Assembly: GCA_021201315.1 (NCBI GenBank)
Contig: JAJQFG010000007.1
Location: forward strand, 1-45,667
Direction of reading: 5' to 3'
Source of the DNA: Erysipelotrichaceae bacterium
GTDB taxonomy: Bacteria; Bacillota_I; Bacilli_A; Erysipelotrichales; Coprobacillaceae
Length of the DNA: 45,667 nt
In this document: positions 1 to 45,667 of the stretch, piece after piece
How positions within the stretch are numbered: position 1 is the stretch's first letter
Layout of the letters: every line of letters starts with the position of its first letter
Made by a program: the position numbers and the translations under genes
The notes under the pieces: generated by a model
Seen by the model: the letters and a program-made list of their open reading frames with translations, nothing else
What the model was told of the DNA's origin: nothing
Databases searched by the model: none

Positions 1-58
1 CCCATCTAATTTGATAATTAAAATCTTTGCAACCCCAAATTATTTTGAATTACCACTT

Positions 59-1534
59 TTATGATGGTAACTTGTTATTTTTGATGACGTATGTAGGATC
101 ATAATAGGTAACACCACTATAAGTCACTTTATTTCCTGAAGACACATTACCATAACCATAATAACTACCTGATTTTAAAGTATTTGTTATGGCAAAATGT
201 AGATGTGTGCCTGAACTATTTCCTGTATTTCCCATTACACCTATCTTTGTACCTTTACTAACACTTGTTCCCTTCGAAACACAATAACTAGCTAAATGTG
301 CATAGAATGAATAAACTGTCTTACCATTTAATGTATGTTTAATCACAACATAATTGCCGTTTCCTGAACTACCTGATCCATTTCTTCCTACAGCTACAAC
401 AGTACCGCTTGCTGCTGCCATAATCGTTTTATTACTTGATGTAATATCCAAGCCTAAATGATATGGTCGAGATGAAGAAGCATATTTACTATAATGTAAC
501 CAAGTTTGACTAATTGTATAACTTGATACAGGATATTGCCATGAAGATGTAGAAGATGAAGAAATCGTCGTTGCTGATAATTTCCAGTTTTGTGCACTAC
601 TAGAATTACCTGTATACACTCTTATATTTGTACCATCAGTAGTCTTTCCACCACTAACATCCAAATAACAACCTAATTTATTTCTAATGGTATAATATCC
701 AGTTCCTGTAGGATAAAATTGCCATAATTGTGAAGATGTACCATTATATGTATATAACTGAACATTGGTTCCACTCTTCTTACTACCATTAGCAACATCT
801 AATACTTTACCATTAGCATTCACAATCTTATAATAAGTACCACTTACTTTCACAATATTAAATTTTTGTGCATTACTAGAATTAGATGTATAAAGTTGAA
901 TATTCGTACCATCTTTAGATGCATTATTATAAACATCAATAACCTTATTACTACTTAATGCAGAAGAAATCGTATAAGCTTTTTGTGTTATCGTTTCAGG
1001 TAAGAAACTTGTTCTCACTAATTTCCACTTTTGGGCATTAGAAGCATTCTTAGTATAAACACAAATATTTGTACCATTAGATGTTTTTCCGCCACTAACA
1101 TCTAATACACAACCCAACTTATTCTTAATATAATAATAACCGCTCTTTCCAGAAGAATAGAACTTCCACTTTTGTGCATCACTACCATTATATGTATATA
1201 ATCGAACATTGGTACCACTCTTCTTACTACCATTTGCTACATCTAATACCTTACCATTCGCATTAGCTATCTTATACCAACCATCACTTAATTTTGAAAC
1301 CAAGAAAGTTTGTGCATTCGTAGAATTAGAATCATAAAGCTGTATATTCGTCCCATCACTAGAAGAATAATTATAAACATCCACTACTTTCTTGCTACTT
1401 AAAGCTGTATAAATCACATATACACCATTTGCCATATTAACTGAATCATCAGCATAACTAGGTAAAATACTTACATTTAAAATAGAAATGATAGCCAACA
1501 GTGTCACAAAACATTTTTTAAGATTATTTTTCAT
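59..1534 (-). CDS. Secreted ricin-type lectin / M23 peptidase
   Basis: Secreted cell-wall hydrolase candidate of 491 residues. The N terminus has a Lys-rich stretch, a hydrophobic core and an Ala-containing cleavage region near residue 28, a typical signal peptide. Two ricin-type beta-trefoils follow (about residues 35-175 and 188-320), each with three copies of a DGTNIQLY/GTNVRLY-like repeat ending in a QxW or QxF element. The C terminus (about 335-455) is an M23/LytM zinc peptidase: HxxxD at H359 and D363, H413 in YAHL, and HLH at H444/H446, so the metal and catalytic residues are intact. The start was set at the ATG at 1534 because GAGAGGAGA lies just upstream; an in-frame GTG at 1552 would place the ribosome site inside the gene. 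Known for the families: trefoils bind glycans and M23 enzymes cut peptidoglycan cross-links. Lectin targeting of the peptidase is inferred. Confidence 0.9.
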   Translation of the reverse strand: MKNNLKKCFVTLLAIISILNVSILPSYADDSVNMANGVYVIYTALSSKKVVDVYNYSSSDGTNIQLYDSNSTNAQTFLVSKLSDGWYKIANANGKVLDVANGSKKSGTNVRLYTYNGSDAQKWKFYSSGKSGYYYIKNKLGCVLDVSGGKTSNGTNICVYTKNASNAQKWKLVRTSFLPETITQKAYTISSALSSNKVIDVYNNASKDGTNIQLYTSNSSNAQKFNIVKVSGTYYKIVNANGKVLDVANGSKKSGTNVQLYTYNGTSSQLWQFYPTGTGYYTIRNKLGCYLDVSGGKTTDGTNIRVYTGNSSSAQNWKLSATTISSSSTSSWQYPVSSYTISQTWLHYSKYASSSRPYHLGLDITSSNKTIMAAASGTVVAVGRNGSGSSGNGNYVVIKHTLNGKTVYSFYAHLASYCVSKGTSVSKGTKIGVMGNTGNSSGTHLHFAITNTLKSGSYYGYGNVSSGNKVTYSGVTYYDPTYVIKNNKLPS

Positions 1535-1637
1535 TTTATTTTCTCCTCTCACTTATGAATGTTTTAAAGAACTTTCACATTCTTCACACATTACGTCATT
1601 GTTTTATTTTTTTCCTTTTTTTATCAATCATTATTTT

Positions 1638-1659
1638 AGGAGCAAAACTTTTTGCTCCT
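1638..1659. repeat. Perfect 10-bp inverted repeat in divergent intergenic region
   Basis: AGGAGCAAAA and TTTTGCTCCT are separated by 2 nt, and an imperfect outer pair (TATCAATCA / TCATTGATA) extends it. It lies in the 332-bp gap between two divergent genes and has no T-tract on either strand, so it does not look like a terminator. It could be an operator or a 5' UTR hairpin of the peptidase gene. The rest of the gap holds only A/T-rich sequence and the promoter listed next. Confidence 0.5.
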
Positions 1660-1776
1660 ATATTCATTGATAAGTTTTAATATTAGAAGTTCCCTTCTTT
1701 TCACCTAATATGTGAGTGTTCTAATTTTTTCCTAAAATTGTTTTTTTAATTTGTTTGTCCACTTACTTGACACATA

Positions 1777-1805
1777 TTACTTTACTATTGATTTATTGAT
1801 ATAAT
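1777..1805 (+). promoter_or_regulatory. Extended -10 promoter
   Basis: TGATATAAT (1797-1805) is a perfect extended -10. A weak -35 (TTACTT, 1777-1782) sits 17 nt upstream. The box overlaps the first ATG of the downstream reading frame (1804), which argues that translation starts at 1867 instead. Confidence 0.5.
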
Positions 1806-1866
1806 GGATTATGTAAAAAAGGAAATTTTCTGTGAAATAACGTATAGGGCGAGGGAGGAATTAGTA

Positions 1867-2172
1867 ATGTACACTAAAGAACAATTAAAGAAAATGTCAA
1901 CAAACCAATTAGTATCTGTATTAGATGAAATTATTGAATCTTTAAACAAAAAAGAAGAAATAAATGCACGCATACGTAAAATAGAAAGAGAAAAAAGTAA
2001 TTATCTTTCAGTAGATATAGGAGAACTTCCTAAATGGATTTATTTTTTGATTATACCTATTGTATTAATATTTCTTTTTATACCTGGAATTATTAAATGG
2101 ATTCTTATACTTGCGATTGATTTTGTTATATTTTATTACATGGGAGACCAAGTGGAGAAAAAAAGAATCTGA
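1867..2172 (+). CDS. N-terminal membrane part of a frameshifted DUF6273 protein
   Basis: This 101-residue product has a charged helical start and two close hydrophobic segments (about residues 57-75 and 77-96), then stops shortly after an A7 run at 2158-2164. GGGAGGA sits 7 nt before the ATG at 1867, and the upstream in-frame ATG at 1804 lies inside the -10 box. Removing one A from the A7 run joins this frame to the next ORF without interruption, giving EKKESDQQ across the junction. The two ORFs therefore look like one gene of about 406 codons split by a +1 indel, a slippage site or an assembly error. It is probably a membrane-anchored coiled coil carrying a surface or cytoplasmic DUF6273 domain; function unknown. 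Confidence 0.7.
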   Translation: MYTKEQLKKMSTNQLVSVLDEIIESLNKKEEINARIRKIEREKSNYLSVDIGELPKWIYFLIIPIVLIFLFIPGIIKWILILAIDFVIFYYMGDQVEKKRI

Positions 2173-3088
2173 TCAACAAAAAATGTCAGAATTTGATCAA
2201 CAAATACAGCAATGCAACAATGAACTTGCTTCGTTAAATCCAATTCTTTCAAATGCTGAATCTATATTACCTGAAGCATATTTAAGCACCAGTACTCTTA
2301 ATTATATTAAAAGACAGGTTCAACGAGGTGAATCCTGGGTTCGAGCTGTACAGAATTATCAAATTCAAAGAATAACAAATGAAAATGGTGTTATTGAATA
2401 TGGAAGTTATCCTAAAACCGCTAATGGTGATGTAAGACCAATTGAATGGATTACATTAGATAGAAAAGCTGATCGTATCTTATTAATTACAAAAGATTGT
2501 ATTGATTGTTTACCTCTTGATTATTTTATCAGCAAATCATGGGAGGAAAGTCCTATACGTCATTGGCTCAATCATGATTTCATAAATAAAGCTTTTTCTT
2601 CTTCTAAGCAAAATAATATACTCACTGTTAAATTAGAAAACAAATGTAGTCCTCTACAACATAATCCTGATGGAAATACAACGAATGATAAGATATTCTT
2701 TCTTAGCTATGAAGAAGCCTTAAACTATTTCTCTTCAAAAAAAATGAATACATCAATAGAAGAATTTACATATAACACACATTCCTATTATTGTAATCTC
2801 GATAAACATGCACAAGCTTCTTTAACACCTTATGCTCTTGAACATTTTTATGTTAATTATCCCCAACTAGGAAGAACTAAACAAGCTGAATATAACTGTA
2901 GTCATAACATAGCATATTCTACTAGAACTTGTACAATAGGCGATATAATATATGATAATAGTACAGTTTATCGTAATGGATTCATGGCAATAAGTTATAA
3001 GTACTTTAATAATGATACTACCTTGTATTTAAATGGTATTGGAAAGGACTCCATTCGTCCAGCTATGTGGTTAAAATTATATAATTAA
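2111..3088 (+). CDS. DUF6273 domain protein (C-terminal part of frameshifted gene)
   Basis: The frame is open from 2111, but its own start has no ribosome site and the early residues overlap the preceding ORF out of frame, so it is probably read as a continuation of that gene. After a Gln-rich coiled coil (about 25-50) comes a DUF6273 domain. Its hallmarks are YGSYPKT near residue 97, PIEWITLD, a W...S.IRHWLNHDF element, FLLS-like FFLSYEEA, and the closing RPAMWLKL. DUF6273 is common in gut Firmicutes and has no established activity. The Trp of the usual WLRSPG element is not evident; NCSHNIAYSTR occupies that place. Read through the frameshift, the protein would be a two-TM membrane protein with this domain at its C terminus. 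Confidence 0.7.
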   Translation: MRLILLYFITWETKWRKKESDQQKMSEFDQQIQQCNNELASLNPILSNAESILPEAYLSTSTLNYIKRQVQRGESWVRAVQNYQIQRITNENGVIEYGSYPKTANGDVRPIEWITLDRKADRILLITKDCIDCLPLDYFISKSWEESPIRHWLNHDFINKAFSSSKQNNILTVKLENKCSPLQHNPDGNTTNDKIFFLSYEEALNYFSSKKMNTSIEEFTYNTHSYYCNLDKHAQASLTPYALEHFYVNYPQLGRTKQAEYNCSHNIAYSTRTCTIGDIIYDNSTVYRNGFMAISYKYFNNDTTLYLNGIGKDSIRPAMWLKLYN

Positions 3089-3101
3089 GGAGGTGAAGGC
3101 A

Positions 3102-3293
3102 ATGGGAAGACAAACAAAAATCAATGGAGATTGTCCATTTATTAGTGAAAGAAGTAGCTATTATGGTCATGAACCATATCAATGTGATTATACTGGCAAG
3201 GAAATCACTTCTGATGAATATTATCATTTATGTAGATATGATAATAAAGCAAAAGAAGATTGTCCTATGAGAAGACGTGATTATCACAGCTAA
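3102..3293 (+). CDS. Small four-cysteine protein
   Basis: A 63-residue basic protein with Cys at 11, 28, 44 and 54, a spacing that could hold one zinc ion although no named ribbon family is recognised. The ATG at 3102 was chosen because AAGGAGGTG ends 7 nt before it; the GTG at 3093 lies inside that ribosome site. It follows the DUF6273 gene by 13 nt and is probably co-transcribed with it, ending at the terminator that starts within its stop codon. Function unknown. Confidence 0.7.
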   Translation: MGRQTKINGDCPFISERSSYYGHEPYQCDYTGKEITSDEYYHLCRYDNKAKEDCPMRRRDYHS

Positions 3294-3321
3294 AATGACA
3301 GCTTAATAAGCTGTCATTTTT
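3292..3321. terminator. Bidirectional terminator
   Basis: A perfect 13-bp stem (AAAATGACAGCTT / AAGCTGTCATTTT) with a 3-nt loop and T-runs on both strands. It ends the plus-strand DUF6273 unit and the 27-kb minus-strand operon, which converge here. Confidence 0.9.
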
Positions 3322-3325
3322 AATA

Positions 3326-3808
3326 CTATGATTCGTGAAAATCATAAATAATATTTACCGTTTCAGGTATTCTTGTTTCTAAATGCTCACATTCCCCAAT
3401 AGCACTAATACATATGAATTCAAGAGTACTTGGAAATACTATTTTTCTTAATGCTAAACATCTATAAAATGCCATTTTTTCAATAGATGTAATACCTTCT
3501 GGTATTTTAATTCTTTCTAATTGCTCGCATGATGAGAAAGCACCCTCGTGTATTTCTTTAAGACTATTAGGCAATATAATGCTTTTTAAGTTAATACATG
3601 ATAAAAAGGCAAAACGTTCTATGACTGTGATTCCTTCAGGAAGGATGACATATTCTATGTTTTCATTTTTATTAAATGCATATGGACCTATTCGTGATAC
3701 AGGTGAACTATCAATGGTTTGTGGAATAACTAATTGTTTATCAGTACCTTGATAACTTATAATAGTTATTGTACCGTCTTGTTGAAGTTGACATTTGTAT
3801 TCTTTCAT
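3326..3808 (-). CDS. BspA-like leucine-rich repeat protein (LRR_5)
   Basis: A 160-residue protein made mostly of about five BspA/LRR_5 repeats: IGPYAFNKNENIEYVILPEG, then units with AF..C..L..I..P near residues 66, 90, 113 and 135. There is no signal peptide or anchor, unlike most surface BspA proteins, so it should be cytoplasmic, where such repeats usually bind other proteins. It is the last gene of the operon and overlaps the glycohydrolase stop by ATGA, indicating translational coupling. A short Gln/Thr-rich strand region precedes the repeats. It could be a sensor or adaptor of the operon's machinery, but this is inference from position only. Confidence 0.75.
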   Translation of the reverse strand: MKEYKCQLQQDGTITIISYQGTDKQLVIPQTIDSSPVSRIGPYAFNKNENIEYVILPEGITVIERFAFLSCINLKSIILPNSLKEIHEGAFSSCEQLERIKIPEGITSIEKMAFYRCLALRKIVFPSTLEFICISAIGECEHLETRIPETVNIIYDFHES

Positions 3809-4770
3809 ATGTTATATACTTCCTTTAATGTATTAGATATTTCTTCTAAGATATACTTAGCTTCTATGTGATTTTTATAATAATTAGGAATCTTATCATA
3901 TCCCAAATATGTTCCTATTATATTACCTGCAATAGCCCCTGTAGAATCACTATCACCATCATGATTAACTGCACAAATAATAACATCTGCAAAATTATCA
4001 TATTTTAAACAAGCATATAAAGCTATCGCTAAAGCCTCTTCAGCCACCCATCCTTCACCTAATTGATTGATAGCATCAATATCATTGATATCTTGTTTAG
4101 ATAATGCTTTTGCTTTGTTGATAAGTGATACAAACGTATCTTTATATGATTGATCAAATATATCAAAATATTCTAAATAATCCTGCATTGATAAATCCAA
4201 TGCTTCCTCTATGGTTCTATCACTATGAAAGAGTATATAAATCATGGCTGATAAAATATAACAAGGTATAATGCCTAAAGGATGTCCATGGGTAATAGCT
4301 CCTGCTTTAGCGCCAACCATTCCTGCTTCACTTATGGAATCACATACAATCCCAATTGGTGCAACACACATAACTCCACCACAACCTTTACTATTGTTAA
4401 TAGGTTGATCAATGGTGCCCATTTCTTTGGAACTTAAAGCATTCAAACATGTGATACCTGGGGCTCTAGAATGATTGAGCTGTGGATATGTTTTTATTTT
4501 ACAAATGTCAGGTCCAATATGTGTATCTTCTTGAGTGTCATACCAATCTAAATAAGCTTGATAAACAGCTTCTTCATAAGATATATGATGAGATTTTTGA
4601 TAAATTAACGCTTCAATTGTAAATAATGTCATTTGTGTATCATCTGAAAAATAACCGATACCATCAAATTTTGTATGTTGTTTATCTTTAATATTTGTAT
4701 CAAATTCAATTGGATAACCTAATGCATCACCAATGGCTCCACCAAAGATACATCCTTTTATTTTATTCAT
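3805..4770 (-). CDS. ADP-ribosylglycohydrolase (DraG/ARH family)
   Basis: A 321-residue enzyme expected to remove ADP-ribose from proteins, nucleic acids or small molecules. GCIFGGAIGDALG opens the protein, SDDTQMT (residues 42-48) and D271/D273/D275 in NHDGDSDSTG provide the paired magnesium ligands, and THGHP is present, so the active site looks intact. The start was set at the ATG at 4770, behind GTAGGTGAT; upstream in-frame codons to 4872 belong to the transglutaminase remnant, whose tail supplies this ribosome site. Its place in a conflict-type operon suggests reversal or control of ADP-ribosylation by a toxin or phage enzyme. The substrate cannot be told from sequence. Confidence 0.9.
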   Translation of the reverse strand: MNKIKGCIFGGAIGDALGYPIEFDTNIKDKQHTKFDGIGYFSDDTQMTLFTIEALIYQKSHHISYEEAVYQAYLDWYDTQEDTHIGPDICKIKTYPQLNHSRAPGITCLNALSSKEMGTIDQPINNSKGCGGVMCVAPIGIVCDSISEAGMVGAKAGAITHGHPLGIIPCYILSAMIYILFHSDRTIEEALDLSMQDYLEYFDIFDQSYKDTFVSLINKAKALSKQDINDIDAINQLGEGWVAEEALAIALYACLKYDNFADVIICAVNHDGDSDSTGAIAGNIIGTYLGYDKIPNYYKNHIEAKYILEEISNTLKEVYNI

Positions 4771-4778
4771 TTTATCAC

Positions 4779-4969
4779 CTACTCTATCATTTGAGGAAAT
4801 ATATATTTTAATCAATTCCTGTTTCAATAAGTTCTCGTCCATGTTCATCAAGCCAGTTTTTAACATATTCATAATTATAAATCATACCTTATGCTTGCGG
4901 ATATGATTCTTTATACCATTTATGTCTTTTGATATGGTTGATGATGATATCAATATTATCTTGTTCCAT
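4779..4969 (-). pseudogene. Internally deleted remnant of a third transglutaminase-fold gene
   Basis: An ATG at 4969, coupled as TAATG to the Hsp70-vWA stop, starts MEQDNIDIIINHIKRH, which matches the first residues of the two intact paralogues (M-DNVDYIINKLKNH and MAKQDNVNMMIYSI). The frame then jumps directly to their C terminus: YPQA, stop, GMIYNYEYVKNWLDEHG, ELIETGID. The TAA at 4891-4889 replaces an Ile/Thr position, and a 1-nt loss after GID shifts the final KYIFPQMIE. About 290 central codons, including the Cys and His/Asp region, are missing. Only a 26-residue peptide could be made. The tail up to 4779 and the ribosome site after it mirror the junction between the 362-residue paralogue and its downstream Hsp70 gene. 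Confidence 0.8.
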
Positions 4970-7122
4970 TATTCATCAACAGCTTTCCATGTTTCTACTT
5001 CACTATATGATATATCTTCTCTTGTTGTTGTGTTTCCTCCTATTGATTGGGCAATGTTACCAAAAGATGTTCTTAACTGCGTTACATCAATTTTTAAAGC
5101 ATCAGCTGGCATTGAAGAGATTTTTCTTAAGAATTCTATATCAGCTTCACCTATACCAATGGCTATTATCTGTATATCTTTATCTTTACATAATTGTGAA
5201 GTACTTGTAGCCTTTCTAGCATTACCATACCATTCACCATCAGTTAAAACAATTGCATATTTTTTACCTCTAATACCATTAAACATAGATTGAATAGTTG
5301 GAAAAGGATCAGCATCCGTACCGCAGCCACCTAATCCACTATCAAACGAAGGCAATTTATCGATTATTTTTGAAGGTCTATTTGAGAAACTTACTACTTG
5401 TGTCACTGATTCTGAAAAGGCTATTAAGCCATATGTAACATTATGTAATGATAATTTTTTTATAAAATCCTTAATAGATAGTTTTGCTTCTTTAATACGT
5501 TCTCCTGCCATTGATCCTGATGTATCAATGACAAATAATACTGTTGTTGGTTCTTGTTTGATTTTTTGTTTAGGAATTGGTTGTCCAAATCGAGATAAGT
5601 CTTCTTCAATTGGTTCTTCTCTAATAGGTAAATCAATATTATCATCTTCTTGTCTAGCTTGAACATGAACCATACCACTCATATCATAGCTATATTGTAT
5701 ACGAATGGTTGTAGGTTCATCCATATGTCTAATACCTGAGATAACGTATTTATTGAGAATTTCACATTCTAGAATAGGTCTTGTGCCTTGTAATAAATAG
5801 ATATCAACTTCATTGTTTTTATTTGGAGATGTATAGTATTTAAATTTCTTAGCACGTTTAACGGGTATTTCCTGATTAGCTGGAATGATGTTTTGATTTT
5901 CATAGTAGGTACCTTCACTATTCACTGCAATAATACCTAAAGCATGGGCTTGAACGTCATTGACTCTAATAGATGCAACCGTTGTTAGTTTTTCTTCTGG
6001 TTTGACTTGCCCTTTTTGAATGGTCTCATTTGTAGATGCTGTATAAGTATTGTATTTTGGTAAAGGTAGTGTTGTTTGAATGGCAGCACCTAAGGCTACA
6101 GCTTCATCTGGATTCATAAGTGTGAGTGGTTTATGACCACTAATTTTTTGTAGATAGGATGATACTTGTGGCATTCTTGTGGATCCACCAACTAATAAGA
6201 TATCTGTAATATCATGCCATTGTAAATGACTTTCTAATAAGATGCTTTCACATAGTGTAACTGTTTGATCTAATAGAGACTTTGTTATTTGTTCAAATAT
6301 TTCCCTGGAAATAATGGTTTCATATAAACCATAGTTAGGAATATGTAGCTTTACTTTTGTTTGAGTAGCTTTAGATAAATCTTTTTTGATTTTTTCTACT
6401 TTACCACTTAGACTATTAATAAAAGCAAAATCATCATTTAAATACTCACCTGTTTCACTTTCAATCAAACTAACTATATAAGAAACTAAAGCTCTATCCC
6501 AATCTTTACCACCTAAAATATGATTACCCATTGTTTTTAGACAATTGATTTCCTTATTTTGACCCATTTGTAAAAGTGTTACATCAAAAGTCCCTCCACC
6601 TAAATCATAAACCAAAATAATCGCATTTTCTCTAAAATGATCAATACCATAATTAAGTGCTGCTGCAGTTGGTTCATTAATCAACATACGTACTTTAATT
6701 CCAGCTTTTTTAGCTGCATTAAGGGTGGCTTGTCTTTCTTTATGGAAAAAATAAGCTGGTACAGTAATAACGGCTTCATCAATAGTATCATTTAAGGTTT
6801 CTTCTGCCATTTCTTTAAGTTCTTTTAATAATATAGCTGATAAATCTTCTGAAGTATAACCTTGTCCATTAACATAAGCATAAGGCTTATTTTCACCCAT
6901 ACCTCTTTTAAAAGCTGTAATACAACCATTATCACCTTCATCAAAAGCATCTTTTGCTTCATCACCAATAATTATTTCTCCATCATCACAGATTTGTATC
7001 ACTGAAGGTGTAATTTTATTACCAAATCTATTTTTGACGATTTCTGGTTGTTTTGTTGATTCATTATATATCGCTACGGCACAAAAGGTTGTTCCTAAAT
7101 CAATACCAACTTTTTTACTCAT
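4969..7122 (-). CDS. Hsp70 (DnaK-like) fused to a vWA domain
   Basis: A 717-residue protein. Residues 1-360 form an Hsp70 ATPase domain with VGIDLGTTF (phosphate 1), ITVPAYF, NEPTAAALNYG, VYDLGGGTFDV (phosphate 2) and LLVGGSTRMP (adenosine motif). A short substrate-binding-like beta region follows with no helical lid. From about 526 to 695 it carries a von Willebrand A domain with a complete MIDAS (DTSGS at 533-537, a GT element in the GGCGTDAD loop, LTDGEW). Hsp70 binds peptides in an ATP cycle and vWA domains bind partners through a metal, so this probably recruits a client or activates a partner. Start: ATG at 7122 behind AAAGGTGG; the GTG at 7131 lies in that site. The 79-bp gap upstream holds a possible internal promoter. 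Confidence 0.93.
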   Translation of the reverse strand: MSKKVGIDLGTTFCAVAIYNESTKQPEIVKNRFGNKITPSVIQICDDGEIIIGDEAKDAFDEGDNGCITAFKRGMGENKPYAYVNGQGYTSEDLSAILLKELKEMAEETLNDTIDEAVITVPAYFFHKERQATLNAAKKAGIKVRMLINEPTAAALNYGIDHFRENAIILVYDLGGGTFDVTLLQMGQNKEINCLKTMGNHILGGKDWDRALVSYIVSLIESETGEYLNDDFAFINSLSGKVEKIKKDLSKATQTKVKLHIPNYGLYETIISREIFEQITKSLLDQTVTLCESILLESHLQWHDITDILLVGGSTRMPQVSSYLQKISGHKPLTLMNPDEAVALGAAIQTTLPLPKYNTYTASTNETIQKGQVKPEEKLTTVASIRVNDVQAHALGIIAVNSEGTYYENQNIIPANQEIPVKRAKKFKYYTSPNKNNEVDIYLLQGTRPILECEILNKYVISGIRHMDEPTTIRIQYSYDMSGMVHVQARQEDDNIDLPIREEPIEEDLSRFGQPIPKQKIKQEPTTVLFVIDTSGSMAGERIKEAKLSIKDFIKKLSLHNVTYGLIAFSESVTQVVSFSNRPSKIIDKLPSFDSGLGGCGTDADPFPTIQSMFNGIRGKKYAIVLTDGEWYGNARKATSTSQLCKDKDIQIIAIGIGEADIEFLRKISSMPADALKIDVTQLRTSFGNIAQSIGGNTTTREDISYSEVETWKAVDE

Positions 7123-7144
7123 ATATACCACCTTTCTTTTCCAT

Positions 7145-7153
7145 ATTATAACA
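7145..7153 (-). promoter_or_regulatory. Possible internal extended -10 promoter
   Basis: On the minus strand TGTTATAAT is a perfect extended -10 about 23 nt before the Hsp70-vWA start, in the largest ungened gap of the operon. No convincing -35 is present. An inverted TTGAAT / ATTCAA pair lies just upstream. It could give the distal genes separate expression. Confidence 0.4.
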
Positions 7154-7201
7154 AGCTTCTATTCATTATTGAATTTTATTCATGGAAGAATATTCAAGAA
7201 T

Positions 7202-8821
7202 CTAATCACTCATCACTGTTATACTGTCTATTTCTTTTTGCGTTTTCTTAATATCAGAGGCACTATAACTGTTTTCATAAGTTATAAAGGCATCTGTTGA
7301 ATAATGTTTGTCAGTAACTGATGTAACTGTTATATAGATACCTGATGCTTTAACTATAAATTCACATTTAACATTGGTCCCTTTAGGATCTTTGCCATTT
7401 AATGACATACTAAAATCACCAAGTTTTTTGACTTCTAAAGCAGGATCTGTATATACAGGAATATCTTGACCATTTGAACCAATGAAACAACAAGGAAATG
7501 TTTTATCATCTAATGAACGGTTTTCAAATACTTGAAAACGCATGCCTGTTTGATTATCATATATAGTTGCATAATATCTTTCATAAACTTTGTTCATTTC
7601 CTGACCTTCTTTAACAATATTATCAATACGATAACCTTCAGGATAATTCACACCTATACCAAATGATCTTGGTGATACGTCATTAACAATCATATCTACT
7701 GTTGCAGAGATTTCATCATTGCTTTTTTTCTTAAAGAAATGGAAAGATTGTTTTGTAGCTGTTTGTTCTTGTTTCATCATATTGGCATATATAGCAGCAC
7801 CTTTAGCTACAGCTCTATCAGGGTCTTCTTGTTGGACAATACCTGGGAATCGTTTTTCTACTGCGTTTTTAATCATTGGCATGTAAGTAGATCCACCTAC
7901 AAGTAGTACTTTATCGATTTTAATATCTTTGGCTTTAGCTAAGGTATTATCTACATAAGTCATAGTTTGATTAACTAGAGCTTTGGTAGCTTCTTCAAAT
8001 TCTTGTCTAGTAATCGTTACTTTAATCATTTGACCTTGGATTCTTAGTCTAATGTCTGTTTTTATAGCTGAAGATAATTTTTTCTTAGCTATTTCTACTT
8101 TAGCACGAATAGCTTGAATATCATCAACATCCAACTGAGATATATAACCAACTTCTGCCATCACATGTTCCTGAATAATCTCAAAAAGCTTATCATCCCA
8201 ATCTTTACCACCTAATTGATCATTACCACCTGTTGTTATAATTTCCATCTGGCGATGATCATTTAAAGCCATATGCACTAATGAAACATCAAAAGTCCCA
8301 CCACCTAAATCATAAACCAATACATTCATATCTTCTTGATACAATCTATAACAATAATTCAAAGCAGCTGCAGTTGGCTCATTAATCAAATTCAAAACAT
8401 TTAACCCAGCCATTTCACCAGCATTTAATGTTTGATTTCTTTCTTTAAAACCAAAATAAGCTGGTATCGTTATAACAACATCTTTAACGTTTTCACCTTG
8501 TTGTTCTGCCATTTCTTTTAAACGTTTTAAAATGTAAGCTGATAAAACAGTTGGTGTATAGCTTTTACCATGAATACAATGAGGTGGTAGATCTTTACCA
8601 ATCTCTCTTTTAATAAATTGTACCACATTAACGCCATCAGTCTCTGCATACTCTTTCGCAACTTCACCAACAATAATATTTTGACTATTCTCAAAATAAA
8701 TCGCTGAAGCTAAAGTATCTGTTCCATCATCATTATTATGAATAACGATAGGATTACCATAATTATCTAATTTTGCGATACAACTATAAGTTGTACCTAA
8801 ATCAATACCATAAACACTCAT
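7202..8821 (-). CDS. Hsp70 family protein (second copy)
   Basis: A 539-residue Hsp70 relative, close to the 557-residue copy upstream and shorter than housekeeping DnaK (about 610-640). Conserved elements are YGIDLGTTYS (residues 4-13), ITIPAYFG, NEPTAAALNYC, VYDLGGGTFDVSL and VLLVGGSTYMP. After about residue 365 comes a beta-rich region beginning with a basic linker and no recognisable helical lid, so substrate holding may differ from DnaK. The second of two adjacent ATGs (8821) was chosen: it gives MSVYGIDLG, aligning with MATYGIDLG of the other copy, and better spacing from GTAGGTGA. It follows the 362-residue transglutaminase-fold gene by 8 nt. It is presumably a dedicated chaperone of this system rather than the cell's main DnaK. 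Confidence 0.93.
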   Translation of the reverse strand: MSVYGIDLGTTYSCIAKLDNYGNPIVIHNNDDGTDTLASAIYFENSQNIIVGEVAKEYAETDGVNVVQFIKREIGKDLPPHCIHGKSYTPTVLSAYILKRLKEMAEQQGENVKDVVITIPAYFGFKERNQTLNAGEMAGLNVLNLINEPTAAALNYCYRLYQEDMNVLVYDLGGGTFDVSLVHMALNDHRQMEIITTGGNDQLGGKDWDDKLFEIIQEHVMAEVGYISQLDVDDIQAIRAKVEIAKKKLSSAIKTDIRLRIQGQMIKVTITRQEFEEATKALVNQTMTYVDNTLAKAKDIKIDKVLLVGGSTYMPMIKNAVEKRFPGIVQQEDPDRAVAKGAAIYANMMKQEQTATKQSFHFFKKKSNDEISATVDMIVNDVSPRSFGIGVNYPEGYRIDNIVKEGQEMNKVYERYYATIYDNQTGMRFQVFENRSLDDKTFPCCFIGSNGQDIPVYTDPALEVKKLGDFSMSLNGKDPKGTNVKCEFIVKASGIYITVTSVTDKHYSTDAFITYENSYSASDIKKTQKEIDSITVMSD

Positions 8822-8829
8822 CATCTCAC

Positions 8830-9918
8830 CTACTCTATAAAATCAGGGAAAACATAGCGACTATCAATACCTGCATCAACTAAATCTTCACCATGATCAA
8901 TCAACCAATCTTCTATAAAATCATAACTAAAATGTCTACCAGTAGCTGCTGGTACAATACTTTGATCCCATCGATAACCTTTCATTTGACTATCACATTT
9001 CATAAAATTTTGAAAACAAACACCTTGTTCAATACCACGAGTTGCATCAACATGATAATATTGATTATTAATCTTAACTAAATTCCATGCATGTAACATT
9101 GAACCATCTTCATCTAATTCACCATGAACAACCATACATTCAATATTAAACGATTCCATTAATTTCTTATAAGCATAAGCAATACCCGAACAAATTCCTC
9201 TATTTTCTACTAATGGACCATAAGAAATATGAGGTGCTGGGTCTAATTTACATGATTCTAAATCTGCAAGTAAGTTATTATAACCACGATGATCATAAGA
9301 AGTATTTTGTTGGAGATAGGTAAAAGCTAAATATATTTTAATAAATGGTAATAGGTTTAAGCCTCTAGATAAGTCTTTAATAATGTTATTTGCTTTAAAT
9401 TCGGCTTGGCGTATTTTTTGATTGAGCTGAGGAATAGGCATACAATAGTTGAAGGTAGCAGTTAATGCTGCTTTTTGAGATATTTTATCAAAAGTATAAT
9501 ATTGTGTAGATAAGCCATAGATGCCTTCATATTTGGTCATAATGTCATTATAGGAATTGTGAATACGTTGTGTAAGGTCTTGAGGATCATCAGTTACAAA
9601 GTAAAATGTTTCAGGATAGACTAAGGATGTGTAGTTTTTTAAGGTATATTGACCATCATCAATGATGATTTGATCTATATTATCGGGTGCAGATTCATTG
9701 TAAGTCATTGTGACATCAAAGTCTGAAGTAAGACTGAATGCACTGTTTTTATGAATTTGTACAGAGTAAGAACCGATATAAAATAGTAATCGAGGTTCTT
9801 GAGCTAAGGTTTGAGTAATAAGTTTTTCAAAGGATATGGTTGATTTATAGATTTGAAAAACACTTTGCTTATTGGTAATAGAATAAATCATCATATTTAC
9901 ATTATCTTGTTTAGCCAT
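8830..9918 (-). CDS. Transglutaminase-fold protein A
   Basis: A 362-residue cytoplasmic protein with no signal peptide. Residues 1-170 form an N-terminal domain shared only with the 354-residue paralogue in this operon. The C-terminal half is a transglutaminase-like papain fold: C243 in NRGICSGIAYAY, H276 in LHAWNLVKIN and D291 in YYHVDAT form the usual Cys-His-Asp triad. The last 40 residues (YDFIEDWLIDHG...) are conserved between the copies and in the remnant at 4779-4969. Such folds act as proteases, cross-linkers or deamidases; which applies is not visible. TAGGAGAT precedes the ATG. It lies between the immunity gene and an Hsp70 gene, so a client-processing role in the machine is plausible but inferred. 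Confidence 0.85.
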   Translation of the reverse strand: MAKQDNVNMMIYSITNKQSVFQIYKSTISFEKLITQTLAQEPRLLFYIGSYSVQIHKNSAFSLTSDFDVTMTYNESAPDNIDQIIIDDGQYTLKNYTSLVYPETFYFVTDDPQDLTQRIHNSYNDIMTKYEGIYGLSTQYYTFDKISQKAALTATFNYCMPIPQLNQKIRQAEFKANNIIKDLSRGLNLLPFIKIYLAFTYLQQNTSYDHRGYNNLLADLESCKLDPAPHISYGPLVENRGICSGIAYAYKKLMESFNIECMVVHGELDEDGSMLHAWNLVKINNQYYHVDATRGIEQGVCFQNFMKCDSQMKGYRWDQSIVPAATGRHFSYDFIEDWLIDHGEDLVDAGIDSRYVFPDFIE

Positions 9919-9926
9919 AATATCTC

Positions 9927-10352
9927 CTAATATTCAAAATGATTAGCTTGCCAAAGATCCAAGTAAGTACTATCAAATGCTATTTCATCATAACTATAAT
10001 CAACACTATATTCCCCATTAACCTTAAAATCAAACGTCATCTCTGTATAATCATCACCACAATCCTTACAATAATCATGCATATCCGAAAGCAACAAACT
10101 CACTTCATCCAACGCATCCTCTCTACCATCATCAACACCATTCCAAAACTCCTCCAACAAATTCAAATAATCATCCCCACGCTTCATCTGATAATAAATT
10201 TGATAACTATCCATTAGATTATCATCAACCATATAATAAAACGAACCAATAATCACATGATACCAATGCTCTGGTAAAGCATTATTCACATAAAAAGCCA
10301 AATTCTTATAAAACTGATTCATCTTCTCTTTATCTTCTTTAATAATAGCCAT
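9927..10352 (-). CDS. YezG/EsaG-like (DUF600) immunity protein
   Basis: A 141-residue acidic protein resembling the YezG/EsaG (DUF600) family: YKNLAFYVNNALPEHWYHV near residues 15-33, then FYYMVDD, a central acidic helix and GEYSVDYSYDEI near 113-124, all typical positions of that family. EsaG-type proteins bind and neutralise EssD/EsaD nuclease toxins of type VII secretion. It starts 3 nt after the stop of the nuclease gene (GGAGG ribosome site), in the toxin-then-immunity order seen for such pairs. It should protect the producing cell by binding the nuclease domain in the cytoplasm. Family assignment rests on pattern similarity read by eye. Confidence 0.75.
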   Translation of the reverse strand: MAIIKEDKEKMNQFYKNLAFYVNNALPEHWYHVIIGSFYYMVDDNLMDSYQIYYQMKRGDDYLNLLEEFWNGVDDGREDALDEVSLLLSDMHDYCKDCGDDYTEMTFDFKVNGEYSVDYSYDEIAFDSTYLDLWQANHFEY

Positions 10353-10355
10353 AAC

Positions 10356-10862
10356 CTATCCTCCATTTCTAAACGTCTTCGAATAATATTGTTTATTCCC
10401 ATCTTGATCCTCTATCGTATAACTAATTCTAAAACGATCTGGCCTTTCACTATCACCCTTATAATGTGTCTTTATATCCACTTCTACTTTATTCCCTTTT
10501 TCCAACTCTTTAGCCCAACTATCCTCTAAAGCTTTATACTCTTTACGATTCAAATCACTATCCATTGCCACAACATTATCAATCTTACCTGAACCATTAA
10601 AACGACTACCAATAAGATGACCACCATCATCATGTTCTTGACGATCATCACCACCTGCTTCTAATTGATGATTACCATAACGTTTACCTTCTCCTAAATA
10701 TAAAGAGCCTGATGCTTCTTTAATTCTTCCTTGCTTATCTGTTTCATAATGATAACCATTCTTTTCATATTCATAATTTTCTTTTAGATGATAAGTTGAT
10801 TTAAAATGATCTTCGTTTTCTTTTGTATCAATATCATCTTCTATATTTTCTATATGATTCAT
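10356..10862 (-). CDS. EssD/EsaD-like DNA/RNA non-specific endonuclease toxin
   Basis: A 168-residue protein with an acidic N terminus of about 35 residues and an Endonuclease_NS_2 type domain (about 36-165). Diagnostic parts are YETDKQGRI, GGDDRQEHDDGGHLIGSRF (catalytic H82 in the DGGH version of the DRGH motif), LNRKEYKALEDSWA with N105, and a closing RFRISYTI strand pair. This is the beta-beta-alpha-metal nuclease found at the C terminus of type VII secreted LXG and Rhs toxins. Here it stands alone, with no LXG, WXG or repeat carrier and no signal peptide. The next gene encodes a matching immunity protein. It is the clearest effector of the operon and may be released inside the cell or carried by the operon's ATPase; either route is inference. 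Confidence 0.85.
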   Translation of the reverse strand: MNHIENIEDDIDTKENEDHFKSTYHLKENYEYEKNGYHYETDKQGRIKEASGSLYLGEGKRYGNHQLEAGGDDRQEHDDGGHLIGSRFNGSGKIDNVVAMDSDLNRKEYKALEDSWAKELEKGNKVEVDIKTHYKGDSERPDRFRISYTIEDQDGNKQYYSKTFRNGG

Positions 10863-10869
10863 ATTTCAC

Positions 10870-13803
10870 CTATTTAAAAAATTTCTTAGTTTGTAATATA
10901 TCTAAAGCAGTATAATATTTTTCACTATCTTTATCGATCCAATAGGTTTGTGCATAAGATAAAATTAAATCATGAAAAATATCATTAAATAATTCAGCTT
11001 GTTCAGCTTTAGCTGGCCATGTATAGTTGCTTAATGGATCAACAACTGTAGGCATAATAAGATATTGCCCAATGACTTTCTTAAGTTCAGTAGCCCATTT
11101 TAATGTAGCATTGATTTCTTTTTGAGTTGGTTTTTCATCAAAGCCTTTGGCTTTATCACTCACACCTCTAAGCTCTACTGTTTTAAAGACGCTGGATAAT
11201 CTTAAAAAGTTAAACATGAATTCTCGATATTCACCTTTAATACGTGGATGATTAGATTCGTTAATAAGAGTTTCATTGTTTTCAAAGAAAACAGATACAT
11301 CTAAGATAATTTCTTGTATTTTATCATTTGGTAATACATTCATTTGACCTGGTGATGTTATTTCTTTAATAAGATCAATCGTATCATTTTTTAATTCATA
11401 ATAATCTTTTTCACATATACGATTATATAAATACTGTACAATAGCACCTTTAACACGCATATAATGATTACGTTCAAATGGTATATGGTTAGCTGTACCT
11501 AGAACACTTTTATCCCATATTTGACCCATCTTAGCTAACAAAGTATTTGTCCATCCAACATGATAAATAGCTGCAACACCAACATCTAAACGACTCAATT
11601 CTTTTGTTTGGTCTTCATCCAAACTTAACGCAGCACCCATAGTTTCACAATCATCTTTATTAGGTAATCTCATAACTATCTTAATAGCAGTATTCTTGAT
11701 TGCTGTTTCATCTATTGCAGATGGTGATTGATCAATAATCATAAAGCCTTCACCAAAGGAACGCATCTCCGCAATACAACCACAAAGCATCTTTACTGAT
11801 TGCCCTTGAACATTTCCCGATTCAACATTGGTATCTTGTGAACAACGTTTTAAAATATTATGTGCTTCTTCTAAGACGGTAATATGTTGTAAAGAAGAAT
11901 TTGGATTCTTACGAGTAGCTTTACGATATTCCTGTAAACGAATAATAAGAATACCCATAATCAATGATTTTGTTTCTTCAGAACCAATACTACTTAAATC
12001 AATAATAGTATTGCCATCAAATAATGTCTTATCACTAATACCTATAGAACTACCAAATATCTGACCCTCAAAACCATTATTCAAAGATGATATACGATTC
12101 AATAAAGCCCCTTTATAATCTCCTTTAGATTGCTTAGAATAAGGCGATTCATCAATAATCTGATTAAGAGCCTTCTCTAAATCCTTAAACGTAGGATACT
12201 TACTACCCTTATCAATAATACGCATCGAATACTCCAAATCCCAACCATGATCAATATAAACCTTTTCAAAAGCTTGTTTTAGTAATCCTGGCATTGCACC
12301 ATATAATGGCCAACAAGCACATACTGTAGAACTCAATCTATCTAAATGTTCTCTAATATGAATACGTGGATTAAATTCAAATGGATTCATTTGAAGTTTT
12401 CGATAACTATTATCATCTGCTACAAAGATATTCACACCTTTTAATGCTTCAAATTCTATCTTATATTCACCCTTTGCTGGTTCAATAACCAAAAAAGGAA
12501 TCTTTCTTTTAATCATTTCATATAATAAATTATACGTTGTATTACTTTTACCTGATCCTGATGCTCCACAAATAAATGTATGTGATGAAAAAGCATTAAG
12601 ATCTAAAATTGTCGATGTATTTTCAATGGCACCCATATGAAAAACATTACCAAAAGGAATCGGTTGCTTCACATTTTTACGCCATGTTTCAGGAATATTT
12701 CTACCAAATTCAGCCATGCTATCAACCACTACACCTGGTACAGAACGATTCGGAAGACCTAACATAATTGGTATTTCTCTGCCTGATACCATAATACCTG
12801 GTGTTAATATTTGGGGTGGGATATTTTTACCATCTTCATTGACCATTGGTATCATATTTCCTGTATCATCTAGTTTAAACATTTCTAAACTTATTTCTGG
12901 ATGATAAAGATTGCCTAAATAATCTAATACCTTATTTCTTTCATTAATACCATTATTCTTATTTTTATCCCATTCATTAATATAAGCTTGTGATGATACC
13001 TTATTATCCCCTGAAAGCAATGATAATAACGTTGAAACACCAATAGATGCTGTTGCATTATCTTCACTAATAATATAACTTGATGCATTCCACATACCAA
13101 ATAATTGATTAGATTCTATACGTTTAATCATCGCATCAAGCTTTTCTAACATATCTACAACTGCCTTATTATCTCTTGTAACTGAAACAGTACGTGTAAC
13201 CCCTGTAGTACGTCCCATCGCTTCTGATTCACTAGAACTATCACCTTCAGTAATACTTGTACCAGTACTTTTATTTTGACTTGTACCATCACTATCAGCT
13301 ATCGTTGAAGACCATGAAGAACCATTAGAAAAACCTAATCCTAACCATGAAGAAGATGTTCCACTATTTTTACCTTTTCCTTTAGCGATACTATGATTAT
13401 GATTGGTACCATAAGAATTAGAAATAGACTGCCCTGTTGAATGACTAATACCATTAGAAATCGTATAGTTAATACTATCTGTTTCACTTTCACCATAGCT
13501 TGCTTGTTCCTTTGCATATGGTGACAAAGAAGTATAAATATCTTCAAAACCACTCTTCGCTAAATCCATGGCTTCACCCGATACTTTTTGAGCTAATACA
13601 ATCAATGTATATTTCTTACCATTCATTGTATCAATGAACTTTTCAAACCCTTGTGACGTAAAAATACGTCCTTTTTGTTGTTCCTCTTCTCTTCTACCAG
13701 GAATCATACTTACAGATTTAACGGTTGCATTAGGTTTATTCATCAAATCAATCGAAAAAGAATCCAACAAATCTTCCTTTTCATCATAATCTAATTTATT
13801 CAA
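10870..13803 (-). CDS. HerA/FtsK-like ATPase (DUF87-type)
   Basis: A 977-residue ATPase of the HerA/FtsK/TraD superfamily. Walker A is GASGSGKS (413-420), Walker B is ITVLEEAH (641-648), and a DQSP sensor-like element is at 691. An unusual Ser/Gly/Thr-rich stretch covers about 105-210. Relatives pump DNA or protein through hexameric rings. The TTG at 13803 follows AGGGTGTG and is a plausible start, but the codons between the preceding ORF's stop and this TTG are in the same frame: KG, TAA, FPGCEL, then NKLDYDE. The ATPase and the 159-residue ORF upstream therefore look like one interrupted gene of 1,142 codons. The nuclease gene follows after 7 nt, so this pump is the natural candidate to handle it. 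Confidence 0.88.
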   Translation of the reverse strand: MNKLDYDEKEDLLDSFSIDLMNKPNATVKSVSMIPGRREEEQQKGRIFTSQGFEKFIDTMNGKKYTLIVLAQKVSGEAMDLAKSGFEDIYTSLSPYAKEQASYGESETDSINYTISNGISHSTGQSISNSYGTNHNHSIAKGKGKNSGTSSSWLGLGFSNGSSWSSTIADSDGTSQNKSTGTSITEGDSSSESEAMGRTTGVTRTVSVTRDNKAVVDMLEKLDAMIKRIESNQLFGMWNASSYIISEDNATASIGVSTLLSLLSGDNKVSSQAYINEWDKNKNNGINERNKVLDYLGNLYHPEISLEMFKLDDTGNMIPMVNEDGKNIPPQILTPGIMVSGREIPIMLGLPNRSVPGVVVDSMAEFGRNIPETWRKNVKQPIPFGNVFHMGAIENTSTILDLNAFSSHTFICGASGSGKSNTTYNLLYEMIKRKIPFLVIEPAKGEYKIEFEALKGVNIFVADDNSYRKLQMNPFEFNPRIHIREHLDRLSSTVCACWPLYGAMPGLLKQAFEKVYIDHGWDLEYSMRIIDKGSKYPTFKDLEKALNQIIDESPYSKQSKGDYKGALLNRISSLNNGFEGQIFGSSIGISDKTLFDGNTIIDLSSIGSEETKSLIMGILIIRLQEYRKATRKNPNSSLQHITVLEEAHNILKRCSQDTNVESGNVQGQSVKMLCGCIAEMRSFGEGFMIIDQSPSAIDETAIKNTAIKIVMRLPNKDDCETMGAALSLDEDQTKELSRLDVGVAAIYHVGWTNTLLAKMGQIWDKSVLGTANHIPFERNHYMRVKGAIVQYLYNRICEKDYYELKNDTIDLIKEITSPGQMNVLPNDKIQEIILDVSVFFENNETLINESNHPRIKGEYREFMFNFLRLSSVFKTVELRGVSDKAKGFDEKPTQKEINATLKWATELKKVIGQYLIMPTVVDPLSNYTWPAKAEQAELFNDIFHDLILSYAQTYWIDKDSEKYYTALDILQTKKFFK

Positions 13804-13818
13804 CTCACACCCTGGAAA

Positions 13819-14298
13819 TTATCCCTTAAAATTACTACTCAACAAATTTCCAGCAACCAATTCATTATTCTCATTATTCACACAAACATAGAAAGAAATA
13901 TACTTACCATCACTTTGAAGAATCATCCCAACAATACCACCTAAAGTATATATAGCAGAATAAACACTCACCAATTTTTCAAAATTATCTTCATCCTGAT
14001 TATACATAATCTTTGTCATATGATAAATCGCTATATTCTTTAAACGATTCTTTTTATGATTATCTAATATACATACCTCACTCTTATATAAATCACCAAA
14101 AGTCGCAGGTTGAAGCATATCCATATGACGATTATTAATAAAAACATCCAAAAGTTTTAAAGAATCCTTCAATCCTTCCGTTCTTTGTTTAGTCATTAAT
14201 AATTGTTTAGCTTTTTCTTCTTTCTTATCTATACTTCTTTGTGTATTACCTCTAATATTTCTTCTTTGTTCCCCTTTGTAATCTGATATATTAGGCAT
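13819..14298 (-). CDS. N-terminal domain severed from the HerA-like ATPase
   Basis: A 159-residue protein with a highly basic, Arg/Lys-rich first 40 residues, then a mixed fold with SLKLLDVFINNRHMDML, TFGDLYKSEV and AIYTLGGIVGMIL. It ends in LLSSNFKG, and the TAA at 13821-13819 is followed in frame by FPGCELNKLDYDEKED, i.e. the start of the ATPase. From recall, related ATPases have a similar segment (L.GNFPG) joined directly to their N terminus, which supports an original fusion. GAGGAGGGAGA precedes the ATG. As separate proteins they may still assemble. No independent function is recognised. Confidence 0.65.
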   Translation of the reverse strand: MPNISDYKGEQRRNIRGNTQRSIDKKEEKAKQLLMTKQRTEGLKDSLKLLDVFINNRHMDMLQPATFGDLYKSEVCILDNHKKNRLKNIAIYHMTKIMYNQDEDNFEKLVSVYSAIYTLGGIVGMILQSDGKYISFYVCVNNENNELVAGNLLSSNFKG

Positions 14299-14310
14299 AT
14301 TCTCCCTCCT

Positions 14311-14493
14311 CTACAGAGCATCATCTATTTTCAAATCTTCTTCGTTAATATAATCCTCTTCATGTTTACTATCAGTATATTCTATTTGTTCATTATCTTC
14401 ATCAAATTTTAATTTATCTTCGTCACTCATTTCATCATAGTGCATCATTTCTTTTTTGTTTTGTATAAATGCGTTGTATTCTTTCTTATTCAT
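14311..14493 (-). CDS. Small acidic protein, shortest of three paralogues
   Basis: A 60-residue, strongly acidic, presumably disordered protein. It shares the central YDEMSDEDKLKFDE block (about 19-32) with the two ORFs upstream, preceded by a short basic helix (MNKKEYNAFIQNKKEMM). AAGGAGAAT precedes the ATG by a few nt. It lies 12 nt before the 159-residue ORF. Its function is unknown. Three diverged copies in a row point to an adaptor, decoy or antitoxin-like role, or to tags for clients of the operon's chaperones. Confidence 0.65.
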   Translation of the reverse strand: MNKKEYNAFIQNKKEMMHYDEMSDEDKLKFDEDNEQIEYTDSKHEEDYINEEDLKIDDAL

Positions 14494-14504
14494 ATTCTCC
14501 TTAA

Positions 14505-14807
14505 TTAAAGATAATGTTCATCATCATCTTCTTTTTCATGTTCATCTTCTGGTTTTTCTTCTTTTTTTCGTTCTCTTTGAAGTTCTTCTTTATAAGGCGC
14601 ATCATCTTTTTTATCATCATCGGTAGTATCAGTGGTATCTTTTTTATCACTATCACTGTACCCTTCTTGATATTCTTTTCTTTTATCTTCCATAACCTCA
14701 TCAAACTTAGCTTTATCTTCGTCACTCATTTCATCATAATTTCGTTGTTTCTTTAAGTTATTTTCTATTTGATCCAATTCCTCTTTTGTATATTTTTTAT
14801 CTGCCAT
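14505..14807 (-). CDS. Small acidic Asp/Glu/Lys-rich protein
   Basis: A 100-residue protein, over half Asp, Glu and Lys. After MADKKYTKEELDQIE comes the YDEMSDEDKAKFDE block (about 24-37), then EYQEGYSDSD and a long acidic tail with a DDTTD-rich stretch. It aligns along its length with the next ORF upstream and in its first half with the 60-residue one. AGGAGA sits 6 nt before the ATG. An overlapping Lys/Met-rich ORF in another frame is a shadow of the low-complexity sequence. It is probably disordered; function unknown. Confidence 0.7.
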   Translation of the reverse strand: MADKKYTKEELDQIENNLKKQRNYDEMSDEDKAKFDEVMEDKRKEYQEGYSDSDKKDTTDTTDDDKKDDAPYKEELQRERKKEEKPEDEHEKEDDDEHYL

Positions 14808-14817
14808 GATTGTTCTC

Positions 14818-15102
14818 CTATCGTATCATATCCTCATCATCTTTTTCTTCGTCTTCCTGTTCTAATTCTTCATCATCAGAAGCTTCTCTTTCTTTGGTGA
14901 TATCTCTTTCTTTTTCTTCTTTATATTCGTCATCATTTGCATCACTATCGCCATAACCTTCCTGATATTCTTGCCTTAACTCTTCTTCCTGTTTATCAAA
15001 TTTTTCTTTCTTTTCATCACTCATACTATCGTAATCATATTTTTCTTTTTGTTCATCAATCATTTTATCCATTTCTTCTTTAGATACTTTTTTATCTGCC
15101 GT
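14818..15102 (-). CDS. Small acidic protein with ACG at the expected start position
   Basis: A 94-codon frame aligning with the 100-residue neighbour: (T/M)ADKK(V/Y)(S/T)KEE, YD(S/E)MSDE, EYQEGY(G/S)DSD and an acidic tail. Where the neighbour has AGGAGA, 6 nt and ATG GCA GAT, this gene has AGGAGA, 6 nt and ACG GCA GAT, so the start codon appears to be ACG (15102-15100) or the gene has lost its start. The first in-frame ATG is at 15072 (84 residues) and lacks a ribosome site. ACG starts are rare and weak in bacteria. It begins 2 nt after the stop of the 354-residue transglutaminase-fold gene, so coupling could help. Confidence 0.6.
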   Translation of the reverse strand, partial: TADKKVSKEEMDKMIDEQKEKYDYDSMSDEKKEKFDKQEEELRQEYQEGYGDSDANDDEYKEEKERDITKEREASDDEELEQEDEEKDDEDMIR

Positions 15103-15104
15103 TG

Positions 15105-16169
15105 TTAATCTCCTTTTTCAATAATATTTGGATAGATATATTGAACATCTATACCAGCATCTATTAATTCTTGCCCATGATCTTCCAACCAATCCTCAAT
15201 AAAATCATAATTATAATGAATACCAATAGCTCTAGGATATTTATCATGATTCCATTGATATTCCTTCATATGTTTATCATCTTTCATAAAACTATGAATA
15301 CTCATACCTTCACCAATATTATAAGTCACATCCACATGAAAATACTGACGATTAATCTTAACTAAATTCCAGGCATGATCAACTTTTCCACTACCACCAA
15401 CATTACCACATATAACATCACATTCAATATTAAAAGCATCCATCAAATACTTAAAAGCATGTGAAATACCTACACAAACAGCTTTATTTTCTAAGAAAGG
15501 TCCATAAGCAATTTGTGAAAATGGATATTCTACAATACGATAAGAATCTTTTGTAACTGCTTCAAACGCTTCATAATCATAAGTCACATTTTGATGCAGA
15601 TAAGACATCGCAAGATATACTTTGATTGCTGGTGGCATCGTTACATTTCTAGTTAATTCATAAGCAATTTCATTGGCTTTTTTTCTTGCAGCTTTTTGCG
15701 CTACAACTAAACGTTCTAATGATAATACATATGAAAATGTTACAGTTACTGCTTCATATGCAGTAAACTGTTTCATGGAACAACTATTCGCTTGATAAGC
15801 ATATAATCCTTCATATCTTCCTGAATATTCACCAAAATCAGATTCTAGACGTTGATATAAATCTTCTACATTTAAAGTAATCATTCTTAATTTCAATGGC
15901 CTTATCACATGATAATCTAATACTGAGAATGTACCATTATCTATAATAATATCATCAATTGAATCTGGTAAATCTTTATTATATTTAAAATCAATATCAT
16001 ATTTTAAAGAAACACTACTTACATTATAAGAATAGATATAAAATATTAAGCGTGGTTCTTTTGAAAGAACCTGTTTAAATAGTTTTTCAAAAGGAATAGG
16101 AGAACGTTCTAGATGTACATGTTCAACATGGTTTTTTAATTTATTAATAATATAATCAACATTATCCAT
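15105..16169 (-). CDS. Transglutaminase-fold protein B
   Basis: A 354-residue paralogue of the 362-residue protein downstream, colinear over the full length. The triad is C232 (NKAVCVGISHAF), H265 (DHAWNLVKIN) and D280 (YFHVDVT). The C-terminal YDFIEDWLEDHGQELIDAGID block is strongly shared with the other copy and the remnant near 4800. There is no signal peptide, so it acts in the cytoplasm if it is an enzyme. AAGGAGGAGA precedes the ATG. It sits between the GAP1-like gene and the acidic small proteins. A protease or cross-linking role on those disordered neighbours is possible but untested. Confidence 0.85.
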   Translation of the reverse strand: MDNVDYIINKLKNHVEHVHLERSPIPFEKLFKQVLSKEPRLIFYIYSYNVSSVSLKYDIDFKYNKDLPDSIDDIIIDNGTFSVLDYHVIRPLKLRMITLNVEDLYQRLESDFGEYSGRYEGLYAYQANSCSMKQFTAYEAVTVTFSYVLSLERLVVAQKAARKKANEIAYELTRNVTMPPAIKVYLAMSYLHQNVTYDYEAFEAVTKDSYRIVEYPFSQIAYGPFLENKAVCVGISHAFKYLMDAFNIECDVICGNVGGSGKVDHAWNLVKINRQYFHVDVTYNIGEGMSIHSFMKDDKHMKEYQWNHDKYPRAIGIHYNYDFIEDWLEDHGQELIDAGIDVQYIYPNIIEKGD

Positions 16170-16186
16170 AACGTTCTCCTCCTTCT

Positions 16187-18838
16187 TTATTTTTTACCAA
16201 ATAATTTTTTAAATCCTTTTCTTAATTTATCCGTTGGTTTTATACTATCATTTAATTGACTAATTTCATGATATAATTCTATGATTTTATTTTTCATCTT
16301 TTCGTTTTTAATATGATCTAAATAATCTATCCATACCTCTTTATTAAAATGCTCAGCTAAGATTAGTTTACCTTGACTAGAAGCATAGTTTGTCATATCT
16401 TTATCATATGTTGATATGACATAATAAGATGCTAATGTATGCAAAGCATACATATCTTTTTTTGTACGTTTTGCGATAATTGCGAAATATTGTTCTAACA
16501 TATATGCTTTTATAGCATCATCCACTTGAAACATGTTTAATGCATCGTTTAGTGTATCAGGGCTTTCTATCAGTTTAGCAATGTTTTGAATATATAAGTC
16601 TAAATAAGCTTTTTCATTAGCTTTAATAGATAATTGATGGTTAGATACTTTAGCTATAAATTTATCTAAATTTGAAGCGCGTACATCTTTTACATCTAGA
16701 CCATACAAAGCTTTTAAAGTATTCTGTCCTATTTCTTTTAATGGTTTACACCATTCATAGTAATCTCTTATAAATTGTTCATCGCTATGAGATTCACTTA
16801 TAATTGGTAACATATTATCTACTTTGATTGCTAAGTTTCTTTGAATGCTTTGAGGAAATTCTTCTTTTCTTACAAAATTTAATAAAGCTATAGTTTCTTT
16901 ATATTTATTTTTACTTTGATTTACAATTTCCATATATTTTTCAAAAAAAGTATCACCAACAGATTTATCATTATCTAAATAATCAAATAATAACTTAAAC
17001 GATTTCAATAACTCTTGATTTGTCTGTTGTTGTTTTTCCATATAGGTAGTAATAAGTAATTCAACGGCATCACTATGAACTCCTGATTTCAGCATACTTT
17101 CACATTGATGATATAAATCATCCATATTAATTGTACTACCATAAAGATATATCCAATTTTTTGTAACTGGTGCTTTAGAACCTTTATTTTTAGAGAATTT
17201 CATGGTTAATAAATTCATAACTTCTTCATCATAACCACTAACCAGATGAGTTGCATCACTTGGTAAACCTTCACTTAAAACCAATACATATAAATTATAT
17301 AAATAATTTGTCCAATCTTGATGATTATCCAATAATACTTTATTTAAACCAATACCTTGTAAATAATCATTAAACAAATCAATCATCACCATACCAACAT
17401 CAACAGCTATTTCTTCATCAATATCTGTTAAACCTTGAATATAACTAGTTATTTGACTTTCATTAAAATAATAATCACCTATTGTTTGATATAAAGAGGC
17501 ATCTTTTTGTATAAAATTCCATAAAGTCTTAACATTATGAACAACTATTTTTGTATAATCCATAGTAATATCGACATATTGACATATCATTTGTAGAACT
17601 TTTTGTTGATATGAAATGTTTTGAGAAGTTAAACTGGTTTGATAAATATAAGATAATAATTGATATTGATTGTTCATATCTTCCTGATACCATTTAGAAT
17701 AAGCTTTATATACTTCTACACTTAAATTTTTTTCTAACATCGATCCAACAATCATATATTTTTGAACCAGCTGAATGTACTTTACAAGTGAATCATAATC
17801 ACATTGTTTAATACTTTCTTCCTTAAATAAATGTTGATAGATTTCATAAACTTCATAAATATCTTTAAAATCATAATGATTAAAGTATTTTAATATTTCA
17901 TTAAAGTCTTTTAAATTATATTGACATGCATAAGATAAATAGTTTTCGTTTATTTCAATTTCAAAGTCTGTTTCGTTTGTAGAAGCATCAATTATGACAA
18001 ATGGAGAATTAGCCATTGATTTAAAACTTGTTGATGATGGTGATAGTGGAGATATACCTATAATATCAAATAGATAGTGTTTTGATAAATCGGGATTGTT
18101 ATTATATTTGACATAGTGGTTGCCTTGATCTAAACAATATTGAAAGCTGCTTGGATTGCTTTTTTCGATATTAGCGTTTGTAGAAAATGATATTTTTTTA
18201 CTTAATTCTAAAGGTAAAGCACAAGTAATACATGCAATCCACTTTAGAACATGCTCACTATCATCTTTGATGATTAAGATTTTTTTGTCTTCACTATATT
18301 GTTGAGCAATGATAAAGCTTATAGCTTTATTGATGATCTCACTATGTTGTTGATAGAATGATTGGATTTCATCTATTGTAAAAGGTAAAGAAGAAGTTAA
18401 TTCTACGTTTGGCAGGAATTCACTTGTTTCGTTTTCTTCATAGTAGTGGTTTGCAGGTAGTTGTGTGTAGGTGTAAAGTTCTTTATTCATATAGGTTATT
18501 GGATAATTGTCTATATTTCCTACAAAGTAGTGTTTAATAAAGTTTCCAGGTCTTTTCTCTTCATCGGGTTTACGAGGATGCTGATATGCAAAGGCTGAAA
18601 CATGATGTAATGGTATATATTCAAAAGAATCTATAAGACCTTGTTTAGAGCCTGTTTTGGATTCATTTTTTAATTTGATGTATTGTTTGGATAATAATTG
18701 TATTTCATTATCATCTAAAACATCATAAATTTCTTTACTAAAAGAACGTATTTTATAACCATCATTATGATCTTCTTCGCCAAGATTTTCAATGTTTCTT
18801 CCTGGTTTACATCTTGTATATATGATTTGATTAAACAT
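16187..18838 (-). CDS. GAP1-like GTPase-associated protein
   Basis: An 883-residue protein matching the GTPase-associated protein 1 (GAP1) family. It opens with IIYTRCKPG...GYKIRSFSKEI, has KRPGNFIKHYFVG near residue 97, and LPLELSKKISFST near 219, which are the N and middle domain hallmarks. The remainder is an all-alpha repeat-like region ending in a basic tail. Family members are known from gene neighbourhoods to accompany P-loop GTPases in predicted conflict systems and are thought to act as effectors or scaffolds. The adjacent upstream gene here is exactly such a GTPase, 4 nt away. AAGGGTGAT precedes the ATG. No enzymatic motif was found. Confidence 0.8.
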   Translation of the reverse strand: MFNQIIYTRCKPGRNIENLGEEDHNDGYKIRSFSKEIYDVLDDNEIQLLSKQYIKLKNESKTGSKQGLIDSFEYIPLHHVSAFAYQHPRKPDEEKRPGNFIKHYFVGNIDNYPITYMNKELYTYTQLPANHYYEENETSEFLPNVELTSSLPFTIDEIQSFYQQHSEIINKAISFIIAQQYSEDKKILIIKDDSEHVLKWIACITCALPLELSKKISFSTNANIEKSNPSSFQYCLDQGNHYVKYNNNPDLSKHYLFDIIGISPLSPSSTSFKSMANSPFVIIDASTNETDFEIEINENYLSYACQYNLKDFNEILKYFNHYDFKDIYEVYEIYQHLFKEESIKQCDYDSLVKYIQLVQKYMIVGSMLEKNLSVEVYKAYSKWYQEDMNNQYQLLSYIYQTSLTSQNISYQQKVLQMICQYVDITMDYTKIVVHNVKTLWNFIQKDASLYQTIGDYYFNESQITSYIQGLTDIDEEIAVDVGMVMIDLFNDYLQGIGLNKVLLDNHQDWTNYLYNLYVLVLSEGLPSDATHLVSGYDEEVMNLLTMKFSKNKGSKAPVTKNWIYLYGSTINMDDLYHQCESMLKSGVHSDAVELLITTYMEKQQQTNQELLKSFKLLFDYLDNDKSVGDTFFEKYMEIVNQSKNKYKETIALLNFVRKEEFPQSIQRNLAIKVDNMLPIISESHSDEQFIRDYYEWCKPLKEIGQNTLKALYGLDVKDVRASNLDKFIAKVSNHQLSIKANEKAYLDLYIQNIAKLIESPDTLNDALNMFQVDDAIKAYMLEQYFAIIAKRTKKDMYALHTLASYYVISTYDKDMTNYASSQGKLILAEHFNKEVWIDYLDHIKNEKMKNKIIELYHEISQLNDSIKPTDKLRKGFKKLFGKK

Positions 18839-18842
18839 ATTA

Positions 18843-19943
18843 TCACCCTTTCCCTATTATTTTTTCTTGTGAGAATATCCACATTAGTGGATCTAATACT
18901 CTATGAGGTTCAACTGTATTTAACTGCAAATGTCCTAAAGGTACATTTCCATAACTACTAACACCAAAGAATCTTACATTAGTAAAATTATTTTCAATGG
19001 CATCTAAGAAAGCTCCTTCACCAATATCTTCTAAATACTCTCTAATTTCTTCATCAACAAGATTGGCATCACTTGTTTTAAATTGTTTAGCTTTAGCGTG
19101 TGGACTAGGTTTTGTAATTTGGGATTGACCAAATTGATCTAATATAATATCAATTTTTGTAAAACATATCGCTACTGGTATATCTATTTTTTTATTAACT
19201 TTGATTTCCTTACTTTGACGTATAAATGTCGCAATGTCTTGTGCAAGGTTAGTAGAATCATCATCATCGTTATCTCCATTTAATTGATTGTCCGAAGATG
19301 ACCACTCAATAATATTTTGATCTTTAATACTATTTTTAACACGAGATAGAGACATTGGATCAATAAGGAAAATAATATATTTAGATGAAGCAATATAATT
19401 AGTTTCATCACTATCCATTACTTTCTTTTGATCTTCACCAGCACCATCAAATATCGTCATACAATAAGAATCTAAATTATTTCCATTACCACTTTTTCTA
19501 ACACGCCATTGATAAGGAATAATCTCTCCACTATTCGTACTTTCTGAAGGTCTTAAATCATCATAGATGCTTTTCTTTTCTTCTTTAAAGCGATTATTTG
19601 TTTCACTATTCATTGCTGATACATCAAAACCACAACGACTTGTTTTTAATTCTTGAATCATGGTTGTAATATAATTTGTTTTTCCTGATCCTGATAATCC
19701 AACGATAGAAAATGGAATATATTTTTTATATTGAAAAATATCATTAGGCAATTCATGTTCACAATTATTGCATTTTAAGATAATTCTTTTAATACCTGTG
19801 CCTTTACATTTTGGACATTTAGGTAATTTTCCTGCTTTAATGTTAAAAGGCATCTTTAGTATTTCACCACAATTAGAACATTCAAAATGAGCTGTTTTCG
19901 TTGTGATTGTTTCAAAACAATAAGGGCATCTTATTTCATTCAT
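18843..19943 (-). CDS. Zinc-ribbon P-loop GTPase (GAP1 partner)
   Basis: A 366-residue soluble GTPase. Two Cys-pair ribbons come first (C6/C9 with C22/C25; C43/C46 with C58/C61). Then come Walker A GLSGSGKT (82-89), the G3-type DGAG (166-169) and the G4-type TKID (262-265). The order and motifs fit the TRAFAC-like GTPases linked to GAP1 proteins. TTAGGAGGATAG gives the ribosome site and overlaps the old stop codon (19957-19955) of the preceding interrupted gene. A second GTPase of the same general type but with membrane segments is at 28695-29951, so the operon has one membrane-bound and one soluble switch. Confidence 0.88.
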   Translation of the reverse strand: MNEIRCPYCFETITTKTAHFECSNCGEILKMPFNIKAGKLPKCPKCKGTGIKRIILKCNNCEHELPNDIFQYKKYIPFSIVGLSGSGKTNYITTMIQELKTSRCGFDVSAMNSETNNRFKEEKKSIYDDLRPSESTNSGEIIPYQWRVRKSGNGNNLDSYCMTIFDGAGEDQKKVMDSDETNYIASSKYIIFLIDPMSLSRVKNSIKDQNIIEWSSSDNQLNGDNDDDDSTNLAQDIATFIRQSKEIKVNKKIDIPVAICFTKIDIILDQFGQSQITKPSPHAKAKQFKTSDANLVDEEIREYLEDIGEGAFLDAIENNFTNVRFFGVSSYGNVPLGHLQLNTVEPHRVLDPLMWIFSQEKIIGKG

Positions 19944-19954
19944 TTTCTATCCTC

Positions 19955-20173
19955 CTAAGGTACTATTAAATTCTTTTCATTAACAGCTTCTAATTCAAAA
20001 TCATCTTCATCAAGATCATCTAAAAACAATCTTATCGCTGCTTTAGATGGCACACTATCAGGAACATCAAACATAATCTCCATAGAATGACCACCATTAG
20101 ACATTCTAATTCTATTATCTATTCGTGAATTCTCATCTAATTTTGCGATAACAATCGTACCTCTTACATTTCT
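19955..20173 (-). pseudogene. Severed C-terminal 72 codons of the 945-residue gene
   Basis: Immediately after the TAA at 20176-20174 the same frame stays open for 72 codons, to TAG at 19957-19955. The encoded segment aligns with the end of the 1,042-residue paralogue: RGTIVIAKLDE with KGAVVVARVDE, FDVPDSVPSKAAIRLFLD with FDVPNNIPSKASLRLFLD, and EKNLIVP with EKTLMVP. The paralogue has PKQ where this gene has PK-stop, consistent with CAA changed to TAA. It has no start codon of its own with a ribosome site and is made only by readthrough, if at all. Confidence 0.85.
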
Positions 20174-23011
20174 TTACTTTGGAATACGTCCATCATTTCT
20201 AGCAACCAAATAGAGATTTGGCCAAGCTCCATAATCATCTAATAAAACATCATTAGATTGAATATGTAAAATAGCATCAGTTCGTTTTTTCTTAAATGTT
20301 CCTTTCCATTCTATAGAATATTGAAGTTTGGTTTTCGGACTATTGTTGATATATAGTTTTGCGGGTGAAGTATAGTATGTTTGACCATTTTCATTGATTT
20401 CACCTATAACTGTAATATAGAGTTCTTTTTCGGGAACAGAACTAATAACAATGTTATGTCTTTGATTGTATTGATTAATGGTTACTTTATCCATCATATC
20501 TAAATCATCTACTGTTAAATATGGCGGTTTATGACTTGAGGTATCCTTAACATTGCATGCATAATAAAAACTTGTAATATTACTAGCTATCGGTTCAACC
20601 ATATGTATACTTAAACCTGCATGAAAGATTTTTGTAAGTGTTTTATTAATTTCACAACGATCAAATGTTGAAACATGAACTACATTTCCTAATACTGCTT
20701 TACTTCCTGCGATAGTTACAATACCAAGTTGATAACCTACATTTCTTAAACCAATCATTTCTAATTGTCTTTGATGACTATCACCGATAGCGACAATTTT
20801 TCCATATTTATTAATAGATGATGCATTAATGATTTCATTCACTTCACCAAAAGGATGTTCAAGATTAATAACTTGTACCTTATATGGTTTAGTTGTAGAT
20901 GATTGAATCATCATGGTTATTTTTCTTGTATTATCATCATATTTAACATTCGTTATGGTTGTTGGAGAAGGAATGTCTTCATAAATGATATCTTGAATAA
21001 GACCATTAGTGCACATTTCTTTGCCATTGGTTTGATAAATAACCTGGAATCGATATTGATAAGGTATGCCTGTTTCAACTGTATCAGAATAACTATTATA
21101 AGCTTTGTTGACTAAACAAATTGTATTAGATGTTGGTTGATTATCCACTTGATGATTTCTGCTTCTTAATATTCTTATACCTAGCGCATTCTTAGGTAAG
21201 GTCCAATTAAAGGTTACTTTATGATTATCTAAGAAATAATTAAAAGTTGCTTGTGATATTTCAGTATATAATGTTAATGATGTTGTTAGAGGAGAAGATA
21301 TTGTTCCTTCTCTTTTAACAAATAATGCATAGTTATATGTTAATCCAGATTCTACTCGATTATCCAAATATTGCAGTTGATTCTCAGCTTCTAACAAAAC
21401 TTCGCCATCATGATCATGATTAGGCATATGTTGGGTATTTCTTACTAATACATAAGAAACACCTTTATCTAAGGATGCACTCCAATTTAATTGAACACCT
21501 TGACTTGTCATACTTTTATTAAATACATTGCTTACTCTAGGAGGTACTTTATTAATGTATTCTTTAGCATCTAAAAAATCATTGACTTCCTTTAGTATAT
21601 CTATACAGCGATTGGCTGCTTCATATTGATTTGTTCCTTTTTGGTTAAACATTTGTTGAGCACGATTAATTGCTGATTGGATAGAGCTTTGTTGTGATGT
21701 TAGATTTAGCTTAGGATATTGAGTTTGTAGTTGCATGATATAATCTTGAGCTTTGAAGTATTCGTGATGATCTATATAGTTTTGTAGTTTTTTTAATGGC
21801 TCATCATATATTTTAAGCATAGCTTTTAAATTATTATCTAGCTTTACCAATTGATTACTTTTAGGATTAGCGTTTTTAGCTTTATTGATATAAAGATTAG
21901 CTTCATGAATATCCTGATTTTGAATTGCTTCCATAGCTAAATCATAATAAATATCAAATTTTTGATATTCCATTAAATCCATGTCACAATAAGAACACTT
22001 TCTTAATGATGAAGCTATAATCTTACCGCAACTAGGACATTTCTTATAAAAAGGCTCTCCACAAACAGGACATTTTTCTTTAATTGCAATGCTCTCAGAT
22101 GGATAAGTCATAGATGCTTGACAATTACCACAACTTACATGTATTAAGGCTTTTTCTGGTTCATAAGGATCTGATAATAAGTTTAATTGATGATTATAAA
22201 TAGCTAAAGCTAAATCATAATCAGGAAATCTTGTTTGAATCTTTGCGATGACAGTCTCTGCATAGTTTTCATCTTTTTTCATAGCATAAGGAACCTGATT
22301 AGCAGTATTTAAAAATGAATTGAGTTCTAATAGTTTTAATGAATTATCATATTTAATTCTATTTTCTTCACTACTAAAAATAGTCTTAGCTTTCTTAAAT
22401 AGCTCATCATTACCCTTTGAAGCAATCATATATAAATCATCGGTAGAATAAGTAGAATAATCTATTTGTGGTTGTTTATTATAACAAGCTAATAATTCAT
22501 ATAAATTAGTGATTGTTTTTGTAAGCCATGGATATTGATTATTTTTTATATATTGATTAATTTCATCCATATCATGAATAAAATATTGATCAAAATTAAC
22601 TTTATGGGTTTGTTGTACTTTAAAATTATGACTTTCAAAAATAACATTAACATCTGATTGTGTCAAACTAAACTTACTAGCTAATTTTTGTGTTCTACTA
22701 CTAGAAATAGGCATCATATAAGGTTTTCCATCACTCATAACAACAGCTAAACTATCAAGTTCTATCTTTTTATTTCTAATATAGGCATTAGCTTCCTTTA
22801 CTCTTAATCCAGGATTCAATAAAATGCTATCCATTTCTTGTTTTAAAGATGCTTGAGTACTAAGTGCTTGTTTTTTTATAGGATCATTTTCAAGATTTAA
22901 TCGATTACTAATTTGTTGATACCATTGATTAATAATTGTTTGAATCTTTGCAGGATCTTGTTCATAAGGGCTTAAATCCTTAAGCATTTCATAAAAATTG
23001 TCTCTTGCCAT
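20174..23011 (-). CDS. Zinc-ribbon, J-like, FN3-like large protein (truncated copy)
   Basis: A 945-residue paralogue of the protein upstream. The N-terminal about 90 residues (NFYEMLKDLS, a long helix with WY, then PGLRVKEANAY) recall the helical outline of a J domain, but there is no HPD motif. A double zinc ribbon with CGNC, CPVCGEPFYKKCPSCGK and CSYC lies at about 295-345. A helical repeat and several beta-sandwich units of fibronectin-III type follow. It ends at DGRIPK by an in-frame TAA, 72 codons before its original end. I infer an Hsp70 partner or scaffold that links chaperones to other components. Confidence 0.8.
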   Translation of the reverse strand: MARDNFYEMLKDLSPYEQDPAKIQTIINQWYQQISNRLNLENDPIKKQALSTQASLKQEMDSILLNPGLRVKEANAYIRNKKIELDSLAVVMSDGKPYMMPISSSRTQKLASKFSLTQSDVNVIFESHNFKVQQTHKVNFDQYFIHDMDEINQYIKNNQYPWLTKTITNLYELLACYNKQPQIDYSTYSTDDLYMIASKGNDELFKKAKTIFSSEENRIKYDNSLKLLELNSFLNTANQVPYAMKKDENYAETVIAKIQTRFPDYDLALAIYNHQLNLLSDPYEPEKALIHVSCGNCQASMTYPSESIAIKEKCPVCGEPFYKKCPSCGKIIASSLRKCSYCDMDLMEYQKFDIYYDLAMEAIQNQDIHEANLYINKAKNANPKSNQLVKLDNNLKAMLKIYDEPLKKLQNYIDHHEYFKAQDYIMQLQTQYPKLNLTSQQSSIQSAINRAQQMFNQKGTNQYEAANRCIDILKEVNDFLDAKEYINKVPPRVSNVFNKSMTSQGVQLNWSASLDKGVSYVLVRNTQHMPNHDHDGEVLLEAENQLQYLDNRVESGLTYNYALFVKREGTISSPLTTSLTLYTEISQATFNYFLDNHKVTFNWTLPKNALGIRILRSRNHQVDNQPTSNTICLVNKAYNSYSDTVETGIPYQYRFQVIYQTNGKEMCTNGLIQDIIYEDIPSPTTITNVKYDDNTRKITMMIQSSTTKPYKVQVINLEHPFGEVNEIINASSINKYGKIVAIGDSHQRQLEMIGLRNVGYQLGIVTIAGSKAVLGNVVHVSTFDRCEINKTLTKIFHAGLSIHMVEPIASNITSFYYACNVKDTSSHKPPYLTVDDLDMMDKVTINQYNQRHNIVISSVPEKELYITVIGEINENGQTYYTSPAKLYINNSPKTKLQYSIEWKGTFKKKRTDAILHIQSNDVLLDDYGAWPNLYLVARNDGRIPK

Positions 23012-23026
23012 TTTATCTCATCTCCT

Positions 23027-26000
23027 TTAAGGTACCATTAATGTCTTTTCATTGATAGGTTGTAATTCAAATTCATCAGCATCATATTCATCTAAGAATA
23101 ATCTTAAAGATGCTTTTGATGGAATATTATTTGGAACATCAAAAGTTATATATAGAAAATCTCCTGAATCATTTATTTTCAAAGAATGATTCGTATAAGA
23201 TCGTTCATCAACTCTAGCTACAACTACAGCTCCTTTAACTTTATATTGTTTTGGTATACGACCATCTGTTCTAGCAACCAAATATAAAATTGGCCAATCA
23301 TCTATATGTTTTAATGGACGACCTTTATTGGAAATACGTAAGGTCGCACCTGTACGTTTCTTTTTAAATGTACCTTGCCAACCAATATCATAAATAAGTG
23401 TTGCTTTTTTATTGTTGTTAATATATAACTTCGCAGGTTCACCATAATATGTTTTACCATTATCATTCATTTGAGCAATCACTGTTATATAGAGTTCTCG
23501 TTCAGGAATTGCATCGATGATGATACTATGTTGTTTTTGATATTGGGTGATTGTCATTTGACGCATTTCATTGATATCGTTAACCGTTAAATAAGGCGGT
23601 TTACTATTGGATGTTTGTTTGACTTTACAAGCATAGAAAATATTGGTTACATTTGTAGCAATTGGTTCATTTAAATGAATGTGTAAACGTTTATTGATGA
23701 TTTTTGTTTTGGTTTTATCTATATCAAGATGTGCTGTTGTGGATATATGAGATGTGTTTCCTAGTATTGCTTTGTTTCCTACAATAGTGATAATACCAAA
23801 GTAGTAATTTGTATTTTTTAATGCACTCATGTTAAGTTGTGTGTTTGTGGTTTCACCAATAGCAACTATTTTTCCGTATTGAGGGATTTGTGAAACATCA
23901 ATCGTATCATTGATATGTCCAAATGGTTTTTCTAAATTGATTACTTGTATTTTATAAGATTTTGTAGTAGATGATTGAATATGGAATATGATTTTGTTTA
24001 AAGTTTCATCATATTTAGCCTGAGTGATTGTTGATGGTTTTGGAATTTCTTCATTAAGAACATCACAAACAATACCATTGGTACATACTTCTCTTCCACT
24101 AGCTTGATATATTACTTGAAATCGATATTGATACATTTTGCCTTTTTCGATTTGATTGTCAATAAAACTATTTGATGCCTTAGTAGCTACACATATGGTA
24201 TTGGCATTAGGATTTATATCCACACTTCCACCTTGACATCTTAAAATTCTAATACCTAAAGCATGCTTTGGTAATGTCCATTGAAATCTAATATTTTGAC
24301 CATCAATCATATAATTTAAAGTATTTTTATCAATCTCATTATAAAGCGTTATTGAAGTCGTTGCAGGTGTAGAATAATTATCTCCACGTTTAACAAACAA
24401 CGCATAATAATAGGTTAACCCTGATTCAATACCTCTATCTAAAAAGCTAAATCTCGTATCGGTTTCTTCTATCACAAAACCATCACTTATATTCATAGGT
24501 CGATGCTGAGAATTTCTTACAAGCACATAAGTGACACCAATATCTTGTGACGCATTCCAATTTAATGAAACTCCTTGTTGATTAACGCTGCTATTTAAAA
24601 CACTCACTGGTCTTGGAGACACCTTATCTAAATATGCTTTCGCTTCTGGAAAGTCTTTAATCATACGTAAAATTCTAACACAGTTATTAGCAGTTTCATA
24701 TGTATTAGTCCCTTTTTGATTAAACATCACCTTAGCATTATTAATAGCTGTTTGAGCTGTTTTTTGTTGATAATCTAGATTTAGCTTTGGATATTGTTTC
24801 TTGAGATTATTTATATATTGATTAGCTGTTAGATATTCATGATTATTCATGTAATTTTGTAGTTGTTTTAAAGGTGCATCATATTGTTTTTGTAATGATG
24901 TAAGATTGTTTTCTAGTTGTATAATCTGACTACTTTTTGGATTGGCTATTTTGGCTTTATTAATATATAATTTAGCTTCATTAAGATTTAGGTTTTGCAT
25001 AGCTATTGAAGCCTGATGATAATAATGATCAAAGTTTTGATATTCTATTAAATCCAAATGACAGTTTGAACATATCTTTGAAGAAGAAGGAATCAACTTA
25101 CCACAACTTGGACATTTTTTATAAAATGGTTTTCCACACACAGGGCATTGACTATTCATCGCAGCACTTGCTGATGCAAACGGTGTAGATGTATGACAAT
25201 GACCACAATAGACTAATATAGATGATTTTTTGGCTTCATAAGGATCTCTTATTAGTCCTAGTTTTTGATTATATATAGCTAAAGCTAGATTATAATCAGG
25301 AAATTTTGTTTGTATCTTTTTAATTGCAGCTTCAGCAAAGATTTCATCTTTTTTCATACTATCAGGCACATTATTAGCAATAGCAAAAAATGAGTCTAAT
25401 GACATAAGATTTAATGAATTATTATACTTTCTTCTATTTTCATCACTACTAAAAGCATCTATCTTAGCTTTAGAAAATAATTTTTGACCTTCTAATAAAG
25501 ATGTTTTCATTGAATATTCTTTATCACCAGCATTTGCTATAGCATATAATTCGTCCGTAGATTTAGAAGCATAATTCATATTAGGTTGATGATTATAACA
25601 AGCCATTAAATCATATAAATTATTAATTTGTTTATTTTCTGGTATCCATGGATACTTTTTCGCAACCTCAGGTTTATTGATTTCATTTATCCAAATATTG
25701 ATTTCATCAATTTGTGTCTTTAAGAAGTTCTTATCAAAATAATCATTCTTACTATTCACTTCTTCACCATGATGTCTTTTAAATATAGCTACAACTTCCA
25801 TACGTTTTAAGCCATATTTCTTTACAATATTACCAATAAAAGCATTTGTAACAGGAAATGATTTTGTATCTTCATTACTTAAAACAATAGCTATATTTTC
25901 AACCTGTTTTTTCATTTTTTCTTTATATTCATTAGCTTCCTGCATTCTAAGCTTTGTATCATTCATCACTTTTTCCATTTCTGGTTTTAAATCCATTTGT

Positions 26001-26155
26001 GATTTAATTTGATTTTTAATAGCTATATTTGTTGTTTTATGATATTTTGTATTTAAATTATTATACCAACCGTTAATAGATTGATTAATCACTTTTAAAT
26101 TTTTTTGATCAATACTTAAATCATCAAGTATTTCATAAAAATTAACTCTTGGCAT
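23027..26155 (-). CDS. Zinc-ribbon, J-like, FN3-like large protein (full-length copy)
   Basis: A 1,042-residue intact counterpart of the truncated protein above. It has an N-terminal J-like helical module (NFYEILDDLS...LRMQEANEYK, no HPD), Cys-rich ribbons (CGHC, CPVCGKPFYKKCPSCGK, CSNC, about 320-370), a TPR-like helical segment with LYINKAKIANPKS, then FN3-like beta units and the closing FDVPNNIPSKASLRLFLD. The start is the ATG at 26155, 9 nt after AGGAG; 14 upstream in-frame codons to 26197 run through an intergenic hairpin and are rejected. It follows the first Hsp70 gene, so it is well placed as that chaperone's partner. Nothing identifies a client. Confidence 0.82.
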   Translation of the reverse strand: MPRVNFYEILDDLSIDQKNLKVINQSINGWYNNLNTKYHKTTNIAIKNQIKSQMDLKPEMEKVMNDTKLRMQEANEYKEKMKKQVENIAIVLSNEDTKSFPVTNAFIGNIVKKYGLKRMEVVAIFKRHHGEEVNSKNDYFDKNFLKTQIDEINIWINEINKPEVAKKYPWIPENKQINNLYDLMACYNHQPNMNYASKSTDELYAIANAGDKEYSMKTSLLEGQKLFSKAKIDAFSSDENRRKYNNSLNLMSLDSFFAIANNVPDSMKKDEIFAEAAIKKIQTKFPDYNLALAIYNQKLGLIRDPYEAKKSSILVYCGHCHTSTPFASASAAMNSQCPVCGKPFYKKCPSCGKLIPSSSKICSNCHLDLIEYQNFDHYYHQASIAMQNLNLNEAKLYINKAKIANPKSSQIIQLENNLTSLQKQYDAPLKQLQNYMNNHEYLTANQYINNLKKQYPKLNLDYQQKTAQTAINNAKVMFNQKGTNTYETANNCVRILRMIKDFPEAKAYLDKVSPRPVSVLNSSVNQQGVSLNWNASQDIGVTYVLVRNSQHRPMNISDGFVIEETDTRFSFLDRGIESGLTYYYALFVKRGDNYSTPATTSITLYNEIDKNTLNYMIDGQNIRFQWTLPKHALGIRILRCQGGSVDINPNANTICVATKASNSFIDNQIEKGKMYQYRFQVIYQASGREVCTNGIVCDVLNEEIPKPSTITQAKYDETLNKIIFHIQSSTTKSYKIQVINLEKPFGHINDTIDVSQIPQYGKIVAIGETTNTQLNMSALKNTNYYFGIITIVGNKAILGNTSHISTTAHLDIDKTKTKIINKRLHIHLNEPIATNVTNIFYACKVKQTSNSKPPYLTVNDINEMRQMTITQYQKQHSIIIDAIPERELYITVIAQMNDNGKTYYGEPAKLYINNNKKATLIYDIGWQGTFKKKRTGATLRISNKGRPLKHIDDWPILYLVARTDGRIPKQYKVKGAVVVARVDERSYTNHSLKINDSGDFLYITFDVPNNIPSKASLRLFLDEYDADEFELQPINEKTLMVP

Positions 26156-26185
26156 TTCAATCATCTCCTTCTTTATAAATAAAGA

Positions 26186-26205
26186 CGATAGGCGCAAGCC
26201 TATCG
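26186..26205 (-). terminator. Intercistronic hairpin, possible attenuator
   Basis: A perfect 8-bp stem (CGATAGGC / GCCTATCG) with a 4-nt loop just after the first Hsp70 gene, followed on the minus strand by a T-rich but interrupted run. It could be a partial terminator or RNA-stability element that lowers expression of later genes relative to GrpE-like and Hsp70. Confidence 0.45.
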
Positions 26206-26212
26206 CCTGTTT

Positions 26213-27886
26213 TTATTCAGCTAAAACTGTATATTGTTGTAATTCTTCTTTTAATGCATCAGCATCAACGCCACCATCAAATGTGATTTCTAATAAATTA
26301 GTAAGGCTCATATCAGTAGAAGAAGTGGCTTTAATCATAATACCAGCAGCTCTTACTGTAAATTCTACATAAACAGCAGTGCCTCTGGGATCTGAACCAT
26401 TTAAGTCTAATTTTAATTCACCTAATTTTTTAACTTCATCTTCAGCAGGTGTATCTTGAGGAATGTATTCGATTGGATTTTCTGGATCAGGTTTAAAACA
26501 TGGTTTTACTGTGTCGTTTAATGAACGACTTTCGTAAACTTGGAATACAATAGCTCTTTGATTAGCAACTGATGTGTAATAAGTTTTTTCAACTTTTTCA
26601 CCCATCTTTTGTCCTTCTTTAACTAAGTTATCAATTAAGAATTCGTTTTCACCATTAGATTGTGTGAAATAAACGGCTGGTCCAAATGAACGTGGAGCCA
26701 CATCATTAATGGTGATTTTTTGTTCTGTGACAGTTTGATCGCCACCAGTTGTTTTAATTTCTTCATTACTAGTTTCTTGATTTTCTTTTTCACTTACCTT
26801 CATTGAAGCATATATTGCTGCACCTTTAGCAACTGCTCTATCAGGGTCTTCTTGTTGAACAATACCTGGGAATCTAGCTTCAACAGCATTTTTAATCATT
26901 GGCATATAAGTAGAACCACCAACTAATAAGACTTTATCAATCTTTGGTTCAGTTCCTAATTTTTGTTTAGCTTTATCTAAAGTACCTTCTACATAACTCA
27001 TTGTTTGATCAACTAAAGCTCTTGTAAGATCTTCAAACTCTGCTTTAGTGACATCAAATTTAACCATTTGACCTTCTACACTTATTCTAACCGTTGCTTT
27101 TTCAGCAGTTGTTAAACGTTTCTTAGTTGCTTCAACCTTAGAACGAATAGATTGTAATGTATCAATATCTAACGCATCATCACTAACACCTAATTCTTCA
27201 ACAATCTTATTTTTACAATAATTAAATAAAGCATCATCCCAATCTTTACCACCTAAAGTATCATTACCACCAGTAACAACAACTTCAACTTCAGCAGCTT
27301 CTTGACCATCATCACCTTGTTTCATTGACATATTAATCAAAGTAACATCAAATGTTCCACCACCTAAGTCATAAACCAAAATATTCATATCTTCCTGGAA
27401 TAATCTATGACAATAGTTTAATGCAGCAGCAGTTGGTTCGTTAATTAAATCCATAACATTTAAACCAACACCCTCACCTGCAGCCTTAGTTAAATTTCTT
27501 TCCTTTAATCCAAAATATGCAGGAACTGTAATAATAACATCAGTCACTTCTTCGCCCTGTTCCTCTGCCATATCTTTGATTCCTTTTAAAATCATACCTG
27601 ACAATACAACAGGTGTAAACTCTTTACCTTGCAAAATACGAGGTGGATATTTATCTTCTTTACCAATTTCTCTTTTAATAAACTGTACAACATTAGCACC
27701 ATCAGTTTCTACATATTCCTTAGCACTTTCACCAATAATAATATTTTCTAAACTCTCAAAATATAATGCAGAAGCTAAAGTATCTGTTCCATCAGTATTA
27801 TTATGAATAACAACTGGATTTCCTTGAGCATCCAATTTTGCGATACAACTATAAGTAGTCCCTAAATCAATTCCATAAGTAGCCAT
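26213..27886 (-). CDS. Hsp70 family protein (first copy)
   Basis: A 557-residue Hsp70. YGIDLGTTYS (residues 4-13), ITVPAYFGLKERN, NEPTAAALNYC, VYDLGGGTFDVTL and LLVGGSTYMP mark a complete ATPase domain, followed by a beta-rich C-terminal region of about 190 residues without the DnaK lid. It is close to the 539-residue copy at 7202-8821. AAGGAGAGAA precedes the ATG, and the gene starts 2 nt after the GrpE-like stop. The neighbours GrpE-like (upstream) and J-like (downstream) would provide a complete dedicated chaperone cycle. The strict GIDLGTTYSC start and the GESAKEY element indicate an active ATPase rather than a degenerate one. Confidence 0.94.
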   Translation of the reverse strand: MATYGIDLGTTYSCIAKLDAQGNPVVIHNNTDGTDTLASALYFESLENIIIGESAKEYVETDGANVVQFIKREIGKEDKYPPRILQGKEFTPVVLSGMILKGIKDMAEEQGEEVTDVIITVPAYFGLKERNLTKAAGEGVGLNVMDLINEPTAAALNYCHRLFQEDMNILVYDLGGGTFDVTLINMSMKQGDDGQEAAEVEVVVTGGNDTLGGKDWDDALFNYCKNKIVEELGVSDDALDIDTLQSIRSKVEATKKRLTTAEKATVRISVEGQMVKFDVTKAEFEDLTRALVDQTMSYVEGTLDKAKQKLGTEPKIDKVLLVGGSTYMPMIKNAVEARFPGIVQQEDPDRAVAKGAAIYASMKVSEKENQETSNEEIKTTGGDQTVTEQKITINDVAPRSFGPAVYFTQSNGENEFLIDNLVKEGQKMGEKVEKTYYTSVANQRAIVFQVYESRSLNDTVKPCFKPDPENPIEYIPQDTPAEDEVKKLGELKLDLNGSDPRGTAVYVEFTVRAAGIMIKATSSTDMSLTNLLEITFDGGVDADALKEELQQYTVLAE

Positions 27887-27888
27887 GT

Positions 27889-28683
27889 TTAATTCTCTCC
27901 TTCTTCAATAATTTCTTTTTCTATAGTCTCAGTATTCTCTACTGTTTCTACCACTTCTATTGCTTCTTCCTTTGTTTCTTCTTTTACTAAAGTTTCATCA
28001 TACTTATAAATTGAAACATATTCAGGATATAATACTTTCTTTCCCTTAGAAATACTAGGGTTAAAAGATTGAATAACTGTTCTATGTAAACTTTGATCAG
28101 CAGTTGGTATCATTGGATTTCTAATCTTTGTACTCTTAGGTGATCTTTCTTCACCAGGATCTGTCGTATTAAATTCACATCCATATTCACTTAACACATC
28201 TTCAATACTCTCAAACATAAATAATACTTGTTTTTGATAATTCTTATCTTCTGTTGCATTTTCATCTAACAAACGATAATAATCACCATAAACAGTAGCA
28301 ATAGCTTTTAATAACGGATCAAGTCTTTCACCTAATATTTCTTTTTTAAGACTCTCATTTTCTTTGTTCATATCAATACGAACTTGTTGTTGGAATTCTG
28401 CATTTTGTTTAATGTACTGTGTTAATAAATTGCGGTTTCTTTCCTGATTTTTAGCAATTTCACTAACATCATTAGAATCTTCTTCTTGTGGCTTAGCTTG
28501 CAACAATTCAATAATCGTATCCAGCTTTTCTAATAGTTCTTCTGATTGTTCGCTACTCATATCAGGTTTTGTTTCTTCTTTTACTTCTTCTTCAATAATA
28601 GGTTCAATTGTTTCTTCTACTACCTCTTCATCATTAGAAGAAAACATTTTCTCCAGCTTATCTTCATTTGTCCATGAACTCAT
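27889..28683 (-). CDS. GrpE-like nucleotide exchange factor
   Basis: A 264-residue acidic protein. After an acidic N terminus, a long coiled coil (about 45-125) contains SEQSEELLEKLDTIIELL. Then come LDPLLKAIATVYGDYY, EDVLSEYGCEF, PTADQSLHRTVIQSF and VLYPEYVSIYKY near 150-235, which echo the helical bundle and beta wing of GrpE, including the H of the usual D..LH element. An acidic Glu-rich tail ends it. GrpE opens Hsp70 to release ADP. It lies directly before an Hsp70 gene. Sequence identity to classical GrpE is low, so the assignment rests on architecture and context. TAGGAGGG precedes the ATG. Confidence 0.65.
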   Translation of the reverse strand: MSSWTNEDKLEKMFSSNDEEVVEETIEPIIEEEVKEETKPDMSSEQSEELLEKLDTIIELLQAKPQEEDSNDVSEIAKNQERNRNLLTQYIKQNAEFQQQVRIDMNKENESLKKEILGERLDPLLKAIATVYGDYYRLLDENATEDKNYQKQVLFMFESIEDVLSEYGCEFNTTDPGEERSPKSTKIRNPMIPTADQSLHRTVIQSFNPSISKGKKVLYPEYVSIYKYDETLVKEETKEEAIEVVETVENTETIEKEIIEEGEN

Positions 28684-28694
28684 CTTTATCCCTC

Positions 28695-29951
28695 CTATAT
28701 TTGTTCCGCAGCTTTATAATATTCATTGTCCGTTGTTTTGATAATCCAATCAAAACACTCATCAACACCAAATGGTGTATAACTCTCACCATCAGGAACA
28801 TGCCCAATAGCACTAGCTACAAAGAATGAAAGATTTTTAAATTGATGCTCTAGAGTTGCTAAAGCATTATTCATATCATATTCATTCATAAATGCTTTTA
28901 TTTGATTATTACGATATTGATCATATGTCATTGCTTTTTCATCTTCAGTTAAATTATTTAAATATTGTTTATAGGTTAATTTAATATGTGCAATACTTAT
29001 TTTCTTTTTTAAAACTGGTAAATCTGCTTTACATATAACAACAGCTACCGGCTTATTACTAACTTTATTGTTTTTAATAATACCTGTTTGTATCAAATAA
29101 TTAATAAAATTGTTTACTACTTCATCAGGATCCATTTGTGAATAATTATCAATATTCTCATTTGCTGCAATAGCTTCATTTCTAATACTATCTACTGATA
29201 AAGGATCAATCAATAAAATAATACCATTACAATAACGATATTGTTCCTGAGTAATTTCATAATCACTAATATCAGGATTAAACATTTCTCCTGCAATATC
29301 ATATATAGCAAACTTTCTATCAGTACGTAATTGATCACTTTTAATTATCATTTCATACATCATCGCATTTGTTTCACTTGTTGAATCAGGTAAATAAGCA
29401 CCTGTAAAATATTCGTTTAGATTATTGAATCTTTCTTGTCGATTATTAGGAATCGTATATTCAATTAATGGATTCATATTCAATTTCTTTAAATAACTAT
29501 GATAAAACGATGATAAAAACGCCGTCTTTCCTGCACTGCTACCACCTGTTAATTGAATAATAATAGACTTTGTAGAATCACTCGCTAAAGCCGAATCACA
29601 ATTAGGACAATAAGCTACTAACTTAGAACGACCATTGAAAAATGTACAAGGTAATTTTTCTCCACAAGTACATGTATGATTAAAAATACCAAAATGATTC
29701 GGTATCAACTTATAGTGCTTTTCACCACAACTTGGACATTCATAAGCAGGCAAATTAAACTGTTCTTTACATACTTCACAATCTAGTTTAATCCCTTTAC
29801 TTAAACGATATATGCGATCACATGCAAATGTAATCATATAAGTCACAAACACCAGAGCTGTAATAACTAAACTCACACCACCAATAAACACCAAACAAGC
29901 CAATGTTATAACACTTCCACCAACAACACCGACTACAAAAATTCCCACCAT
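28695..29951 (-). CDS. Membrane-anchored zinc-ribbon GTPase
   Basis: A 418-residue protein. The first about 45 residues are two hydrophobic helices (VGIFVVGVVGGSVITLACL and the next stretch). A Cys-rich ribbon region has C58/C61, C72/C75, C94/C96 and C115/C118. Walker A is GGSSAGKT (136-143), the G3-type motif is DIAG (218-221), and a CKAD element stands in for TKxD. The fold resembles the soluble GTPase at 18843. The ATG overlaps the previous ORF by 19 nt and has no ribosome site. A T8 run on this strand (plus 29958-29965) sits at the junction; one extra T would fuse the two ORFs into a single protein of about 560 residues. Confidence 0.85.
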   Translation of the reverse strand: MVGIFVVGVVGGSVITLACLVFIGGVSLVITALVFVTYMITFACDRIYRLSKGIKLDCEVCKEQFNLPAYECPSCGEKHYKLIPNHFGIFNHTCTCGEKLPCTFFNGRSKLVAYCPNCDSALASDSTKSIIIQLTGGSSAGKTAFLSSFYHSYLKKLNMNPLIEYTIPNNRQERFNNLNEYFTGAYLPDSTSETNAMMYEMIIKSDQLRTDRKFAIYDIAGEMFNPDISDYEITQEQYRYCNGIILLIDPLSVDSIRNEAIAANENIDNYSQMDPDEVVNNFINYLIQTGIIKNNKVSNKPVAVVICKADLPVLKKKISIAHIKLTYKQYLNNLTEDEKAMTYDQYRNNQIKAFMNEYDMNNALATLEHQFKNLSFFVASAIGHVPDGESYTPFGVDECFDWIIKTTDNEYYKAAEQI

Positions 29952-30367
29952 AGCAATAAAAAAAACAACTTTATAATATAATAAATAACACCATCAAAAT
30001 CATAAGGTAATAAATCAAACCAATCCATCAAATCTTTGATTCTAACTCTACTTTCTTTAACACCTTCAATAATGACTTCTTTTAATTGAGAATAACCAGG
30101 ACCAAAGAAATAATTGATTTTAGCAGGTTCATTATCTTTATTTGGATATTCATAATTCTTATAATGAATATGATGTTTTAACGCTAATACAAAACAATAA
30201 ACAACATTAAATGCACTTAAGAAAAAAGCACCCAATATAATAAGCATGGCAATCATCAAAGCCACACTAATTCCTGCACCAATAATATTAAATACAAAAG
30301 TAAGTACTGGTACAATAACTGGATCCCATAAAATAAGCAATATAGCTAAAAATATAATAAACCCCAT
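29933..30367 (-). CDS. Multi-pass membrane segment, N-terminal part of the GTPase
   Basis: A 144-residue ORF with two or three hydrophobic helices (about 3-27, 29-52, and 122-140), a loop with HYKNYEYPNKDNEPAK, and a YFFGPGYSQLKEVI element near 86-99. AAGGAGGGAG precedes the ATG. It is the first gene of the operon. Its C-terminal helix is out of frame with the GTPase's N-terminal helices only because of the T8 run. From recall, related proteins carry the YFFGPG element and the GTPase in one chain, which supports a split gene. Alone it would be a membrane anchor with no enzymatic motif. Confidence 0.7.
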   Translation of the reverse strand: MGFIIFLAILLILWDPVIVPVLTFVFNIIGAGISVALMIAMLIILGAFFLSAFNVVYCFVLALKHHIHYKNYEYPNKDNEPAKINYFFGPGYSQLKEVIIEGVKESRVRIKDLMDWFDLLPYDFDGVIYYIIKLFFLLLWWEFL

Positions 30368-30408
30368 ATTTTCTCTCCCTCCTTACTTCATATATCCCAG
30401 TATTTTAA

Positions 30409-30446
30409 AGTAAGTAATCTGTAAATATTATACATTATTACTTACT
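30409..30446. promoter_or_regulatory. Palindromic operator around the operon promoter
   Basis: Perfect 10-bp arms AGTAAGTAAT (30409-30418) and ATTACTTACT (30437-30446) flank the -10 box at 30427-30432, with an 18-nt spacer. A dimeric repressor bound here would block RNA polymerase. No gene for such a regulator is visible in the operon. Confidence 0.6.
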
Positions 30447-30456
30447 AAAAAGACAA
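30427..30456 (-). promoter_or_regulatory. Promoter of the 27-kb operon
   Basis: On the minus strand TATAAT (plus 30427-30432) lies 18 nt from TTGTCT (plus 30451-30456). The first gene starts about 60 nt downstream. The -35 is imperfect, consistent with tight control. Nothing else gene-like is seen between 30457 and 30585. Confidence 0.6.
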
Positions 30457-30585
30457 CAATTATATAAACTTTTAGAAAATTAACAATCATTTTTTATGAC
30501 TTTATTTTACTAGAATTCATTTTAAGTAGAAATGATTTTATTGGTAAATAAAAATAGAATGATCTAAATAATTCTAAAAATTGAA

Positions 30586-30611
30586 TATAAAAAAGATGGC
30601 TAAGCCATCTT
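30586..30611 (-). terminator. Terminator of the arginine operon
   Basis: The stem AAGATGGC / GCCATCTT with a 3-nt loop is followed by a T6 run on the minus strand. It begins inside the argF stop codon and insulates the 27-kb operon downstream. Confidence 0.88.
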
Positions 30612-31608
30612 ATAATTTTGATAAATCTCCAATTGTCGCAACCATGACCGCTTTGATTGTATGCATTCTATTTTCTGCTTCATCAAAAACAACAGAATTC
30701 TTAGATCTGAAGACTTCGTCTTCAACCTCTCTAATATCAATACCTTGATCATGTTTAGCCTTAGCGACTTCTGTTTCAAAATCATGGAACGAAGGAAGAC
30801 AATGCATAAATAATGTTTCTTTACCTGTCTTACTCATCATTTCTGCAGTAACCTTGTATGGTGTGAGCATTTCTACACGTGGTTTATAAAGACTTTCATC
30901 TTCACCCATACTCACCCAAATATCTGTATAGATAACATCTGCATCTTTAACTGCATAATCAACATCATCTGTAATTTCAAATTTGCCGCCTGATTTTTCA
31001 GCTTCTTTTTGACAATAGCTAATCACTTCAGGATCAACATCTAAAGATTTTGGACCTAAAGCCACAAAATGCATACCCATTTTAGCAGCACCATACATCA
31101 AACCATAACACACATTATTTCTAATATCACCACTAAATACCATTTTAACTTCACTTACAGGTTTACCTAAATGTTCTTCAATTGTTAAGAAATCAGCTAA
31201 TGTTTGCGTTGGATGATCCACATCTGTTAAACCATTCCAAACAGGAACACCTGAATAATTCATTAAATCTTCTACTGTTTTTTGCGCAAAACCTCTAAAT
31301 TCAATACCATCATACATTCTTCCTAAAACTTTTGCAGTATCTTCAATAGATTCTTTTTTACCCATTTGTGAATTACTTAAGAAAGTAACATGCGCACCTT
31401 CGTCATAAGCTGCAACTTCAAAGGCACATCTTGTACGTGTTGATGTTTTTTCAAACAATAATACAACATTCTTACCTTCTAGTGTTTTACCAACTCTTCC
31501 CTGTTTTTTAGCTTCTTTTAATTGTTTCGCAAGATCTAATAAATATCTTATTTCTTCTTGAGTATAATCTTTTAAAGTTAAAAAACTTCTATTCTTTAAA
31601 TCAACCAT
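30610..31608 (-). CDS. argF: Ornithine carbamoyltransferase
   Basis: A 332-residue enzyme that joins carbamoyl phosphate and ornithine to citrulline, the sixth step of arginine synthesis. STRTRCAFE (carbamoyl-phosphate site), [15 protein letters not shown], and HCLPSFHD (ornithine site Cys) are intact, and the length is typical. It is the last gene of the arg operon, so the biosynthetic form argF is favoured over the catabolic arcB. TAGGAGGTAAACA precedes the ATG. Expression should follow the Arg T-box leader about 6 kb upstream. Confidence 0.95.
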
Positions 31609-31618
31609 TGTTTACCTC

Positions 31619-32479
31619 CTATCTTGTAAACATAGTACCAATACCATCTCTAGATAACATTTCTATTAATATAGAATGAGGTATTCTACCATCAATAATA
31701 ACAGCTTTATCCACATGTTGACGAAGTGCGCTAACACAACAATCAACCTTTGGTATCATACCACCACTAATAATACCTTTATCAATCAATCCTTTAACTT
31801 CATATACATGAACCAAAGGAATTAATGAATCTTCATCATCTTTATCTTTTAACAACCCAGGAATATCAGAAACCAATATCATATTCTCTGCTCCTACAGC
31901 ACTAGCAATTTCCGCTGCTGCCGTATCAGCGTTAATATTATATGTATGACCTTCTGCATCAGTACCAACACTAGCAACAACAGGAATATAACCTTTATCT
32001 AATAAATCATTGATAATATGCTGATTAACATATTCGACATCACCAACATACCCTAAATCATCTTCACCTTCATGCTTTTTAGCAACTATCAATTGATTAT
32101 CAATACCACTAATACCTACAGCATTGCCACCTTTTTGCATGATGAGTTTTACAAGATCTTTATTGGTTTTACCAGCTAATACCATTTGCACAATATCCAT
32201 TGTTTCTTCATCCGTGTATCTTAATCCATTGATGAACTTAGATTCTTTACCAACTTTATTTAATTGTTGACTAATTTCTGGTCCACCACCATGAACTAAA
32301 ATAACCTTTACACCAATTTCAGATAATAAAACAACATCGGTAATAACATTCATCTTTAATTCTTCATTAATCATGGCATTACCACCATATTTTATAACAA
32401 CGATCTTATTATTGTACTTTTGAATATAAGGTAAAGCTTGTGATAATATTTCTGCTTTTAATATCGCACTCTTATTCAT
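31619..32479 (-). CDS. argB: Acetylglutamate kinase
   Basis: A 286-residue amino acid kinase that phosphorylates N-acetylglutamate, the usual feedback-controlled step of arginine synthesis. IKYGGNAM near the N terminus, VHGGGPEIS, and NADTAAAEIA with SGGMIPKV mark the ATP and substrate sites. The ATG at 32479 sits at a good distance from AGGGAG; the GTG two codons upstream is too close. An N-terminal helix that could allow hexamer formation and arginine inhibition is present (SAILKAEILSQALPYIQ). Confidence 0.95.
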   Translation of the reverse strand: MNKSAILKAEILSQALPYIQKYNNKIVVIKYGGNAMINEELKMNVITDVVLLSEIGVKVILVHGGGPEISQQLNKVGKESKFINGLRYTDEETMDIVQMVLAGKTNKDLVKLIMQKGGNAVGISGIDNQLIVAKKHEGEDDLGYVGDVEYVNQHIINDLLDKGYIPVVASVGTDAEGHTYNINADTAAAEIASAVGAENMILVSDIPGLLKDKDDEDSLIPLVHVYEVKGLIDKGIISGGMIPKVDCCVSALRQHVDKAVIIDGRIPHSILIEMLSRDGIGTMFTR

Positions 32480-32491
32480 AAACACATCTCC

Positions 32492-33706
32492 CTATGTTCT
32501 ATAATCACCATTAATTCTAACATAATCATATGTTAAATCACATCCCCATGCAGTAGCATCACATTCTCCATCATGTAAATCAATAAAGATTTCAACTTCA
32601 TCTTCACTTAAAACCTTTAAAGCCACATCTTCATCAAAAGGATACCCTTTACCGTTTTGACAAACAATAAACTTACCAATAACGCTACCTAATTCAACAT
32701 CAATTTTATCCACATCTAAATTAGCTTCACTATATCCAATCGCACATAGGATTCTACCCCAATTGGCATCTTTACCAAACATCGCTGCTTTAAATAAAGA
32801 ACTTGTAATAACTGATTTAGCCACCATTTTTGCATCTTTAATGGTACATGCATTTTTTACATAACATGTAAGTAGCTTAGTAGCTCCTTCACCATCTTTA
32901 GCGATACCTCTTGATAAGCATGTACAAATATACATCAATGCATCTTTAAATACTTGATAATCATCATTGACTTCAGTGATTTCTTTATTTCCCGCTAAAC
33001 CATTACATAAAACAGATAACATATCATTGGTTGATGTATCACCATCAACACTTACCATATTAAATGTATCAGCAACAACTTCCTGAATCACTTGTTTAAG
33101 CATATCTTTTGAAATAGCCACATCACTTGTGACAAAAGCTAACATCGTAGCCATATTTGGATGAATCATCCCACTACCTTTCGCAATAGCACCAATATGA
33201 CAAGTCTTTCCATCTAACTCAAATTCCACAGCATATTCTTTTTGTACTGTATCAGTTGTCATGATACCAGCACAAGCATCACTACTACCATTTTCATTTA
33301 GGCTTTCAGCTAATTCATGCATATGTGTTTCAAATGGTTCTAATGATAAAGGTAAACCAATAACACCAGTTGAAGCAATAATGATATCAGATGCATCAAT
33401 GCCTAATTCTTTGGCAGCCAAATCACACATACCATTAGCTATTTCAACGCCATTCTCATTACATGTATTGGCATTACCGCTATTGCATAGTACAGCAATT
33501 GCTTCATTATTTTGCAGGTGTTCCTTTGTGACATAGATAGGAGCACCTTTGACTTTGTTTTGTGTATATGTACTTGCAGCATGACACATGACATCACTTA
33601 AAATGAGTGAGAAATCTTTCTTGGATTTATTTTTTCTTACACCACAGTGAATTCCTGCAGCTTTAAAACCAATAGGTGCACAAACACCTCCTTGAATATC
33701 TTTCAT
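32492..33706 (-). CDS. argJ: Glutamate N-acetyltransferase / ornithine acetyltransferase
   Basis: A 404-residue enzyme that recycles the acetyl group from acetylornithine to glutamate and, in many bacteria, also makes acetylglutamate from acetyl-CoA. The precursor is cut before the Thr nucleophile, here T187 in KGSGMIHPNMATML, yielding two chains. The typical opening GGVCAPIGFKAAGIHCG is present. No argA or argD gene is seen nearby; argJ supplies the first step and argD must be elsewhere. AAAGGAGGAC precedes the ATG. Confidence 0.95.
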   Translation of the reverse strand: MKDIQGGVCAPIGFKAAGIHCGVRKNKSKKDFSLILSDVMCHAASTYTQNKVKGAPIYVTKEHLQNNEAIAVLCNSGNANTCNENGVEIANGMCDLAAKELGIDASDIIIASTGVIGLPLSLEPFETHMHELAESLNENGSSDACAGIMTTDTVQKEYAVEFELDGKTCHIGAIAKGSGMIHPNMATMLAFVTSDVAISKDMLKQVIQEVVADTFNMVSVDGDTSTNDMLSVLCNGLAGNKEITEVNDDYQVFKDALMYICTCLSRGIAKDGEGATKLLTCYVKNACTIKDAKMVAKSVITSSLFKAAMFGKDANWGRILCAIGYSEANLDVDKIDVELGSVIGKFIVCQNGKGYPFDEDVALKVLSEDEVEIFIDLHDGECDATAWGCDLTYDYVRINGDYRT

Positions 33707-33717
33707 TTAGTCCTCCT

Positions 33718-34749
33718 TTAAAATGATGGTGCAGCCATCTTTATTCCTTTTGTTTCTTCAATACCATACATTATATTCATATTTTGTATAGCTTGACCTG
33801 CAGCCCCTTTAACCATATTATCAATAGCTGACACAACAATGACTTGATGATATCTAGGTTCATAATGTAATGATATATCACAATAATTAGAATATTTCAC
33901 AAACTTCAAATCAGCTACTTTACCATTCAATACTCTAATAAAATATTCATCATCATAATACTTATGATAAGCACTCATAACATCATCAAAAGTCACATCT
34001 TCTTTTAATTTAACATACATTGTAGAAACAATACCTCTATTAATAGGCAATAAATGAGGTACAAATGTCACATGAATATCTTCATGAGCCGTTTTAGATA
34101 ATTCCTGTTCTATTTCAGGTGTATGTCGATGATTTCCTATCTTATAAGGATGGAATGATTCATTACATCTAGGGAAATGTGAATCTTCTGTTAAAGTTTT
34201 TCCTGCACCTGTTGTTCCTGATTTAGAATCAATGACTATATCATTATTTAAATTTAAATGTTCACTTAATAATGGATATAAACCTAAAGTAATAGATGTA
34301 GGATAACAACCAGGATTACCTATAATCGTCGCATTTTTAATCTTATCACGATTCACTTCACTTAAACCATAAACTTGTTTTTTATGAAGTTCTTTTTCAC
34401 TATAATCTTTACCATACCATTCTTTATAATCGGCTTCATTATCCAATCTAAAATCAGCCCCTAAATCAATAAACTTCTTTCCATGTTCATCACAAAGCTT
34501 CGCATATTTTTCACTAATACCAGCAGGAAGTGATGCAAAAATCATTTCTGCTTTATGTAATACAGCTTCATCACTTTCAAAGAATCTATCATCATAACCA
34601 TAAAAAGCTGGATATAAATCAGAAATTGATTGACCAATATAACTTTGCGAACTAACAGCCACAATTTCTACTTCATCATGTCCCAATAATAATCTATATA
34701 ATTCAATGCCAGCATAACCACTTGCACCAATAATCCCTACTTTAATCAT
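33718..34749 (-). CDS. argC: N-acetyl-gamma-glutamyl-phosphate reductase
   Basis: A 343-residue NADPH-dependent reductase making N-acetylglutamate semialdehyde. The Rossmann start GIIGASGYAGIEL and the catalytic C148 in GNPGCYPTS are clear, as are the SGTTGAGK and HRHTPEIEQEL elements. The ATG overlaps the argH stop (ATGA), giving translational coupling, with GGAGGCG as ribosome site. Confidence 0.95.
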   Translation of the reverse strand: MIKVGIIGASGYAGIELYRLLLGHDEVEIVAVSSQSYIGQSISDLYPAFYGYDDRFFESDEAVLHKAEMIFASLPAGISEKYAKLCDEHGKKFIDLGADFRLDNEADYKEWYGKDYSEKELHKKQVYGLSEVNRDKIKNATIIGNPGCYPTSITLGLYPLLSEHLNLNNDIVIDSKSGTTGAGKTLTEDSHFPRCNESFHPYKIGNHRHTPEIEQELSKTAHEDIHVTFVPHLLPINRGIVSTMYVKLKEDVTFDDVMSAYHKYYDDEYFIRVLNGKVADLKFVKYSNYCDISLHYEPRYHQVIVVSAIDNMVKGAAGQAIQNMNIMYGIEETKGIKMAAPSF

Positions 34750-36125
34750 TTCAACGCCTCCAATTGATCCTTCATCAGTTGAATTGATTTCTTCACTGCT
34801 TCAGGTGAAGGACCTCCATCTACTAATCTATTTTTTACACAAGTATCTAATGAAATAGCTTCATAAACACTTTCTTCAAATGTTTCATCAAATGATTGAT
34901 AAACATCCAATGACAAAGTCTCTAACACTTCATCATGATCTATACAATAAGCCACTAATTGACCTACTGTCTTATAAGCATCTCTAAATGCCTTACCATG
35001 TTTAACCAAATAATCGGCACAATCTGTTGCATTAATGAATCCTTTAGCCGCAAATTCACGCATCTTTTTAGGATAAACTTTCATAGTTCTAAGCATATCT
35101 GTAAATACTGGTAAACATAACTTAACTGTATCAATAGCATCAAACAATGCTTCTTTATCTTCTTGCATATCTTTATTATAAGCTAAAGGTAAGCCTTTCA
35201 TCATTGTAAGTAATGCATTATTATCACCAATAACTCTTGCGGTTTTACCTCTAACAAGTTCAGCGATATCAGGATTTTTCTTTTGTGGCATAATAGATGA
35301 TCCTGTTGCATAAGCATCGTCTAATTCAATATACTTATATTCCCAAGAACACCACAAAATCATTTCTTCACTAAATCTTGATAAATGCATCATAATAAGT
35401 GCTAAATCATTGGCTAATTCAATCGCATAATCTCTATCACTTACACCATCCAGTGAATTATGACATATATCTTTCATATCTAATTGCTTTGCAACATAGT
35501 ATCTATCAATAGGATATGTTGTAGTAGCCAAAGCTCCACTGCCTAAAGGTGATACATTCATTCTATCAAAACAATCATCTAATCTTGTAATATCACGATA
35601 AAACATTTGGGCGTAAGCCATTAAGTGATGGCCAAATGTTATAGGCTGGGCACGTTGAAGATGGGTATAACCACACATAATGGTTTCAGTATGTTTTGAT
35701 GCTTGATCCATGATCACTTCAATGATATCTATTAACATTTGTCTTATCTCTTTGATTTCATCACGTGTATATAAACGTAAATCTAAAGCGACTTGATCAT
35801 TACGTGATCTTGCAGTATGTAGTTTTTTACCACTGATAGGATATTTCTTTGTGAGTTCACTTTCAATAAACATATGAATATCTTCAGCATTAGGATCAAA
35901 TAATAAATCTCCACTTTCTAAATCTGCTAAAATCTCATCTAAACCTGTTAATATTTCATTCAAATTATTTTCATCAATGATACCTTGTTTACATAACGTT
36001 TTTGCATGAGCCTTACTTCCCATAATATCATGTTTATACATTCTTGCATCAAAAGATATTGATGAATTAAAAGCATTGACATCTTCATTGATTTCTTTTT
36101 TAAATCTTCCAGCCCATAAAGCCAT
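34746..36125 (-). CDS. argH: Argininosuccinate lyase
   Basis: A 459-residue lyase splitting argininosuccinate into arginine and fumarate. MALWAGRF opens it, and the family signature SSIMPQKKNPDIAEL, the TARSRNDQ loop and HLQRAQP are all intact. The ATG at 36125 is chosen because AGGAGTG lies just upstream; the GTG three codons earlier overlaps that site. It follows argG by 11 nt in the operon. Confidence 0.95.
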   Translation of the reverse strand: MALWAGRFKKEINEDVNAFNSSISFDARMYKHDIMGSKAHAKTLCKQGIIDENNLNEILTGLDEILADLESGDLLFDPNAEDIHMFIESELTKKYPISGKKLHTARSRNDQVALDLRLYTRDEIKEIRQMLIDIIEVIMDQASKHTETIMCGYTHLQRAQPITFGHHLMAYAQMFYRDITRLDDCFDRMNVSPLGSGALATTTYPIDRYYVAKQLDMKDICHNSLDGVSDRDYAIELANDLALIMMHLSRFSEEMILWCSWEYKYIELDDAYATGSSIMPQKKNPDIAELVRGKTARVIGDNNALLTMMKGLPLAYNKDMQEDKEALFDAIDTVKLCLPVFTDMLRTMKVYPKKMREFAAKGFINATDCADYLVKHGKAFRDAYKTVGQLVAYCIDHDEVLETLSLDVYQSFDETFEESVYEAISLDTCVKNRLVDGGPSPEAVKKSIQLMKDQLEALK

Positions 36126-36136
36126 TGTAATCACTC

Positions 36137-37357
36137 CTATTTATTTCTTTTTTGATCTAATAAAGCTTTTACTTTAATTGGTAATCCGTATAAGTTAATG
36201 AATCCTTGAGAATCCATTTGATTATAATCTTCATCTTCTCCAAATGAAGCAGTTTGTTCACTATATAAAGTATCAGGAGAAGTCATACCAGCCTCAATAA
36301 TATTACCTTTATATAATTTTAACTTAATATCACCATTAACACTCTTTTGTGTTTCGTCAACAAAGGCTAATAAAGCTTTAGTTAAAGGTGTATACCATTG
36401 ACCATTATATAAGATATCCGCTAATTTTAATCCAACTGTTTGTTTAAAATGTTGTGTTTCTTTATCTAAGCAGATTTCTTCTAAATCAGCATGTGCCTTA
36501 TAAAGAATAGTTCCACCTGGTGTTTCATAAACACCTCTAGATTTCATACCTACTAATCTATTTTCAACCATATCCATGATACCTATACCATTAGCACCAC
36601 CAATTTTATTTAATTTTTGAATTAAAGTAACACCATCCATTTCTTCACCATTTAAAGCAACTGGTTCGCCATTCTTAAATGTTAAAGTAATATATGTAGG
36701 TGTATCTGGTGCTTTTTCAGGAGTAACACCTAATTCAAGAATCTTATCATAATCTGGTTCATTAGCAGGATTTTCTAAATCTAAACCTTCATGAGATAAG
36801 TGCCATAAGTTTTTATCTTTTGAATAATTAGTTTCTCTATTAATCTTTAATGGAATATTTCTTGCTTCTGCATATTCAATTTCATCTTCTCTACTCTTTA
36901 ATTCCCATACTCTCCAAGGAGCAATAATATCTAATTCTGGAGCAAATGCTTTAATAGTTAATTCAAATCTAACTTGGTCATTACCTTTACCAGTACATCC
37001 ATGACAAATGGCATCTGCACCTTCTGCTTTAGCAATTTCTACTAATTTTTTAGCAATTATTGGTCTTGCAAGAGAAGTACCTAATAAATATTTATTTTCA
37101 TAAATAGCATTTGCTTTAATAGCAGGGAAAATAAAATCATAAACAAATTCTTTCTTACAATCTGCACAATAATATTTAGAAGCTCCTGTAGCAAGGGCTT
37201 TTTCTTCTAATCCTTCTAATTCTTCTGGACCTTGTCCAACATCTCCAGCTACTGCAATAACTTCACAACCATAATTTTCTTTTAACCATGCAATAATAAT
37301 TGAAGTATCCAAACCACCTGAATAAGCTAAAACGACTTTCTTGTATTTCTTTTCCAT
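36137..37357 (-). CDS. argG: Argininosuccinate synthase
   Basis: A 406-residue ATP-dependent ligase joining citrulline and aspartate. The PP-loop AYSGGLDTS, the [14 protein letters not shown] block, and the [17 protein letters not shown] region are intact. The ATG at 37357 has AAGGAGATATAAAA before it; 11 upstream in-frame codons lie inside the leader RNA and are rejected. It is the first gene of the operon, controlled by the T-box leader upstream. Confidence 0.95.
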
Positions 37358-37399
37358 TTTTATATCTCCTTTTTCTTTATATAAAATCATTGATAGAAT

Positions 37400-37429
37400 T
37401 AAAAACGCCTCTGGAAAAATCCAGAGACG
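37400..37429 (-). terminator. Leader terminator of the Arg T-box
   Basis: CCTCTGGA / TCCAGAG arms with flanking C-G pairs and an A-rich loop, followed by TTTTT on the minus strand. It lies just after the conserved T-box sequence and would stop transcription when charged tRNA is abundant. Confidence 0.88.
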
Positions 37430-37630
37430 TAAAAGTACGCGGTACCACTCTAGTTGTTATTGCTAACCCCTCAAACCTTTAACGCAGGTCACGTTCCATT
37501 ATACTTAATTCCAATGGACACTCACAGGTGCGCTTCATCTATTATATTCTTAGTAACCTTTCACTCTGTGTTACCTCGCTAAAAGTCTACAATAAACTAC
37601 TCTCCTGATCAACGATTTCACTTCTAATAT
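37400..37630 (-). promoter_or_regulatory. T-box riboswitch leader, Arg-type
   Basis: The minus strand holds AGAGTGGTACCGCG (plus 37438-37451), a near-perfect match to the T-box core, followed by the terminator. Near the 3' side of stem I, CGC at plus 37530-37532 precedes ACCTGTGAG, the usual place for the specifier, and CGC is an arginine codon. The leader therefore senses uncharged tRNA-Arg and turns on argGHCJBF during arginine shortage. The specifier call is by alignment to the family pattern. Confidence 0.9.
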
Positions 37631-37636
37631 GCGTTT

Positions 37637-37665
37637 ATCATACAGTGATGCTTTTTATTTGTCAA
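37637..37665 (-). promoter_or_regulatory. Promoter of the arg operon leader
   Basis: TTGACA (plus 37660-37665) and TATGAT (plus 37637-37642) with a 17-nt spacer form a strong promoter on the minus strand, a few nt before the T-box leader. Confidence 0.88.
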
Positions 37666-37761
37666 CAATTTTTTGAAAATTCCTAAATAATTTCTGTAGA
37701 AAAAGGATTTGGAAATTTCGTATGAAATATCCATAGTTATATGTTGATTATTAGCAAATTA

Positions 37762-37770
37762 TGTTATAAT
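37762..37770 (+). promoter_or_regulatory. Extended -10 promoter of the small peptide locus
   Basis: TGTTATAAT is a perfect extended -10, about 30 nt before the first small ORF. A weak TTGATT lies 15 nt upstream of the hexamer. The transcript would run to the terminator near 38020. Confidence 0.6.
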
Positions 37771-37799
37771 GTTATTGAATTTTTAGAGGAGGACATACG

Positions 37800-37841
37800 A
37801 TGTTTAAACAACCTTATAAAGGAAAGGTTGGGCATCCATAA
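37800..37841 (+). CDS. 13-residue leader-like peptide
   Basis: ATG with an excellent GAGGAGG 8 nt upstream, encoding MFKQPYKGKVGHP. A short inverted pair (CAACCTT / AAGGTTG) lies inside it. It is too short to judge by composition. It may be a leader controlling the next small ORF or a by-product of an RNA structure. Confidence 0.35.
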   Translation: MFKQPYKGKVGHP

Positions 37842-37876
37842 GCGTATTTTATTAAGATTAAGAAAGGAATCCAACA

Positions 37877-37936
37877 ATGGAATATCTAAGTATTATCTTT
37901 TTAATACTTGTAATTGTAGCTATATTAATGAAATAA
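37877..37936 (+). CDS. 19-residue hydrophobic peptide, possible type I toxin
   Basis: ATG with AAGGAAT upstream encodes MEYLSIIFLILVIVAILMK, a single membrane-spanning helix with a Lys end. Its transcript shares a terminator and a repeated segment with a convergent antisense RNA, the outline of Fst/par-type type I toxin-antitoxin modules. Known Fst toxins are about 33 residues with a charged tail, so this one is unusually short. The function is inferred from arrangement only. Confidence 0.45.
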   Translation: MEYLSIIFLILVIVAILMK

Positions 37937-37940
37937 TATA

Positions 37941-37970
37941 GTTTAAATCAGGTTAAAGCTTAATGATGTC
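37941..37970. repeat. Left copy of an imperfect direct repeat
   Basis: TTTAAATCAGG, then TTA, GCTTAA and GATGTC are repeated in the same order at 38027-38062, on the other side of the terminator. Because the antisense RNA reads the right copy, it could pair with this copy in the peptide mRNA. Confidence 0.55.
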
Positions 37971-37984
37971 CAAACCTAAAATTC

Positions 37985-38060
37985 ACACTAAAAGGAGTGC
38001 TGCAACACTCCTTTTAGCTTTTTAAAGTTTTAAATCAGATTACATCTACGCTTAAAGATG
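37985..38060 (-). ncRNA. Candidate antisense RNA, convergent to the peptide mRNA
   Basis: From a strong minus-strand promoter the transcript would start near 38060, read through the right repeat copy and the shared hairpin, and end near 37985, giving about 75 nt with no useful ORF. This size and layout match RNAII antitoxins of par/Fst loci. Confidence 0.5.
37988..38023. terminator. Shared terminator of the peptide locus
   Basis: A perfect 12-bp stem (CTAAAAGGAGTG / CACTCCTTTTAG) with a 6-nt loop; CTTTTT follows on the plus strand and a weaker T-run (GAATTTT) follows on the minus strand. Confidence 0.82.
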
Positions 38061-38062
38061 TC
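38027..38062. repeat. Right copy of the imperfect direct repeat
   Basis: TTTTAAATCAG, TTA, GCTTAA and GATGTC in the same order as the copy at 37941-37970, with an 8-nt insertion between TTA and GCTTAA. It falls in the 5' part of the candidate antisense RNA. Confidence 0.55.
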
Positions 38063-38066
38063 ACCT

Positions 38067-38096
38067 ATATTATTACATAATTTTTTGTTTTGTCAA
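38067..38096 (-). promoter_or_regulatory. Promoter of the candidate antisense RNA
   Basis: TTGACA (plus 38091-38096) and TAATAT (plus 38067-38072) with an 18-nt spacer on the minus strand. No ORF with a ribosome site follows, which suggests a non-coding product. Confidence 0.65.
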
Positions 38097-38196
38097 CAAT
38101 TATAATTTTTATGAATTTCACATAAGAAAATAACTAGTCGAATATAGATAAGTATGATAAAATCTTTATATCATATATTTAAGGGGAGAGATACTA

Positions 38197-39843
38197 ATGA
38201 GTGATTTTAATGAATCTGATATTTTAAATAATCTAAAACAAAAATTGAACAGCGAACCTAAGAAACCATCTTCTAGAAAAACAAATAGTGAATCAATAAA
38301 TCTAGCTATTAGTTTAGACAATATTATCAAAATTCTTTCTAAGACAGATAAATTATCAGGAAGAGAAAAAGCCCTCATTGAACTGCAACAATTACAATAT
38401 GATTATGCTGATGGCTATGGACATTATGGACCAACAATATCTAAACTGACTGATTTACTTGCTAAGTATAAGAAGTTATACACATATAGCGATTCACTTG
38501 CAGAATCAGAGATGAATAAAGAAATCAAAGAAAAACATCATGAAATTTTTGATGATGAACTCAAACGATTTTTCATACAATGGATTTGTTTTTCTTTAAT
38601 ATATTTATTTTTCTGCATACTATCATTGGGTGGTTTTTGGTTTGGATTATTTTATTTGATTGCTGCTATTGTATTACTCATATTTGGTATGACAGATTAT
38701 GGAGAAAATGTTTTTTTGATCGCATTATGTGAACCTATACCGCTTTTTATTGTTTTAGTGGAATGGTTTTTTGGTGTAGAAGGTTTTTATCTTTTTTCTA
38801 TTGAACTTCATCAACTTGTGCAATGGTTCATTTTGATAGTTTTTCTAGTGATAAATTTCAGTGGACAATATAGTTTAACTCGTAAATGGAATAATGAAGA
38901 TAAAAGTATGAATAATCGCATCTTATATGCTAGAAAAATGACAAGTGATATTAAAGAAATGCGTGAAGAATTATTAAAATTAAAAGAGCCATTATATCAA
39001 GAGTATGATAAAGTTCGAAGTGAATATGTTCATAAATATAGTGAATATTTATCTGACAACGAAAAAACAAACTTATGTAGAGATTTGCCTGAAACATTTT
39101 GGTGGGAAATACCAAGAGAAGAAGTTAGTTCTATAACAATTAATTTACGATCTGTTAGTACAGAATCCGATAATGCTGATAATTATGTTAGAAGAGAAGC
39201 CACATATTATTTAGACACAAATTATTCTGCATTATATCCAAATATGAATCAATTTAGAAAAAACTATTTATCTATTTTTAATGGTTGTAGAATTAATGGA
39301 GTTTGTTATGAAGTTGAATATGAACAAATTATAGCTTGTGAACCTGTGACATATACGACAACGCGTACAGAAAATAAATATTCTAGCTTTAAAAAAACAC
39401 TTGCTATGGGAAGTTATATGGGATTAGGTAATGATATTGATAAAGCATTCAACAATGGTGAAATATCTAGTACTGAATATCAAGAATTAAGATCACTGTA
39501 TCTTGCTGGAGGATCAAATTTAGATGATAAGCTCAATGATACAATTACAATTGAAGAAACTGAAACTTATACACCTCATGATCATAAAGCAAAAAATGTA
39601 GGTTATATTATGCTATTAAATGATCCACAAAGTAAAGGTTATGCACTTGTTGATATATCTGGTGTATATCAACATATGGAGCATATTGAAGAAACTTTAC
39701 ATCCACGATATGTTGGTGGTTCCTATTATGGAACTGCACCATTTATGCCTAAAATCAAAATAACTCGTATACTTGGTGATCCTGTTAAAAGAGATCCTAA
39801 AGCAGTGGCAAAAATGCATTTTATGCGTGAAGAATGTCGATAA
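38197..39843 (+). CDS. Four-TM membrane protein of unknown function
   Basis: A 548-residue protein not assigned to a known family. Residues 1-120 are charged and helical, followed by four hydrophobic segments (about 125-145, 147-165, 171-193 and 206-224), a coiled coil (about 235-290), and a mixed alpha/beta region (300-548) with PETFWWEIPREE, EATYYLDTNY, a Thr-rich strand TYTTTRTE, and a repeated ETYTPHDH/GYIMLLND section. No signal peptide or catalytic motif is evident. AAGGGGAGAG precedes the ATG and a TATGAT box lies about 39 nt upstream. It stands alone between the peptide locus and a terminator. Confidence 0.8.
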   Translation: MSDFNESDILNNLKQKLNSEPKKPSSRKTNSESINLAISLDNIIKILSKTDKLSGREKALIELQQLQYDYADGYGHYGPTISKLTDLLAKYKKLYTYSDSLAESEMNKEIKEKHHEIFDDELKRFFIQWICFSLIYLFFCILSLGGFWFGLFYLIAAIVLLIFGMTDYGENVFLIALCEPIPLFIVLVEWFFGVEGFYLFSIELHQLVQWFILIVFLVINFSGQYSLTRKWNNEDKSMNNRILYARKMTSDIKEMREELLKLKEPLYQEYDKVRSEYVHKYSEYLSDNEKTNLCRDLPETFWWEIPREEVSSITINLRSVSTESDNADNYVRREATYYLDTNYSALYPNMNQFRKNYLSIFNGCRINGVCYEVEYEQIIACEPVTYTTTRTENKYSSFKKTLAMGSYMGLGNDIDKAFNNGEISSTEYQELRSLYLAGGSNLDDKLNDTITIEETETYTPHDHKAKNVGYIMLLNDPQSKGYALVDISGVYQHMEHIEETLHPRYVGGSYYGTAPFMPKIKITRILGDPVKRDPKAVAKMHFMREECR

Positions 39844-39845
39844 GC

Positions 39846-39873
39846 AAAAACGATCAATTACTGATCGTTTTTT
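39846..39873. terminator. Bidirectional terminator
   Basis: A 10-bp stem (AAAACGATCA / TGATCGTTTT) with a 5-nt loop and T/A runs on both sides, between the converging membrane-protein and TauE/SafE genes. Confidence 0.88.
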
Positions 39874-39889
39874 ATATCACAATTTCATT

Positions 39890-40603
39890 TTAAAATAATA
39901 AATTCACTATACCACTAATTCCTATCATAATATATGTAAGCTTTCTAAGGAAGGCGCCATTAAGCTTATCTACTATTTTAGTAGCTATTAATCCACCAAC
40001 CATAATACTTACAACCCCTATAGCAATATAAGGTAAATGAATTAGAGTAATAATACCATTATATATTCTAAAGCATGTATTATAGATACAATTAATCATA
40101 AAGAACAATGAAATTGTTCCAAGATATTCATGCGTATTATGGGTTTGTGATAAGAAATATAAAACCATTAAAGGTCCACCAATACCAAATAAGCCATCGC
40201 ACATAGCTGATACAACTATACATATAAATGAAACAACAAGGCTTAACTTCTTTCTTTCGCCTTTATCAATGAACAAGTAATAAATAGCTAATATAACCAA
40301 AAATACACCAAATATTTTTTTCATTAATGTTTGATTGACTGTAGTAGCTAAAGTAATTGTAATACTACATACCAAAATATATAAAATAGCTGGTGGGATA
40401 ATCTTTTTAAGATTAATATATTGTCGATAATTAACAACCATGATCAAATTTAAGAATGTACAAATGGCTGTTGAAATACCTGCTGCTTGAAGTAATGCAA
40501 AAATATATGGAAACACCATCATCATAACAATGGAAGCCCCAAAACCAGTAACTCCTTGAACCAAACCTGCTAATAAAGCTATACCCATAATCATATAAAC
40601 CAT
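39890..40603 (-). CDS. TauE/SafE-family sulfite/anion exporter
   Basis: A 237-residue integral membrane protein with about seven hydrophobic segments in the two-half DUF81 layout: GLVQGVTGFGASIVMM in the first half and CDGLFGIGGPLMVLYFL in the second, the family's paired Gly-rich signatures. Members move sulfite, sulfoacetate or related organic anions; the substrate is not predictable. GAGGGAGAG lies 9-10 nt before the ATG. It is monocistronic, with a clear promoter. Confidence 0.88.
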   Translation of the reverse strand: MVYMIMGIALLAGLVQGVTGFGASIVMMMVFPYIFALLQAAGISTAICTFLNLIMVVNYRQYINLKKIIPPAILYILVCSITITLATTVNQTLMKKIFGVFLVILAIYYLFIDKGERKKLSLVVSFICIVVSAMCDGLFGIGGPLMVLYFLSQTHNTHEYLGTISLFFMINCIYNTCFRIYNGIITLIHLPYIAIGVVSIMVGGLIATKIVDKLNGAFLRKLTYIMIGISGIVNLLF

Positions 40604-40636
40604 TTTCTTCTCTCCCTCTTATTATCATATAAGTTG

Positions 40637-40664
40637 ATTATATAAAAACCATTATAAATATCAA
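40637..40664 (-). promoter_or_regulatory. Promoter of the TauE/SafE gene
   Basis: On the minus strand TTGATA (plus 40659-40664) and TATAAT (plus 40637-40642) with a 16-nt spacer, about 33 nt before the start codon. Confidence 0.7.
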
Positions 40665-40714
40665 GAAATTTTTAAAATCCCAAAAATCGCAACAAATACC
40701 AAAATATTAAACTG

Positions 40715-40749
40715 TTTAGTATAACAACTAAAAGCGATGCAGCTTGCAT
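40715..40749. promoter_or_regulatory. Paired small palindromes before the flavoprotein genes
   Basis: TTTAGT / ACTAAA (6-nt spacer, 40715-40732) and ATGCA / TGCAT (3-nt spacer, 40737-40749) lie side by side in the divergent gap. They may be binding sites for a regulator of the redox genes. The plus-strand promoter could not be placed with confidence. Confidence 0.35.
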
Positions 40750-40790
40750 ATTCATTGAAAGTGATTTAAAATATTTGCAAGGAGGTTTTG

Positions 40791-41360
40791 ATGATGAAAA
40801 AAGACTTAGGCGTTAAAGCATTTTTGTTCCCTATGCCTGTTCTTATGATAGCAACTTATAATGACGATGATAGTGTCAATGTTATGAATATGGCCTGGGG
40901 TGGCGTTTGTGGTGATAATATGGTTGCTTTAAATATTAGCGAAGACCATAAGACCGCAAAGAATATTAAGAAAAGACAAGCTTTTACGATTAGTGTTGCA
41001 GATAAAGATCATGTCGTAGAAGCTGACTATTTAGGTATTGATTCTGGCAATAAAGTATCTAATAAATTTGAAAAGACTGGTTTAACAGCAATTAAGAGTA
41101 CACGAGTTGATGCGCCAATTGTTGAAGAATTTCCTGTGACATTAGAATGTAAAGTGGCAGAGATTAATCATGATGCTGGTGGTTTTAGAGTAATTGGTGA
41201 AATTGTCAATACAATGGTTGATGAAAAAACTTTGGATGAAAATGGTAAGGTTGATCCTACGAAATTGAATGCCATATTATTTGATACTTTCCAATATGGT
41301 TATTATACAATTGGAGAAAAAGTAGGACAGGCTTGGAATAGTGGTAAAAAATTAAAGTAA
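40791..41360 (+). CDS. Flavin reductase-like FMN-binding protein
   Basis: A protein of about 189 residues with the split-barrel flavin reductase (flavoredoxin-type) fold: FPMPVLMIATYNDDDSVNVM, MAWGGVCGDNMVALNIS, HKTAKNIKKRQAFTISV and KFEKTGLT are characteristic. Family members bind FMN and reduce it or transfer electrons. AAGGAGG precedes two adjacent ATGs (40791, 40794) and either could be used; a TTG at 40788 is less likely. The iron-sulfur-like flavodoxin gene 12 nt downstream is a likely partner. Confidence 0.88.
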   Translation: MMKKDLGVKAFLFPMPVLMIATYNDDDSVNVMNMAWGGVCGDNMVALNISEDHKTAKNIKKRQAFTISVADKDHVVEADYLGIDSGNKVSNKFEKTGLTAIKSTRVDAPIVEEFPVTLECKVAEINHDAGGFRVIGEIVNTMVDEKTLDENGKVDPTKLNAILFDTFQYGYYTIGEKVGQAWNSGKKLK

Positions 41361-41372
41361 GGAGTATGAATT

Positions 41373-41993
41373 ATGGCAAAAGTATTATTAATTAATGGTA
41401 GTCCTCATCCTAAAGGCAATACGTATATTGCTTTAAATGAGGTTGCTGAAACATTAGAAGCATGTGGTATTGAAACTGAATTGATAACTGTTGGTAACAA
41501 AGTTATAAGAGGATGCATTGCTTGTGGTCAATGTAAAGAAAAAGGCCATTGTGTTTTTGATGATATGGTAAATGAAGTAGCACCTAAATTCGAAAAAGCT
41601 GATGGTTTAGTGATTGGTTCACCTGTATACTATGCATCTGCTAATGGAACAATGGTTTCATTTTTAGATAGGTTATTCTATAGTACACCTTTTGATAAGA
41701 CAATGAAAGTTGGTGCAAGTGTGGCTTGTTGTAGAAGATCTGGTAATACAGCTACATTTGATGAATTGAATAAGTATTTTACCATTTCTAATATGCCTGT
41801 TGTTTCTAGTAAGTATTGGAATAATATTCACGGTAGATTACAAGGTGAAGCAGTAGAAGATGCTGAAGGTCTTGCAACAATGCGTACTTTAGCTAAAAAT
41901 ATGGCTTTTCTTATCAAGAGTATTGAATTAGGTAAAGAAAGTATGGGGCTTCCTGAAAAAGAAGAACCAGTTATGACTAATTTTATAAAATAG
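41373..41993 (+). CDS. Flavodoxin-family NAD(P)H-dependent oxidoreductase
   Basis: A 206-residue flavoprotein. The FMN phosphate loop GSPHPKGNT (9-17), the C-x2-C-x2-C-x5-C cluster CIACGQCKEKGHC (about 48-60), and GSPVYYASANGTMVSFLDRLFY are typical of iron-sulfur flavoprotein/NADPH-dependent FMN reductase relatives. The Cys group may hold an iron-sulfur centre. AAGGAGTATG precedes the ATG. Co-transcribed with the flavin reductase-like gene, probably for reduction of quinones, nitro compounds or stress products. Confidence 0.88.
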   Translation: MAKVLLINGSPHPKGNTYIALNEVAETLEACGIETELITVGNKVIRGCIACGQCKEKGHCVFDDMVNEVAPKFEKADGLVIGSPVYYASANGTMVSFLDRLFYSTPFDKTMKVGASVACCRRSGNTATFDELNKYFTISNMPVVSSKYWNNIHGRLQGEAVEDAEGLATMRTLAKNMAFLIKSIELGKESMGLPEKEEPVMTNFIK

Positions 41994-42001
41994 GAGTTTT
42001 T

Positions 42002-42193
42002 ATGAAAGAATATAAGATGATTCATTTAAATAAAGGATTAAGATTATCCAGAGAAAAAGATTTGGAAGTTACTGAAAATCTTATTAATCAATATATAAAA
42101 GAAGGTTGGGAACTTCAACAAGTTATTTCTCCCAATGATGGTGGAGGTGCCATTATTGGACTGTTCTATAAAGAAAAATATGACAGATATTAA
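42002..42193 (+). CDS. DUF4177 family small protein
   Basis: A 63-residue protein with the DUF4177 outline: YKMI at the start, NQYIKEGWELQQVI in the middle and a GGAIIGLFYKE strand at the end. Function unknown in the family. AGGAGTTTTT precedes the ATG, and it is the last gene of the flavoprotein unit. Confidence 0.75.
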   Translation: MKEYKMIHLNKGLRLSREKDLEVTENLINQYIKEGWELQQVISPNDGGGAIIGLFYKEKYDRY

Positions 42194-42217
42194 AAGACTA
42201 GCTCGCGGCTAGTCTTT
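42193..42217. terminator. Bidirectional terminator
   Basis: A 10-bp stem (AAAGACTAGC / GCTAGTCTTT) with a 5-nt loop, overlapping the stop of the DUF4177 gene and the stop of the deacetylase gene. The minus strand has a following TTTT. Confidence 0.8.
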
Positions 42218-42964
42218 ATAATTTCTAAAATCAACAAGTTCAATATCATTATCTTTAATCCATTCTCTAATCCAATCACCACAAAGGAAATCACATTCCA
42301 TTGGTCTCATTGAAGTAGCAGAAGAATGTGTTAAGATATATTGATCTAAATATCCTGGATGAAATATAACAACAGAACAAGGATTGTTTTTGATATTGTC
42401 AAGCTGTTCTTGCATATATTCTTTAGGATCATATAATCCCTTTTCATCCATTTTCACAAAACTCAGTCCAAAAATACCATTATCCTTTTCCCATTGTTTA
42501 TCAATACCTGGATTACAAAAAAATAAACCATATCTTTTAGCCACATTTTCTAATGCCTTAAAGAAATTATCTGAAAATACTGCATGACCCTCAAAATAAT
42601 CTGGATTTTTACCAGTAATTTCAATAAATCTTTGAAGCTGTGCTTCTATTTCTATTTCACACTCTTCAACATTAATAGTATCTTCTTTTCTTGCTCTAAT
42701 TTCTCTACTTGAACAAAATTCACCATTTTCTTGTACAAGTGAAGGAATGAGTTTTGGATCACTCAATGGTTTTCCTACACAAATATTTGTATGTTGACCT
42801 AATGCAATATCATAATTCTTTATTAACTCATAACCTTGTTGTACACTATCCATATTAGGCATCATTCCTACACTTGTAACCACACCACCATTCACAGCTT
42901 TTAAAATTCCAAAATTAACTGCTTCGCTGTATCCTAAATCATCAGCTCTTATTATTAATTTCAT
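42209..42964 (-). CDS. chbG: ChbG/YdjC-type carbohydrate deacetylase
   Basis: A 251-residue enzyme of the ChbG/YdjC family, which removes acetyl groups from chitobiose-type or related diacetyl sugars. IIRADDLGYS with D8/D9, GQHTN (H58), YFEGHAVFSD and VIFHPGYLD supply the metal and acid-base residues. Its start overlaps the IIB-like gene (ATGA). Neighbouring PTS-type proteins suggest it trims a sugar taken up by a PTS. The gene symbol is by family, not proven orthology. Confidence 0.88.
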   Translation of the reverse strand: MKLIIRADDLGYSEAVNFGILKAVNGGVVTSVGMMPNMDSVQQGYELIKNYDIALGQHTNICVGKPLSDPKLIPSLVQENGEFCSSREIRARKEDTINVEECEIEIEAQLQRFIEITGKNPDYFEGHAVFSDNFFKALENVAKRYGLFFCNPGIDKQWEKDNGIFGLSFVKMDEKGLYDPKEYMQEQLDNIKNNPCSVVIFHPGYLDQYILTHSSATSMRPMECDFLCGDWIREWIKDNDIELVDFRNYKD

Positions 42965-43632
42965 ATATCTTCTAGCCTTTCTTTTAATTTCTCTTTCTTA
43001 ACATTTATTTCTTTATCGTACAATTGATGTATATAATCCAACACTTTTCTTCCATCAAAACTAGCAAATAAGTCCCTTGGTGGAACATCAACAACGGTTA
43101 AGGGATTTATTATTTTCTTCATTATCTTATCTTTTTCAAAATTAATTTGTGACTCCAGTAATACTATATTTGTTTTTCTATCATCTTCAAAATCATCATC
43201 AACAACAGATTCAAAAACCCAATTCTTTTCATAATCTTTTACTTTTTTCTTAATATCTAAAATAATCAAATTAGACATCATTCCTCTTTTTCCATGCAAA
43301 AAAACCACTTTAAAGGGATTCTCTTTTTTATGTTCATTTAATAATACAACCGTTTTATCTAAAACTGCCTTACCGTTCATTTTTGTATAATCCATTGTAT
43401 CAATTAACATAAAAGGAATATTAACTTCATCACATATATTTTTAAACTCATCTTTCATATAAGCAATATGTGGAGCCAATAAAAATATATCATAATCATA
43501 TACTAAAACTTTAGCACTAACAGTATCACAACACTTTATTTCATAATTATGATTAACATCAGCTTCTACCATATTATTAACCAATAAGCTTGTAGACAAA
43601 CCCGCTCCACAAGCCAATAATATTTTTTCCAT
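42961..43632 (-). CDS. PTS IIB-like protein with two IIB folds
   Basis: A 223-residue protein. The first half is a lactose/cellobiose-type IIB with the phosphorylated Cys at position 8 in LLACGAGLSTSLL. The second half starts with FLHGKRGMMSNLIILDI, a IIB-like Rossmann start lacking the Cys, and has a basic, coiled C terminus. No IIA or IIC lies in view. It may therefore relay phosphate to a distant permease or sense it for the PRD regulator next door. It overlaps the deacetylase start by 4 nt and starts right after the regulator's stop codon. Confidence 0.75.
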   Translation of the reverse strand: MEKILLACGAGLSTSLLVNNMVEADVNHNYEIKCCDTVSAKVLVYDYDIFLLAPHIAYMKDEFKNICDEVNIPFMLIDTMDYTKMNGKAVLDKTVVLLNEHKKENPFKVVFLHGKRGMMSNLIILDIKKKVKDYEKNWVFESVVDDDFEDDRKTNIVLLESQINFEKDKIMKKIINPLTVVDVPPRDLFASFDGRKVLDYIHQLYDKEINVKKEKLKERLEDI

Positions 43633-45462
43633 TTACATCACCTTTTGTATTATATCACAAAAATATTCATAAGTGGGATGTTGTAATAATTGCCACTGTA
43701 ATGTTTGATCACTCACTAGTATAGAAACAACTTTATAGAATGAATCTAATTTTTTATTAGCCTTATTTTCTATTGATGACAACAATATAATCCTAATTTT
43801 ATGATTTTTCCATAATAATGGTTTCTTTAAAATGGTGACTGATACAAATGTATCGTTTGATACCGGCTTATGTGAATGAGGAAATGCTATAAAATCATTA
43901 AATTCTGTGGTTGCTAGATTTTCTCTTTCTAATATTAGGTTTTCAAAATAATCAGGTAATTCATAGTATTTGTGACATTGACTTACAATTTCATGAATAG
44001 CTTCTTCCTTTGTATTAAATGATTCATATGATAAAAATAATGATCTTGGAAAATACTGTAATATATTTTCTTGATTCAATTGCTTTAAACTATTAGTAAT
44101 CTTTGTGGTATCCTTAGCATTCATGAAATTATTTATTTGAAAAATTGGTAGTGATAAATCTTCTAAAATAGGTACCGTTGTAAATATACAATCATAGACA
44201 TTTGTATCATAATTTGATAATTCCTGTAATGAACATACATCTAACTGACGTATATACTTATTAAAATTCTCCTTAAAAAAATATTCTAACATTCTTGCAC
44301 TACCTACACCACTAGAACATACTAATAAAATATTCTTCTTTCGCATATCGTTCATATTCTGTTCTAAGGAAAGATTAATATGTAAAGCCATATAAGCTAT
44401 TTCATCCTCAGGTAGCTGGCAATTATATTTTTGATTAACTAATTCGCTTAATTTAACTGATATATCATATGCTCTAATAAGATTCTTTTTGACATCTAGT
44501 AATAAAGGATTTGTCATATAACTTTTATATTGTATTCTTTTTATGAGTGGAATCATATGTAAAGATAATGCAAGTTGCAGATTAAGATCGGTACTAAATG
44601 AAAATCCTGTTTGCTGATCTAAAACTTCTAAACATTCATGAGTAAATTGATATATTTCCTGATCGATATAAGTATTAGTAGATTGTTTATTATTTTTCCC
44701 ACAAAGATGCATTGTTAGGTAAGCTACTTCCTCTATTCTATACTCCATATTTAATATTTGTTTCATTAATGACATTATTGTGGAAGCAAGTGAATACTCT
44801 TTTTCTTTCTTTAAGTCTTCTATCCATTTATTATCCATATTAATATATTGTTTCTTATTAGAACGGATGTAAGCAACATATAAATGCAAAACTAAATTAT
44901 TCAACTCATCATCACTTACTACAAATTCTGCATTTGCAATACAAGAGATAAATATATTTTTTATTTGTTGAAATAATTCATCATCGATTTCTAAATTTTC
45001 AAAATGAGCAATAGCACGTCTTTTGTTCATTTCGCTTCCATCTAAATACATTCCATAATAAGATTTAGTATTGATATTAACATTATATTCATCAAAATAG
45101 TATCTTACTTTTTTTAATTCTTGTTTTAACTGTGTTCTAGATAAATAGAGTTCATCACATAATTGATCAATTCTAATATAGTCATCATCATTTATAAAAT
45201 GATTAAATATGCATTTAAAACGTGCATTTTCATCTTCTTCATCTTGTTGCATGTACTTAAGTAATTCTTCCATATCGTAAATATCCAACTTATAGCCAAA
45301 TGATCCTGATATAATTTGAGCTCCCTTGATTTCACTGCTAATTTGTTTTATAAGAGTACGTACACTACGAGTTGACATTTGAATTTGATTAGCCAATCGT
45401 TCACCTGAAACAGTATCATCGCTCATAAGTTCAATCAATATATTCTTTTGATTCTGATTCAT
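43633..45462 (-). CDS. PRD-containing PTS transcriptional regulator (MtlR/LicR type)
   Basis: A 609-residue activator. It has an N-terminal HTH (about 8-60, SGERLANQIQMSTRSVR), a second helical HTH region (about 95-120), two PRD domains with H193/H252 and H302/H361, a IIB-like domain with C382 in LLVCSSGVGSA, and a IIA-like domain with H529 in AFPHSH. PTS proteins would phosphorylate these His and Cys residues and set activity according to sugar supply. The ATG at 45462 is chosen behind GAGGAGGTG. It probably controls the IIB-like and deacetylase genes that follow. Confidence 0.9.
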   Translation of the reverse strand: MNQNQKNILIELMSDDTVSGERLANQIQMSTRSVRTLIKQISSEIKGAQIISGSFGYKLDIYDMEELLKYMQQDEEDENARFKCIFNHFINDDDYIRIDQLCDELYLSRTQLKQELKKVRYYFDEYNVNINTKSYYGMYLDGSEMNKRRAIAHFENLEIDDELFQQIKNIFISCIANAEFVVSDDELNNLVLHLYVAYIRSNKKQYINMDNKWIEDLKKEKEYSLASTIMSLMKQILNMEYRIEEVAYLTMHLCGKNNKQSTNTYIDQEIYQFTHECLEVLDQQTGFSFSTDLNLQLALSLHMIPLIKRIQYKSYMTNPLLLDVKKNLIRAYDISVKLSELVNQKYNCQLPEDEIAYMALHINLSLEQNMNDMRKKNILLVCSSGVGSARMLEYFFKENFNKYIRQLDVCSLQELSNYDTNVYDCIFTTVPILEDLSLPIFQINNFMNAKDTTKITNSLKQLNQENILQYFPRSLFLSYESFNTKEEAIHEIVSQCHKYYELPDYFENLILERENLATTEFNDFIAFPHSHKPVSNDTFVSVTILKKPLLWKNHKIRIILLSSIENKANKKLDSFYKVVSILVSDQTLQWQLLQHPTYEYFCDIIQKVM

Positions 45463-45501
45463 AGTGTACACCTCCTCATATATTTCTTCTTTCAATTACT
45501 A

Positions 45502-45530
45502 ATTTTAATATATTGTAACCTGTGTTTCAA
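45502..45530 (-). promoter_or_regulatory. Promoter of the PRD regulator unit
   Basis: TTGAAA (plus 45525-45530) and TAAAAT (plus 45502-45507) with a 17-nt spacer on the minus strand, about 40 nt before the start codon. Confidence 0.6.
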
Positions 45531-45546
45531 ATCTTAAATTGTATAA

Positions 45547-45558
45547 TTGTATATACAA
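45547..45558. promoter_or_regulatory. TreR/GntR-type palindromic operator
   Basis: TTGTATATACAA is a perfect 12-bp palindrome, like TreR/HutC-type GntR operators as I recall them. A second half (TTGTATAA) is adjacent. It sits upstream of the regulator promoter, so a GntR repressor may also control this sugar locus. Confidence 0.5.
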
Positions 45559-45562
45559 GTTT

Positions 45563-45667
45563 TTATCCATTTTCTACACCTAGTTTCTTTATCTCTCTAT
45601 ACCATAAAGACGTTGTAATGATAAAAGCTAATATATCAGCAATTGGTACAGCTATAAATACGCCATA
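45563..45667 (-). CDS. C-terminal end of a MATE-family efflux transporter (partial)
   Basis: The last 34 residues, cut by the window edge: YGVFIAVPIADILAFIITTS, then LWYREIKKLG, ending at TAA (45565-45563). The sequence AVPIADILAFI and the basic end are characteristic of MATE drug/sodium antiporters, so this is a likely membrane exporter. Most of the gene lies outside the window. Confidence 0.6.
   Translation of the reverse strand, partial: YGVFIAVPIADILAFIITTSLWYREIKKLGVENG

What the first reader, a model, noticed from the sequence alone, without database searches (positions are those of the whole stretch)
26155..28683. A private Hsp70 cycle: GrpE-like, Hsp70 and J-like proteins encoded side by side
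Consecutive genes encode a coiled-coil GrpE-like factor, a lid-less Hsp70 and a large protein whose N terminus has a J-like helical outline but no HPD motif. This suggests a dedicated chaperone machine with an altered J contact, repeated later in the operon by a second J-like protein and two more Hsp70s.
Basis: inference. Interest (0 to 1): 0.66.

Follow-up and report, generated by a model that had tools for sequence, protein, structure and literature searches.

The report
Hsp70 switch module with HPD-less J-like partner
A gut bacterium carries a gene cluster, of a predicted conflict-system type already described in 2020, that has its own Hsp70, GrpE-like and J-like proteins; here both sides of the contact by which J proteins normally trigger Hsp70 (the HPD motif and its partner arginine) are missing, so this Hsp70 is probably controlled in a different way.

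Summary
Side by side on the minus strand lie a GrpE-derived protein (27889-28683), an Hsp70 with intact ATPase motifs but no lid (26213-27886), and a 1,042-residue protein (23027-26155; ATG start at 26155) whose first ~80 residues are predicted to fold as a J domain without HPD. A second J-like protein and two more Hsp70s follow. The block is syntenic in three other genomes and partly so in a fourth. It is a member of a published kind: the HSP70 'theme' of GAP1-N2 double-GTPase conflict systems (Kaur 2020, PMC7159879). New here: all 11 operon Hsp70s have also lost the otherwise invariant arginine that HPD acts on (DnaK R167), while 10 of 10 DnaK/HscA/HscC controls keep it; H1-type copies have lost Q378 too. 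So both halves of the canonical trigger are gone, although the J fold and the ATPase are kept. I infer a GTPase-gated, nucleotide-switched docking or assembly module, not a folding machine. Interaction and function were not testable. In this strain three genes carry breaks absent from relatives (a frameshift and two in-frame stops), possibly assembly errors. New variant of a known kind.

The parts
28695..29951 (-). Double-GTPase (DO-GTPase2/1) with zinc ribbons; N-terminal hydrophobic part is on the separate ORF 29933-30367 because of a frameshift at a T8 tract
   Evidence: PF19993 35.3 bits and PF19975 32.2 bits, both over cut-off; one continuous ORF in G003, G004, G920
29933..30367 (-). N-terminal hydrophobic part of the same DO-GTPase gene (144 aa)
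   Evidence: tblastn of the G004 protein matches both ORFs in two frames
27889..28683 (-). GrpE-derived coiled-coil protein (264 aa), putative nucleotide exchange factor
   Evidence: family profile finds the G990 protein at E 4e-11, which matches PF01025 GrpE at 35.7 bits, cut-off 25.8; G920 member 16.2 bits, collinear but below cut-off; AF2 model poor
26213..27886 (-). Lid-less Hsp70 H1 (557 aa): ATPase domain + SBD-beta; R167->D, Q378->Y, P419->G, D481->A; linker ITINDV
   Evidence: Pfam HSP70; alignment to DnaK/HscA/HscC
26183..26208 (-). Terminator-like hairpin (11 bp stem) between Hsp70 H1 and J1
   Evidence: -18.9 kcal/mol, z -3.2
23027..26155 (-). J1: HPD-less J-like domain (res. 1-80), second helical bundle that may also be J-like (res. 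176-252, unproven), zinc ribbons (317-379), helical/TPR-like region, FNIII repeats (from about 515)
   Evidence: AF2 + VIA-align; zinc ribbon; FNIII by profile against PDB (E 1.9e-9, titin)
20174..23011 (-). J2: paralogue of J1 (51% identical), ended by an in-frame TAA about 73 codons before the end expected from J1
18843..19943 (-). Second DO-GTPase (366 aa) with zinc ribbons
   Evidence: PF19975 30.6 and PF19993 27.7 bits, cut-off 27
16187..18838 (-). GAP1 (GTPase-associated protein 1)
   Evidence: PF20014 GAP1-M 29.1 bits, cut-off 24; G990 homologue has GAP1-N2, 79 bits
15105..16169 (-). Transglutaminase-like protein 1
   Evidence: PF01841 27.5 bits
14505..15072 (-). Two small highly charged proteins; homologues at the same place in G003, G004, G920
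10870..14298 (-). HerA/FtsK-like ATPase, one ORF of 1137-1156 aa in relatives, here split by an in-frame TAA
   Evidence: PF01935 48.7 bits
10356..10862 (-). DNA/RNA non-specific endonuclease, likely variable effector
   Evidence: PF13930 115.6 bits; present in G003 and G920, no homologue found in G004
9927..10352 (-). YezG-like immunity protein
   Evidence: PF04634 28.9 bits
8830..9918 (-). Transglutaminase-like protein 2
   Evidence: PF01841 26.9 bits
7202..8824 (-). Lid-less Hsp70 H2 (540 aa), R167->N, Q378->Y
   Evidence: Pfam HSP70 284 bits
4969..7131 (-). Hsp70-VWA fusion H3 (720 aa), VWA in place of the lid; R167->M, Q378 and P419 kept
   Evidence: Pfam HSP70 351 bits, VWA 73.5 bits

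Best explanation
The trio is the chaperone-like module of an HSP70-theme GAP1-N2 double-GTPase system. Two DO-GTPases and GAP1 form the switch; the J-like/zinc-ribbon/FNIII protein is a scaffold that docks the lid-less Hsp70s through a J-shaped module; the GrpE-derived protein resets their nucleotide state. Because HPD on the J side and R167 (plus Q378 in H1-type copies) on the Hsp70 side are both missing, hydrolysis is not triggered in the DnaJ way: the Hsp70 most likely works as an ATP-dependent docking or assembly element whose turnover is set by the scaffold or GTPases, gating downstream effectors (nuclease/YezG, HerA ATPase, transglutaminase-like proteins). Shown by sequence or prediction: identity of the parts, loss of both contact halves, intact ATPase motifs, missing lid, synteny. 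Inferred: the docking, the altered trigger, the reset role and the effector gating.
For: Synteny DO-GTPase-GrpE-Hsp70-(Hsp70-VWA)-J/FNIII-DO-GTPase-GAP1-HerA in G003, G004 and G920 (with small differences in Hsp70 copies), reduced in G990. Published class with HSP70, GrpE, DnaJ-FNIII fusion. J fold: the top seven PDB rows are J domains (6rzy Z 8.4, 70 of 70 residues; 5nro DnaJ-DnaK Z 7.3, rmsd 2.5), next row Z 5.7; the J-like profile's best hit among 277 proteins is a Pfam-DnaJ protein, E 0.006. HPD absent in 6 of 6. R167 lost in 11 of 11 operon Hsp70s, kept in 10 of 10 DnaK/HscA/HscC controls; D35 bonds to R167 and Q378 in DnaK (PMC8215388; PMC7289447). GrpE homology through G990. FNIII.
Against: No complex was predicted and no activity measured. 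J assignment rests on a four-sequence AF2 model; Foldseek E-values exceed 1 and Pfam DnaJ does not match. GrpE-like model poor. Few independent events: the operon Hsp70s form two groups. The Rhodococcus Hsp70 keeps R167 although its neighbouring J domain reads HPN. Three genes are interrupted in this assembly.
Confidence: 0.5

Rival explanations
1. The J-like module is a relic or a pure structural scaffold: it kept the helical hairpin but no longer touches any Hsp70, and the Hsp70s work alone or with GrpE only.
For: HPD lost in all six homologues, sequence too diverged for Pfam DnaJ; R167, and in H1-type copies Q378 and usually P419, lost on the Hsp70 side.
Against: The module is kept across divergent homologues (down to about 23% identity) and the J/FNIII gene always lies in the Hsp70 operon; the Rhodococcus cassette also pairs Hsp70, GrpE and a J domain without the aspartate (HPN).
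Confidence: 0.25
2. The operon is decaying in this strain and no longer works as a unit; the divergence reflects relaxed selection.
For: Frameshift at T8 in the membrane DO-GTPase, in-frame TAA in J2 and in the HerA gene.
Against: The same HPD and R167 losses are in relatives whose genes are open; ATPase motifs are intact; the breaks may be draft-assembly errors or phase variation.
Confidence: 0.15
3. The Hsp70s are served by the housekeeping DnaJ and GrpE, and the J-like proteins act as competing regulators, as Pam16 does to Pam18.
For: The genome has an HPD-bearing DnaJ, a second HPD J protein and a GrpE.
Against: R167, the partner of the HPD aspartate, is missing in every operon Hsp70, and the loop called GrpE signature is deleted.
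Confidence: 0.1

Closest known systems
GAP1-N2 double-GTPase conflict systems, HSP70 theme (Kaur et al. 2020, PMC7159879)
   Same: DO-GTPases with zinc ribbons, GAP1, FNIII protein fused to a J-type domain, HSP70 and GrpE in one operon, extra HSP70 gene
   Different: The paper reports a DnaJ domain and does not mention HPD; here HPD and the Hsp70 arginine are both lost; Hsp70-VWA fusion, two J/FNIII paralogues, HerA ATPase and nuclease/YezG pair are features I did not find described for this theme
DnaK-DnaJ-GrpE
   Same: Three-part logic, ATPase core of Hsp70, J fold, GrpE ancestry
   Different: No HPD, no R167, no lid, no 290-295 loop, degenerate linker
HscC and HscA
   Same: Specialised Hsp70s with their own J partners; GrpE-signature loop deleted
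   Different: They keep R167 and Q378 and have a lid; this operon has its own GrpE relative
J-like proteins without HPD (Pam16/Tim16, chloroplast J-like; from general knowledge)
   Same: J fold without HPD
   Different: Pam16 works beside an HPD-bearing partner; none is encoded in this operon
Rhodococcus pseudokoreensis plasmid Hsp70 / J-TPR / GrpE / FtsK cassette (L087)
   Same: Hsp70 with GrpE, a J domain lacking the aspartate (HPN) and an FtsK-type ATPase
   Different: No DO-GTPase annotated nearby; its Hsp70 keeps R167

Membership tests
GAP1-N2 double-GTPase system, HSP70 theme | One or two DO-GTPases with zinc ribbons | tested here: met
   PF19993/PF19975 over cut-off for both
GAP1-N2 double-GTPase system, HSP70 theme | GAP1 of type N2 | tested here: inconclusive
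   GAP1-M over cut-off in the window; the N2 domain is detected only in the G990 homologue
GAP1-N2 double-GTPase system, HSP70 theme | FNIII-repeat protein fused to a J domain or TPR | tested here: met
   FNIII by profile; J fold by prediction
GAP1-N2 double-GTPase system, HSP70 theme | HSP70 plus GrpE genes | tested here: met
   GrpE through relatives only
GAP1-N2 double-GTPase system, HSP70 theme | second Hsp70 without substrate-binding domain (a subset only) | tested here: not met
   H2 and H3 keep SBD-beta; the G920 relative has an ATPase-domain-only copy. Not a required feature: the paper gives it for a subset.
J-domain protein | four-helix J fold | tested here: met
   AF2 + VIA-align, top seven rows J domains; prediction only
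J-domain protein | HPD motif between helices II and III | tested here: not met
   absent in all six
J-domain protein | stimulates Hsp70 ATPase | not testable with these tools
   needs biochemistry
GrpE | homology to PF01025 | tested here: inconclusive
   window protein has no direct hit; family linked through G990 at 35.7 bits
GrpE | GrpE fold and nucleotide exchange activity | tested here: inconclusive
   AF2 pLDDT 54; activity not testable
Hsp70 (DnaK-type) | ATPase domain with catalytic residues | tested here: met
Hsp70 (DnaK-type) | SBD-alpha lid | tested here: not met
   H1/H2 end after SBD-beta; H3 has VWA there
Hsp70 (DnaK-type) | J-responsive arginine R167 | tested here: not met
   0 of 11 against 10 of 10 controls

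The most novel reading that the evidence does not exclude
A J-like/Hsp70 pair in which both halves of the HPD-arginine trigger were lost while the J fold, the ATPase and a GrpE-type partner were kept: a natural Hsp70 cycle controlled by a different trigger, used as a GTPase-gated switch in a conflict system.
Probability: 0.35. Interest if true: 0.75.

Novelty: new variant of a known kind. Interest (0 to 1): 0.5.

Why it matters
HPD and its partner arginine are described as invariant in J/Hsp70 pairs (PMC7289447). An operon-encoded J-like/Hsp70/GrpE set that lacks both would show what else can drive or replace the trigger, and gives a concrete handle on how the untested double-GTPase conflict systems use an Hsp70.

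Tried and rejected
Profile searches of PDB sequences with the GrpE-like and J-like alignments found nothing significant. hhalign of the GrpE-like set with two GrpE sequences was weak. Pfam DnaJ was not among the families listed for the J/FNIII members, and a small J-domain HMM did not match them above background. The AF2 model of the GrpE-like protein was too poor to use. The second helical bundle (residues 176-252) looks J-like in helix pattern and in its 'sdenRrkYnnsl' end, but I could not test it alone and do not claim it. Close relatives of the J region in plasmids, phages and viral contigs: none found. L031 (Christensenella) was only a zinc-ribbon match. PADLOC gave only a weak hit for Hsp70 and generic HerA hits. 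I considered 'canonical chaperone machine' and rejected it because of the HPD and R167 losses and the missing lid.

Full report
OBSERVATION. On the minus strand a long operon-like array runs from about 30367 to about 3326, next to arginine-biosynthesis genes upstream (30610-37390; identified by reading their translations). The three named genes are 27889-28683, 26213-27886 and 23027-26155. The third starts at the ATG 26155 behind AGGAG; the TTG at 26197 lies inside a terminator-like hairpin. Later in the array come J2 (20174-23011, 51% identical to J1) and two further Hsp70s, 7202-8824 and the Hsp70-VWA fusion 4969-7131.

CONTEXT. Double-GTPases are encoded on both sides of the chaperone genes, and GAP1 follows. 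With the FNIII repeats of J1 (best PDB profile match titin, E 1.9e-9) this is the HSP70 theme of the GAP1-N2 systems of Kaur et al. 2020: HSP70, GrpE, and an FNIII protein fused to a DnaJ domain or TPR. That paper does not mention HPD. The same genome also carries a second, tubulin-theme set on another contig.

RELATIVES. The J/FNIII protein occurs in 3 of 315 genomes of the order (own genome included, other hits are short zinc-ribbon matches) and 2 of 391 sampled genomes of a class reached through a Christensenella record. Gene order is kept in G003, G004 (two Massilimicrobiota records) and G920, and partly in G990. A nuclease and YezG-like protein sit between HerA and the second transglutaminase-like gene in the window, G003 and G920, but were not found in G004: a variable-effector pattern of the kind expected of conflict systems.

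J-LIKE MODULE. AF2 on residues 1-345 of J1 (four sequences) gave pLDDT about 92 for the first domain. VIA-align ranks seven J-domain structures first (Z 8.4 to 6.4), then unrelated chains at 5.7 and below; Foldseek alone is weak. A profile of the six J-like modules has as its best hit among 277 proteins the Rhodococcus J-TPR protein, a Pfam DnaJ member, and then E. coli DnaJ. No member has HPD. I rate the J fold as likely, not proven.

GRPE-LIKE PROTEIN. A profile of four members finds the G990 protein (E 4e-11 in a set of 119 proteins), which passes Pfam GrpE; the G920 member aligns to GrpE nearly end to end below cut-off. The window protein itself has no direct Pfam GrpE match, so its GrpE ancestry is by linkage.

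HSP70S. Catalytic residues are intact in nearly all (the short G920 copy is degenerate; single changes T12->S in G004 and T11->I in G990). H1 and H2 end after SBD-beta; H3 has VWA instead of the lid. R167 is D, N, M, Q, A or G in all 11 operon Hsp70s and R in all 10 DnaK/HscA/HscC controls, including the two other Hsp70s of the same genome. Q378 is lost in the H1-type copies and kept in Hsp70-VWA. In DnaK, D35 of HPD bonds to R167 and Q378 (PMC8215388), and R167H suppresses D35N (PMC7289447). The GrpE-signature loop is deleted in all 11, but also in actinobacterial Hsp70s that lie beside a GrpE gene, so it does not exclude GrpE use. On the tree the operon Hsp70s fall in two groups with Rhodococcus and Tsukamurella relatives among them; hence one or a few losses, not eleven. 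Tsukamurella: R167->G beside a J-like protein reading HPK; Rhodococcus: R167 kept beside HPN. The correlation is thus suggestive, not strict.

MECHANISM. Shown or predicted: parts, fold, double loss, missing lid, synteny. Inferred: docking of the Hsp70 on the FNIII scaffold by the J-like module, nucleotide reset by the GrpE relative, control of turnover by something other than HPD, effector gating by GTPases and GAP1.

CAVEATS. In this assembly the membrane DO-GTPase is frameshifted at one of only two homopolymers of eight or more in the window, and J2 and HerA carry an in-frame TAA each. Relatives have open frames. Decay, phase variation and assembly error are not distinguished.

Noticed in passing
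window 29958-29965: T8/A8 tract exactly at the frameshift that splits the membrane DO-GTPase gene; one of only two such tracts in the window; possible phase variation or assembly error.
   Followed up: partly
window 20170-20180: J2 ends at an in-frame TAA although about 73 further codons stay open and match J1.
   Followed up: yes
window 13780-13860: HerA-like gene split by an in-frame TAA; single ORF of 1137-1156 aa in G003, G004, G920.
   Followed up: yes
window 26183-26208: Terminator-like hairpin between Hsp70 H1 and J1, might set unequal expression of the two parts of the operon.
   Followed up: partly
window 9927-10862: Non-specific DNA/RNA endonuclease with YezG-like immunity gene inside the operon, present in some relatives only.
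   Followed up: partly
L036 5833-18445 (G000:C83) and L037: A second GAP1 system of the tubulin theme (two DO-GTPases, GAP1, vWA-like, Tubulin_2) in the same genome and in a congener.
   Followed up: partly
L087 9986-15974: Rhodococcus plasmid cassette Hsp70 / J(HPN)-TPR / GrpE / FtsK-like ATPase with no DO-GTPase annotated nearby.
   Followed up: partly
L070 4344-5471: ATPase-domain-only Hsp70 with degenerate phosphate loop (DLGSVSLD) beside H1 in G920.
   Followed up: no
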